From positions 1 to 44,707 of the forward strand of contig JAFZOS010000046.1 of assembly GCA_017550535.1 (NCBI GenBank): a stretch of 44,707 bases of DNA, given 5' to 3'. Position 1 is the stretch's first letter. Each line of letters begins with the position of its first letter. Made by a program: the position numbers and the translations under genes. The notes under the pieces are model-generated. The model ran no database searches and was not told where the DNA came from. It saw only the letters and a program-made list of their open reading frames with translations. This document shows positions 1-44,707 of the stretch, piece by piece. This stretch comes from Lachnospiraceae bacterium. Lineage in GTDB: Bacteria > Bacillota > Clostridia > Lachnospirales > Lachnospiraceae.

Positions 1-1
1 A

Positions 2-790
2 AAAACGTTTGAATCCGTTCTTGCCCAGGATTACTCTGATTTTGAATATATCATCCAGGATGGCGGTTCAAATGACGGCACTTCGGAGCTTATCGACAAA
101 TATGCCTCCCGTTTTAAGGAACGCGGCATACGGATAAGCGTCTTTTACGAGGACGATCCCGGCATATATTCGGGGATCAACAAGGCAGTAGCACATGCCG
201 AAGGCACATGGATCAACTTCTTAAATGCCGGCAGCTGCTTCTACAGCGCATCGGTACTGTCATCCGTCTTTAACAGGAGCAATTACCCCAATGCAGCGGT
301 CCTTTACGGCGACGCTGTGGAATTCGAATACGGACATTATCATATGTTTCGCAAGTCTCTTGCGAATATCGAATCGGGCATGCCTTTTTCACTGCAGGCA
401 GCCTTTATAAATCACGAGCTTTTAAGCCGCTATCCGTTCAAGACCGATTACAGGATCGGTGCCGACTACGACTGGCTCCTGTCAATACACAGCAAGGGAT
501 TCTTCTTCAGGGATATAAATACCATCATCTGCATACTCTCAAAAAACGATGACATCTCATCGCTTAAACTGTATGACGCATATATGGATGCCCTGAAGAT
601 AAGGAACAGTCACGGGATATCGGGGCCGACCGCAGCGGAACTCATCGTTAAAAAGCGCGAGATAAAGCTCAAACAGTTTGTTCTTGACCATTTCCCGGTA
701 TTCTTGCAGAAGCTCATAAGGCATATCCAGCTTATCCTCCGCAAACAGAACGCCGATCTTACGATCCCGTCCTGGGCACGGAGCAAATAA
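2..790 (+). CDS. Glycosyltransferase family 2 (GT-A), 5'-truncated by the window edge
   Basis: The frame is open from base 2, giving 262 visible residues; the true start lies outside the window. The visible N-terminus has the GT-A nucleotide-sugar motif IIQDGGSNDGT, and about 40 residues later the segment INFLNAGSCFYS, which is the variant of the metal-binding region found in the WcaA/'LNAGD' branch of GT2. The middle part carries NHELLSRYPF and GADYDWLL, the usual acceptor-side signature of that branch. No membrane segment is visible. The predicted role is transfer of one sugar from a nucleotide sugar onto a surface or flagellar glycan; donor and acceptor cannot be read from sequence. The gene ends 30 bp before ddh on the same strand, so the two may be co-transcribed. 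Confidence 0.85.
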   Translation, partial: KTFESVLAQDYSDFEYIIQDGGSNDGTSELIDKYASRFKERGIRISVFYEDDPGIYSGINKAVAHAEGTWINFLNAGSCFYSASVLSSVFNRSNYPNAAVLYGDAVEFEYGHYHMFRKSLANIESGMPFSLQAAFINHELLSRYPFKTDYRIGADYDWLLSIHSKGFFFRDINTIICILSKNDDISSLKLYDAYMDALKIRNSHGISGPTAAELIVKKREIKLKQFVLDHFPVFLQKLIRHIQLILRKQNADLTIPSWARSK

Positions 791-820
791 GTTTACATAA
801 AATCAAAGGAGATCAATGAT

Positions 821-1807
821 ATGAGTATCAAAATAGGCATCTTAGGCTACGGTAACTTGGGACGCGGAGTTGAATGCGCCATCAAACAGAATGACGACAT
901 GGAATTATCATGCGTTTTCACAAGGCGCGACCCCAAAACAGTAAGCATACTTACAAAGGGCGTTAATGTTTACAGCGTAAACGATATCCTTTCACATAAG
1001 GATGAAGTTGATGTCCTTATTATTTGCGGTGGAAGCGCTACCGACCTTCCCGAAATGACTCCGAAATACGCGCGTGACTTTAACGTGATCGATTCTTTCG
1101 ACACACATGCAAAGATCCCCGAGCACTTTGCAAATGTCGATGCCGCGGCAAAGGAAGGCGGCAATATAGCAATGATATCCGTCGGCTGGGATCCGGGAAT
1201 GTTCTCACTTAACCGCGCATATGCAAACGCGATCCTTCCCGAGGGCAGTGATTATACCTTCTGGGGCAGGGGCGTAAGCCAGGGACACTCCGACGCGATA
1301 AGGCGTATAGACGGCGTTGTTGATGCAAGGCAGTACACGATACCCGTTGAGGCGGCGGTCGAAGCTGTGCGAAGCGGATCAAACCCCGAACTTACCACAA
1401 GGCAGAAGCACACACGTGAATGTTTCGTGGTAGTTAAGGACGGAGCGGATAAAGCAAGGATCGAGAAGGAGATAGTGACAATGCCCAACTACTTCTCTGA
1501 TTACGATACGACCGTTCACTTCATTTCACAGGAGGAACTTGACAGGGACCACAAAGGCATCCCTCACGGCGGAATGGTGATACGAAGCGGCGTTACGGGA
1601 TGGGACAAGGAGAATAAGCATGTCATCGAATATAATCTTAAGCTTGATTCTAACCCCGAATTCACATCTTCCGTTCTCATCGCCTATGCGAGGGCGGCTT
1701 ACCGCATGAGCAGCGAAGGACTGTGCGGCTGCAAGACGGTATTTGATGTGGCTCCGGCTTACCTTCTTAACGTAAGCGCGGAGGAAATGCGTGCTCATAT
1801 GTTATAA
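821..1807 (+). CDS. ddh: meso-diaminopimelate D-dehydrogenase
   Basis: The product is 328 residues, the family's usual length. It begins with the Rossmann NADP-binding glycine motif GILGYGNLGRG at about residues 6-16 and continues with segments typical of Ddh: ICGGSATDLPE, IDSFDTHAKIPEH, SVGWDPGMFSLNR and FWGRGVSQGHSDAIRR. The enzyme makes meso-2,6-diaminopimelate in one step from tetrahydrodipicolinate, ammonia and NADPH, feeding lysine and peptidoglycan synthesis in the cytoplasm. The start is fixed by a strong site (AAAGGAGAT) about 10 bases upstream of ATG. It lies 30 bp after the GT2 gene and 20 bp before the histidine kinase gene, so the three probably form one operon. Nothing suggests a flagellar role. 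Confidence 0.95.
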   Translation: MSIKIGILGYGNLGRGVECAIKQNDDMELSCVFTRRDPKTVSILTKGVNVYSVNDILSHKDEVDVLIICGGSATDLPEMTPKYARDFNVIDSFDTHAKIPEHFANVDAAAKEGGNIAMISVGWDPGMFSLNRAYANAILPEGSDYTFWGRGVSQGHSDAIRRIDGVVDARQYTIPVEAAVEAVRSGSNPELTTRQKHTRECFVVVKDGADKARIEKEIVTMPNYFSDYDTTVHFISQEELDRDHKGIPHGGMVIRSGVTGWDKENKHVIEYNLKLDSNPEFTSSVLIAYARAAYRMSSEGLCGCKTVFDVAPAYLLNVSAEEMRAHML

Positions 1808-1827
1808 ACAGTAACAGGGGATTTATT

Positions 1828-3009
1828 ATGAACGACAACGATATAACCGCAGCGCTGGCTCTTACATCCGATTACGACAGGCTTGCCATCGTCGATGCCG
1901 AAACAGGCAGGGTTCTTGGCGACCGCAGCCTTAATATCTTCTCATCGCATGTTGAGGGCGATTTTGAGCGCCTGGGCTATGACGGACAATTGAACAGCTT
2001 TATCGAGCAGCTTGTTGTCGACGAGGACAAAAACAAGGTCAGGATCTCGATGGAACCGGGGCTTATCACGACCAACCTTTATACCAACAAGGCACACTAT
2101 GTCAATTACCGGGTGTGCATAGACGGGAAGGTTCGTGAATACCAGACAAAGTTCTGCCGTATGCCGTCTTCGGAAGGAAGCCTGCTTGCCGTCGGGACCT
2201 GCGATATGAGCGCACCCTTAAGCGAATACCTGCACCGCGTTGATACCGCAAGGCGCAGGGCCGAAACGATAAACGATGAAAAGAACAGGTTCCTTCATAA
2301 CCTGTCCCATGACATAAAGGCACCCCTTAACGGCGTCATCGGAATGATGGAAGCCGCAAAGCGCAATATCTCTGATATAGACAAGGTGAGCAGATATCTC
2401 GAAAGCATGGAGAGTCAGTCAAGCCACCTCCAGTCCCTCTTAAATGATGTCATGGATATAAGCAGCCTTGAGGATAACCATGTGTCCATAATCAGGCAGC
2501 CCATGAACATGACCATTTTTTCAAAGGACTGTGTTGCCGTTGCAAGGGAATCAATTCAGGATAAAAACGTTAACCTAACGACTGAATTTCCCGCCTTTGA
2601 GCATCCGTACGTACTAGGAGACAAGGTGCGCCTTCAGAAGGTGATCGTAAGCATCCTTGACAATGCCATAAAGTTCACCCGCGACGGCGATATAATATTC
2701 TTCAGGATATTCGAGAAACCTCTCGAAGACAAAAAGGTCGAATACAAATTTGAAATAGAGGATACGGGCATAGGCATGCGTCCCGAATTCCTCGAGCACA
2801 TCTTCGATCCCTTCGCGCAGGAATTCAAGGGCTCGGAAACAGCCGACCGCGGCTCGGGCTTAGGGCTTACCATAACCAAAAAGCTCGTTGATCTTATGGG
2901 CGGCAGGATAAAGGTCCGCAGCAGCCAGGGGATAGGTTCCAAATTCACGATAACCTTGGCGTTTGATATTGATGAGGAAACGGAAGAAGCATTAAAAGAA
3001 AAACGTTAA
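1828..3009 (+). CDS. Soluble sensor histidine kinase (PAS-like, HisKA, HATPase_c)
   Basis: This is a 393-residue protein with no hydrophobic segment, so it is predicted to be cytoplasmic. Residues 1-130 look like a PAS-type sensor (inferred from length and pattern only). The dimerization/phosphoacceptor helix carries LSHDIKAPLNGVIGM with His161. The ATP-binding domain shows the N box (LDNAIKFT, Asn279), the G1 box (DTGIGM from Asp312), an F box (FDPFAQ) and the G2 box (GSGLGLTI, 342-349). The architecture matches hybrid-type kinases, but no receiver domain is fused and no response-regulator gene lies nearby. It follows ddh by 20 bp. Its TAA stop (3007-3009) coincides with the -35 of the sigma-28 promoter for the VWA flagellin. 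Signal and partner are unknown. Confidence 0.88.
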   Translation: MNDNDITAALALTSDYDRLAIVDAETGRVLGDRSLNIFSSHVEGDFERLGYDGQLNSFIEQLVVDEDKNKVRISMEPGLITTNLYTNKAHYVNYRVCIDGKVREYQTKFCRMPSSEGSLLAVGTCDMSAPLSEYLHRVDTARRRAETINDEKNRFLHNLSHDIKAPLNGVIGMMEAAKRNISDIDKVSRYLESMESQSSHLQSLLNDVMDISSLEDNHVSIIRQPMNMTIFSKDCVAVARESIQDKNVNLTTEFPAFEHPYVLGDKVRLQKVIVSILDNAIKFTRDGDIIFFRIFEKPLEDKKVEYKFEIEDTGIGMRPEFLEHIFDPFAQEFKGSETADRGSGLGLTITKKLVDLMGGRIKVRSSQGIGSKFTITLAFDIDEETEEALKEKR

Positions 3010-3033
3010 GTAATCCTCCGATCGTGCCGATAT
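3007..3033 (+). promoter_or_regulatory. Sigma-28 (FliA/SigD) promoter for the VWA flagellin
   Basis: TAAG (3007-3010), a 15-base spacer and GCCGATAT (3026-3033) match the SigD consensus TAAA-N14/16-GCCGATAT at nearly every position. Transcription would start near 3040, leaving a leader of about 74 bases before the ATG at 3114. The -35 overlaps the stop codon of the kinase gene. This puts the VWA flagellin in the late flagellar regulon. Confidence 0.8.
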
Positions 3034-3059
3034 AAAAGTGTACGGATACAGATGGATTT

Positions 3060-3073
3060 GAGAAAGGATTCTC
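3060..3073 (+). promoter_or_regulatory. Candidate CsrA-binding hairpin in the VWA-flagellin leader
   Basis: GAGAA-AGGA-TTCTC forms a perfect 5-bp stem with the four-base loop AGGA. GGA exposed in a hairpin loop is the hallmark of high-affinity CsrA sites. Further GGA triplets lie at about 3044, 3054 and inside the Shine-Dalgarno CGGAG (3102-3106). In B. subtilis hag, one such hairpin plus a site over the Shine-Dalgarno lets CsrA block translation until FliW removes it. csrA and fliW are both in this window. Confidence 0.5.
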
Positions 3074-3113
3074 GTAATCAATCGATTTATAGCTATTTGA
3101 TCGGAGCAGAATC

Positions 3114-4526
3114 ATGGTAATTTCTCATAATCTGTCAGCTTTTAATGCCAACAGGCAATTAGGTATGGTTTCATCCCGTAAGGCCAAGGCAACAGAACGC
3201 CTTTCTTCGGGATACAGGATAAACCGTGCCGCAGATGACGCTGCAAGTCTTACCATCTCCGAAAAAATGCGCTACCAGATAAGAGGATTAAACCAGGGTT
3301 CTGATAACATCCAGGACGGTATTTCAGTGTGTCAGATCATGGATGGAGCATTGGCCGAAACACAGGACATAATGCACAGGATGACCGAGCTTACCGTCAA
3401 AGCATCCAATGGTACATTGGATGTACAGGACAGGCAGGCCATACAGGACGAAATAAACCAGCTTATCTCCGAGCTTGACAGGACCACCAAATCTACCAAT
3501 TTCAATGAAAAACAACTGCTTTCACCGGTTGATCTGGAAAATACCCCCATAAATCCAAACGGCGGCAAGGCTGATATCATTTTCGTTATAGATAACACCG
3601 GAAGTATGGGATCATATGTAAATAACGTCATGAATAATCTTACGTCATTTGCCGACGGACTCTCAAATTGCAATATACAATACGGTGTCGTTGAGTTTGG
3701 CGACACTGACACAACATTTTCCAAAAGCCCTTTCATGTCATCTCATTCAGAAGTAATTAACCGACTGAAACAAATACACTGCAGCGGCGGCGGAGATTAT
3801 GAGGAAAAGGCACTGGAAGGCATCAGCGATGCAATAAACTATCCGTTCAGAAGCGATGCGGCTGCCAAGGAAGTGATTCTGATAACCGATGCCCCTTATC
3901 ACGATGCAAACAAAGACGGCAAGTCTTCCTTAACCGATACCAATGTAGCTCAAAATCTGCAGAATAAAGGAGTAAGATTATCGGTAGTAACCAGCAGCAG
4001 TTGTATGAATCTATACAAGAGCAGGCTGGCAAACGGCTCGGTACTTAATATCAGTAATAATTTCCACGATTCACTGATGAAACTTGCCGGAGATATTTCT
4101 GAAGCTGCCGGGGAAGTGATACATAAGAACCCCGAAGATATCAATATCCAAATGAGCAGTGTTGTTGATAATACTTTAACCATACACACATACAATGTTA
4201 CGCCCGAATCATTGGGGATATCAGATTTGATCTGCACGACCGAAGAAGATGCCAGGATGGGTATTGATAAGGTAAGGCAGGCATCCGCAAAAATATCAGA
4301 AATCCGCTCCAACATAGGAGCGGAACAGAATGCATTGGAACATGCTTACAAAAATAACACAAATGCGGCTGAGAATACACAGGCGGCAGAATCACGCATG
4401 CGTGATATGGACATGGCCGCAGGCATGGTTGAATTTTCCAGGGAAAATATACTTGAGCAGGCCGGACAGGCCATGCTTGCTCAGGCGAATCAGATCAATC
4501 AGGGGGTACTGTCTTTACTACAGTGA
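3114..4526 (+). CDS. Flagellin with an inserted von Willebrand factor A domain
   Basis: This 470-residue flagellin keeps the polymerizing ends. Residues 1-140 are the N-terminal D0/D1 helices ([20 protein letters not shown], 30-49). Residues about 345-470 are C-terminal D1/D0, ending [18 protein letters not shown]. In place of the usual variable domain, residues about 153-335 form a VWA fold. Strand 1, ADIIFVIDNTGSMGSY, carries a MIDAS motif (Asp160, Thr162, Ser164). GGGDYEEKALEGI (225-237) supplies the second MIDAS loop, and VILITDAPYH (254-263) has Asp259. Residues 264-275 resemble a calcium loop. There are five cysteines (73, 186, 223, 297, 374), unusual for flagellin. A sigma-28 promoter, a leader hairpin and a GGAG Shine-Dalgarno precede it. 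Inference: a filament subunit, probably minor, showing a metal-dependent adhesive domain on the surface. The flagellin and VWA assignments are firm; the ligand is unknown. Confidence 0.93.
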   Translation: MVISHNLSAFNANRQLGMVSSRKAKATERLSSGYRINRAADDAASLTISEKMRYQIRGLNQGSDNIQDGISVCQIMDGALAETQDIMHRMTELTVKASNGTLDVQDRQAIQDEINQLISELDRTTKSTNFNEKQLLSPVDLENTPINPNGGKADIIFVIDNTGSMGSYVNNVMNNLTSFADGLSNCNIQYGVVEFGDTDTTFSKSPFMSSHSEVINRLKQIHCSGGGDYEEKALEGISDAINYPFRSDAAAKEVILITDAPYHDANKDGKSSLTDTNVAQNLQNKGVRLSVVTSSSCMNLYKSRLANGSVLNISNNFHDSLMKLAGDISEAAGEVIHKNPEDINIQMSSVVDNTLTIHTYNVTPESLGISDLICTTEEDARMGIDKVRQASAKISEIRSNIGAEQNALEHAYKNNTNAAENTQAAESRMRDMDMAAGMVEFSRENILEQAGQAMLAQANQINQGVLSLLQ

Positions 4527-5483
4527 TCACCATACTTCCTTATAACCTTCCTTAAATTCTTCCTGTGCGATCTCAAGCATCTGACGGGCACTCAGTTTGC
4601 TCTGATATTCCCTGTTATCAAAAAGGTTCTTGTGATCTTCCCTTACAAACATTCCTTTTTCAAACGATATTGCATCAAAATCACGCGAAAGCCATTCATA
4701 ATCCTCATCCGTTATCTTATCCGGATCAAAAAACTCACCGGCCAGCCTGAAAGAATGCCACTCCCTCAGCCTGTATGCGCCTGGATTTGTCAGGCATACA
4801 AAGCTTCCGTAAGTTTCAAATTCCGAGAAGCCGTTTTCCTGGATATCCTCAATTGGAATACAGTTTATGATCTTTTCATAAAACCGGTTTCCGGGTATTT
4901 CATTATTGGATTCAATCTTTTCAATAAGCCGCTTCATGATATCGCATTTAAACAGCATGTGTTCCGAAATAAACGAAGCGTCTATGAACTTGCCAAGTCC
5001 CGGACAAAGCCTTCCCATGGTGGTGAAATACAATTCGTTATATTCGTGCTTAAGATCAAGAAAAGGCTTACCGTCTTCCTTAAACATCGAAAAACACTTA
5101 CACGGAACCGTATCTCCGTCCCACGACATATAGTATTCATCATTGCATATCCTTGAATATTCCATTTTCAGGAACTGCTGATAATACCATCCTGTTATAC
5201 CCCTGGGAAGCTCACGGCCGTTTAGCAGCGGAGCCATTTTTGATGCCATGACCGAATGAACATCATCAAAGGGAATAATGTCATTTTCATTAACAAACGA
5301 TACTCTGCCGATATCTTTTATCACATCATTTTTCCATTCATCAAGCAGCTTTCCCACATCATTGTGCCCGATAAATATTATCCCGTCACCGGGAAGCCAT
5401 TTTACAAGCCTCGCAAAATTGCTTTTGATCCTCAAAAGATCCGGTTTGGTTATCACAACCAGCGTATCAAATCTTTCGTTCAT
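4527..5483 (-). CDS. DUF6492-type GT-A glycosyltransferase
   Basis: The protein has 318 residues. It carries NENDIIPFDD (65-74), ITGWYYQQFLKM (96-107), a probable metal-binding DGD (122-124) in SWDGDTVP, ISEHMLF and GFSEFETYG, the set that defines DUF6492-like glycosyltransferases. A close paralogue with the same motifs in the same order lies at 40444-41427. It is the last gene of a minus-strand run that starts at 13288. Its TGA touches the stop of the VWA flagellin with no base between, and no terminator is visible in this convergent junction. Donor and acceptor are unknown; flagellin-glycan synthesis is inferred from position. Confidence 0.75.
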   Translation of the reverse strand: MNERFDTLVVITKPDLLRIKSNFARLVKWLPGDGIIFIGHNDVGKLLDEWKNDVIKDIGRVSFVNENDIIPFDDVHSVMASKMAPLLNGRELPRGITGWYYQQFLKMEYSRICNDEYYMSWDGDTVPCKCFSMFKEDGKPFLDLKHEYNELYFTTMGRLCPGLGKFIDASFISEHMLFKCDIMKRLIEKIESNNEIPGNRFYEKIINCIPIEDIQENGFSEFETYGSFVCLTNPGAYRLREWHSFRLAGEFFDPDKITDEDYEWLSRDFDAISFEKGMFVREDHKNLFDNREYQSKLSARQMLEIAQEEFKEGYKEVW

Positions 5484-5508
5484 TTTAAGCCCTGCCTTTT
5501 CAGCTTAA

Positions 5509-7740
5509 TCAGATATCGTAATTCTGTATCATCACGGGTTTGCCGGCATTTCTGAACATATGAGCAAGATGACTCCCGTCTCCGTAATACGCATTGCATC
5601 CGGATACAAGTTCATCGTATCCGGTTTCTTTTTCACTTACTATCGTAAATGCGCTGTCATCCGCAACACTTCCCAATAACGAATCATATTCCTTAAGAAG
5701 ATCCGTATCGTATTTCTCAAGCTCCTCATCGATAAGCCTGCCCCGCAGAATGACAAACTTCATCCTGTCTTTGTTTTCACCAAATGTTTCAAGTACGGAT
5801 TTTATCTTATCAATTGCTTTTTCCCTGTATAAGAGGATATTGCTGAAATCAGGATAATAAAGCATCGTTTTTTCTTCCGATTTCGCATCATCATCTGTTT
5901 CATCATCCAAAACAACTATCTTATCCTCCCAAAGCCGCCTTGTTTCCTCACCCGCAAAATCACACAGCTTATCTATATATGTATCCTTAAGAGTTTCCGA
6001 CCCAAGCACGACCGTATCGGCATTTATCACACCGGGGACTGTGCAGTAGTAGCTCATGTTGATATACTCACGCTCGTTTTCACGGGTAAAATCATATGTT
6101 TCAAACCACGGGATATACACAAGGCTGTCTGTAAATTCAAGCAGTCGGTCGCTGTAGAAAAACGGCGGCACCGAGGTTTCTAAATTCTGGTCGTCGTAAG
6201 GATTCTGTATGATGATCTTATCGGGATGATGTACCGCGTAATCATATCTGTCATAGTGTGTAAGGACAACATCCCCGGGATAATCATCCGTAACATACTG
6301 CATATCCTTAAGCCGCCCCATGTAGTCCTTATAGTAGTAAGGTACGGGTATGACATAAACATCCGTATCGGGATCATCGGCCGCTTTCCTGTATGTTTTT
6401 TCAAATCTACTCCAATATGCACCCTTAAACGGCAGGAACAGCACTTCCCTGCGCCTCCTTATCATAGCGCAGATATCATCAAACAGTTTTTTTGCCTCTG
6501 TATAACCGGCGTTTCCCTGCGTCAGCAAATACAATTCCTCACACAGCTTCTCAAGATGAGCAACTATATCATAGCCTTCGCCCTTTACGGCTTCCATGTA
6601 GGTTCCAAGATCTATCGCGAGCTGCTGCATATCCGCACATATTCCTACAACATCATCACCTTTTAGTCCCTTTGATAACCGTATCATTTCATTAAGGCAT
6701 TCGTTTACCGTATCCCTGTATGTTTCACCGGATCTTTCGCGCTCATCTACCTTCTTTTTCCGCCTGTCTGCCGCCTCAAGAAGTTCCTTTGCATCCACCC
6801 TGTATTCCGGCAGATCAAAATCAAGCACCTCCTGTAGCTGGCTGCGTGACTTTGCAAAGAAGGGGTAATCATGTCCACCCGCATTCTTGTATAGCATCAT
6901 GTAATCACCGTAGCAGATCCTTAAAGCATCATCATAGATGAGCGGTACGGGTATGGTGCCCGTTTCAAACTTAAGCTCCACGTTATCATCATAATAAAAC
7001 TTTGGAATTATCTTCTCATCATTAAGCCCCCACGGCATCATCTGTACAAGGTTTTGTGCCCTATCCTTCTCATTTAGAAACGACGCAAAAAGTTCCTCAG
7101 CCTTAATATCAAGCCTGCGCCTTATTTCCTGTTCATCAGGCCCCGCGGGCACATTTATACCAAGCTGTTCCTTAAGTGTTGTAAGCTGTTCTTTAAGCTT
7201 TGCTCCCTTAAGCACACCCCCTTGTATGTCATCCGATAACTTAAGCACATACTGCGCTTTCTTCTTCATCACTTCCTGATTGTCCTTATTATGGGACATA
7301 TAATCAAGTATGAACACATCCATGCCGACCACATACGGAAAGCCATGGTATTTATCAAGATGCTCCTGTTCAAAGCATATCCTGCCCTTCGCAACGATGT
7401 TTGCGGTAAACTGCGTGTGCTCCTCCCGGTTTTTGAGATTATATACTTCATATCCATCGGGCAGCAGTGCAACTCCCTCTTCAAGGAACCGGTTGTAATC
7501 ATCCCTTAGCATACAAATATCAAAGTCATCGTCCCAGGGAACAAATCCTCCATGTCTCAGTGCACCGAGGAATGTGCCCCAGGCCGCAAAATACCTGATG
7601 CCAAGCTCCTCACAAACACGGTCTACATCGTTTAAAACCTGTACCTGCGCGCCCCATGCCTGCTTCACGCAAGCAGGAATGTAGAAGCCTTCACGTACTT
7701 CATCTTCATAAAATTGTTCGGTAAGTTCTATCCTGCTCAA
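5509..7740 (-). CDS. LicD-family phosphotransferase fused to a glycerophosphotransferase-like domain
   Basis: The protein has 743 residues in two parts. Residues about 25-330 are a LicD domain with the nucleotidyltransferase-fold signature WGTFLGALRHGGFVPWDDDF (54-73), acidic residues at 70-72 and 74. LicD enzymes transfer phosphocholine or similar phospho-groups onto surface sugars. After a helical stretch, the C-terminal part from about residue 450 (FLPFKGAYWSRFEKTY, YVIPVPYY, THYDRYDY, IIIQNPYD, FFYSDRLLEFTDSLVYIPWF) resembles the CDP-glycerol:glycerophosphotransferase-like proteins found beside LicD in Firmicutes. The start is a TTG (7738-7740). An in-frame TAA lies two codons upstream and the first internal Met (77) falls after the catalytic motif, so TTG is the only credible start; AGG of GCAGGT lies about 10 bases upstream. 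Predicted role: phospho-alcohol decoration of the glycan. Confidence 0.8.
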   Translation of the reverse strand: MSRIELTEQFYEDEVREGFYIPACVKQAWGAQVQVLNDVDRVCEELGIRYFAAWGTFLGALRHGGFVPWDDDFDICMLRDDYNRFLEEGVALLPDGYEVYNLKNREEHTQFTANIVAKGRICFEQEHLDKYHGFPYVVGMDVFILDYMSHNKDNQEVMKKKAQYVLKLSDDIQGGVLKGAKLKEQLTTLKEQLGINVPAGPDEQEIRRRLDIKAEELFASFLNEKDRAQNLVQMMPWGLNDEKIIPKFYYDDNVELKFETGTIPVPLIYDDALRICYGDYMMLYKNAGGHDYPFFAKSRSQLQEVLDFDLPEYRVDAKELLEAADRRKKKVDERERSGETYRDTVNECLNEMIRLSKGLKGDDVVGICADMQQLAIDLGTYMEAVKGEGYDIVAHLEKLCEELYLLTQGNAGYTEAKKLFDDICAMIRRRREVLFLPFKGAYWSRFEKTYRKAADDPDTDVYVIPVPYYYKDYMGRLKDMQYVTDDYPGDVVLTHYDRYDYAVHHPDKIIIQNPYDDQNLETSVPPFFYSDRLLEFTDSLVYIPWFETYDFTRENEREYINMSYYCTVPGVINADTVVLGSETLKDTYIDKLCDFAGEETRRLWEDKIVVLDDETDDDAKSEEKTMLYYPDFSNILLYREKAIDKIKSVLETFGENKDRMKFVILRGRLIDEELEKYDTDLLKEYDSLLGSVADDSAFTIVSEKETGYDELVSGCNAYYGDGSHLAHMFRNAGKPVMIQNYDI

Positions 7741-7786
7741 ACTTTATTACCTGCCCCGTTCAAACTTCCCTGAATACTTATCTTCT

Positions 7787-8986
7787 TCATACCGGACCCG
7801 CAGTATCAAGCATCGTCCTTATCCTTTCATCATAGCAAAACTCACGGGAAACCTTTTCATGTCCCCTCTTTGCTATTTCAGTACGGATTTCGGGATTATT
7901 AAGATAATATGATGCTTTTGCATACATATCCTCGATACTTTCGTACATGATCATCTCTTCGCCGTCAATAAAGCATTCAGCAAGCTCCGGCTGATAATTT
8001 GAAAGCAGGAATCCTCCCGCGCCCATTATATCAAGAGCCCTTAACGGTATACCCGAACGGATGCAGCGAAGAGTCATATTAAGGTTTATATCGCTTGCCT
8101 TAAACACCTTGGGCATCTCATTATCGTAATCGACGGTACCCATGTATGTGATTTTATCAAGCAGTTCATTTTTCTCGCGGCTGTACAGCTTGACATCATA
8201 ATGGTTTGCAAGGAGCTTAAGCGCCAGCAGCCTGTCTTCCCTTGTGATCTGTGCTGCCATTGCATACGACAGGGCTTCCCTGCTTATATTGAGTACCGGT
8301 GCATGATCCCCATGATCACCCGGGTGTTCCCTGCGGTATTCCATGGTCTTATCATAAACTGTTCTGTTGATATCATTAAGCAGCCCGTCCGTCAATAATT
8401 CATCGATCACATAATACCCGTATATCTTTGACTGAGCCTTCATGAGCGCGTCAAGATAGCCCTGATGGAATTCATCCAGGATACTGCGTATATTCAGCAT
8501 TTCGGACCCATACAGATTGCCTACGAAGCTGACCTGTGCCGAATATTTCTTACGCTCTGCGGCACTTAAGATCATACCGTCAAGCCGTTTTACATTAACG
8601 GCAAGGGGAAGGTGATATACATTATCAAACCCCTTGTTCTTATAGCCAAGAACCTGCTCCCTGTCATACATGAAAGCATAATTGCATGGCAGTCCGAGCG
8701 TCCGTTCTATATCAGGCACATCAAGCGGTGCATCATATGACCATGATATATATTTAACGGAATTCCTGTTACAGCATTCCGCAATTACCGGAAAAAAGTT
8801 CGTAGAGTACACGAACCCGTAGTTTCCGTCCTTAAGATATCCCGCAAATTCTCCCGCAAATCCGTCATCGACATTAACATCCTCAAAACGGTGCTTAACG
8901 ATCCTGCACTCACAGCCCGCATCCCTGAAGGCCTCCACTATATCCCTGTGATTATAGCTTGCCCACTCGTATATCAGTACTTTCAT
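7787..8986 (-). CDS. CgeB-like GT-B glycosyltransferase (copy 1)
   Basis: The protein has 399 residues with the two-Rossmann layout of the DUF3880 plus Glyco_trans_1_2 proteins, whose best-known member is B. subtilis CgeB. The N-terminal half has SWSYDAP (81-87), YAFMYDREQ and VSFVGNLY (152-159). The C-terminal half has the family signature INLNMTLR (300-307), SGIPLRALDIMG (311-322) and GGFLLSNYQPEL (324-335). A central helical insert with ALMKAQSKIYGYYVI is shared with neighbouring copies. No clear Shine-Dalgarno precedes the ATG and the upstream gene stops 8 bases before it, so translation probably depends on re-initiation. Cytoplasmic; donor sugar unknown. Confidence 0.82.
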   Translation of the reverse strand: MKVLIYEWASYNHRDIVEAFRDAGCECRIVKHRFEDVNVDDGFAGEFAGYLKDGNYGFVYSTNFFPVIAECCNRNSVKYISWSYDAPLDVPDIERTLGLPCNYAFMYDREQVLGYKNKGFDNVYHLPLAVNVKRLDGMILSAAERKKYSAQVSFVGNLYGSEMLNIRSILDEFHQGYLDALMKAQSKIYGYYVIDELLTDGLLNDINRTVYDKTMEYRREHPGDHGDHAPVLNISREALSYAMAAQITREDRLLALKLLANHYDVKLYSREKNELLDKITYMGTVDYDNEMPKVFKASDINLNMTLRCIRSGIPLRALDIMGAGGFLLSNYQPELAECFIDGEEMIMYESIEDMYAKASYYLNNPEIRTEIAKRGHEKVSREFCYDERIRTMLDTAGPV

Positions 8987-8994
8987 ATCATCAT

Positions 8995-10200
8995 TTAAAT
9001 CACCGACAGTATCTCGCCAAGCCGGCGCTCATAGGTGTGCTCCTCCTGCGTTTTTTTAAAGCCGTTTGAAGCAATTTCGCGGCGTTCCTTATCATGCATA
9101 AGATAATACTCGATCTTATCAAGCATATCTTCCCTACTGCAATATGATACATAATCCTCGCCATCAACATAACAGTCCGAAAAATCGGCCTGATAATTAC
9201 TTAAAAGAAATCCTCCCGAGCCCAATATCTCGAACGCACGCAGCGGGATCCCGGAATGAATGCTCCTGAGTGTTATGTTTAGATTAATACCGACCATATT
9301 ATATAAAACGGGAGCAAGGTCGATATGATCGATCGATCCGTGGTTTAAAACTCCTTTTATCGATAGTTTCGGATCCTGCGTATACAGATCAACTGCCGGC
9401 TTACCTTTTTGGGAAAAACGCTCTCCTATCGCGGTAAGATAATCATATCTTTCCCTGGCTGTTATCTCCCTGTTGATCGCATATTCCGCAAACAGGAATG
9501 CACGGCTGGCCACACTTTCATTGTTCGGCTGCATCGGAAGGTCCTTTGACATTTCATCCATAAGAGCATCTGTCATCATGCTCTTTATGAAATTGTATCC
9601 GTACACCTTGCTCTGCACTGCCATCAGCCCTTCGAGATATCCCCGCGAATGATCGGATATGTCATGTATCCTGCGATAAAAGGTATGCTCCTCGTCATAC
9701 ATCGAACCAACAAATGCAATCCTCGATACCGGCGTAAGGCCCCGGGTTTTAAAAAGATCACGATTATGCTTATCGTTCACCGATGCCATACGCCTTGAAG
9801 GTGCTGCCGCAAGCGGCAGATAATGTACTGTTTTTATGTTGTTTTTTGCAAATTCGGCATACTGTTCCTTATCAAACACAAAGATATGATTGGTTTCAAA
9901 TATAACCGTATATGAGTACAGCATCACAAATGGATTATCATACACCCACGATATGTATGGTGTATTGTTTTCATGACATGCTATCGCAACGGGCGGATAG
10001 TAATTCGATGAAAAGACCGCATCCGCACGGGCTTCGTTTATCTTATCCGTTATCTTCTTCTCAAGTGTCTCATCATGATAAACATCATTTGAAGAATACG
10101 GCATCACGGTAAGCTCATGACCTAATGCCGATATCGCTTCTTTAACGTCCTCATTTCCAAAACTTTTCCATTCTATGTACAGTATCTTTTTTCCGGCCAT
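8995..10200 (-). CDS. CgeB-like GT-B glycosyltransferase (copy 2)
   Basis: The protein has 401 residues and is a paralogue of the adjacent copy. SWVYDNPFV, IFVFDKEQY, IAFVGSMYDEE, a central GLMAVQSKVYGYNF segment, then GINLNITLRSIHSGIP and GGFLLSNYQADF occur in the same order and at nearly the same positions. It lies in the minus-strand operon 13 bases after the GT-D gene, with AGGATAGGGA just before its ATG. Tandem duplication of this family followed by divergence is the simplest reading, so each copy may add a different residue or use a different acceptor. Specificity cannot be read from sequence. Confidence 0.82.
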   Translation of the reverse strand: MAGKKILYIEWKSFGNEDVKEAISALGHELTVMPYSSNDVYHDETLEKKITDKINEARADAVFSSNYYPPVAIACHENNTPYISWVYDNPFVMLYSYTVIFETNHIFVFDKEQYAEFAKNNIKTVHYLPLAAAPSRRMASVNDKHNRDLFKTRGLTPVSRIAFVGSMYDEEHTFYRRIHDISDHSRGYLEGLMAVQSKVYGYNFIKSMMTDALMDEMSKDLPMQPNNESVASRAFLFAEYAINREITARERYDYLTAIGERFSQKGKPAVDLYTQDPKLSIKGVLNHGSIDHIDLAPVLYNMVGINLNITLRSIHSGIPLRAFEILGSGGFLLSNYQADFSDCYVDGEDYVSYCSREDMLDKIEYYLMHDKERREIASNGFKKTQEEHTYERRLGEILSVI

Positions 10201-10213
10201 TTTCCCTATCCTG

Positions 10214-11263
10214 TCAATCGATCACGGCTACAATCTGCGCTTTGTAATCATCGTCATCCGGCGCTTCGATCAAACGTCCCGCAACCCTTTCATCCTTACT
10301 GCAATATTTATAAGGTATATCCACACCGTAAAGATTGGGGAGTTTTCTTAAATACGCCTCGTATATAAGATCCACATGCCCGATATCGATTGCCTGATAG
10401 CCCTCCTTATAAAGATCATACGCAAGTACCGTTGCCGTAGGGCCAAGGGCAAGTAGGATCAGTTTATCCTTTGGCTGCCTAAGCGCCGCATTCATTATAT
10501 CATCATATCTGTCAATAGCATTTTCAGCCGGTCCGAGGATACGCTCTATGCTCCTGCAGTTATCAAACAGATCGTTCCCAACTCCCATACAGGTATGTAT
10601 ACCTTCAACAAAAACACAATCCCTGTCATTCCATATATGCTTAAGTTCCCTGACATCATCATCACTTTTTATGTTATGGAACAATGCATCTCCGTACTGT
10701 TTATCCGGATCAAGCAGTCCTGCATGCAGCTTCCGTACCATAGGACGCATATATGCGCGTACTCCGTCTGCCTCTTCTTCCGGTATGTCAAACAGGTTCG
10801 TATAAAATAAAGGATGGAGTCCTATCATCAATCCCCCTTCATTTGATGTCAAAACTTCCTCAAGCCGCTTTCCGAGCAGCTGTGACTCACCTTGAAAGTT
10901 CCACCTTTTCTGCCCTACTATAGCGGCAAATTCCCCATCGCCCAGCCTTGCTAACGACTTCTTTTCATCTATGATAAGCCTTCTGGTCTCAAGATTGGAA
11001 AGAATATGAGGTTTAAAGAAAAACGTATGATAATCCGGATCCTGCATTTCATATGGCAGGCTGTCAATTCTGTATCTGTTTATACAAGCATATTGTTTCA
11101 GTGCATTAAGTTCATCCGAAAATTCACGTTGTGTATCACCAAACTGCGACATCATATCAATCGCCTGATTCAGCAGCTTATTAACAGAAGCTTGCCATTT
11201 GCGCAGTTCTTCGTTTTCATTTTCAAGTCCTGCCATTCTCTGTAATAACTCATCATTCGACAT
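10214..11263 (-). CDS. GT-D fold glycosyltransferase with an N-terminal coiled coil
   Basis: The protein has 349 residues. Residues 1-60 are predicted helical and coiled-coil-like (ELLQRMAGLENENEELRKWQ). From about residue 78 comes the GT-D (former DUF1792) domain. Its hallmark SLARLGDGEF (103-112) contains the Asp-Gly-Glu triad (109-111) that binds metal in this fold. The C-terminal half has LILLALGPTATVLAYDL and AIDIGHVDLIYEAYL, also typical. Known GT-D enzymes extend O-glycans on serine-rich adhesins of Gram-positive bacteria, so protein O-glycan extension is a reasonable inference. The coiled coil may mediate oligomerization. It sits 6 bases after the GT2 gene in the same operon; the Shine-Dalgarno is weak. 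Confidence 0.82.
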   Translation of the reverse strand: MSNDELLQRMAGLENENEELRKWQASVNKLLNQAIDMMSQFGDTQREFSDELNALKQYACINRYRIDSLPYEMQDPDYHTFFFKPHILSNLETRRLIIDEKKSLARLGDGEFAAIVGQKRWNFQGESQLLGKRLEEVLTSNEGGLMIGLHPLFYTNLFDIPEEEADGVRAYMRPMVRKLHAGLLDPDKQYGDALFHNIKSDDDVRELKHIWNDRDCVFVEGIHTCMGVGNDLFDNCRSIERILGPAENAIDRYDDIMNAALRQPKDKLILLALGPTATVLAYDLYKEGYQAIDIGHVDLIYEAYLRKLPNLYGVDIPYKYCSKDERVAGRLIEAPDDDDYKAQIVAVID

Positions 11264-11269
11264 CGTGTT

Positions 11270-12085
11270 TCAGTCCATCCCTTCACTCAAATACAATTCC
11301 AGCATTTTTCCGACTTGCGGCAGCAATTCATTCCTTTGAGCATGATTTAACAGACTCCTTACAGCATTGTCAAAGCATCCGTTTGACATCAGGATATCCC
11401 TGTCTAATGCTATTATTTTACACCGGCTTTCGTAATAATCTGCTGCTCCTGATGACACTCCTCCCGAAATCATTTCAGCCTCAATCAACACCTCGGGAAC
11501 CATGCCTATCCTATACCTGTCCGCAAATCTCAAAGCAAATTCCCAATCCTCCAGTGCCTTAAGCTCCGTATTAAAACCTCCCAAAGCAATAAAGCACTCT
11601 TTTCTTATAAGCATTGTCGGTGTATCAAAGCAATTCTTTTCTGCAAGTGTCCTTGATATATTTTCCGGTTCAACGGTTCCGGTTATCAATTCACTTCCGT
11701 CATCAAAAACAGCCTTTATCGGATGGGATACCATATCTGTATCGTGGTTATCATTAAGATATTCAACCTGCTTTATCAGTTTGTCACTGTGCCATATATC
11801 ATCACTGTCCTGAAATGCGATCCAATCACCTTTTGCCATCTCAACTCCCGTATTCCTCGCCGCAGCCGGACCACCGTTTACAGGCATACGATGATATATT
11901 ATCCTTTCATCAGGAATGCCTTTAACAACCTTCTCTGTATTATCTGTTGAACCGTCATCAACGATCAATATTTCCGTGATCTCAAAACCTTCATCCTGCC
12001 CTGTTTGATCAAGCACGCTTTGTACCGCATGTCTTATATATTTTTCCCTGTTGAATGTCGGGATGATAACACTGATCCTGTACAT
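11270..12085 (-). CDS. Glycosyltransferase family 2
   Basis: This compact GT-A enzyme has 271 residues. VSVIIPTFNRE-type strand 1 (ISVIIPTFNREKYI) is followed by ILIVDDGSTDNT (40-50), NGGPAAARNTGVEMAKGDWI and the metal-binding QDSDD (92-96). The second half has TPTMLIRKECFIALGGFNTE and ALEDWEFALR, the acceptor-side GGF/ED-x-[DE] signature. A strong Shine-Dalgarno (AAGGAGGG) lies 4 bases before the ATG. It is the second gene of the seven-gene minus-strand operon. Probably adds one sugar to the flagellar or surface glycan. Confidence 0.88.
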   Translation of the reverse strand: MYRISVIIPTFNREKYIRHAVQSVLDQTGQDEGFEITEILIVDDGSTDNTEKVVKGIPDERIIYHRMPVNGGPAAARNTGVEMAKGDWIAFQDSDDIWHSDKLIKQVEYLNDNHDTDMVSHPIKAVFDDGSELITGTVEPENISRTLAEKNCFDTPTMLIRKECFIALGGFNTELKALEDWEFALRFADRYRIGMVPEVLIEAEMISGGVSSGAADYYESRCKIIALDRDILMSNGCFDNAVRSLLNHAQRNELLPQVGKMLELYLSEGMD

Positions 12086-12094
12086 TGACCCTCC

Positions 12095-13288
12095 TTATAG
12101 CCCGTCTGCCGATGGGACATGCACCCTCTCATATTCACGGATATAGGATAGCATATCCTCCCAGACATCCAGATCGATATATCCCTTTTGTGATATATGC
12201 TCACCAACATCTCGAATGATCCCGCTGTACTCTTCAGGAACGCAATGAATTGCCGAAACTATCATCGCTATAACAGAATACTCCCCTTTTATGATCTTGT
12301 TGACTATATATTCCGGGACTTCATATTCAAACATAACCCGGATCCAGTCCCACTTCATCCTGTTCCATTTTTTTTCAATGACAGACCATAGCGATTCAGA
12401 ATCCTCCGTATTTAAAAACATACGTATATCAAACTCACATTCCAGAGCAGAAATCTCCAAAGAGAAATATATTATCAAAAGATCCTGGTTGAAGTATATG
12501 GCATTCCCAACATCATCCAGAATTTTCTCTACCTCTGACATACTCCTATCATTAATTCTGTTCTTCAATGTATCTGCAATAGTTTCGCACAGATGATACA
12601 GCTTTTTATCGTCATTTTCATCGCCGGGATCATATCCGTACCATTTACAGAAATTCATCTTATTTTGGTAGTATGTCTCAAGATTGAGGGGGCCAAAATC
12701 GTGAAATATCCACGGTTCACCCTGCTTTATAACTACGGTCTTTAATCCCTTCTCCCGATATCTTATGCATTGACTCAGATCATAAAAATGAAACGCATCT
12801 ATCCTTTCATCCCAGTCAATATCACAGCTTGTTGCCATCAGCATCCCGTCTACATAATCAGCCTCCTCATATTCTCCCACGGGGTCGGAAATGTCAGGCT
12901 TTACCCCGACCAGTCCCAATCCGCTGAATGTCCCTATGGAATAACATCCCCCTACGTCCAAGCTGCTCCATGCCTGAGCATTTATAAGCTTTCTTGTTCC
13001 CGCAATCCCTATGATCCCAATATTGTCAGCTTTATTAAAACATGAAATAATCTCATTGATAAAATCCCGATTTATGATAAATACATCCTGATGGAGAAAA
13101 ATCTTATATTTTGCCTTCGACTGCTTCAAGGCATCGTTATAGCCCGATGTCATGCTTTGGGGATTCCTTATCGGTACTACCGAAACCGAAACCCCTTCCG
13201 GCATACGAAGTTTTTCGATATAGTACCTGCATTCATCCAAGTAGTCATCATCATTTGTACATATCACAAAAACAATCTCATTTTCCAC
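12095..13288 (-). CDS. StrF-like glycosyltransferase with a helical C-terminal extension
   Basis: The protein has about 397 residues. The N-terminal 220 resemble the StrF/Glyco_tranf_2_5 family: FVICTNDDDYLDEC, SGYNDALKQSKAKYKIFLHQ, DVFI and YVDGMLMATSC, with HQD in the DXD-like position. The last 170 residues are helical and unassigned. No ATG is available. A GTG at 13294 opens the frame, but the Shine-Dalgarno AGGAG (13296-13300) is too close to it. The next GTG, at 13288, is spaced 7 bases from that site and is chosen here. The N-terminal domain is paralogous to the product of 33345-34028, which lacks the extension. It is the first gene of the left-arm operon, behind a promoter at 13349-13378. 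Confidence 0.75.
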   Translation of the reverse strand: MENEIVFVICTNDDDYLDECRYYIEKLRMPEGVSVSVVPIRNPQSMTSGYNDALKQSKAKYKIFLHQDVFIINRDFINEIISCFNKADNIGIIGIAGTRKLINAQAWSSLDVGGCYSIGTFSGLGLVGVKPDISDPVGEYEEADYVDGMLMATSCDIDWDERIDAFHFYDLSQCIRYREKGLKTVVIKQGEPWIFHDFGPLNLETYYQNKMNFCKWYGYDPGDENDDKKLYHLCETIADTLKNRINDRSMSEVEKILDDVGNAIYFNQDLLIIYFSLEISALECEFDIRMFLNTEDSESLWSVIEKKWNRMKWDWIRVMFEYEVPEYIVNKIIKGEYSVIAMIVSAIHCVPEEYSGIIRDVGEHISQKGYIDLDVWEDMLSYIREYERVHVPSADGL

Positions 13289-13329
13289 ACCCACTCTCCT
13301 CTATTAAATACAGTTCTCAATTTTCCCTG

Positions 13330-13358
13330 TTGTTCTTAAAACAGCCTTATTATATAAT
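13330..13358 (+). promoter_or_regulatory. Sigma-A-type promoter for the divergent DUF4422 gene
   Basis: TTGTTC (13330-13335), a 17-base spacer and TATAAT (13353-13358) precede the plus-strand gene. The shared core ATTATATAAT (13349-13358) serves as -10 on both strands, so RNA polymerase could not occupy both promoters at once. Confidence 0.5.
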
Positions 13359-13378
13359 ACCTGTTAAAGATGTGTAAA
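13349..13378 (-). promoter_or_regulatory. Sigma-A-type promoter for the left-arm operon
   Basis: On the minus strand TTTACA (13373-13378), an 18-base spacer and a perfect TATAAT (13349-13354) give a good vegetative promoter. It would drive the seven genes from 13288 down to 4527. Its -10 overlaps the -10 of the divergent promoter below by two bases. Confidence 0.55.
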
Positions 13379-13401
13379 GCGTGATCGGAGGCTTTTTCAA
13401 A

Positions 13402-14553
13402 ATGGAAAAACAGCTTAAAAACTATGTGATCTCCAGCCCCGCCGATATGGCTCTTGAAGAGGCATTTGATGGCTCTGAGTTTGATATTCACATTCAGGCC
13501 GGAGCTGCTCTCACCGGAGACAGAACCTGTGATATAAATGATCACGATGGATTTGCGGAAAGCATATCAGACAGAAATCAACGCTATAGCGAAGCAACGG
13601 CCATGTGGTGGATCATGAAGCATCTGGATACTCCTTATGTTGGAATAGCTCATTACAGGCGACGTTTTGCCTTAAGTGATGACCAGATATCAGGCTACAT
13701 TGAAGATGGTGTCGATATAATAACCACAAATGCTCTGGACATGGAAATATCCATTGAAGAAGCATATCGGGAATTGCATTACTCAAAGGACTGGGATCTG
13801 TTCATGAATATCCTGGGTATATACTCTCCGAAAGATGTTCCGCTGGCAAAGGAAGTCTTTTCCTCCACGCTTATACACAAATGCAATATCAACATTTTCA
13901 GGAGGGAATTATATTCAGCCTTCTGTAACTGGGCATTTCCCATACTTGATTGCTTTTACAATAAAAGTCCCCGGAAAACGGATCTGTACCAACGGCGGGA
14001 TGTTGGCTTTATCGCCGAGCGCCTGTCTCATCTTTTTGTCGAAAAGATGATCTCGCAAGGCAGACGTGTAGTTTGTGCTGGTCTTAAGGAATTGAAGTCA
14101 AAAGAATGGCAGCCGTCAAACGAACTCCAACATATGACCTGTGCAGACGAGGTTTTTGATGCATGTAATCAACTATATAAATCATCACAGATTGGGCGTA
14201 GTTACCTGCTAATGACTACCGCTAATGAAATCGGAATATGTGACGAAAGCAATCTTCCTGCTCTTGAAATCCTTAAACTTGGGGAATTTGAAAGACAATA
14301 TTACTCAAGGACATTACATGATTATCTGCCACCATTCATGCGGGAAAATTTGTATACTCTGCAACAGACTTTTTCGGATTTAAGAAACAAAATCCTTGCT
14401 TGCCATAAAACATCGGATCTCTCAGCTACGAATACACTAAAGGCATACCTGGCACAAACTCACATCACACCACTTGTAGCTGCCGACATCGGCATATTAA
14501 ACGGAATAGACCAGGATGATATGAACAGACTTATATCAATATTGTATACGTGA
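13402..14553 (+). CDS. DUF4422 family glycosyltransferase
   Basis: The protein has 383 residues. The DUF4422 signature is clear: SDRNQRYSEATAMWWIMKH (56-74), GIAHYRRRF (81-89), HKCNINIFRRELYSAFCNW and the GFIAERL motif. Family members sit in capsule, O-antigen and flagellin-glycan loci and are regarded as glycosyltransferases. An upstream in-frame GTG at 13381 is possible. The ATG at 13402 is preferred because GGAGG (13387-13391) lies 10 bases before it and because GTG would swallow that site. It is a single plus-strand gene between two minus-strand groups and stops 3 bases before the next gene's stop. A related gene lies at 43681. Confidence 0.78.
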   Translation: MEKQLKNYVISSPADMALEEAFDGSEFDIHIQAGAALTGDRTCDINDHDGFAESISDRNQRYSEATAMWWIMKHLDTPYVGIAHYRRRFALSDDQISGYIEDGVDIITTNALDMEISIEEAYRELHYSKDWDLFMNILGIYSPKDVPLAKEVFSSTLIHKCNINIFRRELYSAFCNWAFPILDCFYNKSPRKTDLYQRRDVGFIAERLSHLFVEKMISQGRRVVCAGLKELKSKEWQPSNELQHMTCADEVFDACNQLYKSSQIGRSYLLMTTANEIGICDESNLPALEILKLGEFERQYYSRTLHDYLPPFMRENLYTLQQTFSDLRNKILACHKTSDLSATNTLKAYLAQTHITPLVAADIGILNGIDQDDMNRLISILYT

Positions 14554-14556
14554 TTT

Positions 14557-15759
14557 TTATTCGCAAACGGATTTAAATCCGTCTGTCATATCAAGCAATG
14601 TTTCAAGCTGCTTTACATGATCAAACCTTTCACGGACTGACTTCCTTCCTGCTGCAGCTATCTTACGTCGCTCGTCTTCATGGGCAAGATAATACGATAC
14701 TTTTTCAATACAATCTTCAAGGCTGTAAAACAGCACCAGTTCCTTACCGTTTTCAAAGTTTTCATCCAGTTCACGTTGGTAATTTGACAGAAGGAACCCG
14801 CCGCATCCCATTATATCAAGAGCACGCAGCGGTATGCCTGTTTTGATACTCCTCAACGTGATGTTAAGGTTTATCCTGCTTTTATTAAATACCTGAGGCA
14901 TTACCTTATGATAATCCACATATCCCTTTCCATACTTTTCAAGCAACGGTTCATCCGAGAGCTTTGAACCCGTATACAGCCTGAAATCACATCCAATCCC
15001 TGCAACGCTGTTAAGAAGCCGCCTTCTTTCCTCGACCGTAACCTTTTTCTCAAGAAACGAAGAATTGAAAATGTATTCAATATCCTCAATATACTCATCA
15101 CCTAAAATCAATCCATTCGCATCAAGTATATCCTTTATCTCATTAATGAGCGGTGTGTCCGGATTTCCGGTATCGTCCCTTAAAAAACCACCGATATGAT
15201 CCTTCTCATATTCAAAACACTGCTTCCTTACACATTCATCTGCCTTTCTTTTAAGCTCGGCATCCTTTAAGCAGCTGTCATAATAATCATGATCGCCTGT
15301 ATACAGGCTGCCCACAAAAGATACATCACAGGCATATCTGTCGTCACAGGCTGCGGACAAATCGGGCCATTCAACACCAAGCGGAAGATGTATAACCGTA
15401 TCAATACCAAGCCCGTTAAGGCGTTCAGAAAGTTCACCGTCAAAGCATCCTATACGGTTACATTCATACGATGCTGCTTTTGCAAACAACGTGTAGTGAG
15501 GAGAATCATACACCCATGAATAGTACCTTATCCCTGTCGTTTTGCAAACCATTGATATTATCGGAAAGTAATCGTATGATATGACTCCAAGGGCATCGCA
15601 TTCGTGTATAAGGTTTATCAGCTCCTGCGCAAATGTAAGATCTCTTGTATAATGATCGCATTTACGTGAATACACAAAAACCTCATGTCCAAGCCTTAAA
15701 AGATTTTTTTTCAGTATATTGTCGGTATTACATCCCCATGAATACAAGATAAGTTTCAT
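14557..15759 (-). CDS. CgeB-like GT-B glycosyltransferase (copy 3)
   Basis: The protein has 400 residues. It shows the DUF3880/Glyco_trans_1_2 pattern: SWVYDSPHYTLF, VSFVGSLYTGDH, RINLNITLRSIKTGIPLRAL, then GCGGFLLSNYQREL, with an acidic, helical central insert (residues about 160-255). It appears monocistronic, divergent from copy 4 across 137 bp and convergent with the DUF4422 gene with a 3-bp gap and no terminator. A GAGGGGA site lies about 12 bases before the ATG. Its separation from the other copies argues that the island grew by repeated duplication and rearrangement (inference). Confidence 0.82.
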   Translation of the reverse strand: MKLILYSWGCNTDNILKKNLLRLGHEVFVYSRKCDHYTRDLTFAQELINLIHECDALGVISYDYFPIISMVCKTTGIRYYSWVYDSPHYTLFAKAASYECNRIGCFDGELSERLNGLGIDTVIHLPLGVEWPDLSAACDDRYACDVSFVGSLYTGDHDYYDSCLKDAELKRKADECVRKQCFEYEKDHIGGFLRDDTGNPDTPLINEIKDILDANGLILGDEYIEDIEYIFNSSFLEKKVTVEERRRLLNSVAGIGCDFRLYTGSKLSDEPLLEKYGKGYVDYHKVMPQVFNKSRINLNITLRSIKTGIPLRALDIMGCGGFLLSNYQRELDENFENGKELVLFYSLEDCIEKVSYYLAHEDERRKIAAAGRKSVRERFDHVKQLETLLDMTDGFKSVCE

Positions 15760-15896
15760 TGCCGCTTATAGTCCCCTCATTAAAAGAATAAAACCATATG
15801 GCACATTCAACCGATATATGGTAATTTTACTATATAAGCACATTATATGGAATATGCCACACGCATTTTATTCCTAAATTCTCATAAAGGACAAAC

Positions 15897-17078
15897 ATGA
15901 TGAACGTAGTTTTTTACAGATACGGGAGCATATATGAACCCGATATGCTTGATGCCTTTAAAAAGGCCGGGCTTAACGTATATGAGGTAACGCACGAGAT
16001 ATCGGATAAGAGCGTGACCAACTCCGACCGGGTCAGGGATCTTGAAGATAATATAAACAGATATGATCCCATGTTTGTTTATGGCATCAACTATTACCCT
16101 GCACTCGCAAAGCTGTGCAACATACACGGCGTACTGTATATAACCCAGACAGTTGATTCTCCCGTACTTACCCTGTTCAGTGATACGATACGTTTAAACA
16201 CAAACCGGATATTCATGTTTGACCGAGAACAGTATTACTATTTCTCCCGTTTCAGTCCGGATACAGTATTTCATCTGCCGCTCGCATCGGCTGTCGGGCG
16301 TTTTGACAAAGTCATATCCACGATAAATGACGATGACCGTCGTAAGTTTGGCTGTGATATCTCATTTGTCGGATCCACTTACCGGGAAAAGGATCCCTAC
16401 GCCGATATAAGCAACCTTTCGGATTACACAAAAGGATATGTGGATGCGCTGGTTGACAGCTGTCTTAAGATATACGGTTATTATCCAGTCAGAGATGCAA
16501 TAACCGAGCGGATAATAAGCGACTTCAAACAGGCTGCCGGTCAGGATTTCCCTACGGCTGACGAAATAGTGACTTCCTCCGATGCATACGTGATATCACA
16601 TGAATATATCGGCTCACATATTGCCGTTATCGAGCGCGAGCGCACCTTAAATACGCTCGCCCGGCATTTCAATGTGGAGCTGTTCACCAGGAGCGATACA
16701 TCATCACTTAAAAACGTCCATATTCACGAAGGGGTACGGACGCTTGATGAAATGCCCAAGATATTTAACCTTTCAAAGATAAACCTCAACATGACAATGC
16801 GTCCCATCGAATCGGGACTTCCGCTCAGATGCTTTGATATTCTTGGCTGCGGCGGGTTCCTGATGACCAACTACCAGCCCGAAATTGATGATATGTTTGA
16901 TATCGGGGAAGACCTTGAGGCATATTCGAGCCTTGAGGAGTTAACGGATAAATGCGCTTATTACCTTGAACATGAAGACGAGAGGATGCGTATAGCAAGG
17001 AACGGTTATGAAAAGGTGAGCTCAAAATACACACATTACCACAGGATGTCCGAAATGCTTAGCTCAATCCTTTCTTAA
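15897..17078 (+). CDS. CgeB-like GT-B glycosyltransferase (copy 4)
   Basis: The protein has 393 residues. Motifs run in family order: TQTVDSPVLTLF, IFMFDREQYYYF, ISFVGSTYREKD, a central GYVDALVDSCLKIYGYY segment, KINLNMTMRPIESGLPLRCF and GGFLMTNYQPEI. It differs from the others at the usual W-x-YD-P site, where Thr-Val-Asp-Ser-Pro replaces the aromatic pair. Two ATGs occur in tandem (15897 and 15900) behind AAAGGA. It is the only CgeB-only protein on the plus strand, and its last 15 bases overlap the 3' end of the convergent GT2 gene. Confidence 0.82.
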   Translation: MMNVVFYRYGSIYEPDMLDAFKKAGLNVYEVTHEISDKSVTNSDRVRDLEDNINRYDPMFVYGINYYPALAKLCNIHGVLYITQTVDSPVLTLFSDTIRLNTNRIFMFDREQYYYFSRFSPDTVFHLPLASAVGRFDKVISTINDDDRRKFGCDISFVGSTYREKDPYADISNLSDYTKGYVDALVDSCLKIYGYYPVRDAITERIISDFKQAAGQDFPTADEIVTSSDAYVISHEYIGSHIAVIERERTLNTLARHFNVELFTRSDTSSLKNVHIHEGVRTLDEMPKIFNLSKINLNMTMRPIESGLPLRCFDILGCGGFLMTNYQPEIDDMFDIGEDLEAYSSLEELTDKCAYYLEHEDERMRIARNGYEKVSSKYTHYHRMSEMLSSILS

Positions 17079-18065
17079 CAGCTTCAATACATCGGCCGGT
17101 GACCTGTCGTTTTCTTTCATGATCCCTATATCCTTTTTGCTGATCTTATTTGTTACATATTTATTGTCATATCCGCCCTTTACGAATTTGGCTTTCATAT
17201 CCCGAAGCGCCGTAAGCACGGGAATAATGGAATCCTTTGAGTACTCGCCTTTGTAAACGGCGTTCATAGCTGCATTTACAGAATATGAGTATAATTGTAT
17301 CAGCCCGTATTCTACGGCTTCCCTTATGCCTTCATAATCCTCTGTGCCCGCAGTTTTAACATATACCGCAGCCATCGCTGACGTTAGGTTGCTTATATAC
17401 TTATCAACGGCAATAGTTTTTGAAAGCGAGCCTTCCGAGTCCCTGTACACATAAAGTATTTCCTTAACATTGGCAATGGTCGATGCCTTTGCATATATCT
17501 CAGTCAGGTAATCAAAATCCTCAAGAACATATGCATTTCTAAAGCATATGCCTTCATCGGCAAGAAACTGCCTCCTGAATAATTTGCTCCATATATAGCC
17601 TCCCGCAATGATAAGTCCGCTTCTCTTTTCCGCATCAAGTTTTCCGGTCAGCTCATCATAGGTGTACAGGATAGCTTTGTCATTCTTCTGATCGTAAAAC
17701 CCCCCATCGACAACATCGGCCCCTGTCCTTGCCGCTTTGTTGTACAGTTTTTCATACATTTGAGGATAAGCGGCATCATCGGAATCGATATACCCAATAT
17801 ATTCGCCTCTTGCGTACTGCATGGCAACATTCCTTGCATTTCCGGGGCCACCGTTATTTTCAAGCTTTATAAACAGTATATGATCGGGATATTTGCTTTC
17901 ATAATCCATTATCTTAAGTGCGCTTGAATCCGTCGAACAGTCATCAACGATAATTATTTCCATATCATCAAATAGGGTCTGGTTTACAAGACTGTCGAGG
18001 CATTCATTGATTGTATTTTCTGCGTTATATACGGGGACAATAACCGAAACTATAATATCGCTCAT
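17064..18065 (-). CDS. Glycosyltransferase family 2
   Basis: The protein has 333 residues from the chosen start. VSVIVPVYNAENTINECL, EIIIVDDCSTDSS, GGPGNARNVAMQYARGEYIG and the metal-binding YIDSDD are textbook GT2 elements. The C-terminal half (GGYIWSKLFRRQFL, ENAYVLEDFDYLTEIY-like acceptor region, then helices) resembles CpsJ/WcaA-type enzymes. The frame is open to 18098, but ATG 18065 has GGAG about 7 bases upstream and begins directly at MSDIIVSVIVP, so it is preferred. It is the third gene of a minus-strand group that starts after the flagellin gene at 20465. Its 3' end overlaps copy 4 of the CgeB-like genes by 15 bp. Confidence 0.85.
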   Translation of the reverse strand: MSDIIVSVIVPVYNAENTINECLDSLVNQTLFDDMEIIIVDDCSTDSSALKIMDYESKYPDHILFIKLENNGGPGNARNVAMQYARGEYIGYIDSDDAAYPQMYEKLYNKAARTGADVVDGGFYDQKNDKAILYTYDELTGKLDAEKRSGLIIAGGYIWSKLFRRQFLADEGICFRNAYVLEDFDYLTEIYAKASTIANVKEILYVYRDSEGSLSKTIAVDKYISNLTSAMAAVYVKTAGTEDYEGIREAVEYGLIQLYSYSVNAAMNAVYKGEYSKDSIIPVLTALRDMKAKFVKGGYDNKYVTNKISKKDIGIMKENDRSPADVLKLLRKD

Positions 18066-18084
18066 ACAAATTCTCCACACCGGC

Positions 18085-19275
18085 TCACAGATATGCACTG
18101 AATTTAACTTTTAAGTCTTCTACCGAACTTATGCCGTCAAACACGATAGACTCGCCGTTGTTCAGCATGTCGCTCCTGTATCTGTTATAACACGCAACAA
18201 GGAGATGATAGGTTGTCGCGTCATACATTTGTGAAAAAAACCTGTTGGCCGATATAAGATTACAGGACTTAAGATAGTCATGTTCAGCCAAAGCTGTATC
18301 ATATGCCTCCATAACCTTCATTATTACCTGCTCAAATTCATCGTTAACTATCAGCTCGAGCCATTCAACGGGAATGTCGGTAACAACCGGCCACACGTTA
18401 ATATATTTTTCAAACACCTCACGGGTAAATATACCTTTCGCATGAAAGTCCATCATATGCTCTACAGAACCCATCACCTCAAAAAGATTTGTTTCAGATT
18501 TTATGATCTCCAGCTTATAGGGATCGTAGATCGAAGGAAGTGAAAAAATAGCCGCAGTCCACCTGTCAATCCAGGTATTAAACATCACATCTCTCCAACT
18601 GCTGCCTCCAAACTGTGCTATATAACGTTCTTCCGGTTCATAATGCACTATCATCGCCGTCATACTGTCCATCTCACTGAAACGAACGTACATGCTTATC
18701 AGCTGAACAAACGAATTATTCATATTAACAGAGTATTCCCTGTCATACCTGTCCCAATCAATAGGAGTTAACATTGTACTCCTTCTTTTTATTGTAGCCT
18801 CCCAATTGGTCGAGACAAAGCAATAATTCCTGCAAAGTTCAACCGGCTCTTTATATATATCCCTGTTTATCGGCCTGCTGACATCCCAGCGTTGAGTTTC
18901 GTTACAGCCTATTATAACATCCGGATCCTTATCAAGTGCCTCGCACAGCTTATCAAGATACGAAGCAGTAAAGCACACCCTGTCTTTGACAGGCCATATG
19001 TAATCATAGTCCTTCGGAAGGCCGTATCCCTGTTGTATGAGCAGCATCTTATGATCGGCATGCACTGCGGCATGTACATCTACATAGTAAAGCTTTCCAT
19101 CATACTCATCACGGTAGCTTTCAATAAGCTGTTTTGTAAGCTCATCATCACTGTCATCATATATGCATACATCGATCCCGTGGTCAACATAGTCCTTAAG
19201 GGACCTGTCCAATACATCCTTAACAATATCGGGATGATTGTGAGTAAGATAACAGCAAGCGATACTGTTCTTCAT
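18085..19275 (-). CDS. Unassigned GT-A-like glycosyltransferase (paralogue of 34564-35790)
   Basis: The protein has 396 residues. It begins ACCYLTHNHPDIV and contains VCIYDDSDDE (37-45), HADHKMLLIQQGYGLP, YIWPVKDR (92-99), TQRWDVS, PIDWDRYDREY, SSWRDVMFNTWIDRW and YDPYKLE. Positions of CCYLTH and WPVKDR are identical in the 34564-35790 product, so the two are clear paralogues. The layout of an early beta-strand followed by an acidic cluster resembles GT-A transferases, and YDDSDD could bind the nucleotide or metal, but I cannot name an established family. AAGGATT precedes the ATG. It lies between a CgeB-like gene and a GT2 gene in the group downstream of hag. Confidence 0.65.
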   Translation of the reverse strand: MKNSIACCYLTHNHPDIVKDVLDRSLKDYVDHGIDVCIYDDSDDELTKQLIESYRDEYDGKLYYVDVHAAVHADHKMLLIQQGYGLPKDYDYIWPVKDRVCFTASYLDKLCEALDKDPDVIIGCNETQRWDVSRPINRDIYKEPVELCRNYCFVSTNWEATIKRRSTMLTPIDWDRYDREYSVNMNNSFVQLISMYVRFSEMDSMTAMIVHYEPEERYIAQFGGSSWRDVMFNTWIDRWTAAIFSLPSIYDPYKLEIIKSETNLFEVMGSVEHMMDFHAKGIFTREVFEKYINVWPVVTDIPVEWLELIVNDEFEQVIMKVMEAYDTALAEHDYLKSCNLISANRFFSQMYDATTYHLLVACYNRYRSDMLNNGESIVFDGISSVEDLKVKFSAYL

Positions 19276-19304
19276 TTCATTAATCCTTCCGTATTTATTA
19301 TTGT

Positions 19305-20465
19305 TTACAGTTTACTTATCATTCTTCTTATCGCGTTCGGATAATTATATTTATCCCGAACCTTCATATACCCGCGGGCACCTATGTCAATACGTTCCTT
19401 ATCATGCCTTAGATAGTAATCTGCCTTATCCATGAATTCATCCAGGGATCTAAACAGGACTATCTCTTTATCAGGCTCAAACATCTCCGCCGCTTCCTCC
19501 TGATAATTTGAGAATACACAGCCACCTACACTCATTATATCAAATATCCGTTGGGGAACACCGGTCTCTATGGAACGCATCGTAAGGTTTAAGTTGATCT
19601 TTGATGCATAATAAACCTTAAACAGTTCATCCGACATATAACCGAGCGGTTCCTTTAACGTTGCGGATATCCTGTCGGCGTATTGATCTGGATCAAAAGT
19701 ATGCACAATGGTTTTAAATCTCTTACCTGCCTCATCGATAAGTTTAAAACGTTCCCTGCAGGTAAGTTCTATAACCAGTACAAGATACTCAGTCATGAAT
19801 CGATCGGATAACGAATAACGATCTCTTCCTTCTTTGTTGAGCATACCATATAAATAACTGACCGCCTCGTCACTGAGCTCATCAAAAACCGTAACTCCCT
19901 TATCCCAGTTACACATAAATCGGTCAAATAAAGAACGGCACTCCCGGTCATACTGCTCCGGAAGCCCCTTTGCTATCATATCATAGTATTCCCTGTTGTA
20001 CATGCGTCCTATGAAGGATATATCACATTCGTTTTCAATGATCTCTTCATCCGTTATGGCCACGGTGGATGCCTTGGTCACATTTGCCGCAAGCGGCTGA
20101 TGATATATGTGATCAAGTCCTTCATCTTTAAGCCTTTTAAGTTGCTTTTTATCAAAAACAAATATCCTGTTTCCGGGATATTTTGCTTCCTTTGTATATA
20201 ATGCCCTTACCGGAGAATCATAACACCATGCAATATACGGAACTCCCGAAATATGACAGGCTTCGGCTACATTTACCGAAAAGCTTCGGGTTATTACAAA
20301 ATCATATTCTTTTGATTCTTCCGTGATCTTATCGACTTGATCCGGATATATATCATCAAGGTTCACTTCAAGTTCTGAACGTTCAACGTCAATTCCGGCC
20401 TCAATAAGCCCCCATATTATATTATCTTCACGGATCTCGGTAGAATTGAAAAATAATGCTTTCAT
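19305..20465 (-). CDS. CgeB-like GT-B glycosyltransferase (copy 5)
   Basis: The protein has 386 residues. AWCYDSPVRALY, ISFIGRMYNREY, KINLNLTMRSIETGVPQRIF and GGCVFSNYQEEA mark it as a DUF3880/Glyco_trans_1_2 protein. Two family positions are altered (PQR for PLR, GGCVF for GGFLL), so it is the most divergent of the stand-alone copies. It is the first gene downstream of the ordinary flagellin. The flagellin terminator's T-run ends only a few bases before its GGGGGAG Shine-Dalgarno, and no separate promoter is visible, so expression probably relies on read-through from hag. Confidence 0.8.
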   Translation of the reverse strand: MKALFFNSTEIREDNIIWGLIEAGIDVERSELEVNLDDIYPDQVDKITEESKEYDFVITRSFSVNVAEACHISGVPYIAWCYDSPVRALYTKEAKYPGNRIFVFDKKQLKRLKDEGLDHIYHQPLAANVTKASTVAITDEEIIENECDISFIGRMYNREYYDMIAKGLPEQYDRECRSLFDRFMCNWDKGVTVFDELSDEAVSYLYGMLNKEGRDRYSLSDRFMTEYLVLVIELTCRERFKLIDEAGKRFKTIVHTFDPDQYADRISATLKEPLGYMSDELFKVYYASKINLNLTMRSIETGVPQRIFDIMSVGGCVFSNYQEEAAEMFEPDKEIVLFRSLDEFMDKADYYLRHDKERIDIGARGYMKVRDKYNYPNAIRRMISKL

Positions 20466-20477
20466 TTAAACTCCCCC

Positions 20478-20512
20478 AAAAAACAAGGGATCGGCTTTCG
20501 CCAATCCCCTGT
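20478..20512 (-). terminator. Intrinsic terminator of the flagellin gene
   Basis: On the minus strand a 13-base stem (ACAGGGGATTGGC with GCCGATCCCTTGT, two imperfect positions) closes on the tetraloop GAAA and runs straight into a T-tract. It begins 22 bases after the hag stop codon. The T-tract is followed at once by the Shine-Dalgarno of the next glycosyltransferase gene. Confidence 0.85.
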
Positions 20513-20534
20513 TCTATAGTAGTATGTTAACCTA

Positions 20535-21347
20535 TTAGCCGAGTAATGAGAGAACACCCTGGTTAGACTGGTTAGCCTGTGCAAGCATTGACTGACCTGC
20601 CTGTGCAAGAATGTTGTTCTTGCTGTACTCAACCATCTGTGAAGCCATGTCGGTGTCACGGATCTGAGACTCAGCTGCTGTAGTATTCTCAACTACGTTG
20701 TCAAGATTCTTGATCGTGTGCTCAAGACGGTTCTGGATAGCACCGAGGGTTGACCTCTGTGAAGATACAGATGCGATAGCATTCTTAATCTTTTCCATAG
20801 CCGAGCCTGCACCAGCTTCAGATGTAACTGAAAGTCCGCTTACACCGATGCTTGATGAAGCCATTGAGCTGATTGAAAGAGTAATAGTATTGCTGCTGTT
20901 AGCGCCAACCTGAAGGTTCTTTCCTGAGAAAGTTCCATCCAGAAGGTTCTGGTTATTGAACTGAGTTGAGCTCTTAACACGATCGATCTCGCTTGTAAGC
21001 TGATCTACCTCAGCCTGGATAGCCTTCCTGTCGTCTGTGGTGTTAGTTCCGTTCTTAGCCTTAACTGCAAGCTCGTTCATCCTCTGAAGCATATCCTCAA
21101 CTTCGTTGAGAGCACCTTCAGCCGTCTGTACCAGAGATACACCGTCCTGAGAGTTTGCTGAAGCCTGTGTAAGACCACGGATCTGACTCCTCATCTTCTC
21201 ACTGATCGTTAAGCCTGCTGCATCATCAGCTGCCCTGTTGATCTTGTAACCTGATGACAACTTCTCAGTTGCCTTAGCCTGTGAAGAAGTTGTAACACCT
21301 AACATCCTGTTTGCGTTTGCCGCTGTCATATTGTGCTGTACTACCAT
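20535..21347 (-). CDS. hag: Flagellin, short form without a variable outer domain
   Basis: This is a 270-residue filament subunit, near the minimum for flagellin and similar in design to B. subtilis Hag. The N-terminal D0/D1 block ([54 protein letters not shown]) and C-terminal block ([46 protein letters not shown]) are joined by only about 50 Ser/Gly/Thr-rich residues, the likely O-glycosylation surface. No cysteine is present. A sigma-28 and a sigma-A promoter lie upstream. The leader contains a hairpin with a GGA loop and a very strong AAGGAGGA Shine-Dalgarno, and an intrinsic terminator follows. Probably the major flagellin. Synthesis is likely controlled by CsrA/FliW, with FliS as export chaperone. 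Confidence 0.97.
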
Positions 21348-21376
21348 AATTAATTCCTCCTTGAAATTTGAATGTT

Positions 21377-21392
21377 GCGGCTTCCCTGCCGC
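21377..21392 (-). promoter_or_regulatory. Candidate CsrA-binding hairpin in the hag leader
   Basis: On the minus strand GCGGC-AGGGAA-GCCGC is a perfect 5-bp GC stem with GGA in its six-base loop, 15 bases upstream of the Shine-Dalgarno AAGGAGGAA (21354-21362), which itself contains GGA. Three more GGA triplets occur between about 21400 and 21440. The pair 'loop GGA plus GGA in the Shine-Dalgarno' mirrors the two CsrA sites of B. subtilis hag. Confidence 0.55.
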
Positions 21393-21472
21393 GTTAATAG
21401 TGTCGATCCTTCGCTCCGGCCGTACGCTCCTTTGCTCAAGACCTTAACGGCATTTCTGCCTTACTGTAATAT

Positions 21473-21499
21473 ATATCGGAGCAAGTTGGGAATACTTAA
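21473..21499 (-). promoter_or_regulatory. Sigma-28 promoter for hag
   Basis: On the minus strand TTAA (21496-21499), a 15-base spacer and TCCGATAT (21473-21480) match the SigD class; the -35 may also be read as TAAG with 14 bases. The same sequence pair recurs at 24603-24629. The start point would be near 21466, about 118 bases before the ATG. Confidence 0.75.
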
Positions 21500-21504
21500 C
21501 CCCT

Positions 21505-21536
21505 TTTTTGAAAATATTTTAAAAAATTTTCAAAAA
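21505..21536. repeat. AT-rich perfect inverted repeat upstream of the hag sigma-28 promoter
   Basis: TTTTTGAAAAT (21505-21515) and ATTTTCAAAAA (21526-21536) are perfect 11-base inverted copies around a 10-base A/T loop, immediately upstream of the -35. Possible roles are an UP-like element, a curved tract or a regulator site. It has no T-run suited to termination on the minus strand. Confidence 0.6.
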
Positions 21537-21575
21537 TGATACATATTACAAAAAACTAACATCGCTACAATTGTG

Positions 21576-21604
21576 ATTTTAGCACATATTTGTGATACTT
21601 TCAA
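21576..21604 (-). promoter_or_regulatory. Sigma-A-type promoter upstream of hag
   Basis: On the minus strand TTGAAA (21599-21604), a 17-base spacer ending TGC, and TAAAAT (21576-21581) form an extended -10 promoter with 5/6 matches in both hexamers. It lies between fliT and hag, about 100 bases upstream of the sigma-28 promoter, and could give basal flagellin or leader transcription. Confidence 0.55.
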
Positions 21605-21625
21605 GTTTTTCACCCGAAAATCACT

Positions 21626-22123
21626 TTACTTTTTCTGGTCGAGTATCGAGTCCTCGGCCGCCCTTATTACAGAATTCCTCATAGTGTTGTAATATGTGCT
21701 TGCCACCTTCATTCCGGTGCGCTGCTTCTTGATCTCCTGCCTCGCCTTAAGAAAGATATTATCTACAGTACTCCTGTTCCTTTCCTCGCCGGTCTGGATA
21801 CTTGCACCCTTGTCCGTAAGCCTTGTGATTATCTCCTGAAGTTCCTTTATCTTGTCCCGGTATGCCTCACGGTTATTTAAAACCTCATCCTTAACAAGCC
21901 GGTATGTACTCTCAAAGCCTTCGTCAAGGACAATTATCCTGTCAATAGCCGCTTCCTTTTCCTCAACGAGCAGATTAAATGCGTTCCAATCTACATCCTC
22001 ATATGCCTTGCCTTTGATGCAGGCTTCCTGAGCACTGTTTTTCTCGATAAGGCGGTCCAACAGCTCTTCCTTCTTATTAAGGCTGTCTATCATCACCTGA
22101 AGATAATTATTGATCGATTCCAT
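21626..22123 (-). CDS. fliT: FliT/FlgN-like flagellar export chaperone
   Basis: The protein has 165 residues, is almost entirely helical and rich in Lys/Glu (LNKKEELLDRLIEKNSAQEA, NLLVEEKEAAIDRIIVLDEG, YRDKIKELQEIITRLTD), as in FlgN/FliT-type chaperones. Such proteins are poorly conserved, so the name rests mainly on position: directly after fliS (9-bp gap) and before flagellin. In this place it probably protects FliD before export and may modulate late gene expression. No terminator is evident after it, so some transcripts may continue into hag. An FlgN-like protein is encoded separately at 30666-31184. Confidence 0.65.
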   Translation of the reverse strand: MESINNYLQVMIDSLNKKEELLDRLIEKNSAQEACIKGKAYEDVDWNAFNLLVEEKEAAIDRIIVLDEGFESTYRLVKDEVLNNREAYRDKIKELQEIITRLTDKGASIQTGEERNRSTVDNIFLKARQEIKKQRTGMKVASTYYNTMRNSVIRAAEDSILDQKK

Positions 22124-22132
22124 CCAAAGCTC

Positions 22133-22510
22133 CTATTTATTTGCCAGCTTCATGGCTTCCTTCCATGTGTCACGCATTGTATGGAGATGTTCGGACACCT
22201 CCTTGAGGATCTCATTATCCTTGGTCATATTGGCTTCACGAAGCCTTCCCATAATGTAATTGTAAACATTGTTGAAGTCATTGGCTACCGGATACTTGAA
22301 ATCAAGGGTCATCTGAAACTCCTCGATTATCCGCTCAACCTTCATGATGTTATCATGAGCCTTCTGAATGTTTCCTTCCTCAATTGCATTCATAGCAATG
22401 TTACAGAACTTGATAGCCCCGTCATAAAGCATCAGTGTAAGTTCCTGAGGCGAAGCCGTCATTATCTTGTTCCTGTTGTACTGAGCATATGCATTGTTTT
22501 GCATGGGCAT
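22133..22510 (-). CDS. fliS: Flagellin-specific export chaperone FliS
   Basis: The protein has 125 residues, the normal FliS length. YAQYNRNKIMTASPQELTLM at the N-terminus, LYDGAIKFCNIAMNAIEEGN and the C-terminal amphipathic helices (LHTMRDTWKEAMKLA) are typical. FliS binds the disordered C-terminal D0 region of flagellin in the cytoplasm and stops premature polymerization. In B. subtilis it also strengthens FliW-flagellin binding, linking it to the CsrA circuit encoded nearby. It follows fliD by 38 bp and precedes the fliT-like gene by 9 bp. Both flagellins in the window keep the C-terminal end that FliS recognizes. Confidence 0.95.
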   Translation of the reverse strand: MPMQNNAYAQYNRNKIMTASPQELTLMLYDGAIKFCNIAMNAIEEGNIQKAHDNIMKVERIIEEFQMTLDFKYPVANDFNNVYNYIMGRLREANMTKDNEILKEVSEHLHTMRDTWKEAMKLANK

Positions 22511-22548
22511 GGTTGTGAAATCCTCCTATATACTAATATTCAGTATGA

Positions 22549-24051
22549 TCAACCTCCAAAGAAGCCGGCTATATAGTTCTGCTGTGAATTAAGGGTTGCC
22601 ATTGCACTCTCCATCTTGGAGAACTGCTTATAGTAACGGTCCTCAATGGATTTAACATAATCATCCCACTTGGTAACCTTGGATTCGGCCTTCGTTATAT
22701 CTTCCTTCATCTGCTTGTCATCATAAAAGCTTCCGTATGACCTTGTGCTTGAGCTCTTACTGAATTCCTGCAGCTTGCTGTACATATTCTTTGCAAGCTT
22801 TGAGAAGAATTCCGTTACGGCCCCGGGATTTGCTGCTATGGCTGCCTTTAACTTATCCGCATTGCCGGATGTCTCATCATCGTCGGGATCACCGTCAATA
22901 TGAAAAGCGTTACGTTCATCCTCGGGCGCCGTGAAATAACTCAAAGTATTGATGCCGAAGCTCGACAGACTGTATGTTTTGCCATCTATGTCAAACGTCT
23001 GGCTCATGGAATTCCTGAGAATCGATGATAAGGAAGACAGATTTCCGTCCCTCCTTAACAGGGATTCACTGACCTTATCTTCCCACTTCTTTATCTCAGA
23101 ATCACTGAGAGCCTCTTTTTCCTCATCAGTAAGCGGGTCATAACCCTTATTGGCCGGAGCATTATACAGCTTGGTCATTTCATTGATAAGTGAACTGTAA
23201 TCCTTTATAAATGACTTAACCTTGTCATAAATGGCATCATAATCTGTGTCCGTAGTTATGGACAGCTGACCTTCCGTTTTAGCCTTTGCGGTTATCGTAA
23301 GTCCGTTGATACTGAATGTATTGCTTGAGCTTGTAAACTCGGCACCGTTTAACTTGATCCTTGCATCGGAACCCGGTAACTTGACCGGTCCTTCATACCC
23401 TTCAGTACCTACCTTGTCGGGATCTGCCTTAAGTCCCAATGCAACCAGTGCATCGTCTCCCCCGGAAGTAGTCGATTCGAACGAAAAATCGCCTTCCGTT
23501 CCGGATTTTTTGGCGCTTACAAATATACGTCCGTTGCCTTCATCAAAGCTCGCGGTAAGTCCTGCGGTATTAAGGCGGCTTACGAATTCACTTACCTTCA
23601 TATCAGCCGTAATATCAAAGCTCTGTCCGTTTACTTTGATCTTGCCCAGATCGGAGGAAGCATTCCCAATAAGGCTTCCGATCGTGGTATCCTTGGTCGT
23701 TCCTGCCTTAACCTTTGCGCCGGTAAGATATGCCGTCTTAGCGGTATCCAGAACCTCAAGTGTCTGCGAACCGTTAACTGCTCCGTCTGAAGATACAACA
23801 GATGCTTTCGTCTCATCCGATACTGTTGTCTTCTTGCTTGCATAATACGACGAATACTGCATGTTTGCAGCATATTTATTGGTAAAGCTCTTAATCTTCT
23901 TATTAAGATCCTTCCATGCGTCCTGTTTCTGCTCAGCCCTCTTCTGCTTTTTGGTGTAATTGGCTCCCTTGGTCTTATATGCCTTAACCAGATCCTGGAC
24001 CATTGCCTCGGTATCCATACCGGAAGCCATACCTGCTATCCTTATTGCCAT
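22549..24051 (-). CDS. fliD: Flagellar filament cap protein FliD
   Basis: The protein has 500 residues. The N-terminal coil region RIAGMASGMDTEAMVQDLVK is diagnostic. The centre is Ser/Thr/Asp-rich, with DTDYDAIYDKVKSFIKDYSS leading into the C-terminal FliD_C domain (INEMTKLYNAP, FGINTLSYF), ending MESAMATLNSQQNYIAGFF. Five FliD subunits cap the filament and fold incoming flagellin; the cap can also contact surfaces. It lies 11 bases after flaG and is transcribed with flaG, fliS and fliT from the sigma-28 promoter at 24603-24629. The length is within the family's range and no truncation is seen. Confidence 0.96.
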   Translation of the reverse strand: MAIRIAGMASGMDTEAMVQDLVKAYKTKGANYTKKQKRAEQKQDAWKDLNKKIKSFTNKYAANMQYSSYYASKKTTVSDETKASVVSSDGAVNGSQTLEVLDTAKTAYLTGAKVKAGTTKDTTIGSLIGNASSDLGKIKVNGQSFDITADMKVSEFVSRLNTAGLTASFDEGNGRIFVSAKKSGTEGDFSFESTTSGGDDALVALGLKADPDKVGTEGYEGPVKLPGSDARIKLNGAEFTSSSNTFSINGLTITAKAKTEGQLSITTDTDYDAIYDKVKSFIKDYSSLINEMTKLYNAPANKGYDPLTDEEKEALSDSEIKKWEDKVSESLLRRDGNLSSLSSILRNSMSQTFDIDGKTYSLSSFGINTLSYFTAPEDERNAFHIDGDPDDDETSGNADKLKAAIAANPGAVTEFFSKLAKNMYSKLQEFSKSSSTRSYGSFYDDKQMKEDITKAESKVTKWDDYVKSIEDRYYKQFSKMESAMATLNSQQNYIAGFFGG

Positions 24052-24062
24052 ATGAACACCTC

Positions 24063-24512
24063 CTATCTCTTCTCGTCAACCAGGATCCCTGCCATCTCCC
24101 AAACCTTGGCTATCATATCCAGGGTTTTTTCGGGCGGGAATTCCTTAACTACTTCTTTGGTGTCCTTATCGACTATCTTGATGGTAACCCTCTTGGTAGC
24201 CTCATGAACACCGAACATAACTTCATTGTTGGAATTATCCAACTTCTTATGGAGATCCTTAACGGCCTCCTTAAGCTGCTTCTGGCTCGCCTCACCGCTC
24301 TGCTGCTGCCCGCCTTCACCTTCGGTATCGGTTTTTCCCGCCGAATCAACTATCACGGTTTTGTTATCAACCGCCTTTGCAGCTTCCTGAGATGCTGCTT
24401 CCTTGAATTCGGCTGCCGGTTTTTCAACGGGTGTGGCAGGGCGCGCTGCCTGAGCGCTCTGTACAGGCTGAGCCTGCAGTGTCATCGCACTGTTTACCGG
24501 TTCGATCGACAT
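24063..24512 (-). CDS. flaG: Flagellar protein FlaG
   Basis: The protein has 149 residues. The N-terminal 90 are low-complexity, rich in Ala, Gln, Pro and Glu, and probably disordered. The C-terminal 60 match FlaG: LKEAVKDLHKKLDNSNNEVM, FGVHEATKRVTIKIVDKDTK and EVVKEFPPEKTLDMIAKVWE, ending GILVDEKR. FlaG is associated with control of filament length and nearly always precedes fliD, as here. A GGAGG Shine-Dalgarno lies 6 bases before the ATG. It is the first gene after a sigma-28 promoter, with an 85-base leader that holds a possible CsrA hairpin. Confidence 0.93.
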   Translation of the reverse strand: MSIEPVNSAMTLQAQPVQSAQAARPATPVEKPAAEFKEAASQEAAKAVDNKTVIVDSAGKTDTEGEGGQQQSGEASQKQLKEAVKDLHKKLDNSNNEVMFGVHEATKRVTIKIVDKDTKEVVKEFPPEKTLDMIAKVWEMAGILVDEKR

Positions 24513-24554
24513 TCCACTTCACCTCCATGTTGCTTCCGTTTCTTACGGATAATG

Positions 24555-24568
24555 TGCATTCCTTTGCA
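24555..24568 (-). promoter_or_regulatory. Possible CsrA-type hairpin in the flaG leader
   Basis: On the minus strand TGCA-AAGGAA-TGCA gives a 4-bp stem with GGA in the loop, 42 bases before the flaG ATG, whose Shine-Dalgarno also carries GGA. The stem is short, so this is weaker than the two flagellin leader hairpins. Confidence 0.3.
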
Positions 24569-24602
24569 TAAAAACAAAGATAACGATAGGTATCTATGTT
24601 GT

Positions 24603-24629
24603 ATATCGGATAAAAATCCAATAACTTAA
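24603..24629 (-). promoter_or_regulatory. Sigma-28 promoter for flaG-fliD-fliS-fliT
   Basis: On the minus strand TTAA (24626-24629), a 15-base spacer and TCCGATAT (24603-24610) repeat the hag promoter arrangement exactly. The start point would be near 24596. The -35 abuts the hairpin that follows csrA, so the csrA transcript end and this promoter are packed together. Confidence 0.75.
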
Positions 24630-24669
24630 GGGCCTTTATTAAATAACTAAGTTTTTTAATAAAAGCCCT
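24629..24669 (-). terminator. Long hairpin after csrA (weak terminator or processing site)
   Basis: AGGGCCTTTATTAA (24629-24642) pairs with TTAATAAAAGCCCT (24656-24669), 13 of 14 positions, around a 13-base loop. It starts 7 bases after the csrA stop. On the minus strand only a loose T-rich stretch (ATTTTTAT) follows, some 15 bases later, so it may attenuate rather than fully stop transcription. Confidence 0.5.
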
Positions 24670-24675
24670 CAAAAT

Positions 24676-24891
24676 TTACATTATATTTTTCAGCGCCTCC
24701 GCTGCATTTGTATCCATCGCCTGTTTATTGGCCTCCTGGATCTGGAGATATACCTCCTTACGGTAAATGGGGATCTCCTTGGGAGCATTGATACCCACTT
24801 TAACCTGATCGCCCCTTATGTCAAGTATCGTAACCTCTATGCAATTGTCAATGACAAGTGATTCATCCTTTTTCCTTGATAATGCCAGCAT
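24676..24891 (-). CDS. csrA: Translational regulator CsrA
   Basis: The protein has 71 residues, within the 61-75 normal for Gram-positive Csr[41 protein letters not shown] and the [12 protein letters not shown] helix are the standard dimeric beta-barrel elements; the N-terminal Leu-Ala-Leu-Ser-Arg and the [15 protein letters not shown]-binding edge are intact. CsrA binds GGA in hairpin loops and blocks ribosome access, most famously on hag mRNA. It follows fliW by 2 bp. FliW binds CsrA and lifts repression once flagellin is exported. Both flagellin leaders in the window contain suitable sites. Confidence 0.97.
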
Positions 24892-24893
24892 AC

Positions 24894-25352
24894 CTACTCA
24901 CCTGCCTTTTCCTTAGCTGCTTTTAATATCTCATATATCGGGAACTTAACCTGATACTTATCATCGTCAATGATAAGCTGTCCGGCCTTGCGGGACTCAC
25001 TGTTTATGATGATAGGACCCTTAAGGTTTACGGACATCTTCTCGATCTCCTTGGGAACCGTGATGGTAACGAGAACGAGCATATTCTCCTGAGTGATATC
25101 CCCAAGGGGTTTAAGCAGCTCATCCTCAATGTCCGGATTGTAATCCGGTATTATCGACAGGGGGTCAACTACGGGCATTGCAAATGCGGGCTCCTGTATC
25201 GACTGCAACCATTTAATGCTCCCGTTGCCTTCACCGTCATGTATGAGCAGGAAATCTTTAAGCTCCGGAAAGCCTATAATACCCTGCGGAAAAGTGATAA
25301 GCTTGCCCTCATCAACATTTATCTCCCCAAATAATTTTGTTTCTATTGTCAT
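24894..25352 (-). CDS. fliW: Flagellar assembly factor FliW
   Basis: The protein has 152 residues, the usual length. [40 protein letters not shown] and LVLVTIPK-like segment ([20 protein letters not shown]) with [16 protein letters not shown] are characteristic. FliW binds either flagellin or CsrA: when flagellin accumulates in the cytoplasm FliW is occupied and CsrA represses flagellin translation. It lies 41 bp after flgL, with a GAAGGGAGAAGGG Shine-Dalgarno, and 2 bp before csrA, which ensures co-expression of the antagonist pair. Whether FliW also binds the VWA flagellin is open; the C-terminal region it recognizes is conserved there. Confidence 0.96.
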
Positions 25353-25393
25353 AACCCTTCTCCCTTCGAAATACTTTTTAATATTGTATCACG

Positions 25394-26992
25394 TCACAGA
25401 TAATTCAGCAAGGAAGCCTTTGCAACCTTTGCTGCTGCCTGCTGGGCTGCTTCGAGCGCAAGTTCTGCGTTCTTAAGATCTATTGCCGACTCTGTAAGCT
25501 CAACGTTTATATTCTCATCTGCGAGTTCCTTGAAGTTCTCAAGCTGGTCGCTTACCCTTGACCTTGTAAGCTCAAGCCTTGCATCAAGGCTTCCCATCGC
25601 AGCTATCTTATTGTTCAATTCATTTGAATATCCGTCGAATATAGTGATCGCATGCGAGAACATATTCTGCATCTTTTCATTGTACAGATCATATTCTTTC
25701 CTTACCGCATCCTTAAGCTCCGCAAGTTTTTTAACATCTGCCGGATTGGTTATGCTTCCGCTCTTTTCAAGTTCCTCAACCTTTTTAAGCTTATCGTATG
25801 CATCCTGTGTGCTCTGGGTAACCTTTAACAGTTCATCCACATCCCTTGCTATCGAGGTTTTGTATACTTCATCAGCATTCACATTAATCTCTATCTTCTG
25901 GTTATATGCTATCTCGTACTGTATCTTCTGATCCTTGAAATCCGCATAAAACCTGTCTGGATCGGTTACTGCCTTGGTCTCATCCTCACTGTAATTATAC
26001 CTTACAAGCCTGGAAGCATCAGCATCATATGACTGTGCCGCAAAATAGTGTTCCGGCCTGGGATCGTTCTTGTTCCACTCTTTCTTTGAATACTCAAGGC
26101 TCGCATTTGAACCCTCTTTACGCATCTGTGCCGCCACGTTCTTACCAAGGATCAATTCACCGGTAGTGGTAATAAGCCTGACTTCATCATCACCGATCTT
26201 GGTATAAAGATCATCATTTGCCTTTTGATTGGTGCCAAGTTTCTCTACGCTGAAGGTAGCTGCTGTATATATGGTATTGCCGGCCTTATCTTTTATAACA
26301 AAATTCTGACTGAGAGCCCCTGTTGTACCGTCTTCGTTTATCTTAAGCTGGGAATCCGTCAGGTTATCATATGCAAGCCTTAACCGGGCCACCTCATTAT
26401 TCTTTACATTGGTCTGATTATCGTCAGTCGAAACATATTGTCCAATATCCTTTACATCCTTATCATATGAGCCCGAAATGTAGTTCATGGTCTCAAAATC
26501 GTCACTTGTGAAGTTCTGGATCATGGTATACAGCTTTGTCTCATTGGCTGTAAATGTGAGTGACTCTCCGGTCCTGTAGCCTGTAAATACAGTCCTGCCC
26601 GCATAGTCGGCATTGCCCGATGAATATATCTGATCCTTTAATGCCTTCAGGTTTTCAAGGATGTTCTTCCTGTCTTCTGCCGTGTTGTCATCGGAAGCGC
26701 CCTGGGTAAGATACTTCTTAACATCATCAAGCACACCTGCAGTCTGCTCAAGCGCCGTCTGGGTTATATCAAGCCACGCCTGCGCATCCGGGATATTCTT
26801 TCCGTGATACTGGTTGATCTCGGAGATATTGTTGTTAAGCCTCAGTGCCCTTATCGCAATTATGGGATCATCCGAAGGCCTCGTGATCTTTTGACCCGTT
26901 GCAACCATAGTGTTGTACTTGTCGGAGTATTCCTTGTTTAAGATTATGTTGGATTTTGTGTTATTGTTTATTATCCCGTTTGTTATACGCAT
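25394..26992 (-). CDS. flgL: Hook-filament junction protein FlgL, enlarged
   Basis: The protein has 532 residues, well above the roughly 300 typical of FlgL. MRITNGIINNNTKSNIILNK, ATGQKITRPSDDPIIAIRAL and the C-terminal LKNAELALEAAQQAAAKVAK are the flagellin-like D0/D1 ends. The extra length is a central insert (about residues 150-400) with a repeated theme of Asp/Asn/Tyr-rich strands, presumably surface-exposed. FlgL joins the FlgK layer to the filament. It is encoded directly after the second flgK (30-bp gap), and the operon continues into fliW and csrA. Large FlgL proteins occur in clostridial relatives, so the size is unusual rather than anomalous. Confidence 0.92.
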   Translation of the reverse strand: MRITNGIINNNTKSNIILNKEYSDKYNTMVATGQKITRPSDDPIIAIRALRLNNNISEINQYHGKNIPDAQAWLDITQTALEQTAGVLDDVKKYLTQGASDDNTAEDRKNILENLKALKDQIYSSGNADYAGRTVFTGYRTGESLTFTANETKLYTMIQNFTSDDFETMNYISGSYDKDVKDIGQYVSTDDNQTNVKNNEVARLRLAYDNLTDSQLKINEDGTTGALSQNFVIKDKAGNTIYTAATFSVEKLGTNQKANDDLYTKIGDDEVRLITTTGELILGKNVAAQMRKEGSNASLEYSKKEWNKNDPRPEHYFAAQSYDADASRLVRYNYSEDETKAVTDPDRFYADFKDQKIQYEIAYNQKIEINVNADEVYKTSIARDVDELLKVTQSTQDAYDKLKKVEELEKSGSITNPADVKKLAELKDAVRKEYDLYNEKMQNMFSHAITIFDGYSNELNNKIAAMGSLDARLELTRSRVSDQLENFKELADENINVELTESAIDLKNAELALEAAQQAAAKVAKASLLNYL

Positions 26993-27022
26993 ATTATGAA
27001 CCTCCTGCTAATGTAATGCCCC

Positions 27023-28927
27023 CTAAACTCCCGTATTAAGAATCAATCGATCATAGATCTCCGTAAACACCTGTATCATCTTTGCCGACAGGTTATATGC
27101 TTCCTGGAACTTAACGAGGTTTAACGCTTCCTCATCATTATCAACACCCATTACCGATAACCTTTGGTTGCTTATAGAGTTTGTGATATTCTGGTAATTC
27201 TTCGAGAAGGTTATTGCATTGCTTGTATTAAGTGCCACATCCGAGAGTACACACTCGAGGAATTCCTTGGAAGAACATCCCCTGAAGGACATTTTGTCCT
27301 TGTTTGTCTGTACATCCATAAGTTCGCTTAATATATCCTGCTGATCCTGTCCCTGATCCGGATCCTTGTTGGTAAGGAATTTTGAAACATCCTTAACCAT
27401 GTTCTTGTTAACTATCATATTGTAAGCCGTAAGCTGATAGTATGTATCACCCGTAGAGCTGAAATTAACATTATCTTCGTTAAAGTCCCACATGGCATCA
27501 TCAGTTATCTGCTTGCCGGCGAACAGTACTTCTGCCTGATTTCCGAACTCATCCTTCGCCGTCTGCTCAATATCGTTCATTGCCTTGGCAAACTGGCGTA
27601 CCCATTCATTCATCTGCTCCTGATAATAAGGAATGCCCTGATATTGTATGCTCCTTCCTACCGAAGCTTCCATATTCTTACCCGGCTGATAACAGTCTTT
27701 TGCCAGCCTTTCATCATTATTATCATCAAGGGTAAACGTATATTCCTTATTGGTTGCATCATAGCTCCATGATGTATATTCAAAATTCGTATTATTAAGG
27801 AGTATACGGCCTGTGTTACTGAGCGTACATTTTGTTATGTCCTGTAAATAAGGGATATTATCTACAGATATCGTAAGCTTTGATTCATACAGCGGCTTAC
27901 CCGTATCGGGATCGGTCACCGGATTTCCGGTTACAGGATCAGTCTTCTGGGTACGGTCGGTCACATTGGTGATCTTGCCGTGGAAATACTCTTCATTATT
28001 ACCGTCCCTGACTTCCACAAGGCCCTTTAAAACTCCGTTTAAGTTCCTTCCGTATAAGTTAAACTCCAGGCCGTTTGACCACTCGATATCAAACAGTCCC
28101 TCGGCATCCGACTGGTTTACCTTATAATCCCTTGCCACACAGTTGAGGGTATTGTATTCATAACAGTTAACCAGCTCCTGACCGCCTGCTATACGTACTA
28201 TATAACGGTTGGCGCCTGATTCTATGGTTCCGCCTTCTTCCGTATATATGGGGTACTCCTGTATCTCAACATCCACGATCTTACTGAGCTTATCTACAAG
28301 CACCGAACGCTTATCCCTTAACTCATTCGCCGTGATCTTGTTTATCTCAATTGCATTTATCTGCTTGTTCATCGAAGCTATCTCGGATGCAAGAGTGTTG
28401 ATAGAATCAACCTGGTTCTTGATCTCAAGGTTGGCATCCTCCTGAAGCTTTTTCAGATTATTTGCAGTTGCCGAAAAATACTCGCCGAGGTTTCCCGCAA
28501 GATACAGGAACTGTACCTTTGATGAAGATGAGCCTGCACTCTTATACACTTCCTCAAGGCCTGCGAACATATCGGAATAGATAGTCCCGAAACCGGCAAC
28601 CATATCGGTTTCTGTAAAATAATCCTCGATCTGCTTTGCGTAGTCCTCTTTTACCTCAAAATTCCCAAGTGTCGCATTGGAATTCCAGAACTTAAGATCA
28701 TAGAACTCGTTCCTTATCTGCTCGATCGCCTTGGCATCAACACCTGCGCCTACCATACCGTATGTGGTATTGGTCCTGAGTGCCTGTCCTGCCTCCTGAA
28801 CAACCTTCTGCCTTGCATAGCCTTCGGTCTCGACGTTTGCTATGTTATTGGCTGTCGTTGTAAGCCATGCATTTGATGCCTGTAATCCGGTATATGCTAT
28901 ATTTAATCCAAAAAATTGTGACGGCAT
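27023..28927 (-). CDS. flgK: Hook-associated protein FlgK (second copy)
   Basis: The protein has 634 residues. The N-terminal flagellar rod/hook signature GLNIAYTGLQASNAWLTTTA followed by NNIANVETEGYARQKV, and the C-terminal VDNDEEALNLVKFQEAYNLS and AKMIQVFTEIYDRLI, identify an FlgK-type protein. The middle contains a proline/Asp-rich stretch (about residues 325-350) with repeated 'DP-TG-P' units. It differs from the copy upstream by about 66 residues and in much of its centre, so it is a diverged paralogue and not a recent duplicate or a frameshifted gene. The two copies are 4 bp apart. One may serve the first and the other a second junction layer (inference). Confidence 0.9.
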   Translation of the reverse strand: MPSQFFGLNIAYTGLQASNAWLTTTANNIANVETEGYARQKVVQEAGQALRTNTTYGMVGAGVDAKAIEQIRNEFYDLKFWNSNATLGNFEVKEDYAKQIEDYFTETDMVAGFGTIYSDMFAGLEEVYKSAGSSSSKVQFLYLAGNLGEYFSATANNLKKLQEDANLEIKNQVDSINTLASEIASMNKQINAIEINKITANELRDKRSVLVDKLSKIVDVEIQEYPIYTEEGGTIESGANRYIVRIAGGQELVNCYEYNTLNCVARDYKVNQSDAEGLFDIEWSNGLEFNLYGRNLNGVLKGLVEVRDGNNEEYFHGKITNVTDRTQKTDPVTGNPVTDPDTGKPLYESKLTISVDNIPYLQDITKCTLSNTGRILLNNTNFEYTSWSYDATNKEYTFTLDDNNDERLAKDCYQPGKNMEASVGRSIQYQGIPYYQEQMNEWVRQFAKAMNDIEQTAKDEFGNQAEVLFAGKQITDDAMWDFNEDNVNFSSTGDTYYQLTAYNMIVNKNMVKDVSKFLTNKDPDQGQDQQDILSELMDVQTNKDKMSFRGCSSKEFLECVLSDVALNTSNAITFSKNYQNITNSISNQRLSVMGVDNDEEALNLVKFQEAYNLSAKMIQVFTEIYDRLILNTGV

Positions 28928-28931
28928 TCAA

Positions 28932-30638
28932 TCAACCCCCTAACCTGCTTATTAGATGTTCAAGCATCTCACTGACTGCGTTTATGTATCTGCTGGATGC
29001 ATTGTATGCATTCTGGAACTTGATCATGTTGGTAAGTTCCTCACTTGAGTTTACTCCCATTATCTGCTGCCTTGAATCCTCCAGTGAATCCACCGTCAGC
29101 GCCTGGGCCTCCGAAAAACTCTTATATACATTGCCCGAACTGGATGCCAGGCTTAACATATCCGCGTAATAATCCTTGTAATTGCTCATCTTGGTCACGT
29201 TGGGATTAAGTATGAGCTCCGCATTTGCAAAAGCATCAGCCAGTGCGTCGGCCTTCTCCTGATCGACCGTCATATCCGGCTTTAACATGCCGGAATCGGG
29301 ATATCCGAGGAGCGTGGGCTGCTTAAGAAAATCCGGATTTATCTTTAAATTTGATAAAGTATACATCGTAGAAACATTGGCCGGGCTTCCGGATGTATCT
29401 TCGGGAACATACTTATATTGCGAAGGTGTTGTTGAAGTATCGAGCTCATATCTGCCGGTTCCGAGCCTTACAAACATCTCCATCGGACAGGATTTTTCAT
29501 CCGCATATGAAGGAGTCCCTCCCGCATCTATCTGAGACTTTTCCCCTGCAAGTACATTATTTATATCGGTAGCAACCTTATGTACCAGCTGATCCAGCTC
29601 GGCCATTGCGTTCATTACTATCGAATTGGCGGTAGCCATCTTATCCGATGAGCCCCTGTTATAAAGATCCACAACATTATGTGTGTTCGGATCAGTGTAC
29701 TCTGAGGTTATATCCGTATAATTGGCCCTTCTGTCACCCCGCGCAAGAACGAGTGATTTTAACTCACCTATATTTGAATTCTTGGCTGTCGATACCTCCA
29801 GGCTGCAGTCATACACAGGCTGGTTCTCGGCCCAGGGCCATGTCGGAGTGTAGAACCCGGTAGCATCATCCGTGGTATATCCCATCTCGAAGGGTACGCC
29901 CCTGCCGCGGGCAACGAACGCTTCACCTTCGATCCTTATCTCAACAACGCCGTCAGAGTTTATAGAATAATCATACTTGACGTATTTACTCAGTTCATCC
30001 ATCAGCAGGTTCCGCTGGTCCTTAAGATCATTCGCAGACTCAACTCCGAGCTCAACGTTTAATATACTCTGATTAAGCTTACATATCTTTTCGCCTATGT
30101 CGTTGATCGTATCGATCATATCCTTGACGCGGGCATTTAAATTATCCTGATAGTTTGCCAGTCCGTCATATACCGAACCTGCCCTGTCAAGGAACTGGCT
30201 GCATACATTTACAAACTGTCCCTGCGTTACCGAACTTGAAGGATCCTTCTGGAGTTCTTCAACTGCAGTCCACAGATCGTCTATCGTTTCCTGGAATGCC
30301 GCTCCGTTCATCTCACCGAGCAGTGTTTCCAGTTCGTTGGTCGTCTCGTAACAGATATCATAAAAAGATCCGCGGCCGTTTTCCTTCCTGTATGAAAGGT
30401 CAAGAAAATAATCCCTCACCTGACGGATCTTTGAAAATTCAACGCCAAGGCCGGTCTGCTGGGGGCCTACCGCGGCAATACTGCCGGTCTGGTTATAAGG
30501 ACGGTCACCCTGCAAAACCTGCTGCCTAACATATCCTGTTGTTTCTATATTGGATAAATTATGCGCTGTTGCATTCAGCGCATTCTGACTTGTCTGTAAT
30601 CCTGATGTTCCTACATGTAATCCACTGATAAGGCTCAT
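28932..30638 (-). CDS. flgK: Hook-associated protein FlgK (first copy)
   Basis: The protein has 568 residues. GLHVGTSGLQTSQNALNATA with HNLSNIETTGYVRQQVLQGD at the N-terminus is the classic FlgK start. GVEFSKIRQVRDYFLDLSYR and the C-terminal GVNSSEELTNMIKFQNAYNA with RYINAVSEMLEHLISRLGG complete the family pattern. FlgK is exported after the hook and forms the first junction layer. It lies 27 bp after flgN, its dedicated chaperone gene, and in the operon driven by the flgM promoter. It is closer to canonical FlgK than the downstream copy, so it is probably the principal junction protein. Confidence 0.95.
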   Translation of the reverse strand: MSLISGLHVGTSGLQTSQNALNATAHNLSNIETTGYVRQQVLQGDRPYNQTGSIAAVGPQQTGLGVEFSKIRQVRDYFLDLSYRKENGRGSFYDICYETTNELETLLGEMNGAAFQETIDDLWTAVEELQKDPSSSVTQGQFVNVCSQFLDRAGSVYDGLANYQDNLNARVKDMIDTINDIGEKICKLNQSILNVELGVESANDLKDQRNLLMDELSKYVKYDYSINSDGVVEIRIEGEAFVARGRGVPFEMGYTTDDATGFYTPTWPWAENQPVYDCSLEVSTAKNSNIGELKSLVLARGDRRANYTDITSEYTDPNTHNVVDLYNRGSSDKMATANSIVMNAMAELDQLVHKVATDINNVLAGEKSQIDAGGTPSYADEKSCPMEMFVRLGTGRYELDTSTTPSQYKYVPEDTSGSPANVSTMYTLSNLKINPDFLKQPTLLGYPDSGMLKPDMTVDQEKADALADAFANAELILNPNVTKMSNYKDYYADMLSLASSSGNVYKSFSEAQALTVDSLEDSRQQIMGVNSSEELTNMIKFQNAYNASSRYINAVSEMLEHLISRLGG

Positions 30639-30665
30639 ATCATCACCCCGGAATAATCATCGATA

Positions 30666-31184
30666 TCATTGCTTGGCGTCGAATCCGCCCGATGCTCCTC
30701 CCAGCATGGAACCGGTATTAATACCGCCCTTTGAGTAATTGGCCGTTTCAGGCGCCTGCCTCATGGCCTGTACCACACTGAGATCAAAATTGACCATCTC
30801 GAGCGCGTTGGAGATCAGCTGTGCATTGTTCTCGTTTACCTGCCTTACCTGCCTTACCGTTGCCGACAGTTTGTCATGTACGGTTGACAGACGCTTCCGC
30901 TGCTCCGGCTGATTCGACATCAGCTCAATTAAGGTTGTCAACTTCAATTCTTCAACATCCTTGTTGATTACTTCCGCGATATCCTTTGTGACAGATTCCC
31001 TTTTGTTTTCAAGGGTGGTTATCCTGCCGACAATGATCTGCTCCTCTTCCGTGATCTGTTCAAGCTCTGTGATCTTGTTATTGACTATCACAGGCGTTTT
31101 CTTTTGTGACAGTATAAGCAGCCGCTCAAACTCCTTCTCTTCCGTTTCAAGACAATCGATAAGTTCTTCCATTAAGCTAGCCAC
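30666..31184 (-). CDS. flgN: FlgN-like export chaperone
   Basis: The protein has 172 residues and is helical throughout. MASLMEELIDCLETEEKEFE, LLILSQKKTPVIVNNKITEL and ITEEEQIIVGRITTLENKRE match the FlgN pattern, with a polar, probably flexible C-terminus (NTGSMLGGASGG). FlgN holds FlgK and FlgL for export. Its place between flgM and flgK is the standard one. It begins 10 bp after flgM. With two FlgK proteins and one large FlgL to serve, it may bind more than one client. Confidence 0.88.
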   Translation of the reverse strand: MASLMEELIDCLETEEKEFERLLILSQKKTPVIVNNKITELEQITEEEQIIVGRITTLENKRESVTKDIAEVINKDVEELKLTTLIELMSNQPEQRKRLSTVHDKLSATVRQVRQVNENNAQLISNALEMVNFDLSVVQAMRQAPETANYSKGGINTGSMLGGASGGFDAKQ

Positions 31185-31194
31185 TTATACTACC

Positions 31195-31464
31195 TCACAT
31201 TCCGTATGCTGCCATTAATTTGCTTGCAAAGTCATCTGTACTAACATCATAATTTCCGCTGTTTACCCTTGCCTTTAAGGGCTCGGTAAGCTCCGACCTT
31301 ACATCGGGAGCGTTTGCAACAGCCTGTTTAAGCGTTTGGATGTCTTTGCCCAGGCTCGATATCTGTACCTGATCCGTACGGCTTACACTATTCGTCTTTT
31401 GTGTACCGTAGGTCTTCTTCGGCGCATATATCTGACCGATCTGGTTATACGCTTCGATACGCAT
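31195..31464 (-). CDS. flgM: Anti-sigma-28 factor FlgM
   Basis: The protein has 89 residues. The disordered N-terminal half (IYAPKKTYGTQKTNSVSRTD) is followed by DQVQISSLGKDIQTLKQAVA and the sigma-binding region APDVRSELTEPLKARVNSGN-YDVSTDDFASKL, typical of FlgM. It binds sigma-28 until the hook is finished, then is exported. The promoter upstream is itself sigma-28-like, giving the usual negative loop. AAGAAGGAG precedes the ATG. The leader also contains a stable hairpin at 31497-31513. First gene of the flgM-flgN-flgK-flgK-flgL-fliW-csrA operon. Confidence 0.93.
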   Translation of the reverse strand: MRIEAYNQIGQIYAPKKTYGTQKTNSVSRTDQVQISSLGKDIQTLKQAVANAPDVRSELTEPLKARVNSGNYDVSTDDFASKLMAAYGM

Positions 31465-31496
31465 AAAATCAACTCCTTCTTAAACAATTTCAACGC

Positions 31497-31513
31497 ACGG
31501 CCAAACTGACCGT
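31497..31513 (-). promoter_or_regulatory. Hairpin in the flgM leader
   Basis: On the minus strand ACGGTCA-GTT-TGGCCGT forms seven pairs (one G-T) around a three-base loop, about 30 bases before the flgM ATG. There is no GGA in the loop, so it is not an obvious CsrA site; it may stabilize the transcript or attenuate translation. Confidence 0.35.
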
Positions 31514-31531
31514 TAATTGATTACACTTATG

Positions 31532-31558
31532 TTATCGACCGATTTTTGATTTACTTTA
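31532..31558 (-). promoter_or_regulatory. Sigma-28 promoter for the flgM operon
   Basis: On the minus strand TAAA (31555-31558), a 15-base spacer and GTCGATAA (31532-31539) match the consensus TAAA-N15-GCCGATAA at all but one position. Start point near 31525. Confidence 0.78.
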
Positions 31559-31581
31559 GAGGCGATTTCAAAAAAAACGAT

Positions 31582-31609
31582 TTGCGCCCTCCGAATATGA
31601 ATGTATAAT
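31582..31609 (+). promoter_or_regulatory. Sigma-A-type promoter overlapping the start of the next plus-strand gene
   Basis: TTGCGC (31582-31587), a 16-base spacer and an extended -10 TGTATAAT (TATAAT 31604-31609). The -10 is perfect and the -35 weak. Its start point would fall at about 31616, which is an in-frame ATG. Confidence 0.45.
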
Positions 31610-33358
31610 CAAAATATGAATATTTCACGTTATAACCTTGATATCGGCAAGTTAAACGAAAAAAACAGCGAACTGCCAATTTTGTTAAATGATATGATCG
31701 GCCACACGGACGGGGATATGATCCTGTTTTCCTTCGGTGAAGGAAATACGGGTGAAAGTTCGGTCACAGACCCGTATGCGGATGACTGTACGGATGTTGT
31801 CGTAACCGCATATATCATTAATGAGGCTCAGGATACGGTGATCCTCAATCCCGAATACATCATAAGCAATTATGATATGAGCATTTCATCCATCCTTATC
31901 AAGCGCTCTATACTTGTAAAAACAGGCTGCTTTAATGAATTTCTCGGAACCGGATGTGTACTTGAGTTCATATACCGTGCCGCTTTTATGGGAATGAAGG
32001 TATCCTGTGACAATAAAGGACCCGGTATCGCTCCTTATTTGGAAACGGCCTCTGTTTCGGATGATACATGCATGGCCCTTGCTTATATGATGTGTCGACA
32101 TCGCCTTTACGCATCGGACCCGTCCTGCATTCCCGGACTGCTTAACTATATCGTCGGAAAGCTAAAGGAACAGAAAAGCCCCGATGTGTTCATGCGTATG
32201 TTCGGCCGGTTAACCTCCGATCCCAAATACTTCAATCGACTATTAAGGAATACTGCTCCCATTTACATGATAGCCGGAGATGACCTTTGCTATGGCCTTC
32301 TTAACCATTTTTCCAACGAACTGACCAGGATATTCATTAAAAAGGGGCAGGCGGTAATGACAACCGATGGCAGATACGCTCCTTTTGCCAGTCTTAACGA
32401 AATAAAGGACATACCGGTAAAGGCTTTCACAGGTTTTCAGGCGGGAGCGTTATTCAAGGATTTTTTTCAAAGAATAGAAACTCCCAAGTTTCAGTTCTGG
32501 TTTGACGATCCCGCATTCTTCAATGATCTGTTCCAGAACCTTAATGATACTTCTTATATGCTGTGTCAGGACGGAAATCATGCTGATTTTTTAAAGCGGC
32601 GCTATGGCATCGCACATGCCTATCAACTTGCACCGGGTGCCGAAGCTGCACCGGTACCCGACTTTTCCGGACGGGAACTCGATATTATTTTCATAGGTAC
32701 ATTTAAAAATCCTCCCCAGCTGGAGACAGATGATCTGATAGCAAATGAACTGTATGAATATATGTGCAGCCATACATACATGACATATGAACAATGCTTT
32801 GATGCGGTTATTGAAGCCAATGGGCTGCAGCTTGAACATGAAGCCTATATAAACATATTGTATTGCTATGCGCCCGTATACCGGCTTGTCCAGTCCAAAT
32901 ACCGTATGAAGGTGATCGAAGCAATAGTAAACAGCGGTTTAAAGCTGCATGTGTACGGAGACAGCTGGTATGAATACTCAGGCAGCGGTCGGGACAACCT
33001 TATTATTCATCCTTCATTGTCACAGGAAGAGTTACCGGCCGAAATGAGGCGTGCAAAAATCAACCTTAATATCATGTCCTGGCATAAGGCAGGGATGACG
33101 GAACGTGTTATCTATTCAATGCTTGCGGGATCGGTATGCCTGTCGGATCAGACTTCATACCTTCAGTCCGATGTCATGCGGGAGCTTGTCCCGCAGTATG
33201 ACCTTGATCACCTTGATGAGCTTCCGGATATTATAAGGTCACTCCTTGGCGATAACAAGCGCCGCGAAGAAATCGCCAAGCGCGCATATGATCATGCAAT
33301 GAAACATGATACATGGGAATCACGGGCAGATGTTCTTCTTGAACTTATGAGGCAATAA
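31601..33358 (+). CDS. Fusion of a reduced GT-A-like domain with a CgeB-like GT-B domain (copy 6)
   Basis: The protein has 585 residues. The first 200 carry the second half of a GT2-like domain (PEYIISNYDMSISSILIKRS, TGCFNEFLGTG) but lack its nucleotide-binding first strand, so this part is probably not catalytic. From about residue 205 a CgeB-type transferase follows: RIETPKFQFWFDDPAFFN, LDIIFIGTFKNPPQ, KINLNIMSWHKAGMTERVIY and a divergent LAGSVCLSDQTSYL where others have GGFLLSNYQ. The start is uncertain: ATG 31601 includes the promoter's TATAAT, whereas ATG 31616 (residue 6) would be the first transcribed codon. Neither has a Shine-Dalgarno. Its 3' end overlaps the convergent StrF-like gene by 14 bp. 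Confidence 0.75.
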   Translation: MYNQNMNISRYNLDIGKLNEKNSELPILLNDMIGHTDGDMILFSFGEGNTGESSVTDPYADDCTDVVVTAYIINEAQDTVILNPEYIISNYDMSISSILIKRSILVKTGCFNEFLGTGCVLEFIYRAAFMGMKVSCDNKGPGIAPYLETASVSDDTCMALAYMMCRHRLYASDPSCIPGLLNYIVGKLKEQKSPDVFMRMFGRLTSDPKYFNRLLRNTAPIYMIAGDDLCYGLLNHFSNELTRIFIKKGQAVMTTDGRYAPFASLNEIKDIPVKAFTGFQAGALFKDFFQRIETPKFQFWFDDPAFFNDLFQNLNDTSYMLCQDGNHADFLKRRYGIAHAYQLAPGAEAAPVPDFSGRELDIIFIGTFKNPPQLETDDLIANELYEYMCSHTYMTYEQCFDAVIEANGLQLEHEAYINILYCYAPVYRLVQSKYRMKVIEAIVNSGLKLHVYGDSWYEYSGSGRDNLIIHPSLSQEELPAEMRRAKINLNIMSWHKAGMTERVIYSMLAGSVCLSDQTSYLQSDVMRELVPQYDLDHLDELPDIIRSLLGDNKRREEIAKRAYDHAMKHDTWESRADVLLELMRQ

Positions 33359-34028
33359 AGCCGCTATACTCCTCAAGTGCAATATTTCTGTATCTGTCAT
33401 AATTCAGCATTGACTGAAGTCCCTGATCGTCATGCAGGCACCAGGCCTGATCCTGCACAGGTACTACAACCCTGCGGCCTTCTTTCAATACCTCTATTGA
33501 CATTGATACGTCATAGAAATCCCATCCGTCAAGTATATCATCCCGAAATACAGCTTCTTTTCCCTCAATACGTCTGTATACCATGAGAAACCCGTCTACC
33601 ACGGTTACATCTTCGTAACCTTCCTTATCAATGCTGTATCTGTACCCCGAATAATCAGCATTATCGCCTTTAATAAAATGATTTCCTATACGCCTGTCAT
33701 TCCACATGATAAAATCAGAAGACAGCTTTGGTGCCCCTACCATTCCTATCAGGCCTATCCTTTCATCGGATGATAAGATACTGATAATATCCTGTATGAA
33801 ATACCTGTTTAGTATGAACACATCATGATGCATGAAAACAACATACCCGGCATCCGTACTTTCATATCCTTCACGATAGCCCGACAGCATGGATGTCGCT
33901 TCTTTAACGGTAAGGATCTCCACCTGCATTCCCTCCGGAACATACAATCTGTTTATATATGTAATGCTTTCAGATGCGCATACATCATTATCTGTACACA
34001 TAATAAAGCATATCTTTTTGTTATTCAT
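33345..34028 (-). CDS. StrF-like glycosyltransferase, short form
   Basis: The protein has 227 residues. ICFIMCTDNDVCASESITYI, VKEATSMLSGYREGYESTDA, VVFMHHDVFILN (63-74), DERIGLIGMVGAPKL and VVDGFLMVYRR align with the N-terminal domain of the 12095-13288 product. It lacks that protein's helical extension; the next gene upstream encodes a separate helical protein. The start ATG shares ATGA with the stop of that gene (4-bp overlap), a sign of translational coupling. It is the last gene of the right-arm minus-strand operon. HHD is the likely metal/nucleotide motif. Function in glycan synthesis is inferred. Confidence 0.75.
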   Translation of the reverse strand: MNNKKICFIMCTDNDVCASESITYINRLYVPEGMQVEILTVKEATSMLSGYREGYESTDAGYVVFMHHDVFILNRYFIQDIISILSSDERIGLIGMVGAPKLSSDFIMWNDRRIGNHFIKGDNADYSGYRYSIDKEGYEDVTVVDGFLMVYRRIEGKEAVFRDDILDGWDFYDVSMSIEVLKEGRRVVVPVQDQAWCLHDDQGLQSMLNYDRYRNIALEEYSGFIAS

Positions 34029-34564
34029 ATCATCCTCCCAAGAAGCAATGCATCCGTCTTTTTACCGGCTTTGTCCAGTACATCCATCCAATATGATACT
34101 GCTCTCGCCGCATCCCCAAAACAGGCATCATCAGCTATGATATCGTGTATCGCCACAGGCGAAATGCCCTGGCTGATCACATAACTTTCAGCATCTGCTA
34201 TGAGTTCCATATCTGACTCTTCGCTCATAAACTCATGTCTTCTAAGCATGAACACTGTCATCCTGAAGCGATCTATCGCTTCTTTGCAGGTATGAGTACC
34301 GTTCGTTAACGGTATATATCCGATACTTAATTCCTTAACCACTATTTCCGCCACACGATGTATCAGGCGTATATGCCTGTATGTATTATTGGAAGATGAT
34401 GCCACGGGATCCTGCATGAATTCATAAACTTTTACTATATTATCTTTCGAAGGATCGTTAAGAAAAAACTCGAAATGCTCAATAAGCCCTGCATTGTATT
34501 CTTCCATTCTTAAGCGGATCTCATTTATCTTTTTGATATGCTCAAGCGTATCCGGTTTACCCAT
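34025..34564 (-). CDS. Unknown helical protein in the glycosylation operon
   Basis: The protein has 179 residues. I do not recognize a family. It is predicted largely helical (HIKKINEIRLRMEEYNAGLI, IRLIHRVAEIVVKEL, AIDRFRMTVFMLRRHEF, DAARAVSYWMDVLDKAGKK), with no signal peptide or membrane segment. Its start overlaps the upstream stop as TAATG and its stop overlaps the next start as ATGA. It is therefore coupled on both sides to glycosyltransferase genes. Because the paralogous transferase at 12095-13288 has a helical C-terminal extension while its partner here does not, this protein may supply an equivalent part in trans. That idea is inference; I see no clear sequence identity between the two. 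Confidence 0.6.
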   Translation of the reverse strand: MGKPDTLEHIKKINEIRLRMEEYNAGLIEHFEFFLNDPSKDNIVKVYEFMQDPVASSSNNTYRHIRLIHRVAEIVVKELSIGYIPLTNGTHTCKEAIDRFRMTVFMLRRHEFMSEESDMELIADAESYVISQGISPVAIHDIIADDACFGDAARAVSYWMDVLDKAGKKTDALLLGRMI

Positions 34565-35790
34565 TATCTTTCCTCCTGCGAACTGCCCGATCCTGCCGGA
34601 TCACTTAAACCCCGGAATCTTTTTCTGAACTCTTCAAGCGAAGAAGCACCGTCAAATATATGACACGCTCCCTTCTCAAGCATCTGCTTCCTGAATATGA
34701 TACAGCTCACTCCAAGTGCCTCATACAGCTCATCATCCATGTATTCCTTAAGCCAAAAATTTGTAGTCCTTATACGGTAGACGCGCATGTAGTCATGCTC
34801 TTTAAAGGCATTCTCAAGGTCACCCAACATCCGCTCCTTTGCTTCTTTCTTCCTGCCTTCCGCGATCAAACACAGCACATCCTGGGGTATATCAGTTACC
34901 ATAGGCCATACCCTTAAGTATTTTTCGTATACTGCCATGGTAAAAAGTCCCTGATCATGGTACTCCATCATCATGCCGGGCGAACCGAACAACTCATACA
35001 GTCCGGTCTGTGACCTGATGGCTTCGAGCTTATACGGATCATACACGGCGGGAAGCCTGAAATTATACGTGATCCATTTATCAAGCCACGTCTCATACAT
35101 GACATTACGCCAGCTCTGACCCTGCGAGCCGACTATCGTGCGTTCATCCCTTTCATAGTTAACTATCTTTATCCTTGGAGAATCAACCTCAGCAAGCCTT
35201 GCAAACAACGACATGGGCTGTATGAAACTGCAGTCAATGCCTATACCGTACTCCCGCTCATATCTTTCCCAGTCGATCGGATCAAGCATGGTTAAACGCT
35301 TCCTTACCGTGCCCTCCCAGTCTGTTGCTATCATCACGTATTTAAGATAAAACTCCGCAATGTCCGTATATTCATCCTTATCAACACTTACGCTTATGTC
35401 CCACCTCTGTGATTCATCCGCTATCTGGATAACATCATAACCTCCGTCAACTGCTTTTCTTAACCTGTCAATGCAGGCTCCGTCAAAAAATATCCTGTCC
35501 TTTACCGGCCATATATAATCATAGCCTTCCGGCAGTCCGTAACCCTGAAGTATCAGGAGCATCTTATGATCCCCGTGAACTGCCTTATGTGCATCCACAT
35601 AATGAAGATCTAGATATCCGTTTCCGATAAGATCCTCTATTACCGCCTTTGTTGCGTCATCCGCGCTGTCATCATATACAAATACATCTATTCCGTTTGC
35701 TGACAGCGAAGGCAGGGCTCCTTTCAATGTTTCGCCGATGATCTCCGGATGATCATGTGTAAGATAACAGCATGCAACCCTATGCTCCAT
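34564..35790 (-). CDS. Unassigned GT-A-like glycosyltransferase (paralogue of 18085-19275)
   Basis: The protein has 408 residues. CCYLTH (7-12), VFVYDDSADDATK (37-48), HGDHKMLLILQGYGLP, YIWPVKDR (92-99), SQRWDIS, DPIDWERYEREY, SWRNVMYETWLDKW and YDPYKLEAIRSQTGLYELFG line up with the 18085-19275 protein almost without gaps in the first 100 residues. The C-terminal end differs and finishes in a Ser/Gly-rich tail (SDPAGSGSSQEER). It lies 13 bp after the giant multidomain gene, with a one-base TAATG overlap to the next gene. The family looks like a GT-A transferase but is unnamed as far as I can tell. Confidence 0.65.
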   Translation of the reverse strand: MEHRVACCYLTHDHPEIIGETLKGALPSLSANGIDVFVYDDSADDATKAVIEDLIGNGYLDLHYVDAHKAVHGDHKMLLILQGYGLPEGYDYIWPVKDRIFFDGACIDRLRKAVDGGYDVIQIADESQRWDISVSVDKDEYTDIAEFYLKYVMIATDWEGTVRKRLTMLDPIDWERYEREYGIGIDCSFIQPMSLFARLAEVDSPRIKIVNYERDERTIVGSQGQSWRNVMYETWLDKWITYNFRLPAVYDPYKLEAIRSQTGLYELFGSPGMMMEYHDQGLFTMAVYEKYLRVWPMVTDIPQDVLCLIAEGRKKEAKERMLGDLENAFKEHDYMRVYRIRTTNFWLKEYMDDELYEALGVSCIIFRKQMLEKGACHIFDGASSLEEFRKRFRGLSDPAGSGSSQEER

Positions 35791-35803
35791 TTAGATCCCT
35801 TTC

Positions 35804-38800
35804 CTATACATACCTGTTTATATATTCACAGATCTCTCCTGCGATCTCATAATACACGTTCCTGCTGAAATGATTGATGCAGTCCTCAAAATCATCCTGT
35901 GAATGAATGAATTTTGTAGGATCTACGACCATCATCCTCTCATGGTCTTCGGCGAAAGCTTTGATCACCGGATTTATCTCCCTGTATACTTCCGCGAGCC
36001 CGTCAAACTCCTCGTTATATCCCTCATATTCCGTTTCGCTTCCGAGCATCAATATGATAAGCGGCTTCCCCGGTATGTTTTCATAGATGAAATCAAGATT
36101 GCCAAGGAGCATATCAAGCGGAGTGTTACCGATAAATTCCCACTTATCGGAAAACTCCTTTATGATACCTTCGTTAAACTCAAAATCATGACCCTGTATC
36201 TCCTTGTTTATGAATCGCGATGCATTCTCAGGCGCGGTCAGGTCAAAATTTTTACTGCTAAAACTTATATACCTTCCCGTCCTTTTGTTTTGGTAAAGTC
36301 CCGAGCTTAAGTCCTGAAGCAGGCTCAAACAGATAACATGATACTTGTCGGTAAACAGCCTGGTCGCAAAATCACCCTTTATGATAAACGGCGCCTCGCT
36401 GATTATCTCATCGATCTCTTCAGCAGATAGCTCCATGCTTTCTCGGATGTGGGCCGTATGATTCTGACCCGTTGTAACAAAACCGAATTCATTTATGTAG
36501 TTAAATTCCGTAGTAATGCTTCCGCCCGAAAGATACGGCTCGATCGCGCTCATGTCGCACGGACCCTTGAGCAGTATCCTGACACGTTTGTTTTTGACCG
36601 GGTCTTCGGTTATCGATTCATCCTGCGATTCGGTTATCCACAGTACCGGCTTATCTTTCTCAAGCTGCGAAGCAACCGGCTGCTTTACATCAAATGCAGG
36701 GCATCCGATACTGTTGTAAACATACTGTTCCACCCCCATACCGAGTACGCGGCACGAAAAAAGGAAATGCTCCATCCTGTTTTCCCGCATGTTATAACAG
36801 TAGAATCCGACTATCCCGTAATCACCGAACCTGTCTCGCACCCTGATGTAAGCGCAGTCATTCCAGTCGTTTGTAAGCTGGCGTGTTAATAAGTCCTTGT
36901 TATCCCTGTTCTTGGTATAATTTAACTGATTGGTTCGTCCCACCATCTCATGGATCCTGTCAAGCTCCTCCATGCAGTTACGGTTTATCGTGATCCTTAT
37001 GTCGCTGTCATACAGGAACTGCTCCTTTGATGTCCCCTCAGACCTTGCCTGTGTTTTACGTTCAAGAAGCTTATACTGCTCCAGCCTGTTATGTTCCAAA
37101 TCACGCGGAGTAAGGGCACTGTAATGCCCGAAAAGATAAGGTATCACCCCCGGATCCGCCGTCATAAGGGCCTCATTGCCAAACTTTGCTTCTTCTAAGT
37201 TCCTCGGATTGTCATCGATGAACAAAACATTTTCCGACCGCAGACCCATCGTGTTTATCTTATCCGCGATCTGCGAACCCTTTTCGTTCCAGTTTATGTT
37301 GTTGAACACAAAATCATCCCAGATCCCGGCTTGTGTAAGCCTTTCCTTAACCGGACCCTCATCGTTTTTGGATGAGATGCTGTTTACGATGCCGTGATCC
37401 GTAAGCATACGTATAAGCCCTATGTTTGTTTCCGGTATATCAACCTCCGACTCACTCAGCGTACCGTTCCACAGCGTATCATCCAGATCCCATACGATGA
37501 GCTTGATCTTGTCATACGGTATGTTTTCGTATTCATTGTTCTTTACAAGAAGGCTCGCATCACTCCTGCACAGTTTTACAAGCTTCTCCTTTTCTTCCCT
37601 GCTCATCTTATTTATAAGCCTGTCATCTATGAGCAATACGTCAAAGTAACCTTCACCATATGCTTCCCTTACACTGTCGGCAGAATCATACACCGTTTCC
37701 GTTTTGGAGCATATGCTGTAAAGATTATGCATTTCCTCGATACCTGCTGCCTTGCACTTTGGATACCTGCTCCTTACCGCTTTTAATTCGGCACCGAGCC
37801 CGCACCCCATATGAAGCAAACGGAACTCATCGGACCTCCTGTAGTTTATGCACGATAACACTGCCTCATCGGAATATGCATGATCTATGATATCGAAACC
37901 GTATTTTTTAATGAACAGTTCCCTGTGATCTTCAAGCAGTGAATTGTAATCCGTTTTTGAAAAGCTCTGACTGCCCGCATGATAAATGAAGCTGTTCTTT
38001 ACAAGCAGCAGCCTGTATCCGTTTTTAAGCAGCTCCATCGACAGTGCGTCATCCTCAAAATAACCGGGGGCGAAATCCTCGTCAAACCCGCCTGCCTTAT
38101 CCCATGCACTGCGTTTGATGAGCATCGCAAATCCGGACAGCCTTACCCTCTCTTCAATGCTGTCCCTCCCCGGGACATTGTTTTTCCTGCCGTATTCAAG
38201 GTAATCCTCCACCCTGTCAAACAGGATGTCGGCCTGCTGCCTGTTACCTGCATAATTGGAAATACTCCCGACAGCACCTATATCATCCGCACTGTATAAA
38301 GCCTTTTTCAGAAAATACAGGGCATTATCCGTAAGCCTTGTATCGTTGTTTAAAAGGAAGATATCGTATGACTCACACTCGGTCCCCATGGTCGCATTAA
38401 CTGCCTGATTACAGGCAGGACCGAAACCTGCATTTGTCTGATTCTTAATGAGAAGGATATCGTCCTGTTCATCAAGCCACTGCGCCGTCCCGTCCGTTGA
38501 CGCATTGTCAACGACAGCGATCCTGTAGCTTCCTGCGGGAAGTGTATTGCGTATGCTTGCGATATTCTCCTGCATCATATGTTTCAAATTGTACGAAACG
38601 ATCACGATGAGGATCTTATTCCCGGATATGCGTTCATATGAACCGGCATCGATAGAGAGGTTGAAAAATACCTTTAAAATATCCTCCGAAAATTCCTCCT
38701 TCTCTTCCTCGATGCATCTTCTATATGCATTAAAATCAGAAACCCTTACGTCATAAGTTTCGATGCATTCACGGATGAAGCCCGCCACCTGCGATGCACT

Positions 38801-39637
38801 TACATCTTCTTCCTTAAGCTTATACTTTTCGGGTATCCTTATATCAACGGGATTGGCTGCACTCCCATGCCGGCCGGTTACCACGATGCAGCCGCACATC
38901 GCAGCCTCCCTCGGTATCCTGTCCTTGCCCGGATGATTACCGAAATCGATGTATACCTTTGCCCTGCGCATCAGTTCCCTTGCTTCTTCGGAAGTCATGT
39001 TCTGTAAGGGCACATACCGGATTGAAGGATCCGCATCCATGATATTTTTCGTTGACTCCTGACCCTTCCTGGGATTATATACAACTATATCTTCACGGGC
39101 ACGATCATTTGAGGCATCTTCCGAAAAATAGACATCATTTAAATAATCGCCCAGATGCAATATCCTGTCTTTGGGAACACCCTTGCCGATAAGGTATTCA
39201 TACGCATACTCCGACTGGGTAAGGTGCAGGCTTATCGTATCCCTGAATTCCTCATGGACCTTATCGATCTTCTTATCATCAAATTTATAAATACCTTCGA
39301 AATTATCAACGCTCAACCACCACAGCATCTTATATGCATGAGAAAAGCGCGCATTGTATTCGGGATAGCCCTCTGGTATGACTATCGCATTTCCTTCAAC
39401 ATCCTCAATATCATCTATCTCAAGGATATGATCCTTTACATATTCGGAAAACGCGGGATTACAGAGCGAGGGAGAATCATACAGCCGGATATATGTAATA
39501 TATGCATTTCCCCCGAGCCTGTTTATGTTATATACGAGCTGGTGCAGGACCTCGGTCCCGCCCGTCTTATAATATGCGGCACAGATCACAAATACCTTTT
39601 TGAACCTGAAGCTGTAAATATCCTGTACGAAACTCAT
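35804..39637 (-). CDS. 1277-residue multidomain glycan enzyme: GT-B, GT2, methyltransferase-like, FkbH, C-terminal SGNH-like tail
   Basis: Domains in order: residues about 12-330, a GT-B-like glycosyltransferase (AAYYKTGGTEVLHQLVYN; DFGNHPGKDRIPREAAMCGC); 340-600, a GT2 domain (ILIVIVSYN, VVDNASTDGT, FLLNNDTRL, CFDED-type GGFDEDFAPGYFEDDALSME); about 605-700, a short methyltransferase-like segment (LLHMGCGLGAELKAV, DVLLIDD); 711-1003, an FkbH domain with HAD motifs WDLDDTLW (716-723), SSKND (755-759), FIDDN (806-810) and the FkbH marks DRFGDYGIVG (935-944), RTNQLNYT and CRVLGMGVE; about 1018-1277, a tail resembling SGNH/GDSL-type acyl enzymes, without a clear GDSL. FkbH proteins load a glyceryl unit from 1,3-bisphosphoglycerate onto a carrier protein. 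No carrier gene is in the window. Predicted: addition of sugars plus a glyceric-acid-derived acyl group to the glycan. Confidence 0.82.
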   Translation of the reverse strand: MSFVQDIYSFRFKKVFVICAAYYKTGGTEVLHQLVYNINRLGGNAYITYIRLYDSPSLCNPAFSEYVKDHILEIDDIEDVEGNAIVIPEGYPEYNARFSHAYKMLWWLSVDNFEGIYKFDDKKIDKVHEEFRDTISLHLTQSEYAYEYLIGKGVPKDRILHLGDYLNDVYFSEDASNDRAREDIVVYNPRKGQESTKNIMDADPSIRYVPLQNMTSEEARELMRRAKVYIDFGNHPGKDRIPREAAMCGCIVVTGRHGSAANPVDIRIPEKYKLKEEDVSASQVAGFIRECIETYDVRVSDFNAYRRCIEEEKEEFSEDILKVFFNLSIDAGSYERISGNKILIVIVSYNLKHMMQENIASIRNTLPAGSYRIAVVDNASTDGTAQWLDEQDDILLIKNQTNAGFGPACNQAVNATMGTECESYDIFLLNNDTRLTDNALYFLKKALYSADDIGAVGSISNYAGNRQQADILFDRVEDYLEYGRKNNVPGRDSIEERVRLSGFAMLIKRSAWDKAGGFDEDFAPGYFEDDALSMELLKNGYRLLLVKNSFIYHAGSQSFSKTDYNSLLEDHRELFIKKYGFDIIDHAYSDEAVLSCINYRRSDEFRLLHMGCGLGAELKAVRSRYPKCKAAGIEEMHNLYSICSKTETVYDSADSVREAYGEGYFDVLLIDDRLINKMSREEKEKLVKLCRSDASLLVKNNEYENIPYDKIKLIVWDLDDTLWNGTLSESEVDIPETNIGLIRMLTDHGIVNSISSKNDEGPVKERLTQAGIWDDFVFNNINWNEKGSQIADKINTMGLRSENVLFIDDNPRNLEEAKFGNEALMTADPGVIPYLFGHYSALTPRDLEHNRLEQYKLLERKTQARSEGTSKEQFLYDSDIRITINRNCMEELDRIHEMVGRTNQLNYTKNRDNKDLLTRQLTNDWNDCAYIRVRDRFGDYGIVGFYCYNMRENRMEHFLFSCRVLGMGVEQYVYNSIGCPAFDVKQPVASQLEKDKPVLWITESQDESITEDPVKNKRVRILLKGPCDMSAIEPYLSGGSITTEFNYINEFGFVTTGQNHTAHIRESMELSAEEIDEIISEAPFIIKGDFATRLFTDKYHVICLSLLQDLSSGLYQNKRTGRYISFSSKNFDLTAPENASRFINKEIQGHDFEFNEGIIKEFSDKWEFIGNTPLDMLLGNLDFIYENIPGKPLIILMLGSETEYEGYNEEFDGLAEVYREINPVIKAFAEDHERMMVVDPTKFIHSQDDFEDCINHFSRNVYYEIAGEICEYINRYV

Positions 39638-39673
39638 AGACCGCCCCTTTGATACGAGATTTTTACAGTATTT

Positions 39674-39702
39674 AAAATATCATAAATCATGGGGTTTTAC
39701 AA
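39674..39702 (-). promoter_or_regulatory. Sigma-A-type promoter for the right-arm operon
   Basis: On the minus strand TTGTAA (39697-39702), a 17-base spacer ending in TGA and TATTTT (39674-39679) give an extended -10 promoter, 37 bases before the ATG of the giant gene. It would drive four coupled genes down to 33345. Confidence 0.45.
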
Positions 39703-39758
39703 ACAGGGACGATGTCTGTTATATTATAATTGAACAAAAACGGACAAGGGGATAAGCT

Positions 39759-40421
39759 ATGCAGATCGAACTTATGGCATCCATGATGTGTGCCGATTAC
39801 AGGAATCTTGAGCGGGAAGTAAAGGAACTTGACAAGGGCGGGATTGATTCTTTCCATATTGACATAATGGACGGACGGTATGTCCAGAACTTTGCCATGT
39901 CGTTAAACGACCTTAAATGCATCCGTTCTTTGACCGACAAACCGCTTGATGTGCATCTTATGGTGGAGCATCCCCTTAATACCATAGGTCTGTTCACAGA
40001 AAACCTGCACAAAGGCGACACCATCTATATCCATCCCGAAGCCGAGTATCATCCGTCAACCACACTCCAACGTATAATCGACGCCGGCATAATACCCGGT
40101 ATCGCGATAAATCCCGGAACTAGCATAGAAAACGTACGCATGATGTTAAGGATAGTTAAAAAGGTACTTGTAATGTCCGTAAATCCGGGCAATGCGGCAC
40201 AGATGTTCCTGCCTTATGTACGTGAGAAATATGACAGCCTGCTTGAGCTTAAGGATGAGATGGATTTTGACATTTACTGGGACGGTGCATGCGGAGCCGA
40301 TAAGATAAGGGAATATGCTCCCCTCGGCGTCAAAGGATTCGTCCTTGGGACAACGCTTCTATTCGGCAAGGGCAGGGATTACGGAACAACTCTTAAATCG
40401 ATACGGGATATGATCGCGTGA
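39759..40421 (+). CDS. Ribulose-phosphate 3-epimerase family enzyme (possibly allulose-6-phosphate epimerase-like)
   Basis: The protein has 220 residues, a normal TIM-barrel epimerase length. The metal ligands are all present: HIDIMDG gives His33 and Asp35, VHLMVEHP gives His66, and YWDGACG gives Asp175. AINPGT and MSVNPGNAAQ are the usual phosphate-side loops. The pattern PLDVHLMV, IHPEAE and DGAC is closer to AlsE (allulose-6-phosphate 3-epimerase) than to housekeeping Rpe (VDGGI). It may therefore act on a hexulose phosphate, for example in making an unusual sugar precursor. AAGGGGATAA precedes the ATG, and a TATAAT at 39725-39730 is a possible -10. It is divergent from the giant gene and convergent with the next gene (22-bp gap). 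Confidence 0.85.
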   Translation: MQIELMASMMCADYRNLEREVKELDKGGIDSFHIDIMDGRYVQNFAMSLNDLKCIRSLTDKPLDVHLMVEHPLNTIGLFTENLHKGDTIYIHPEAEYHPSTTLQRIIDAGIIPGIAINPGTSIENVRMMLRIVKKVLVMSVNPGNAAQMFLPYVREKYDSLLELKDEMDFDIYWDGACGADKIREYAPLGVKGFVLGTTLLFGKGRDYGTTLKSIRDMIA

Positions 40422-40443
40422 TGCGAATATCCTGTTTAAACTT

Positions 40444-41427
40444 TTATATCGGGGCCAGGTATCCTTCGTTAACAATACCTCCGTCCTTATATTCACCAAA
40501 CAGCCCCATTTCAAGCAGTTCTTTATAAAATACATCGGCAGTAAGCTTTTCCCTGTAATGCCGGTTTAAAAACAGTTCATTTAAGTGGGGATATACTTCC
40601 TGATACCGTTCAAAGCTTGCCGCATCAAATCCGGTCGCGAGCCAGTCAAGATCATCCTGAGAAATATCTTTCCTGTTTATCATGAATCCCGTGTTCCTTA
40701 GTGACTTCCATTGCCTTAACCTGTATTTATCGGGATACTTTTTTGCTATCCAGGTTCCGTAAGTCTCAAATTCCGAAAAACCGTTTAACGGGTGATCCAC
40801 AGCACTTAAGATCTTCTCGTAAAAAGTGCTTCCCTCAAGGGGTCGTGATATTATCTCATCCATCAATTCGATCATGAGCTTTTTATCAAAAAGCATGTGC
40901 TCGGATATGAACGATTCCCATATTACTTTCCCATAGCCAAACAGGTTTTTGATCGTCTCAAAATATGAGGCCCTGTACTCGGGTTTGATATCAAGATATG
41001 GTTTGCCGGATGAGTGAAACATTTCTATCCTTCTTAACGGTATCGTATCGGCATCCCAGCAAAGATAGTATTCATCGGTGCATGACATGCTGTATGCCAT
41101 TTTTAAAAACTGCTGATAATACCACCCGACCCTCGATACTTTCTCAGGGTTTCCATTTATCTTTGCAATTTCCTGCAGGCGTGTTTCATATGAGCGTTTT
41201 ACGCTGTCAAAAGGTATGATGTCATTTTCATTTATGAACCCGACCTTATCCTCCATGCCCTTCACTTTAGCATCATCATAAACAGCCTTGCCAAGGCTTT
41301 CGGGTCCGATGAAAATCAACCTGTTTATCCCTGTCATATCAAACAGGGAATACAGGTATCCGCTCACTTCGTTATAATCGTCCGCAAGGGTCGGTATAAT
41401 ACATGAAAATGACTCTGAACCGTTCAT
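40444..41427 (-). CDS. DUF6492-type GT-A glycosyltransferase (second copy)
   Basis: The protein has 327 residues and is a paralogue of the 4527-5483 product. INENDIIPFD (66-75), RVGWYYQQFLKM (99-110), CWDADTIPLRR with Asp125-Ala-Asp127, ISEHMLFDKKLM, NGFSEFETYGTW and the C-terminal RQWKSLRNTG region appear in the same order. DAD here replaces the first copy's DGD, both acceptable DXD metal motifs. It is a single gene with its own promoter (41474-41502), divergent from the aldolase gene. Its placement outside the four-gene operon, next to central metabolism genes, marks the edge of the island. Confidence 0.75.
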   Translation of the reverse strand: MNGSESFSCIIPTLADDYNEVSGYLYSLFDMTGINRLIFIGPESLGKAVYDDAKVKGMEDKVGFINENDIIPFDSVKRSYETRLQEIAKINGNPEKVSRVGWYYQQFLKMAYSMSCTDEYYLCWDADTIPLRRIEMFHSSGKPYLDIKPEYRASYFETIKNLFGYGKVIWESFISEHMLFDKKLMIELMDEIISRPLEGSTFYEKILSAVDHPLNGFSEFETYGTWIAKKYPDKYRLRQWKSLRNTGFMINRKDISQDDLDWLATGFDAASFERYQEVYPHLNELFLNRHYREKLTADVFYKELLEMGLFGEYKDGGIVNEGYLAPI

Positions 41428-41473
41428 ACTGATGCCTTTCGTAACTTCCGGCTATAAAACACATCCTAAGGAG

Positions 41474-41502
41474 ATGGTAGCACGGGTGTTTATCCTCGTC
41501 AA
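41474..41502 (-). promoter_or_regulatory. Sigma-A promoter for the second DUF6492 gene
   Basis: On the minus strand TTGACG (41497-41502), a 17-base spacer and TACCAT (41474-41479): five and four of six consensus matches with ideal spacing. Start point near 41467, about 40 bases before the ATG. Confidence 0.6.
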
Positions 41503-41516
41503 TTTGTTAATAATTA

Positions 41517-41545
41517 TTGAGTTAAAGCGCTTTTGGTGATATAAT
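41517..41545 (+). promoter_or_regulatory. Sigma-A promoter for fba
   Basis: TTGAGT (41517-41522), a 17-base spacer and a perfect extended -10 TGATATAAT (TATAAT 41540-41545). The leader is about 58 bases. The spacer contains the palindrome described next. Confidence 0.7.
41522..41535. promoter_or_regulatory. Catabolite-responsive-element-like palindrome in the fba promoter
   Basis: TTAAAGCGCTTTTG, with the perfect ten-base palindrome AAAGCGCTTT at 41524-41533, matches 11 of 14 positions of the cre form TGAAAGCGCTTTCA. It lies between the -35 and -10, where binding of CcpA or another LacI-family regulator would block RNA polymerase. Confidence 0.45.
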
Positions 41546-41610
41546 CCACTTAGTTTACTGACCGTCTGTATGGGCGGTTGAAAAATATATTATAAGAAAG
41601 GGTGAATCAA

Positions 41611-42579
41611 ATGGCATTAGTTACTACTACCGAGATGTTTAAGAAGGCTTATGACGGCGGTTATGCTGTAGGTGCTTTCAACGTTAACAACATGGAGATC
41701 GTTCAGGGTATCACCGAGGCGGCAGGCGAGCTTAACAGCCCCGTTATCCTTCAGGTATCCAAGGGTGCGCGTGCATACGCAAACCACACTTATCTTGTAA
41801 AGCTGGTTGAGGCTGCAGTTCAGGAAAATCCTCAGATCCCGATCGCACTTCATCTTGATCACGGTGATACTTTTGAATTATGTAAGTCATGTATCGACGG
41901 CGGTTTCACTTCAGTCATGATCGATGCATCAAGCAAATCATTCGAGGACAATATCGCACTTACCAAGCAGGTTGTTGAATATGCTCATGCAAACGGCGTT
42001 GTTGTTGAGGCTGAGCTCGGAACACTTGCAGGTATCGAGGACGAGGTTGTTGTTGAGGCAGGTAAGGAAGCTTACACCAAGCCCGAGGAAGTTGAGGAAT
42101 TTGTTGACAGGACAGGCTGTGATTCACTTGCCATCGCCATCGGAACATCACACGGCGCATATAAGTTCACGGCAGCTCAGTGTACTAGGAATGCAGACGG
42201 CATCCTTGTTCCCCCTCCGTTGCGTTTCGACGTTCTTGAGGAGTGCATCAAGCGTCTTCCCGGTTTCCCGATCGTTCTTCACGGTTCATCTTCGGTTCCT
42301 CAGGAATTCGTTAAAATGGTCAACCAGTACGGCGGCAATATGCCCGACGCAGTAGGTATCCCCGAGGAACAGCTCCGTCATGCAGCCGAGCTTGCGGTAT
42401 GTAAGATAAACATCGATTCCGATATCCGTCTTGCAATGACAGGTAACATCAGGAAGTACTTTGCTGAGCATCCGGATCACTTTGATCCCCGCCAGTACTT
42501 AAAGCCCGCACGTCAGGCTGTTAAGGATATGGTTGCTCATAAGATCCTTCATGTACTTGGATCGGACGGCAAGGCTTAA
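41611..42579 (+). CDS. fba: Fructose-1,6-bisphosphate aldolase, class II
   Basis: The protein has 322 residues. MALVTTTEMFKKAYDGGYAV, GAFNVNNMEIVQGITEAA, the zinc-binding HLDHGD (81-86), AELGTLAGIEDE, GTSHGAYKF, IVLHGSSSVP and NIDSDIRLAMTG are the class II set. The enzyme splits fructose-1,6-bisphosphate into dihydroxyacetone phosphate and glyceraldehyde-3-phosphate. A GTG at 41602 could extend the frame by three residues. The ATG at 41611 is preferred because AAAGGGTG serves as its Shine-Dalgarno and because family members start MALV. It has its own promoter and terminator and codons typical of a highly expressed gene. It is a housekeeping gene and not part of the island. Confidence 0.97.
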   Translation: MALVTTTEMFKKAYDGGYAVGAFNVNNMEIVQGITEAAGELNSPVILQVSKGARAYANHTYLVKLVEAAVQENPQIPIALHLDHGDTFELCKSCIDGGFTSVMIDASSKSFEDNIALTKQVVEYAHANGVVVEAELGTLAGIEDEVVVEAGKEAYTKPEEVEEFVDRTGCDSLAIAIGTSHGAYKFTAAQCTRNADGILVPPPLRFDVLEECIKRLPGFPIVLHGSSSVPQEFVKMVNQYGGNMPDAVGIPEEQLRHAAELAVCKINIDSDIRLAMTGNIRKYFAEHPDHFDPRQYLKPARQAVKDMVAHKILHVLGSDGKA

Positions 42580-42604
42580 TACGGTTAATAATTCAAACAC
42601 TAAT

Positions 42605-42635
42605 AAGGAACCCATGTTAAGCATGGGTTCCTTTT
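42605..42635 (+). terminator. Intrinsic terminator after fba
   Basis: AAGGAACCCATG (42605-42616) and CATGGGTTCCTT (42622-42633) form a perfect 12-bp stem around TTAAG and run into TTTTC. It starts 25 bases after the fba stop and ends 16 bases before the next ATG. Confidence 0.88.
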
Positions 42636-42651
42636 CTAAGGGAGCAGAATC

Positions 42652-43674
42652 ATGATAGTGCCGGTTTTATTATTCATCTTAGGTTTGGTATTGCTTATAA
42701 AGGGAGGAGACTGGTTCGTTGACGGCGCAACCGGGATCGCCGAAAGGTTTCATGTACCCGAACTGCTTATAGGTGCGACCGTTGTTTCAATAGGAACAAC
42801 ATTGCCCGAAGTAATGGTATCGGCCAACAGTGCCCTGAGCGGACACGGTGAGATCGCATACGGCAACGCACTCGGATCGATCATATGCAATACAGCTTTG
42901 ATAGCCGCACTTACAGTTGCCGTGAAACCGGGAAAGGTCGATAAAAAAACACTGAAAGTGCCGGTAGCATTTTTCTTTTGCGCCATGGTCATTTATGCTT
43001 TCGGCGGATATGTCCGCGGATCCTTTGAACGTCCGCTCGGAGTGATCCTGCTCATCCTTTTTGCAGTATATATGTTTATCCTTATAAAGCAGGCACTTAA
43101 TGAAATGAAGCAGGCAAAAGCAAATACAGACAGTGCTGCAACCGTTAACCTGACGGATAACTCTGATGACAAAAATGCAAAAAAAGAAGCACCTCTCCTA
43201 AAAGAAATACTTCTGCTTATCGTGGGTGCGGTGTTTATAGCAGAAGGTGCGGACCTTCTTGTGGATAACGGTACGCTTATCGCCGCTGCAATGGGCGTTC
43301 CCGAGGCTGTCATAGCCCTTACATTCGTGGCACTTGGAACTTCACTTCCCGAACTTGTAACCGCGATAACATCACTTGCCAAAGGTCACGGTGCATTATC
43401 ACTCGGAAATGTATGCGGGGCCAACCTGTTTAACCTTGTGCTCGTATCCGGACTGTCGGTTACCCTGTCTCCTTTCGGACTTCCCGAGGGCAGGTTGCTC
43501 AATCTTTTCGGGAATCCGGTAAATGCTTCACTTGCAGTCGATCTTCCGGTATCAGCGCTTGTCATGGTAATCCTAACGATACCCGCCATCATCAAAGGTG
43601 AACTAAAACGCTGGCAGGGTGTGGTCCTGCTTGCAATGTATGCAGGTTTCTGCGTGTTCCAGTTTGTGGGGTGA
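42652..43674 (+). CDS. Calcium/sodium antiporter family membrane protein (CaCA, YrbG-like)
   Basis: The protein has 340 residues and about ten hydrophobic segments in two homologous halves, separated by a polar loop (about residues 155-180, NTDSAATVNLTDNSDDKNAK). Each half has an alpha-repeat: IGTTLPEVMVSANSALSGHG with GNALGSIICN (71-80), and ALGTSLPELVTAITSLAKGH with GNVCGANLFN. The acidic Glu in each LPE is the cation ligand of this superfamily. Bacterial members exchange Ca2+ for Na+ or H+ across the cytoplasmic membrane. GGGAG lies 8 bases before the ATG. Expression must come from read-through of the fba terminator or an unseen promoter. It is convergent with the last gene, 6 bp apart. 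Confidence 0.9.
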   Translation: MIVPVLLFILGLVLLIKGGDWFVDGATGIAERFHVPELLIGATVVSIGTTLPEVMVSANSALSGHGEIAYGNALGSIICNTALIAALTVAVKPGKVDKKTLKVPVAFFFCAMVIYAFGGYVRGSFERPLGVILLILFAVYMFILIKQALNEMKQAKANTDSAATVNLTDNSDDKNAKKEAPLLKEILLLIVGAVFIAEGADLLVDNGTLIAAAMGVPEAVIALTFVALGTSLPELVTAITSLAKGHGALSLGNVCGANLFNLVLVSGLSVTLSPFGLPEGRLLNLFGNPVNASLAVDLPVSALVMVILTIPAIIKGELKRWQGVVLLAMYAGFCVFQFVG

Positions 43675-43680
43675 ATCAGA

Positions 43681-44707
43681 TCACTTCAAAAAACTCTTAT
43701 CCGCATATGCCACGTTATACTTATCACTGTTCACATCAAAGAAATACGTAAGCAGGCGCTCCGAAACAAAGCCGGGATAGCGATTCTGGTATTTATCATC
43801 AAATGTTCCCATCCGGTCGTTTAATTCGAGCAGGATTGGAAATACCCAGCTGCAGTAATCATCAAGCACTTCCCGCCTTGCGATAAGCATGTTGCAGGGT
43901 GAATACAGTCTGTTTTCTTTAAAATAATCAACTGCGCTCACATGCTCATCCGTATGCAACTCCCCAATGATCCTCATTGCCTCATCCCAGACACCGGGGA
44001 TATGCCTGCCTTTGTAGTTCTCTTCAAGCGACGGCATCACACATAGCGGTACAGGAAGGATCACGTCTATTCCATCCTGCTCTATAATATCTATCCAATC
44101 ATTTGGAAGCAGGAATCTCCTCCTCCAATGTTCAAGCCCTGCAAAATCAAACTCAGAATGCTTCCATATCCAATACAGGGCGGTCATTTCGGAAAACTGT
44201 GCGTTGCGATCCGAGATATTATCCGCCGGTAAACTCTCATTATCAAAGAAGGCAGCTTCCTTAAGCCGCGCATCGGTAAGTGCGCATCCTGCCTGGATTA
44301 TCTTTTCATACTCCTTAAGCGGTACCGGCTTTTCAAACTCACTGTCATACGGCGTCTTGGCTATAAACAGACATGCACGATCATCTGTCCCGTCGTACAA
44401 AGCATCTTTCACACCTTCGATCTTATAAAACCTTTTACCCTTTTCCCTGAAACTGCGTTCAACATATCTGTTCCGTAGATCCATATCAAGTTCAGGCGTA
44501 ACCGGTATGATATTATTGAAACCAAGCTTGCTTAAACGCCCCGTTATAACCTCATGATATTCTCCTCGGGTCGCGATATAAACCGAAGCTGTAAGGTCAT
44601 ACTCTGATCCTGCCAGTGAACTGTTTAAATTCCTAAGATCTATAACCGGCATCCCGTCAGCCTCATCCGGATTAACTTCATCATTATCAAACAAAAACCC
44701 CAGCATC
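43681..44707 (-). CDS. DUF4422 glycosyltransferase with an N-terminal Rossmann-like domain, truncated at the window edge
   Basis: About 341 residues are visible and the frame runs on beyond the last base, so the 5' end is missing. The first 75 visible residues (LGFLFDNDEVNPDEADGMPV, VYIATRGEYHEVITGRLSKL) look like the second half of a PglD-type nucleotide-binding domain often fused to surface-glycan enzymes. From about residue 105 comes DUF4422: ISDRNAQFSEMTALYWIWKH, GLEHWRRRFLLP, YSPCNMLIARREVLDDYCSW and GFVSERLLTYFF. It is related to the 13402-14553 protein. It suggests that the glycosylation island continues to the right beyond this window. Confidence 0.75.
   Translation of the reverse strand, partial: MLGFLFDNDEVNPDEADGMPVIDLRNLNSSLAGSEYDLTASVYIATRGEYHEVITGRLSKLGFNNIIPVTPELDMDLRNRYVERSFREKGKRFYKIEGVKDALYDGTDDRACLFIAKTPYDSEFEKPVPLKEYEKIIQAGCALTDARLKEAAFFDNESLPADNISDRNAQFSEMTALYWIWKHSEFDFAGLEHWRRRFLLPNDWIDIIEQDGIDVILPVPLCVMPSLEENYKGRHIPGVWDEAMRIIGELHTDEHVSAVDYFKENRLYSPCNMLIARREVLDDYCSWVFPILLELNDRMGTFDDKYQNRYPGFVSERLLTYFFDVNSDKYNVAYADKSFLK

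Follow-up and report, generated by a model that had tools for sequence, protein, structure and literature searches.

Why a flagellin gene of a Lachnospiraceae bacterium should encode a von Willebrand factor A (VWA) domain in its middle, and what such a domain might do on a flagellar filament, are the questions raised by the locus described here. The window, i.e., the whole stretch of 44,707 nucleotides analyzed, encodes this protein on the plus strand and a flagellar gene cluster on the minus strand.

Domain architecture of the VWA-bearing flagellin

The gene and its parts are located as follows:

3114..4526, plus strand: VWA-bearing flagellin gene, an ORF of 470 aa (Pfam domains)
3114..3524, plus strand: flagellin N arm, residues 1-137 (Pfam)
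3570..4133, plus strand: VWA domain, taken here as residues 153-340, with Pfam matches within 152-307 (Pfam, profile searches)
4263..4520, plus strand: flagellin C arm, residues 384-469 (Pfam)

The original prediction of complete flagellin ends flanking a VWA pattern was confirmed by Pfam, with all three parts of the 470-aa protein exceeding the respective cut-offs. Flagellin_N was assigned to residues 3-137 (2e-37, 128.7 bits vs. a cut-off of 26.6) and Flagellin_C to residues 384-469 (5e-21, 75.2 bits vs. 23). Residues 152-307 were matched by four VWA-family models, each above its curated cut-off, including VWA_4 (residues 156-307, 8e-13, 48.7 bits vs. 27), VWA (residues 154-293, 2e-11, 44.9 bits vs. 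23.8), and VWA_2 (36.4 bits vs. 27). A domain-architecture search for Flagellin_N, VWA, and Flagellin_C had been proposed; four more genomes share this architecture by Pfam. Among PDB sequences, the arms matched flagellins (best match 9hpz, 5e-72), and residues 149-227 matched collagen VI alpha-3 (2e-14).

Alignment with three ordinary flagellins located the boundaries of the insert: the flagellin pattern ends directly behind the LL in the D1 hairpin, and resumes at the IQMS/LQVGA strand. The exit of the D1 hairpin is the start of the outer domains in longer flagellins; hence, the VWA domain really stands in place of the variable region, as had been claimed. Five cysteines, reported together with possible intra-domain disulfides, are present at positions 73, 186, 223, 297, and 374. 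The disulfides were dropped, because only 186, 223, and 297 belong to the VWA domain, Cys 73 and 374 being located elsewhere in the protein, and 297 is not conserved; the relative in genome G644 has no Cys at any of the five positions.

Predicted fold and metal site

The three loops of the metal site were assigned as follows:

3591..3605, plus strand: loop 1, D160-N-T162-G-S164 (sequence, alignment of fusions)
3786..3797, plus strand: loop 2, GGGD 225-228 (alignment of fusions)
3885..3890, plus strand: loop 3, T258-D259 (alignment of fusions)

A profile built from four fusion VWA domains matched 29 distinct PDB sequences at E up to 0.001, among them integrin alpha-1, integrin alpha-2, anthrax toxin receptor 1, ITIH4, and collagen VI, and an 18-row VWA profile gave 31 matches at E up to 1e-6, mostly to integrin beta-3 and beta-8. 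On the basis of these profiles, residues 153-340 are predicted to adopt a VWA fold.

The VWA motifs named beforehand were all found, namely DNTGSM (D160, T162, S164), GGGD (225-228), and TDAPYH (T258, D259, H263). The assignment to the MIDAS type stood for loop 1, which has the DxSxS/DxTxS form, and for the Asp of loop 3, but not for loop 2. A Thr in loop 2 is the rule for a textbook MIDAS; here, G227 lies opposite the ITIH4 Thr in the alignment, and a Gly-Asp pair stands where Thr is usual. Judged from these alignments, the metal site of the window protein is not a textbook MIDAS. Across the five flagellin fusions, the Asp and the final Ser of loop 1 (DNTGS) are kept in all, and D259 of loop 3 is kept in four. 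The fusion of G1171 features GGIE for GGGD and TN for TD, i.e., Asn at the position of D259. Since it lacks both GGGD and the loop-3 Asp, metal binding is presumably not kept in every VWA flagellin.

Flagellar gene cluster and other flagellins of the genome

The remaining flagellar and neighbouring genes of the window, all on the minus strand, comprise:

7787..13294, minus strand: five genes of the glycosyltransferase type, lying between the two flagellins
20535..21347, minus strand: ordinary 270-aa flagellin (profile/Pfam match)
22133..22510, minus strand: fliS (Pfam)
22549..24051, minus strand: fliD (Pfam)
24676..24891, minus strand: csrA-like gene (assigned by visual inspection of the sequence)
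24894..25352, minus strand: fliW (Pfam)
25394..26992, minus strand: flgL-like gene (Flagellin_N by Pfam; flgL call from position and size)
27023-30638, minus strand: adjacent pair of FlgK-type genes encoding 634 and 568 aa (FlgK_D1 in each)

Together they outline a filament-assembly cluster encoding FlgN, two FlgK-type proteins, an FlgL-type protein, FliW, a CsrA-like protein (by eye), FlaG, FliD, FliS, and the 270-aa flagellin. LicD-type and glycosyltransferase-type genes adjoin the flagellins at 5509-13294 and 19305-20465, as seen in a scan of the ORFs between the cluster and the VWA flagellin outside 13381-19275; they probably serve flagellin or surface glycosylation.

Four Flagellin_N frames were counted in the window genome: the VWA flagellin, the 270-aa flagellin, one frame on contig C22, and the FlgL-type gene. 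Shorter flagellin frames of 258 to 288 aa also occur in G022, G1122, and G644, the frame of G022 being 279 aa long with both arm models present. As each of these genomes also encodes a shorter flagellin, the VWA flagellin is one of several in all four.

Two of the genomes with a VWA flagellin, G644 and G1122, additionally encode flagellins matching the flagellinolysin model (L107, L110, and L113). At the cut-off of 205, L110 passes (224), and L107 (187) and L113 (91, its frame being cut by the locus) fall below. Furthermore, the same two genomes contain very long frames with Flagellin_N (L111, L113, L116, and L117; 1098 to 1697 aa), which are apparently giant flagellins with large inserts, and no other Pfam domain was named in the parts of them that were covered.

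Promoter and leader

Upstream of the VWA flagellin and of the ordinary flagellin, the following elements were detected:

3006..3033, plus strand: sigma-28-type promoter TTAAGTA-N14-CCGATAT before the VWA flagellin (motif scan)
3039..3050, plus strand: small hairpin TGTA-CGGA-TACA, possible CsrA site (hairpin scan)
3060..3073, plus strand: hairpin GAGAA-AGGA-TTCTC, possible CsrA site (hairpin scan, folding)
21473..21499, minus strand: second copy of the promoter motif, ahead of the ordinary flagellin (motif scan)

The claim that the gene has its own sigma-28 promoter was thus supported by a motif common to both flagellin genes, which we take to be of the sigma-28 type from the sigma-28 consensus. 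The pattern TTAAGTA-N12-15-CCGATAT occurs twice in the window vs. 0.01 expected, and two copies were reached in 0 of 100 shuffles; these values apply to a pattern that, like that of the hairpin, was defined only after inspection of the sequence. The motif also precedes the VWA flagellin gene of the G022 relative and the gene in G772 for an FlgK with a VWA-type insert; the loci harbouring the L033 and L065 genes yielded no copy of it. Searching the whole genome with a looser pattern yielded seven sites vs. one for the reversed control. One of the seven falls within fliW, and four lie outside the window, including one on contig C22 that also has the strict form; no flagellar genes were seen by eye near these four.

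The leader hairpin described originally was recovered at 3060-3073. The leader as a whole folds no better than shuffled sequences (z +0.73; 155 of 200 shuffles fold equally well or better). A GGA-loop hairpin with a perfect 5-bp stem is present in all three leaders counted (VWA flagellin, ordinary flagellin, and G022 gene; those of L033 and L065 were left out), and 19 such hairpins occur on both strands of the entire window; as an indication of CsrA control, this hairpin count is stronger than simple counts of GGA in the leaders, which give weak values (P 0.03 and 0.07). The flagellin gene hag is described as being under CsrA-FliW control (PMC6529632, PMC6070490). By analogy, the GGA-loop hairpins, together with fliW and the csrA-like gene in the cluster, suggest that the leader of the VWA flagellin may be controlled in the same way.

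Distribution of VWA flagellins

In total, five flagellin-VWA fusions were found: that of the window, two Lachnospiraceae relatives (G022 and L033, the latter in genome G1122), one in another family (G644), and one in another class (G1171). Within the genus including the window genome and G022, a VWA match was obtained for 2 out of 37 genomes, both being fusions. The family draw gave VWA matches in 24 of 397 genomes, and after screening of all 25 match loci flagellin arms were seen only at the window's locus; the genus, family, order, class, and phylum draws overlap, so that their counts must not be added up. Profile searches of genome contigs recovered no relative with the window's VWA domain alone, and nine loci with two VWA rows, two of them with flagellin arms (L033 and L032, which is part of the G022 contig).

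In the order draw, 105 out of 392 genomes contained a total of 119 matches, and the one further fusion (G644) was found among the 37 matches screened (30 fetched loci and 7 picked by frame length), the other 82 being mostly frames near 700 aa. The class draw (49 of 391 genomes, 66 matches) gave a flagellin fusion in none of the 30 loci fetched. The phylum draw (12 of 388 genomes) was screened for all 13 matches and provided one flagellin fusion, G1171, as well as one FlgK with a VWA insert, G1433 (by eye). For Pseudomonadota, 223 of 378 genomes matched, and neither a fusion in the 30 loci fetched nor a VWA match in their 51 flagellin-model ORFs was detected. Three full-model matches from this draw were rejected as VWA fusions, two of them reading as ordinary long flagellins. 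Likewise set aside were most of those VWA matches of the family, order, and class draws that were read by eye, representing TSP3-type proteins, lipoprotein-like extracellular proteins, and Hsp70-VWA fusions. A protein of about 700 aa that is frequent in the order (L046, L069, L074, and others) combines an Hsp70-like part (by eye) with a C-terminal VWA domain of the same broad type.

Sequence constraint on the VWA domain

Between the window genome and G022, the VWA domain is identical at 128 of 188 positions (68%), the N arm at 95 of 137 (69%), and the C part at 36 of 56. As a control, an ordinary but longer flagellin, taken from both genomes, gave 50 of 101 aligned positions for the central region and 92 of 137 for the N arm; the difference between the VWA domain and this central region was significant (Fisher p 0.002). 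A second control, the 270-aa flagellin compared with that of G1122, gave 16/46 and 104/137, respectively. Compared with L033, the VWA domain (100/187, 53%) lags behind the flagellin core (N arm 84/137, 61%; C part 39/56). All ten metal-site positions are identical in the three orthologs, against 87 of the 188 VWA columns (P 0.0003), and nine of ten are identical over four rows; these ten were picked as the family motif, and any VWA domain tends to keep its motifs. The pN of the VWA domain is 0.21, with synonymous change saturated. Overall, such constraint on the domain and on the motifs of its metal site is consistent with a functional domain.

These values bear on two rival explanations. The VWA domain might simply be a bulky outer domain altering immune-receptor or phage recognition without having a specific ligand. 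Flagellin outer regions are indeed highly variable. In them, 61 domain types were counted (Eckhard 2017, PMC5595980). However, a VWA domain conserved like the N arm and better than the control central region, with a metal site invariant among the orthologs, makes this explanation unlikely. The second rival, a gene whose product is not made or not assembled, or which is a decaying relic, would account for its rarity within the genus, but the intact frame, the promoter motif, and the low pN render it highly improbable.

Evolutionary history and FlgK cases

In the tree of the N and C arms, the three Lachnospiraceae fusions formed one clade (100/100), and the G644 fusion grouped with the flagellins of its own genome (100/100); all trees were small, with hand-picked rows, and left out the ordinary flagellins of G1171 as well as L103. 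Holding these four fusions as one clade was rejected (p-AU 0.0009 for N and C arms, 0.0018 for the N arm alone), and so was holding the Lachnospiraceae trio together with G1171 (p-AU 0.0025); G644 and G1171 held together were not rejected (p-AU 0.445). Since the arm trees reject these joint clades, a VWA domain was acquired in at least two lineages of flagellin, by fresh insertion or by exchange. In the VWA tree, a single clade of all fusions was not rejected (p-AU 0.163 and 0.236), and the VWA domain of G644 was placed on a long branch. The VWA domains of the G1171 flagellin and the G1433 FlgK were sisters (100/100), and these sequences point to the movement of a VWA domain between two axial proteins, flagellin and FlgK.

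Screening of 187 loci for FlgK arms (138 VWA-model ORFs, repeats included) revealed two cases: L133, which is also L180, and L103. The G1433 protein (L133:100-2547, plus strand) combines FlgK_D1, Flg_bbr_C, and a VWA insert (VWA_4, 29 bits vs. a cut-off of 27). The other (L103:721-3000, minus strand) is encoded in G772; Pfam identified FlgK_D1 and Flg_bbr_C in this FlgK-type protein, whose VWA-type insert is divergent. No Pfam VWA match was obtained for L103 at E up to 0.1; its VWA call rests on a custom profile (2.5e-9), and by eye loop 1 is kept as DLSDS and loop 3 reads TA. A five-row profile of axial-protein VWA domains gave one match above 200 bits, the insert, in each of six genomes, the next best match reaching 88 bits.

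Flagellar proteins seem to have acquired VWA domains on more than one occasion, and this repeated insertion, together with the FlgK cases, suggests selection for VWA display on flagella. More broadly, and only tentatively, the axial proteins of the flagellum may have repeatedly received VWA modules in their outer parts (flagellin in at least two lineages, the hook-filament junction protein FlgK in two genomes, and one VWA type common to flagellin and FlgK). In that view, the flagellum would be a scaffold used again and again to carry metal-dependent binding domains, perhaps force-sensitive ones, both at the base of the filament and along its length.

Proposed function

We consider it somewhat probable, from the sequence features described, that the VWA protein is an accessory flagellin and that the filament shows scattered VWA domains acting as a multivalent metal-dependent tether. 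The protein would be exported as a flagellin and copolymerize with the 270-aa flagellin, scattering VWA domains over the filament surface. Each domain would hold a divalent metal via D160, T162/S164, and D259, with D228 replacing the usual loop-2 residue, and the metal-loaded domain would bind an acidic group of a ligand such as a host or plant glycan, a matrix protein, or the surface of a neighbouring cell. Export, assembly, and surface display follow from flagellin biology, and metal-dependent ligand binding from VWA family membership; display on the filament is likely, and adhesion is putative. The adhesin-flagellin interpretation given originally was partly supported: the insert at the outer-domain site, the promoter resembling that of the main flagellin, and the 270-aa flagellin in the genome all speak in its favour; the metal site departs from a textbook MIDAS.

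The main rival, to which we assign a rather low probability, holds that the VWA domains bind each other or the glycans of neighbouring flagella, stiffening or bundling filaments for viscous or solid surroundings instead of binding a host. The glycosyltransferase genes between the two flagellins would fit, as would the reported effect of outer-domain dimerization on motility in viscous settings (PMC8931119, PMC10256154). A parallel is CmoA of Paenibacillus, an extracellular vWFA protein tied to a flagellar gene cluster; it is encoded after yvyC-fliD-fliS, and is described as required for moving across hard agar, on which it forms clusters of cells (PMC5072692). This case indicates that group movement, and not host binding, can be the role of a VWA protein linked to flagellar genes. 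However, CmoA is a separate secreted protein with a signal peptide and IPT/TIG repeats, and has no flagellin arms (PMC5072692). Adhesive display is favoured over bundling.

Comparison with known systems

The fusion type itself is not new, as it was already counted in print in 2017: among 26,587 flagellins, vWFA was listed for 21, being the eighth most frequent domain of the hypervariable region (Eckhard 2017, PMC5595980). The VWA domain lies in the hypervariable region there, as in the window protein, and the fusions are known from that source as a table count (Table 1, PMC5595980). No study of a VWA flagellin or VWA FlgK was found in the open-licence literature at the level of titles, abstract openings, and selected passages, and neither is described in the relevant passages of PMC11003981, PMC12826043, PMC5072692, PMC3543383, PMC8306008, and PMC7643111.

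The MIDAS adhesin Bd0875 of Bdellovibrio is likewise a bacterial VWA surface protein, and the Asp of its metal site is described as needed for function; unlike the window protein, it is a lipoprotein located outside any filament (PMC11003981). Flagellinolysin also carries a functional domain in the flagellin outer region and is described, in C. haemolyticum, as occurring beside ordinary flagellin in one filament (PMC5595980, PMC7643111). Its insert is an HExxH peptidase, whereas the window protein has no HExxH motif and reaches only 37.2 bits vs. the cut-off of 205. Enzymatic flagellin inserts are reported to function once filaments have been assembled (PMC5595980). With a VWA flagellin, such functional inserts would come to include a binding domain presented along a rotating filament, and the use of flagella for adhesion or bundling by such bacteria would become directly testable.
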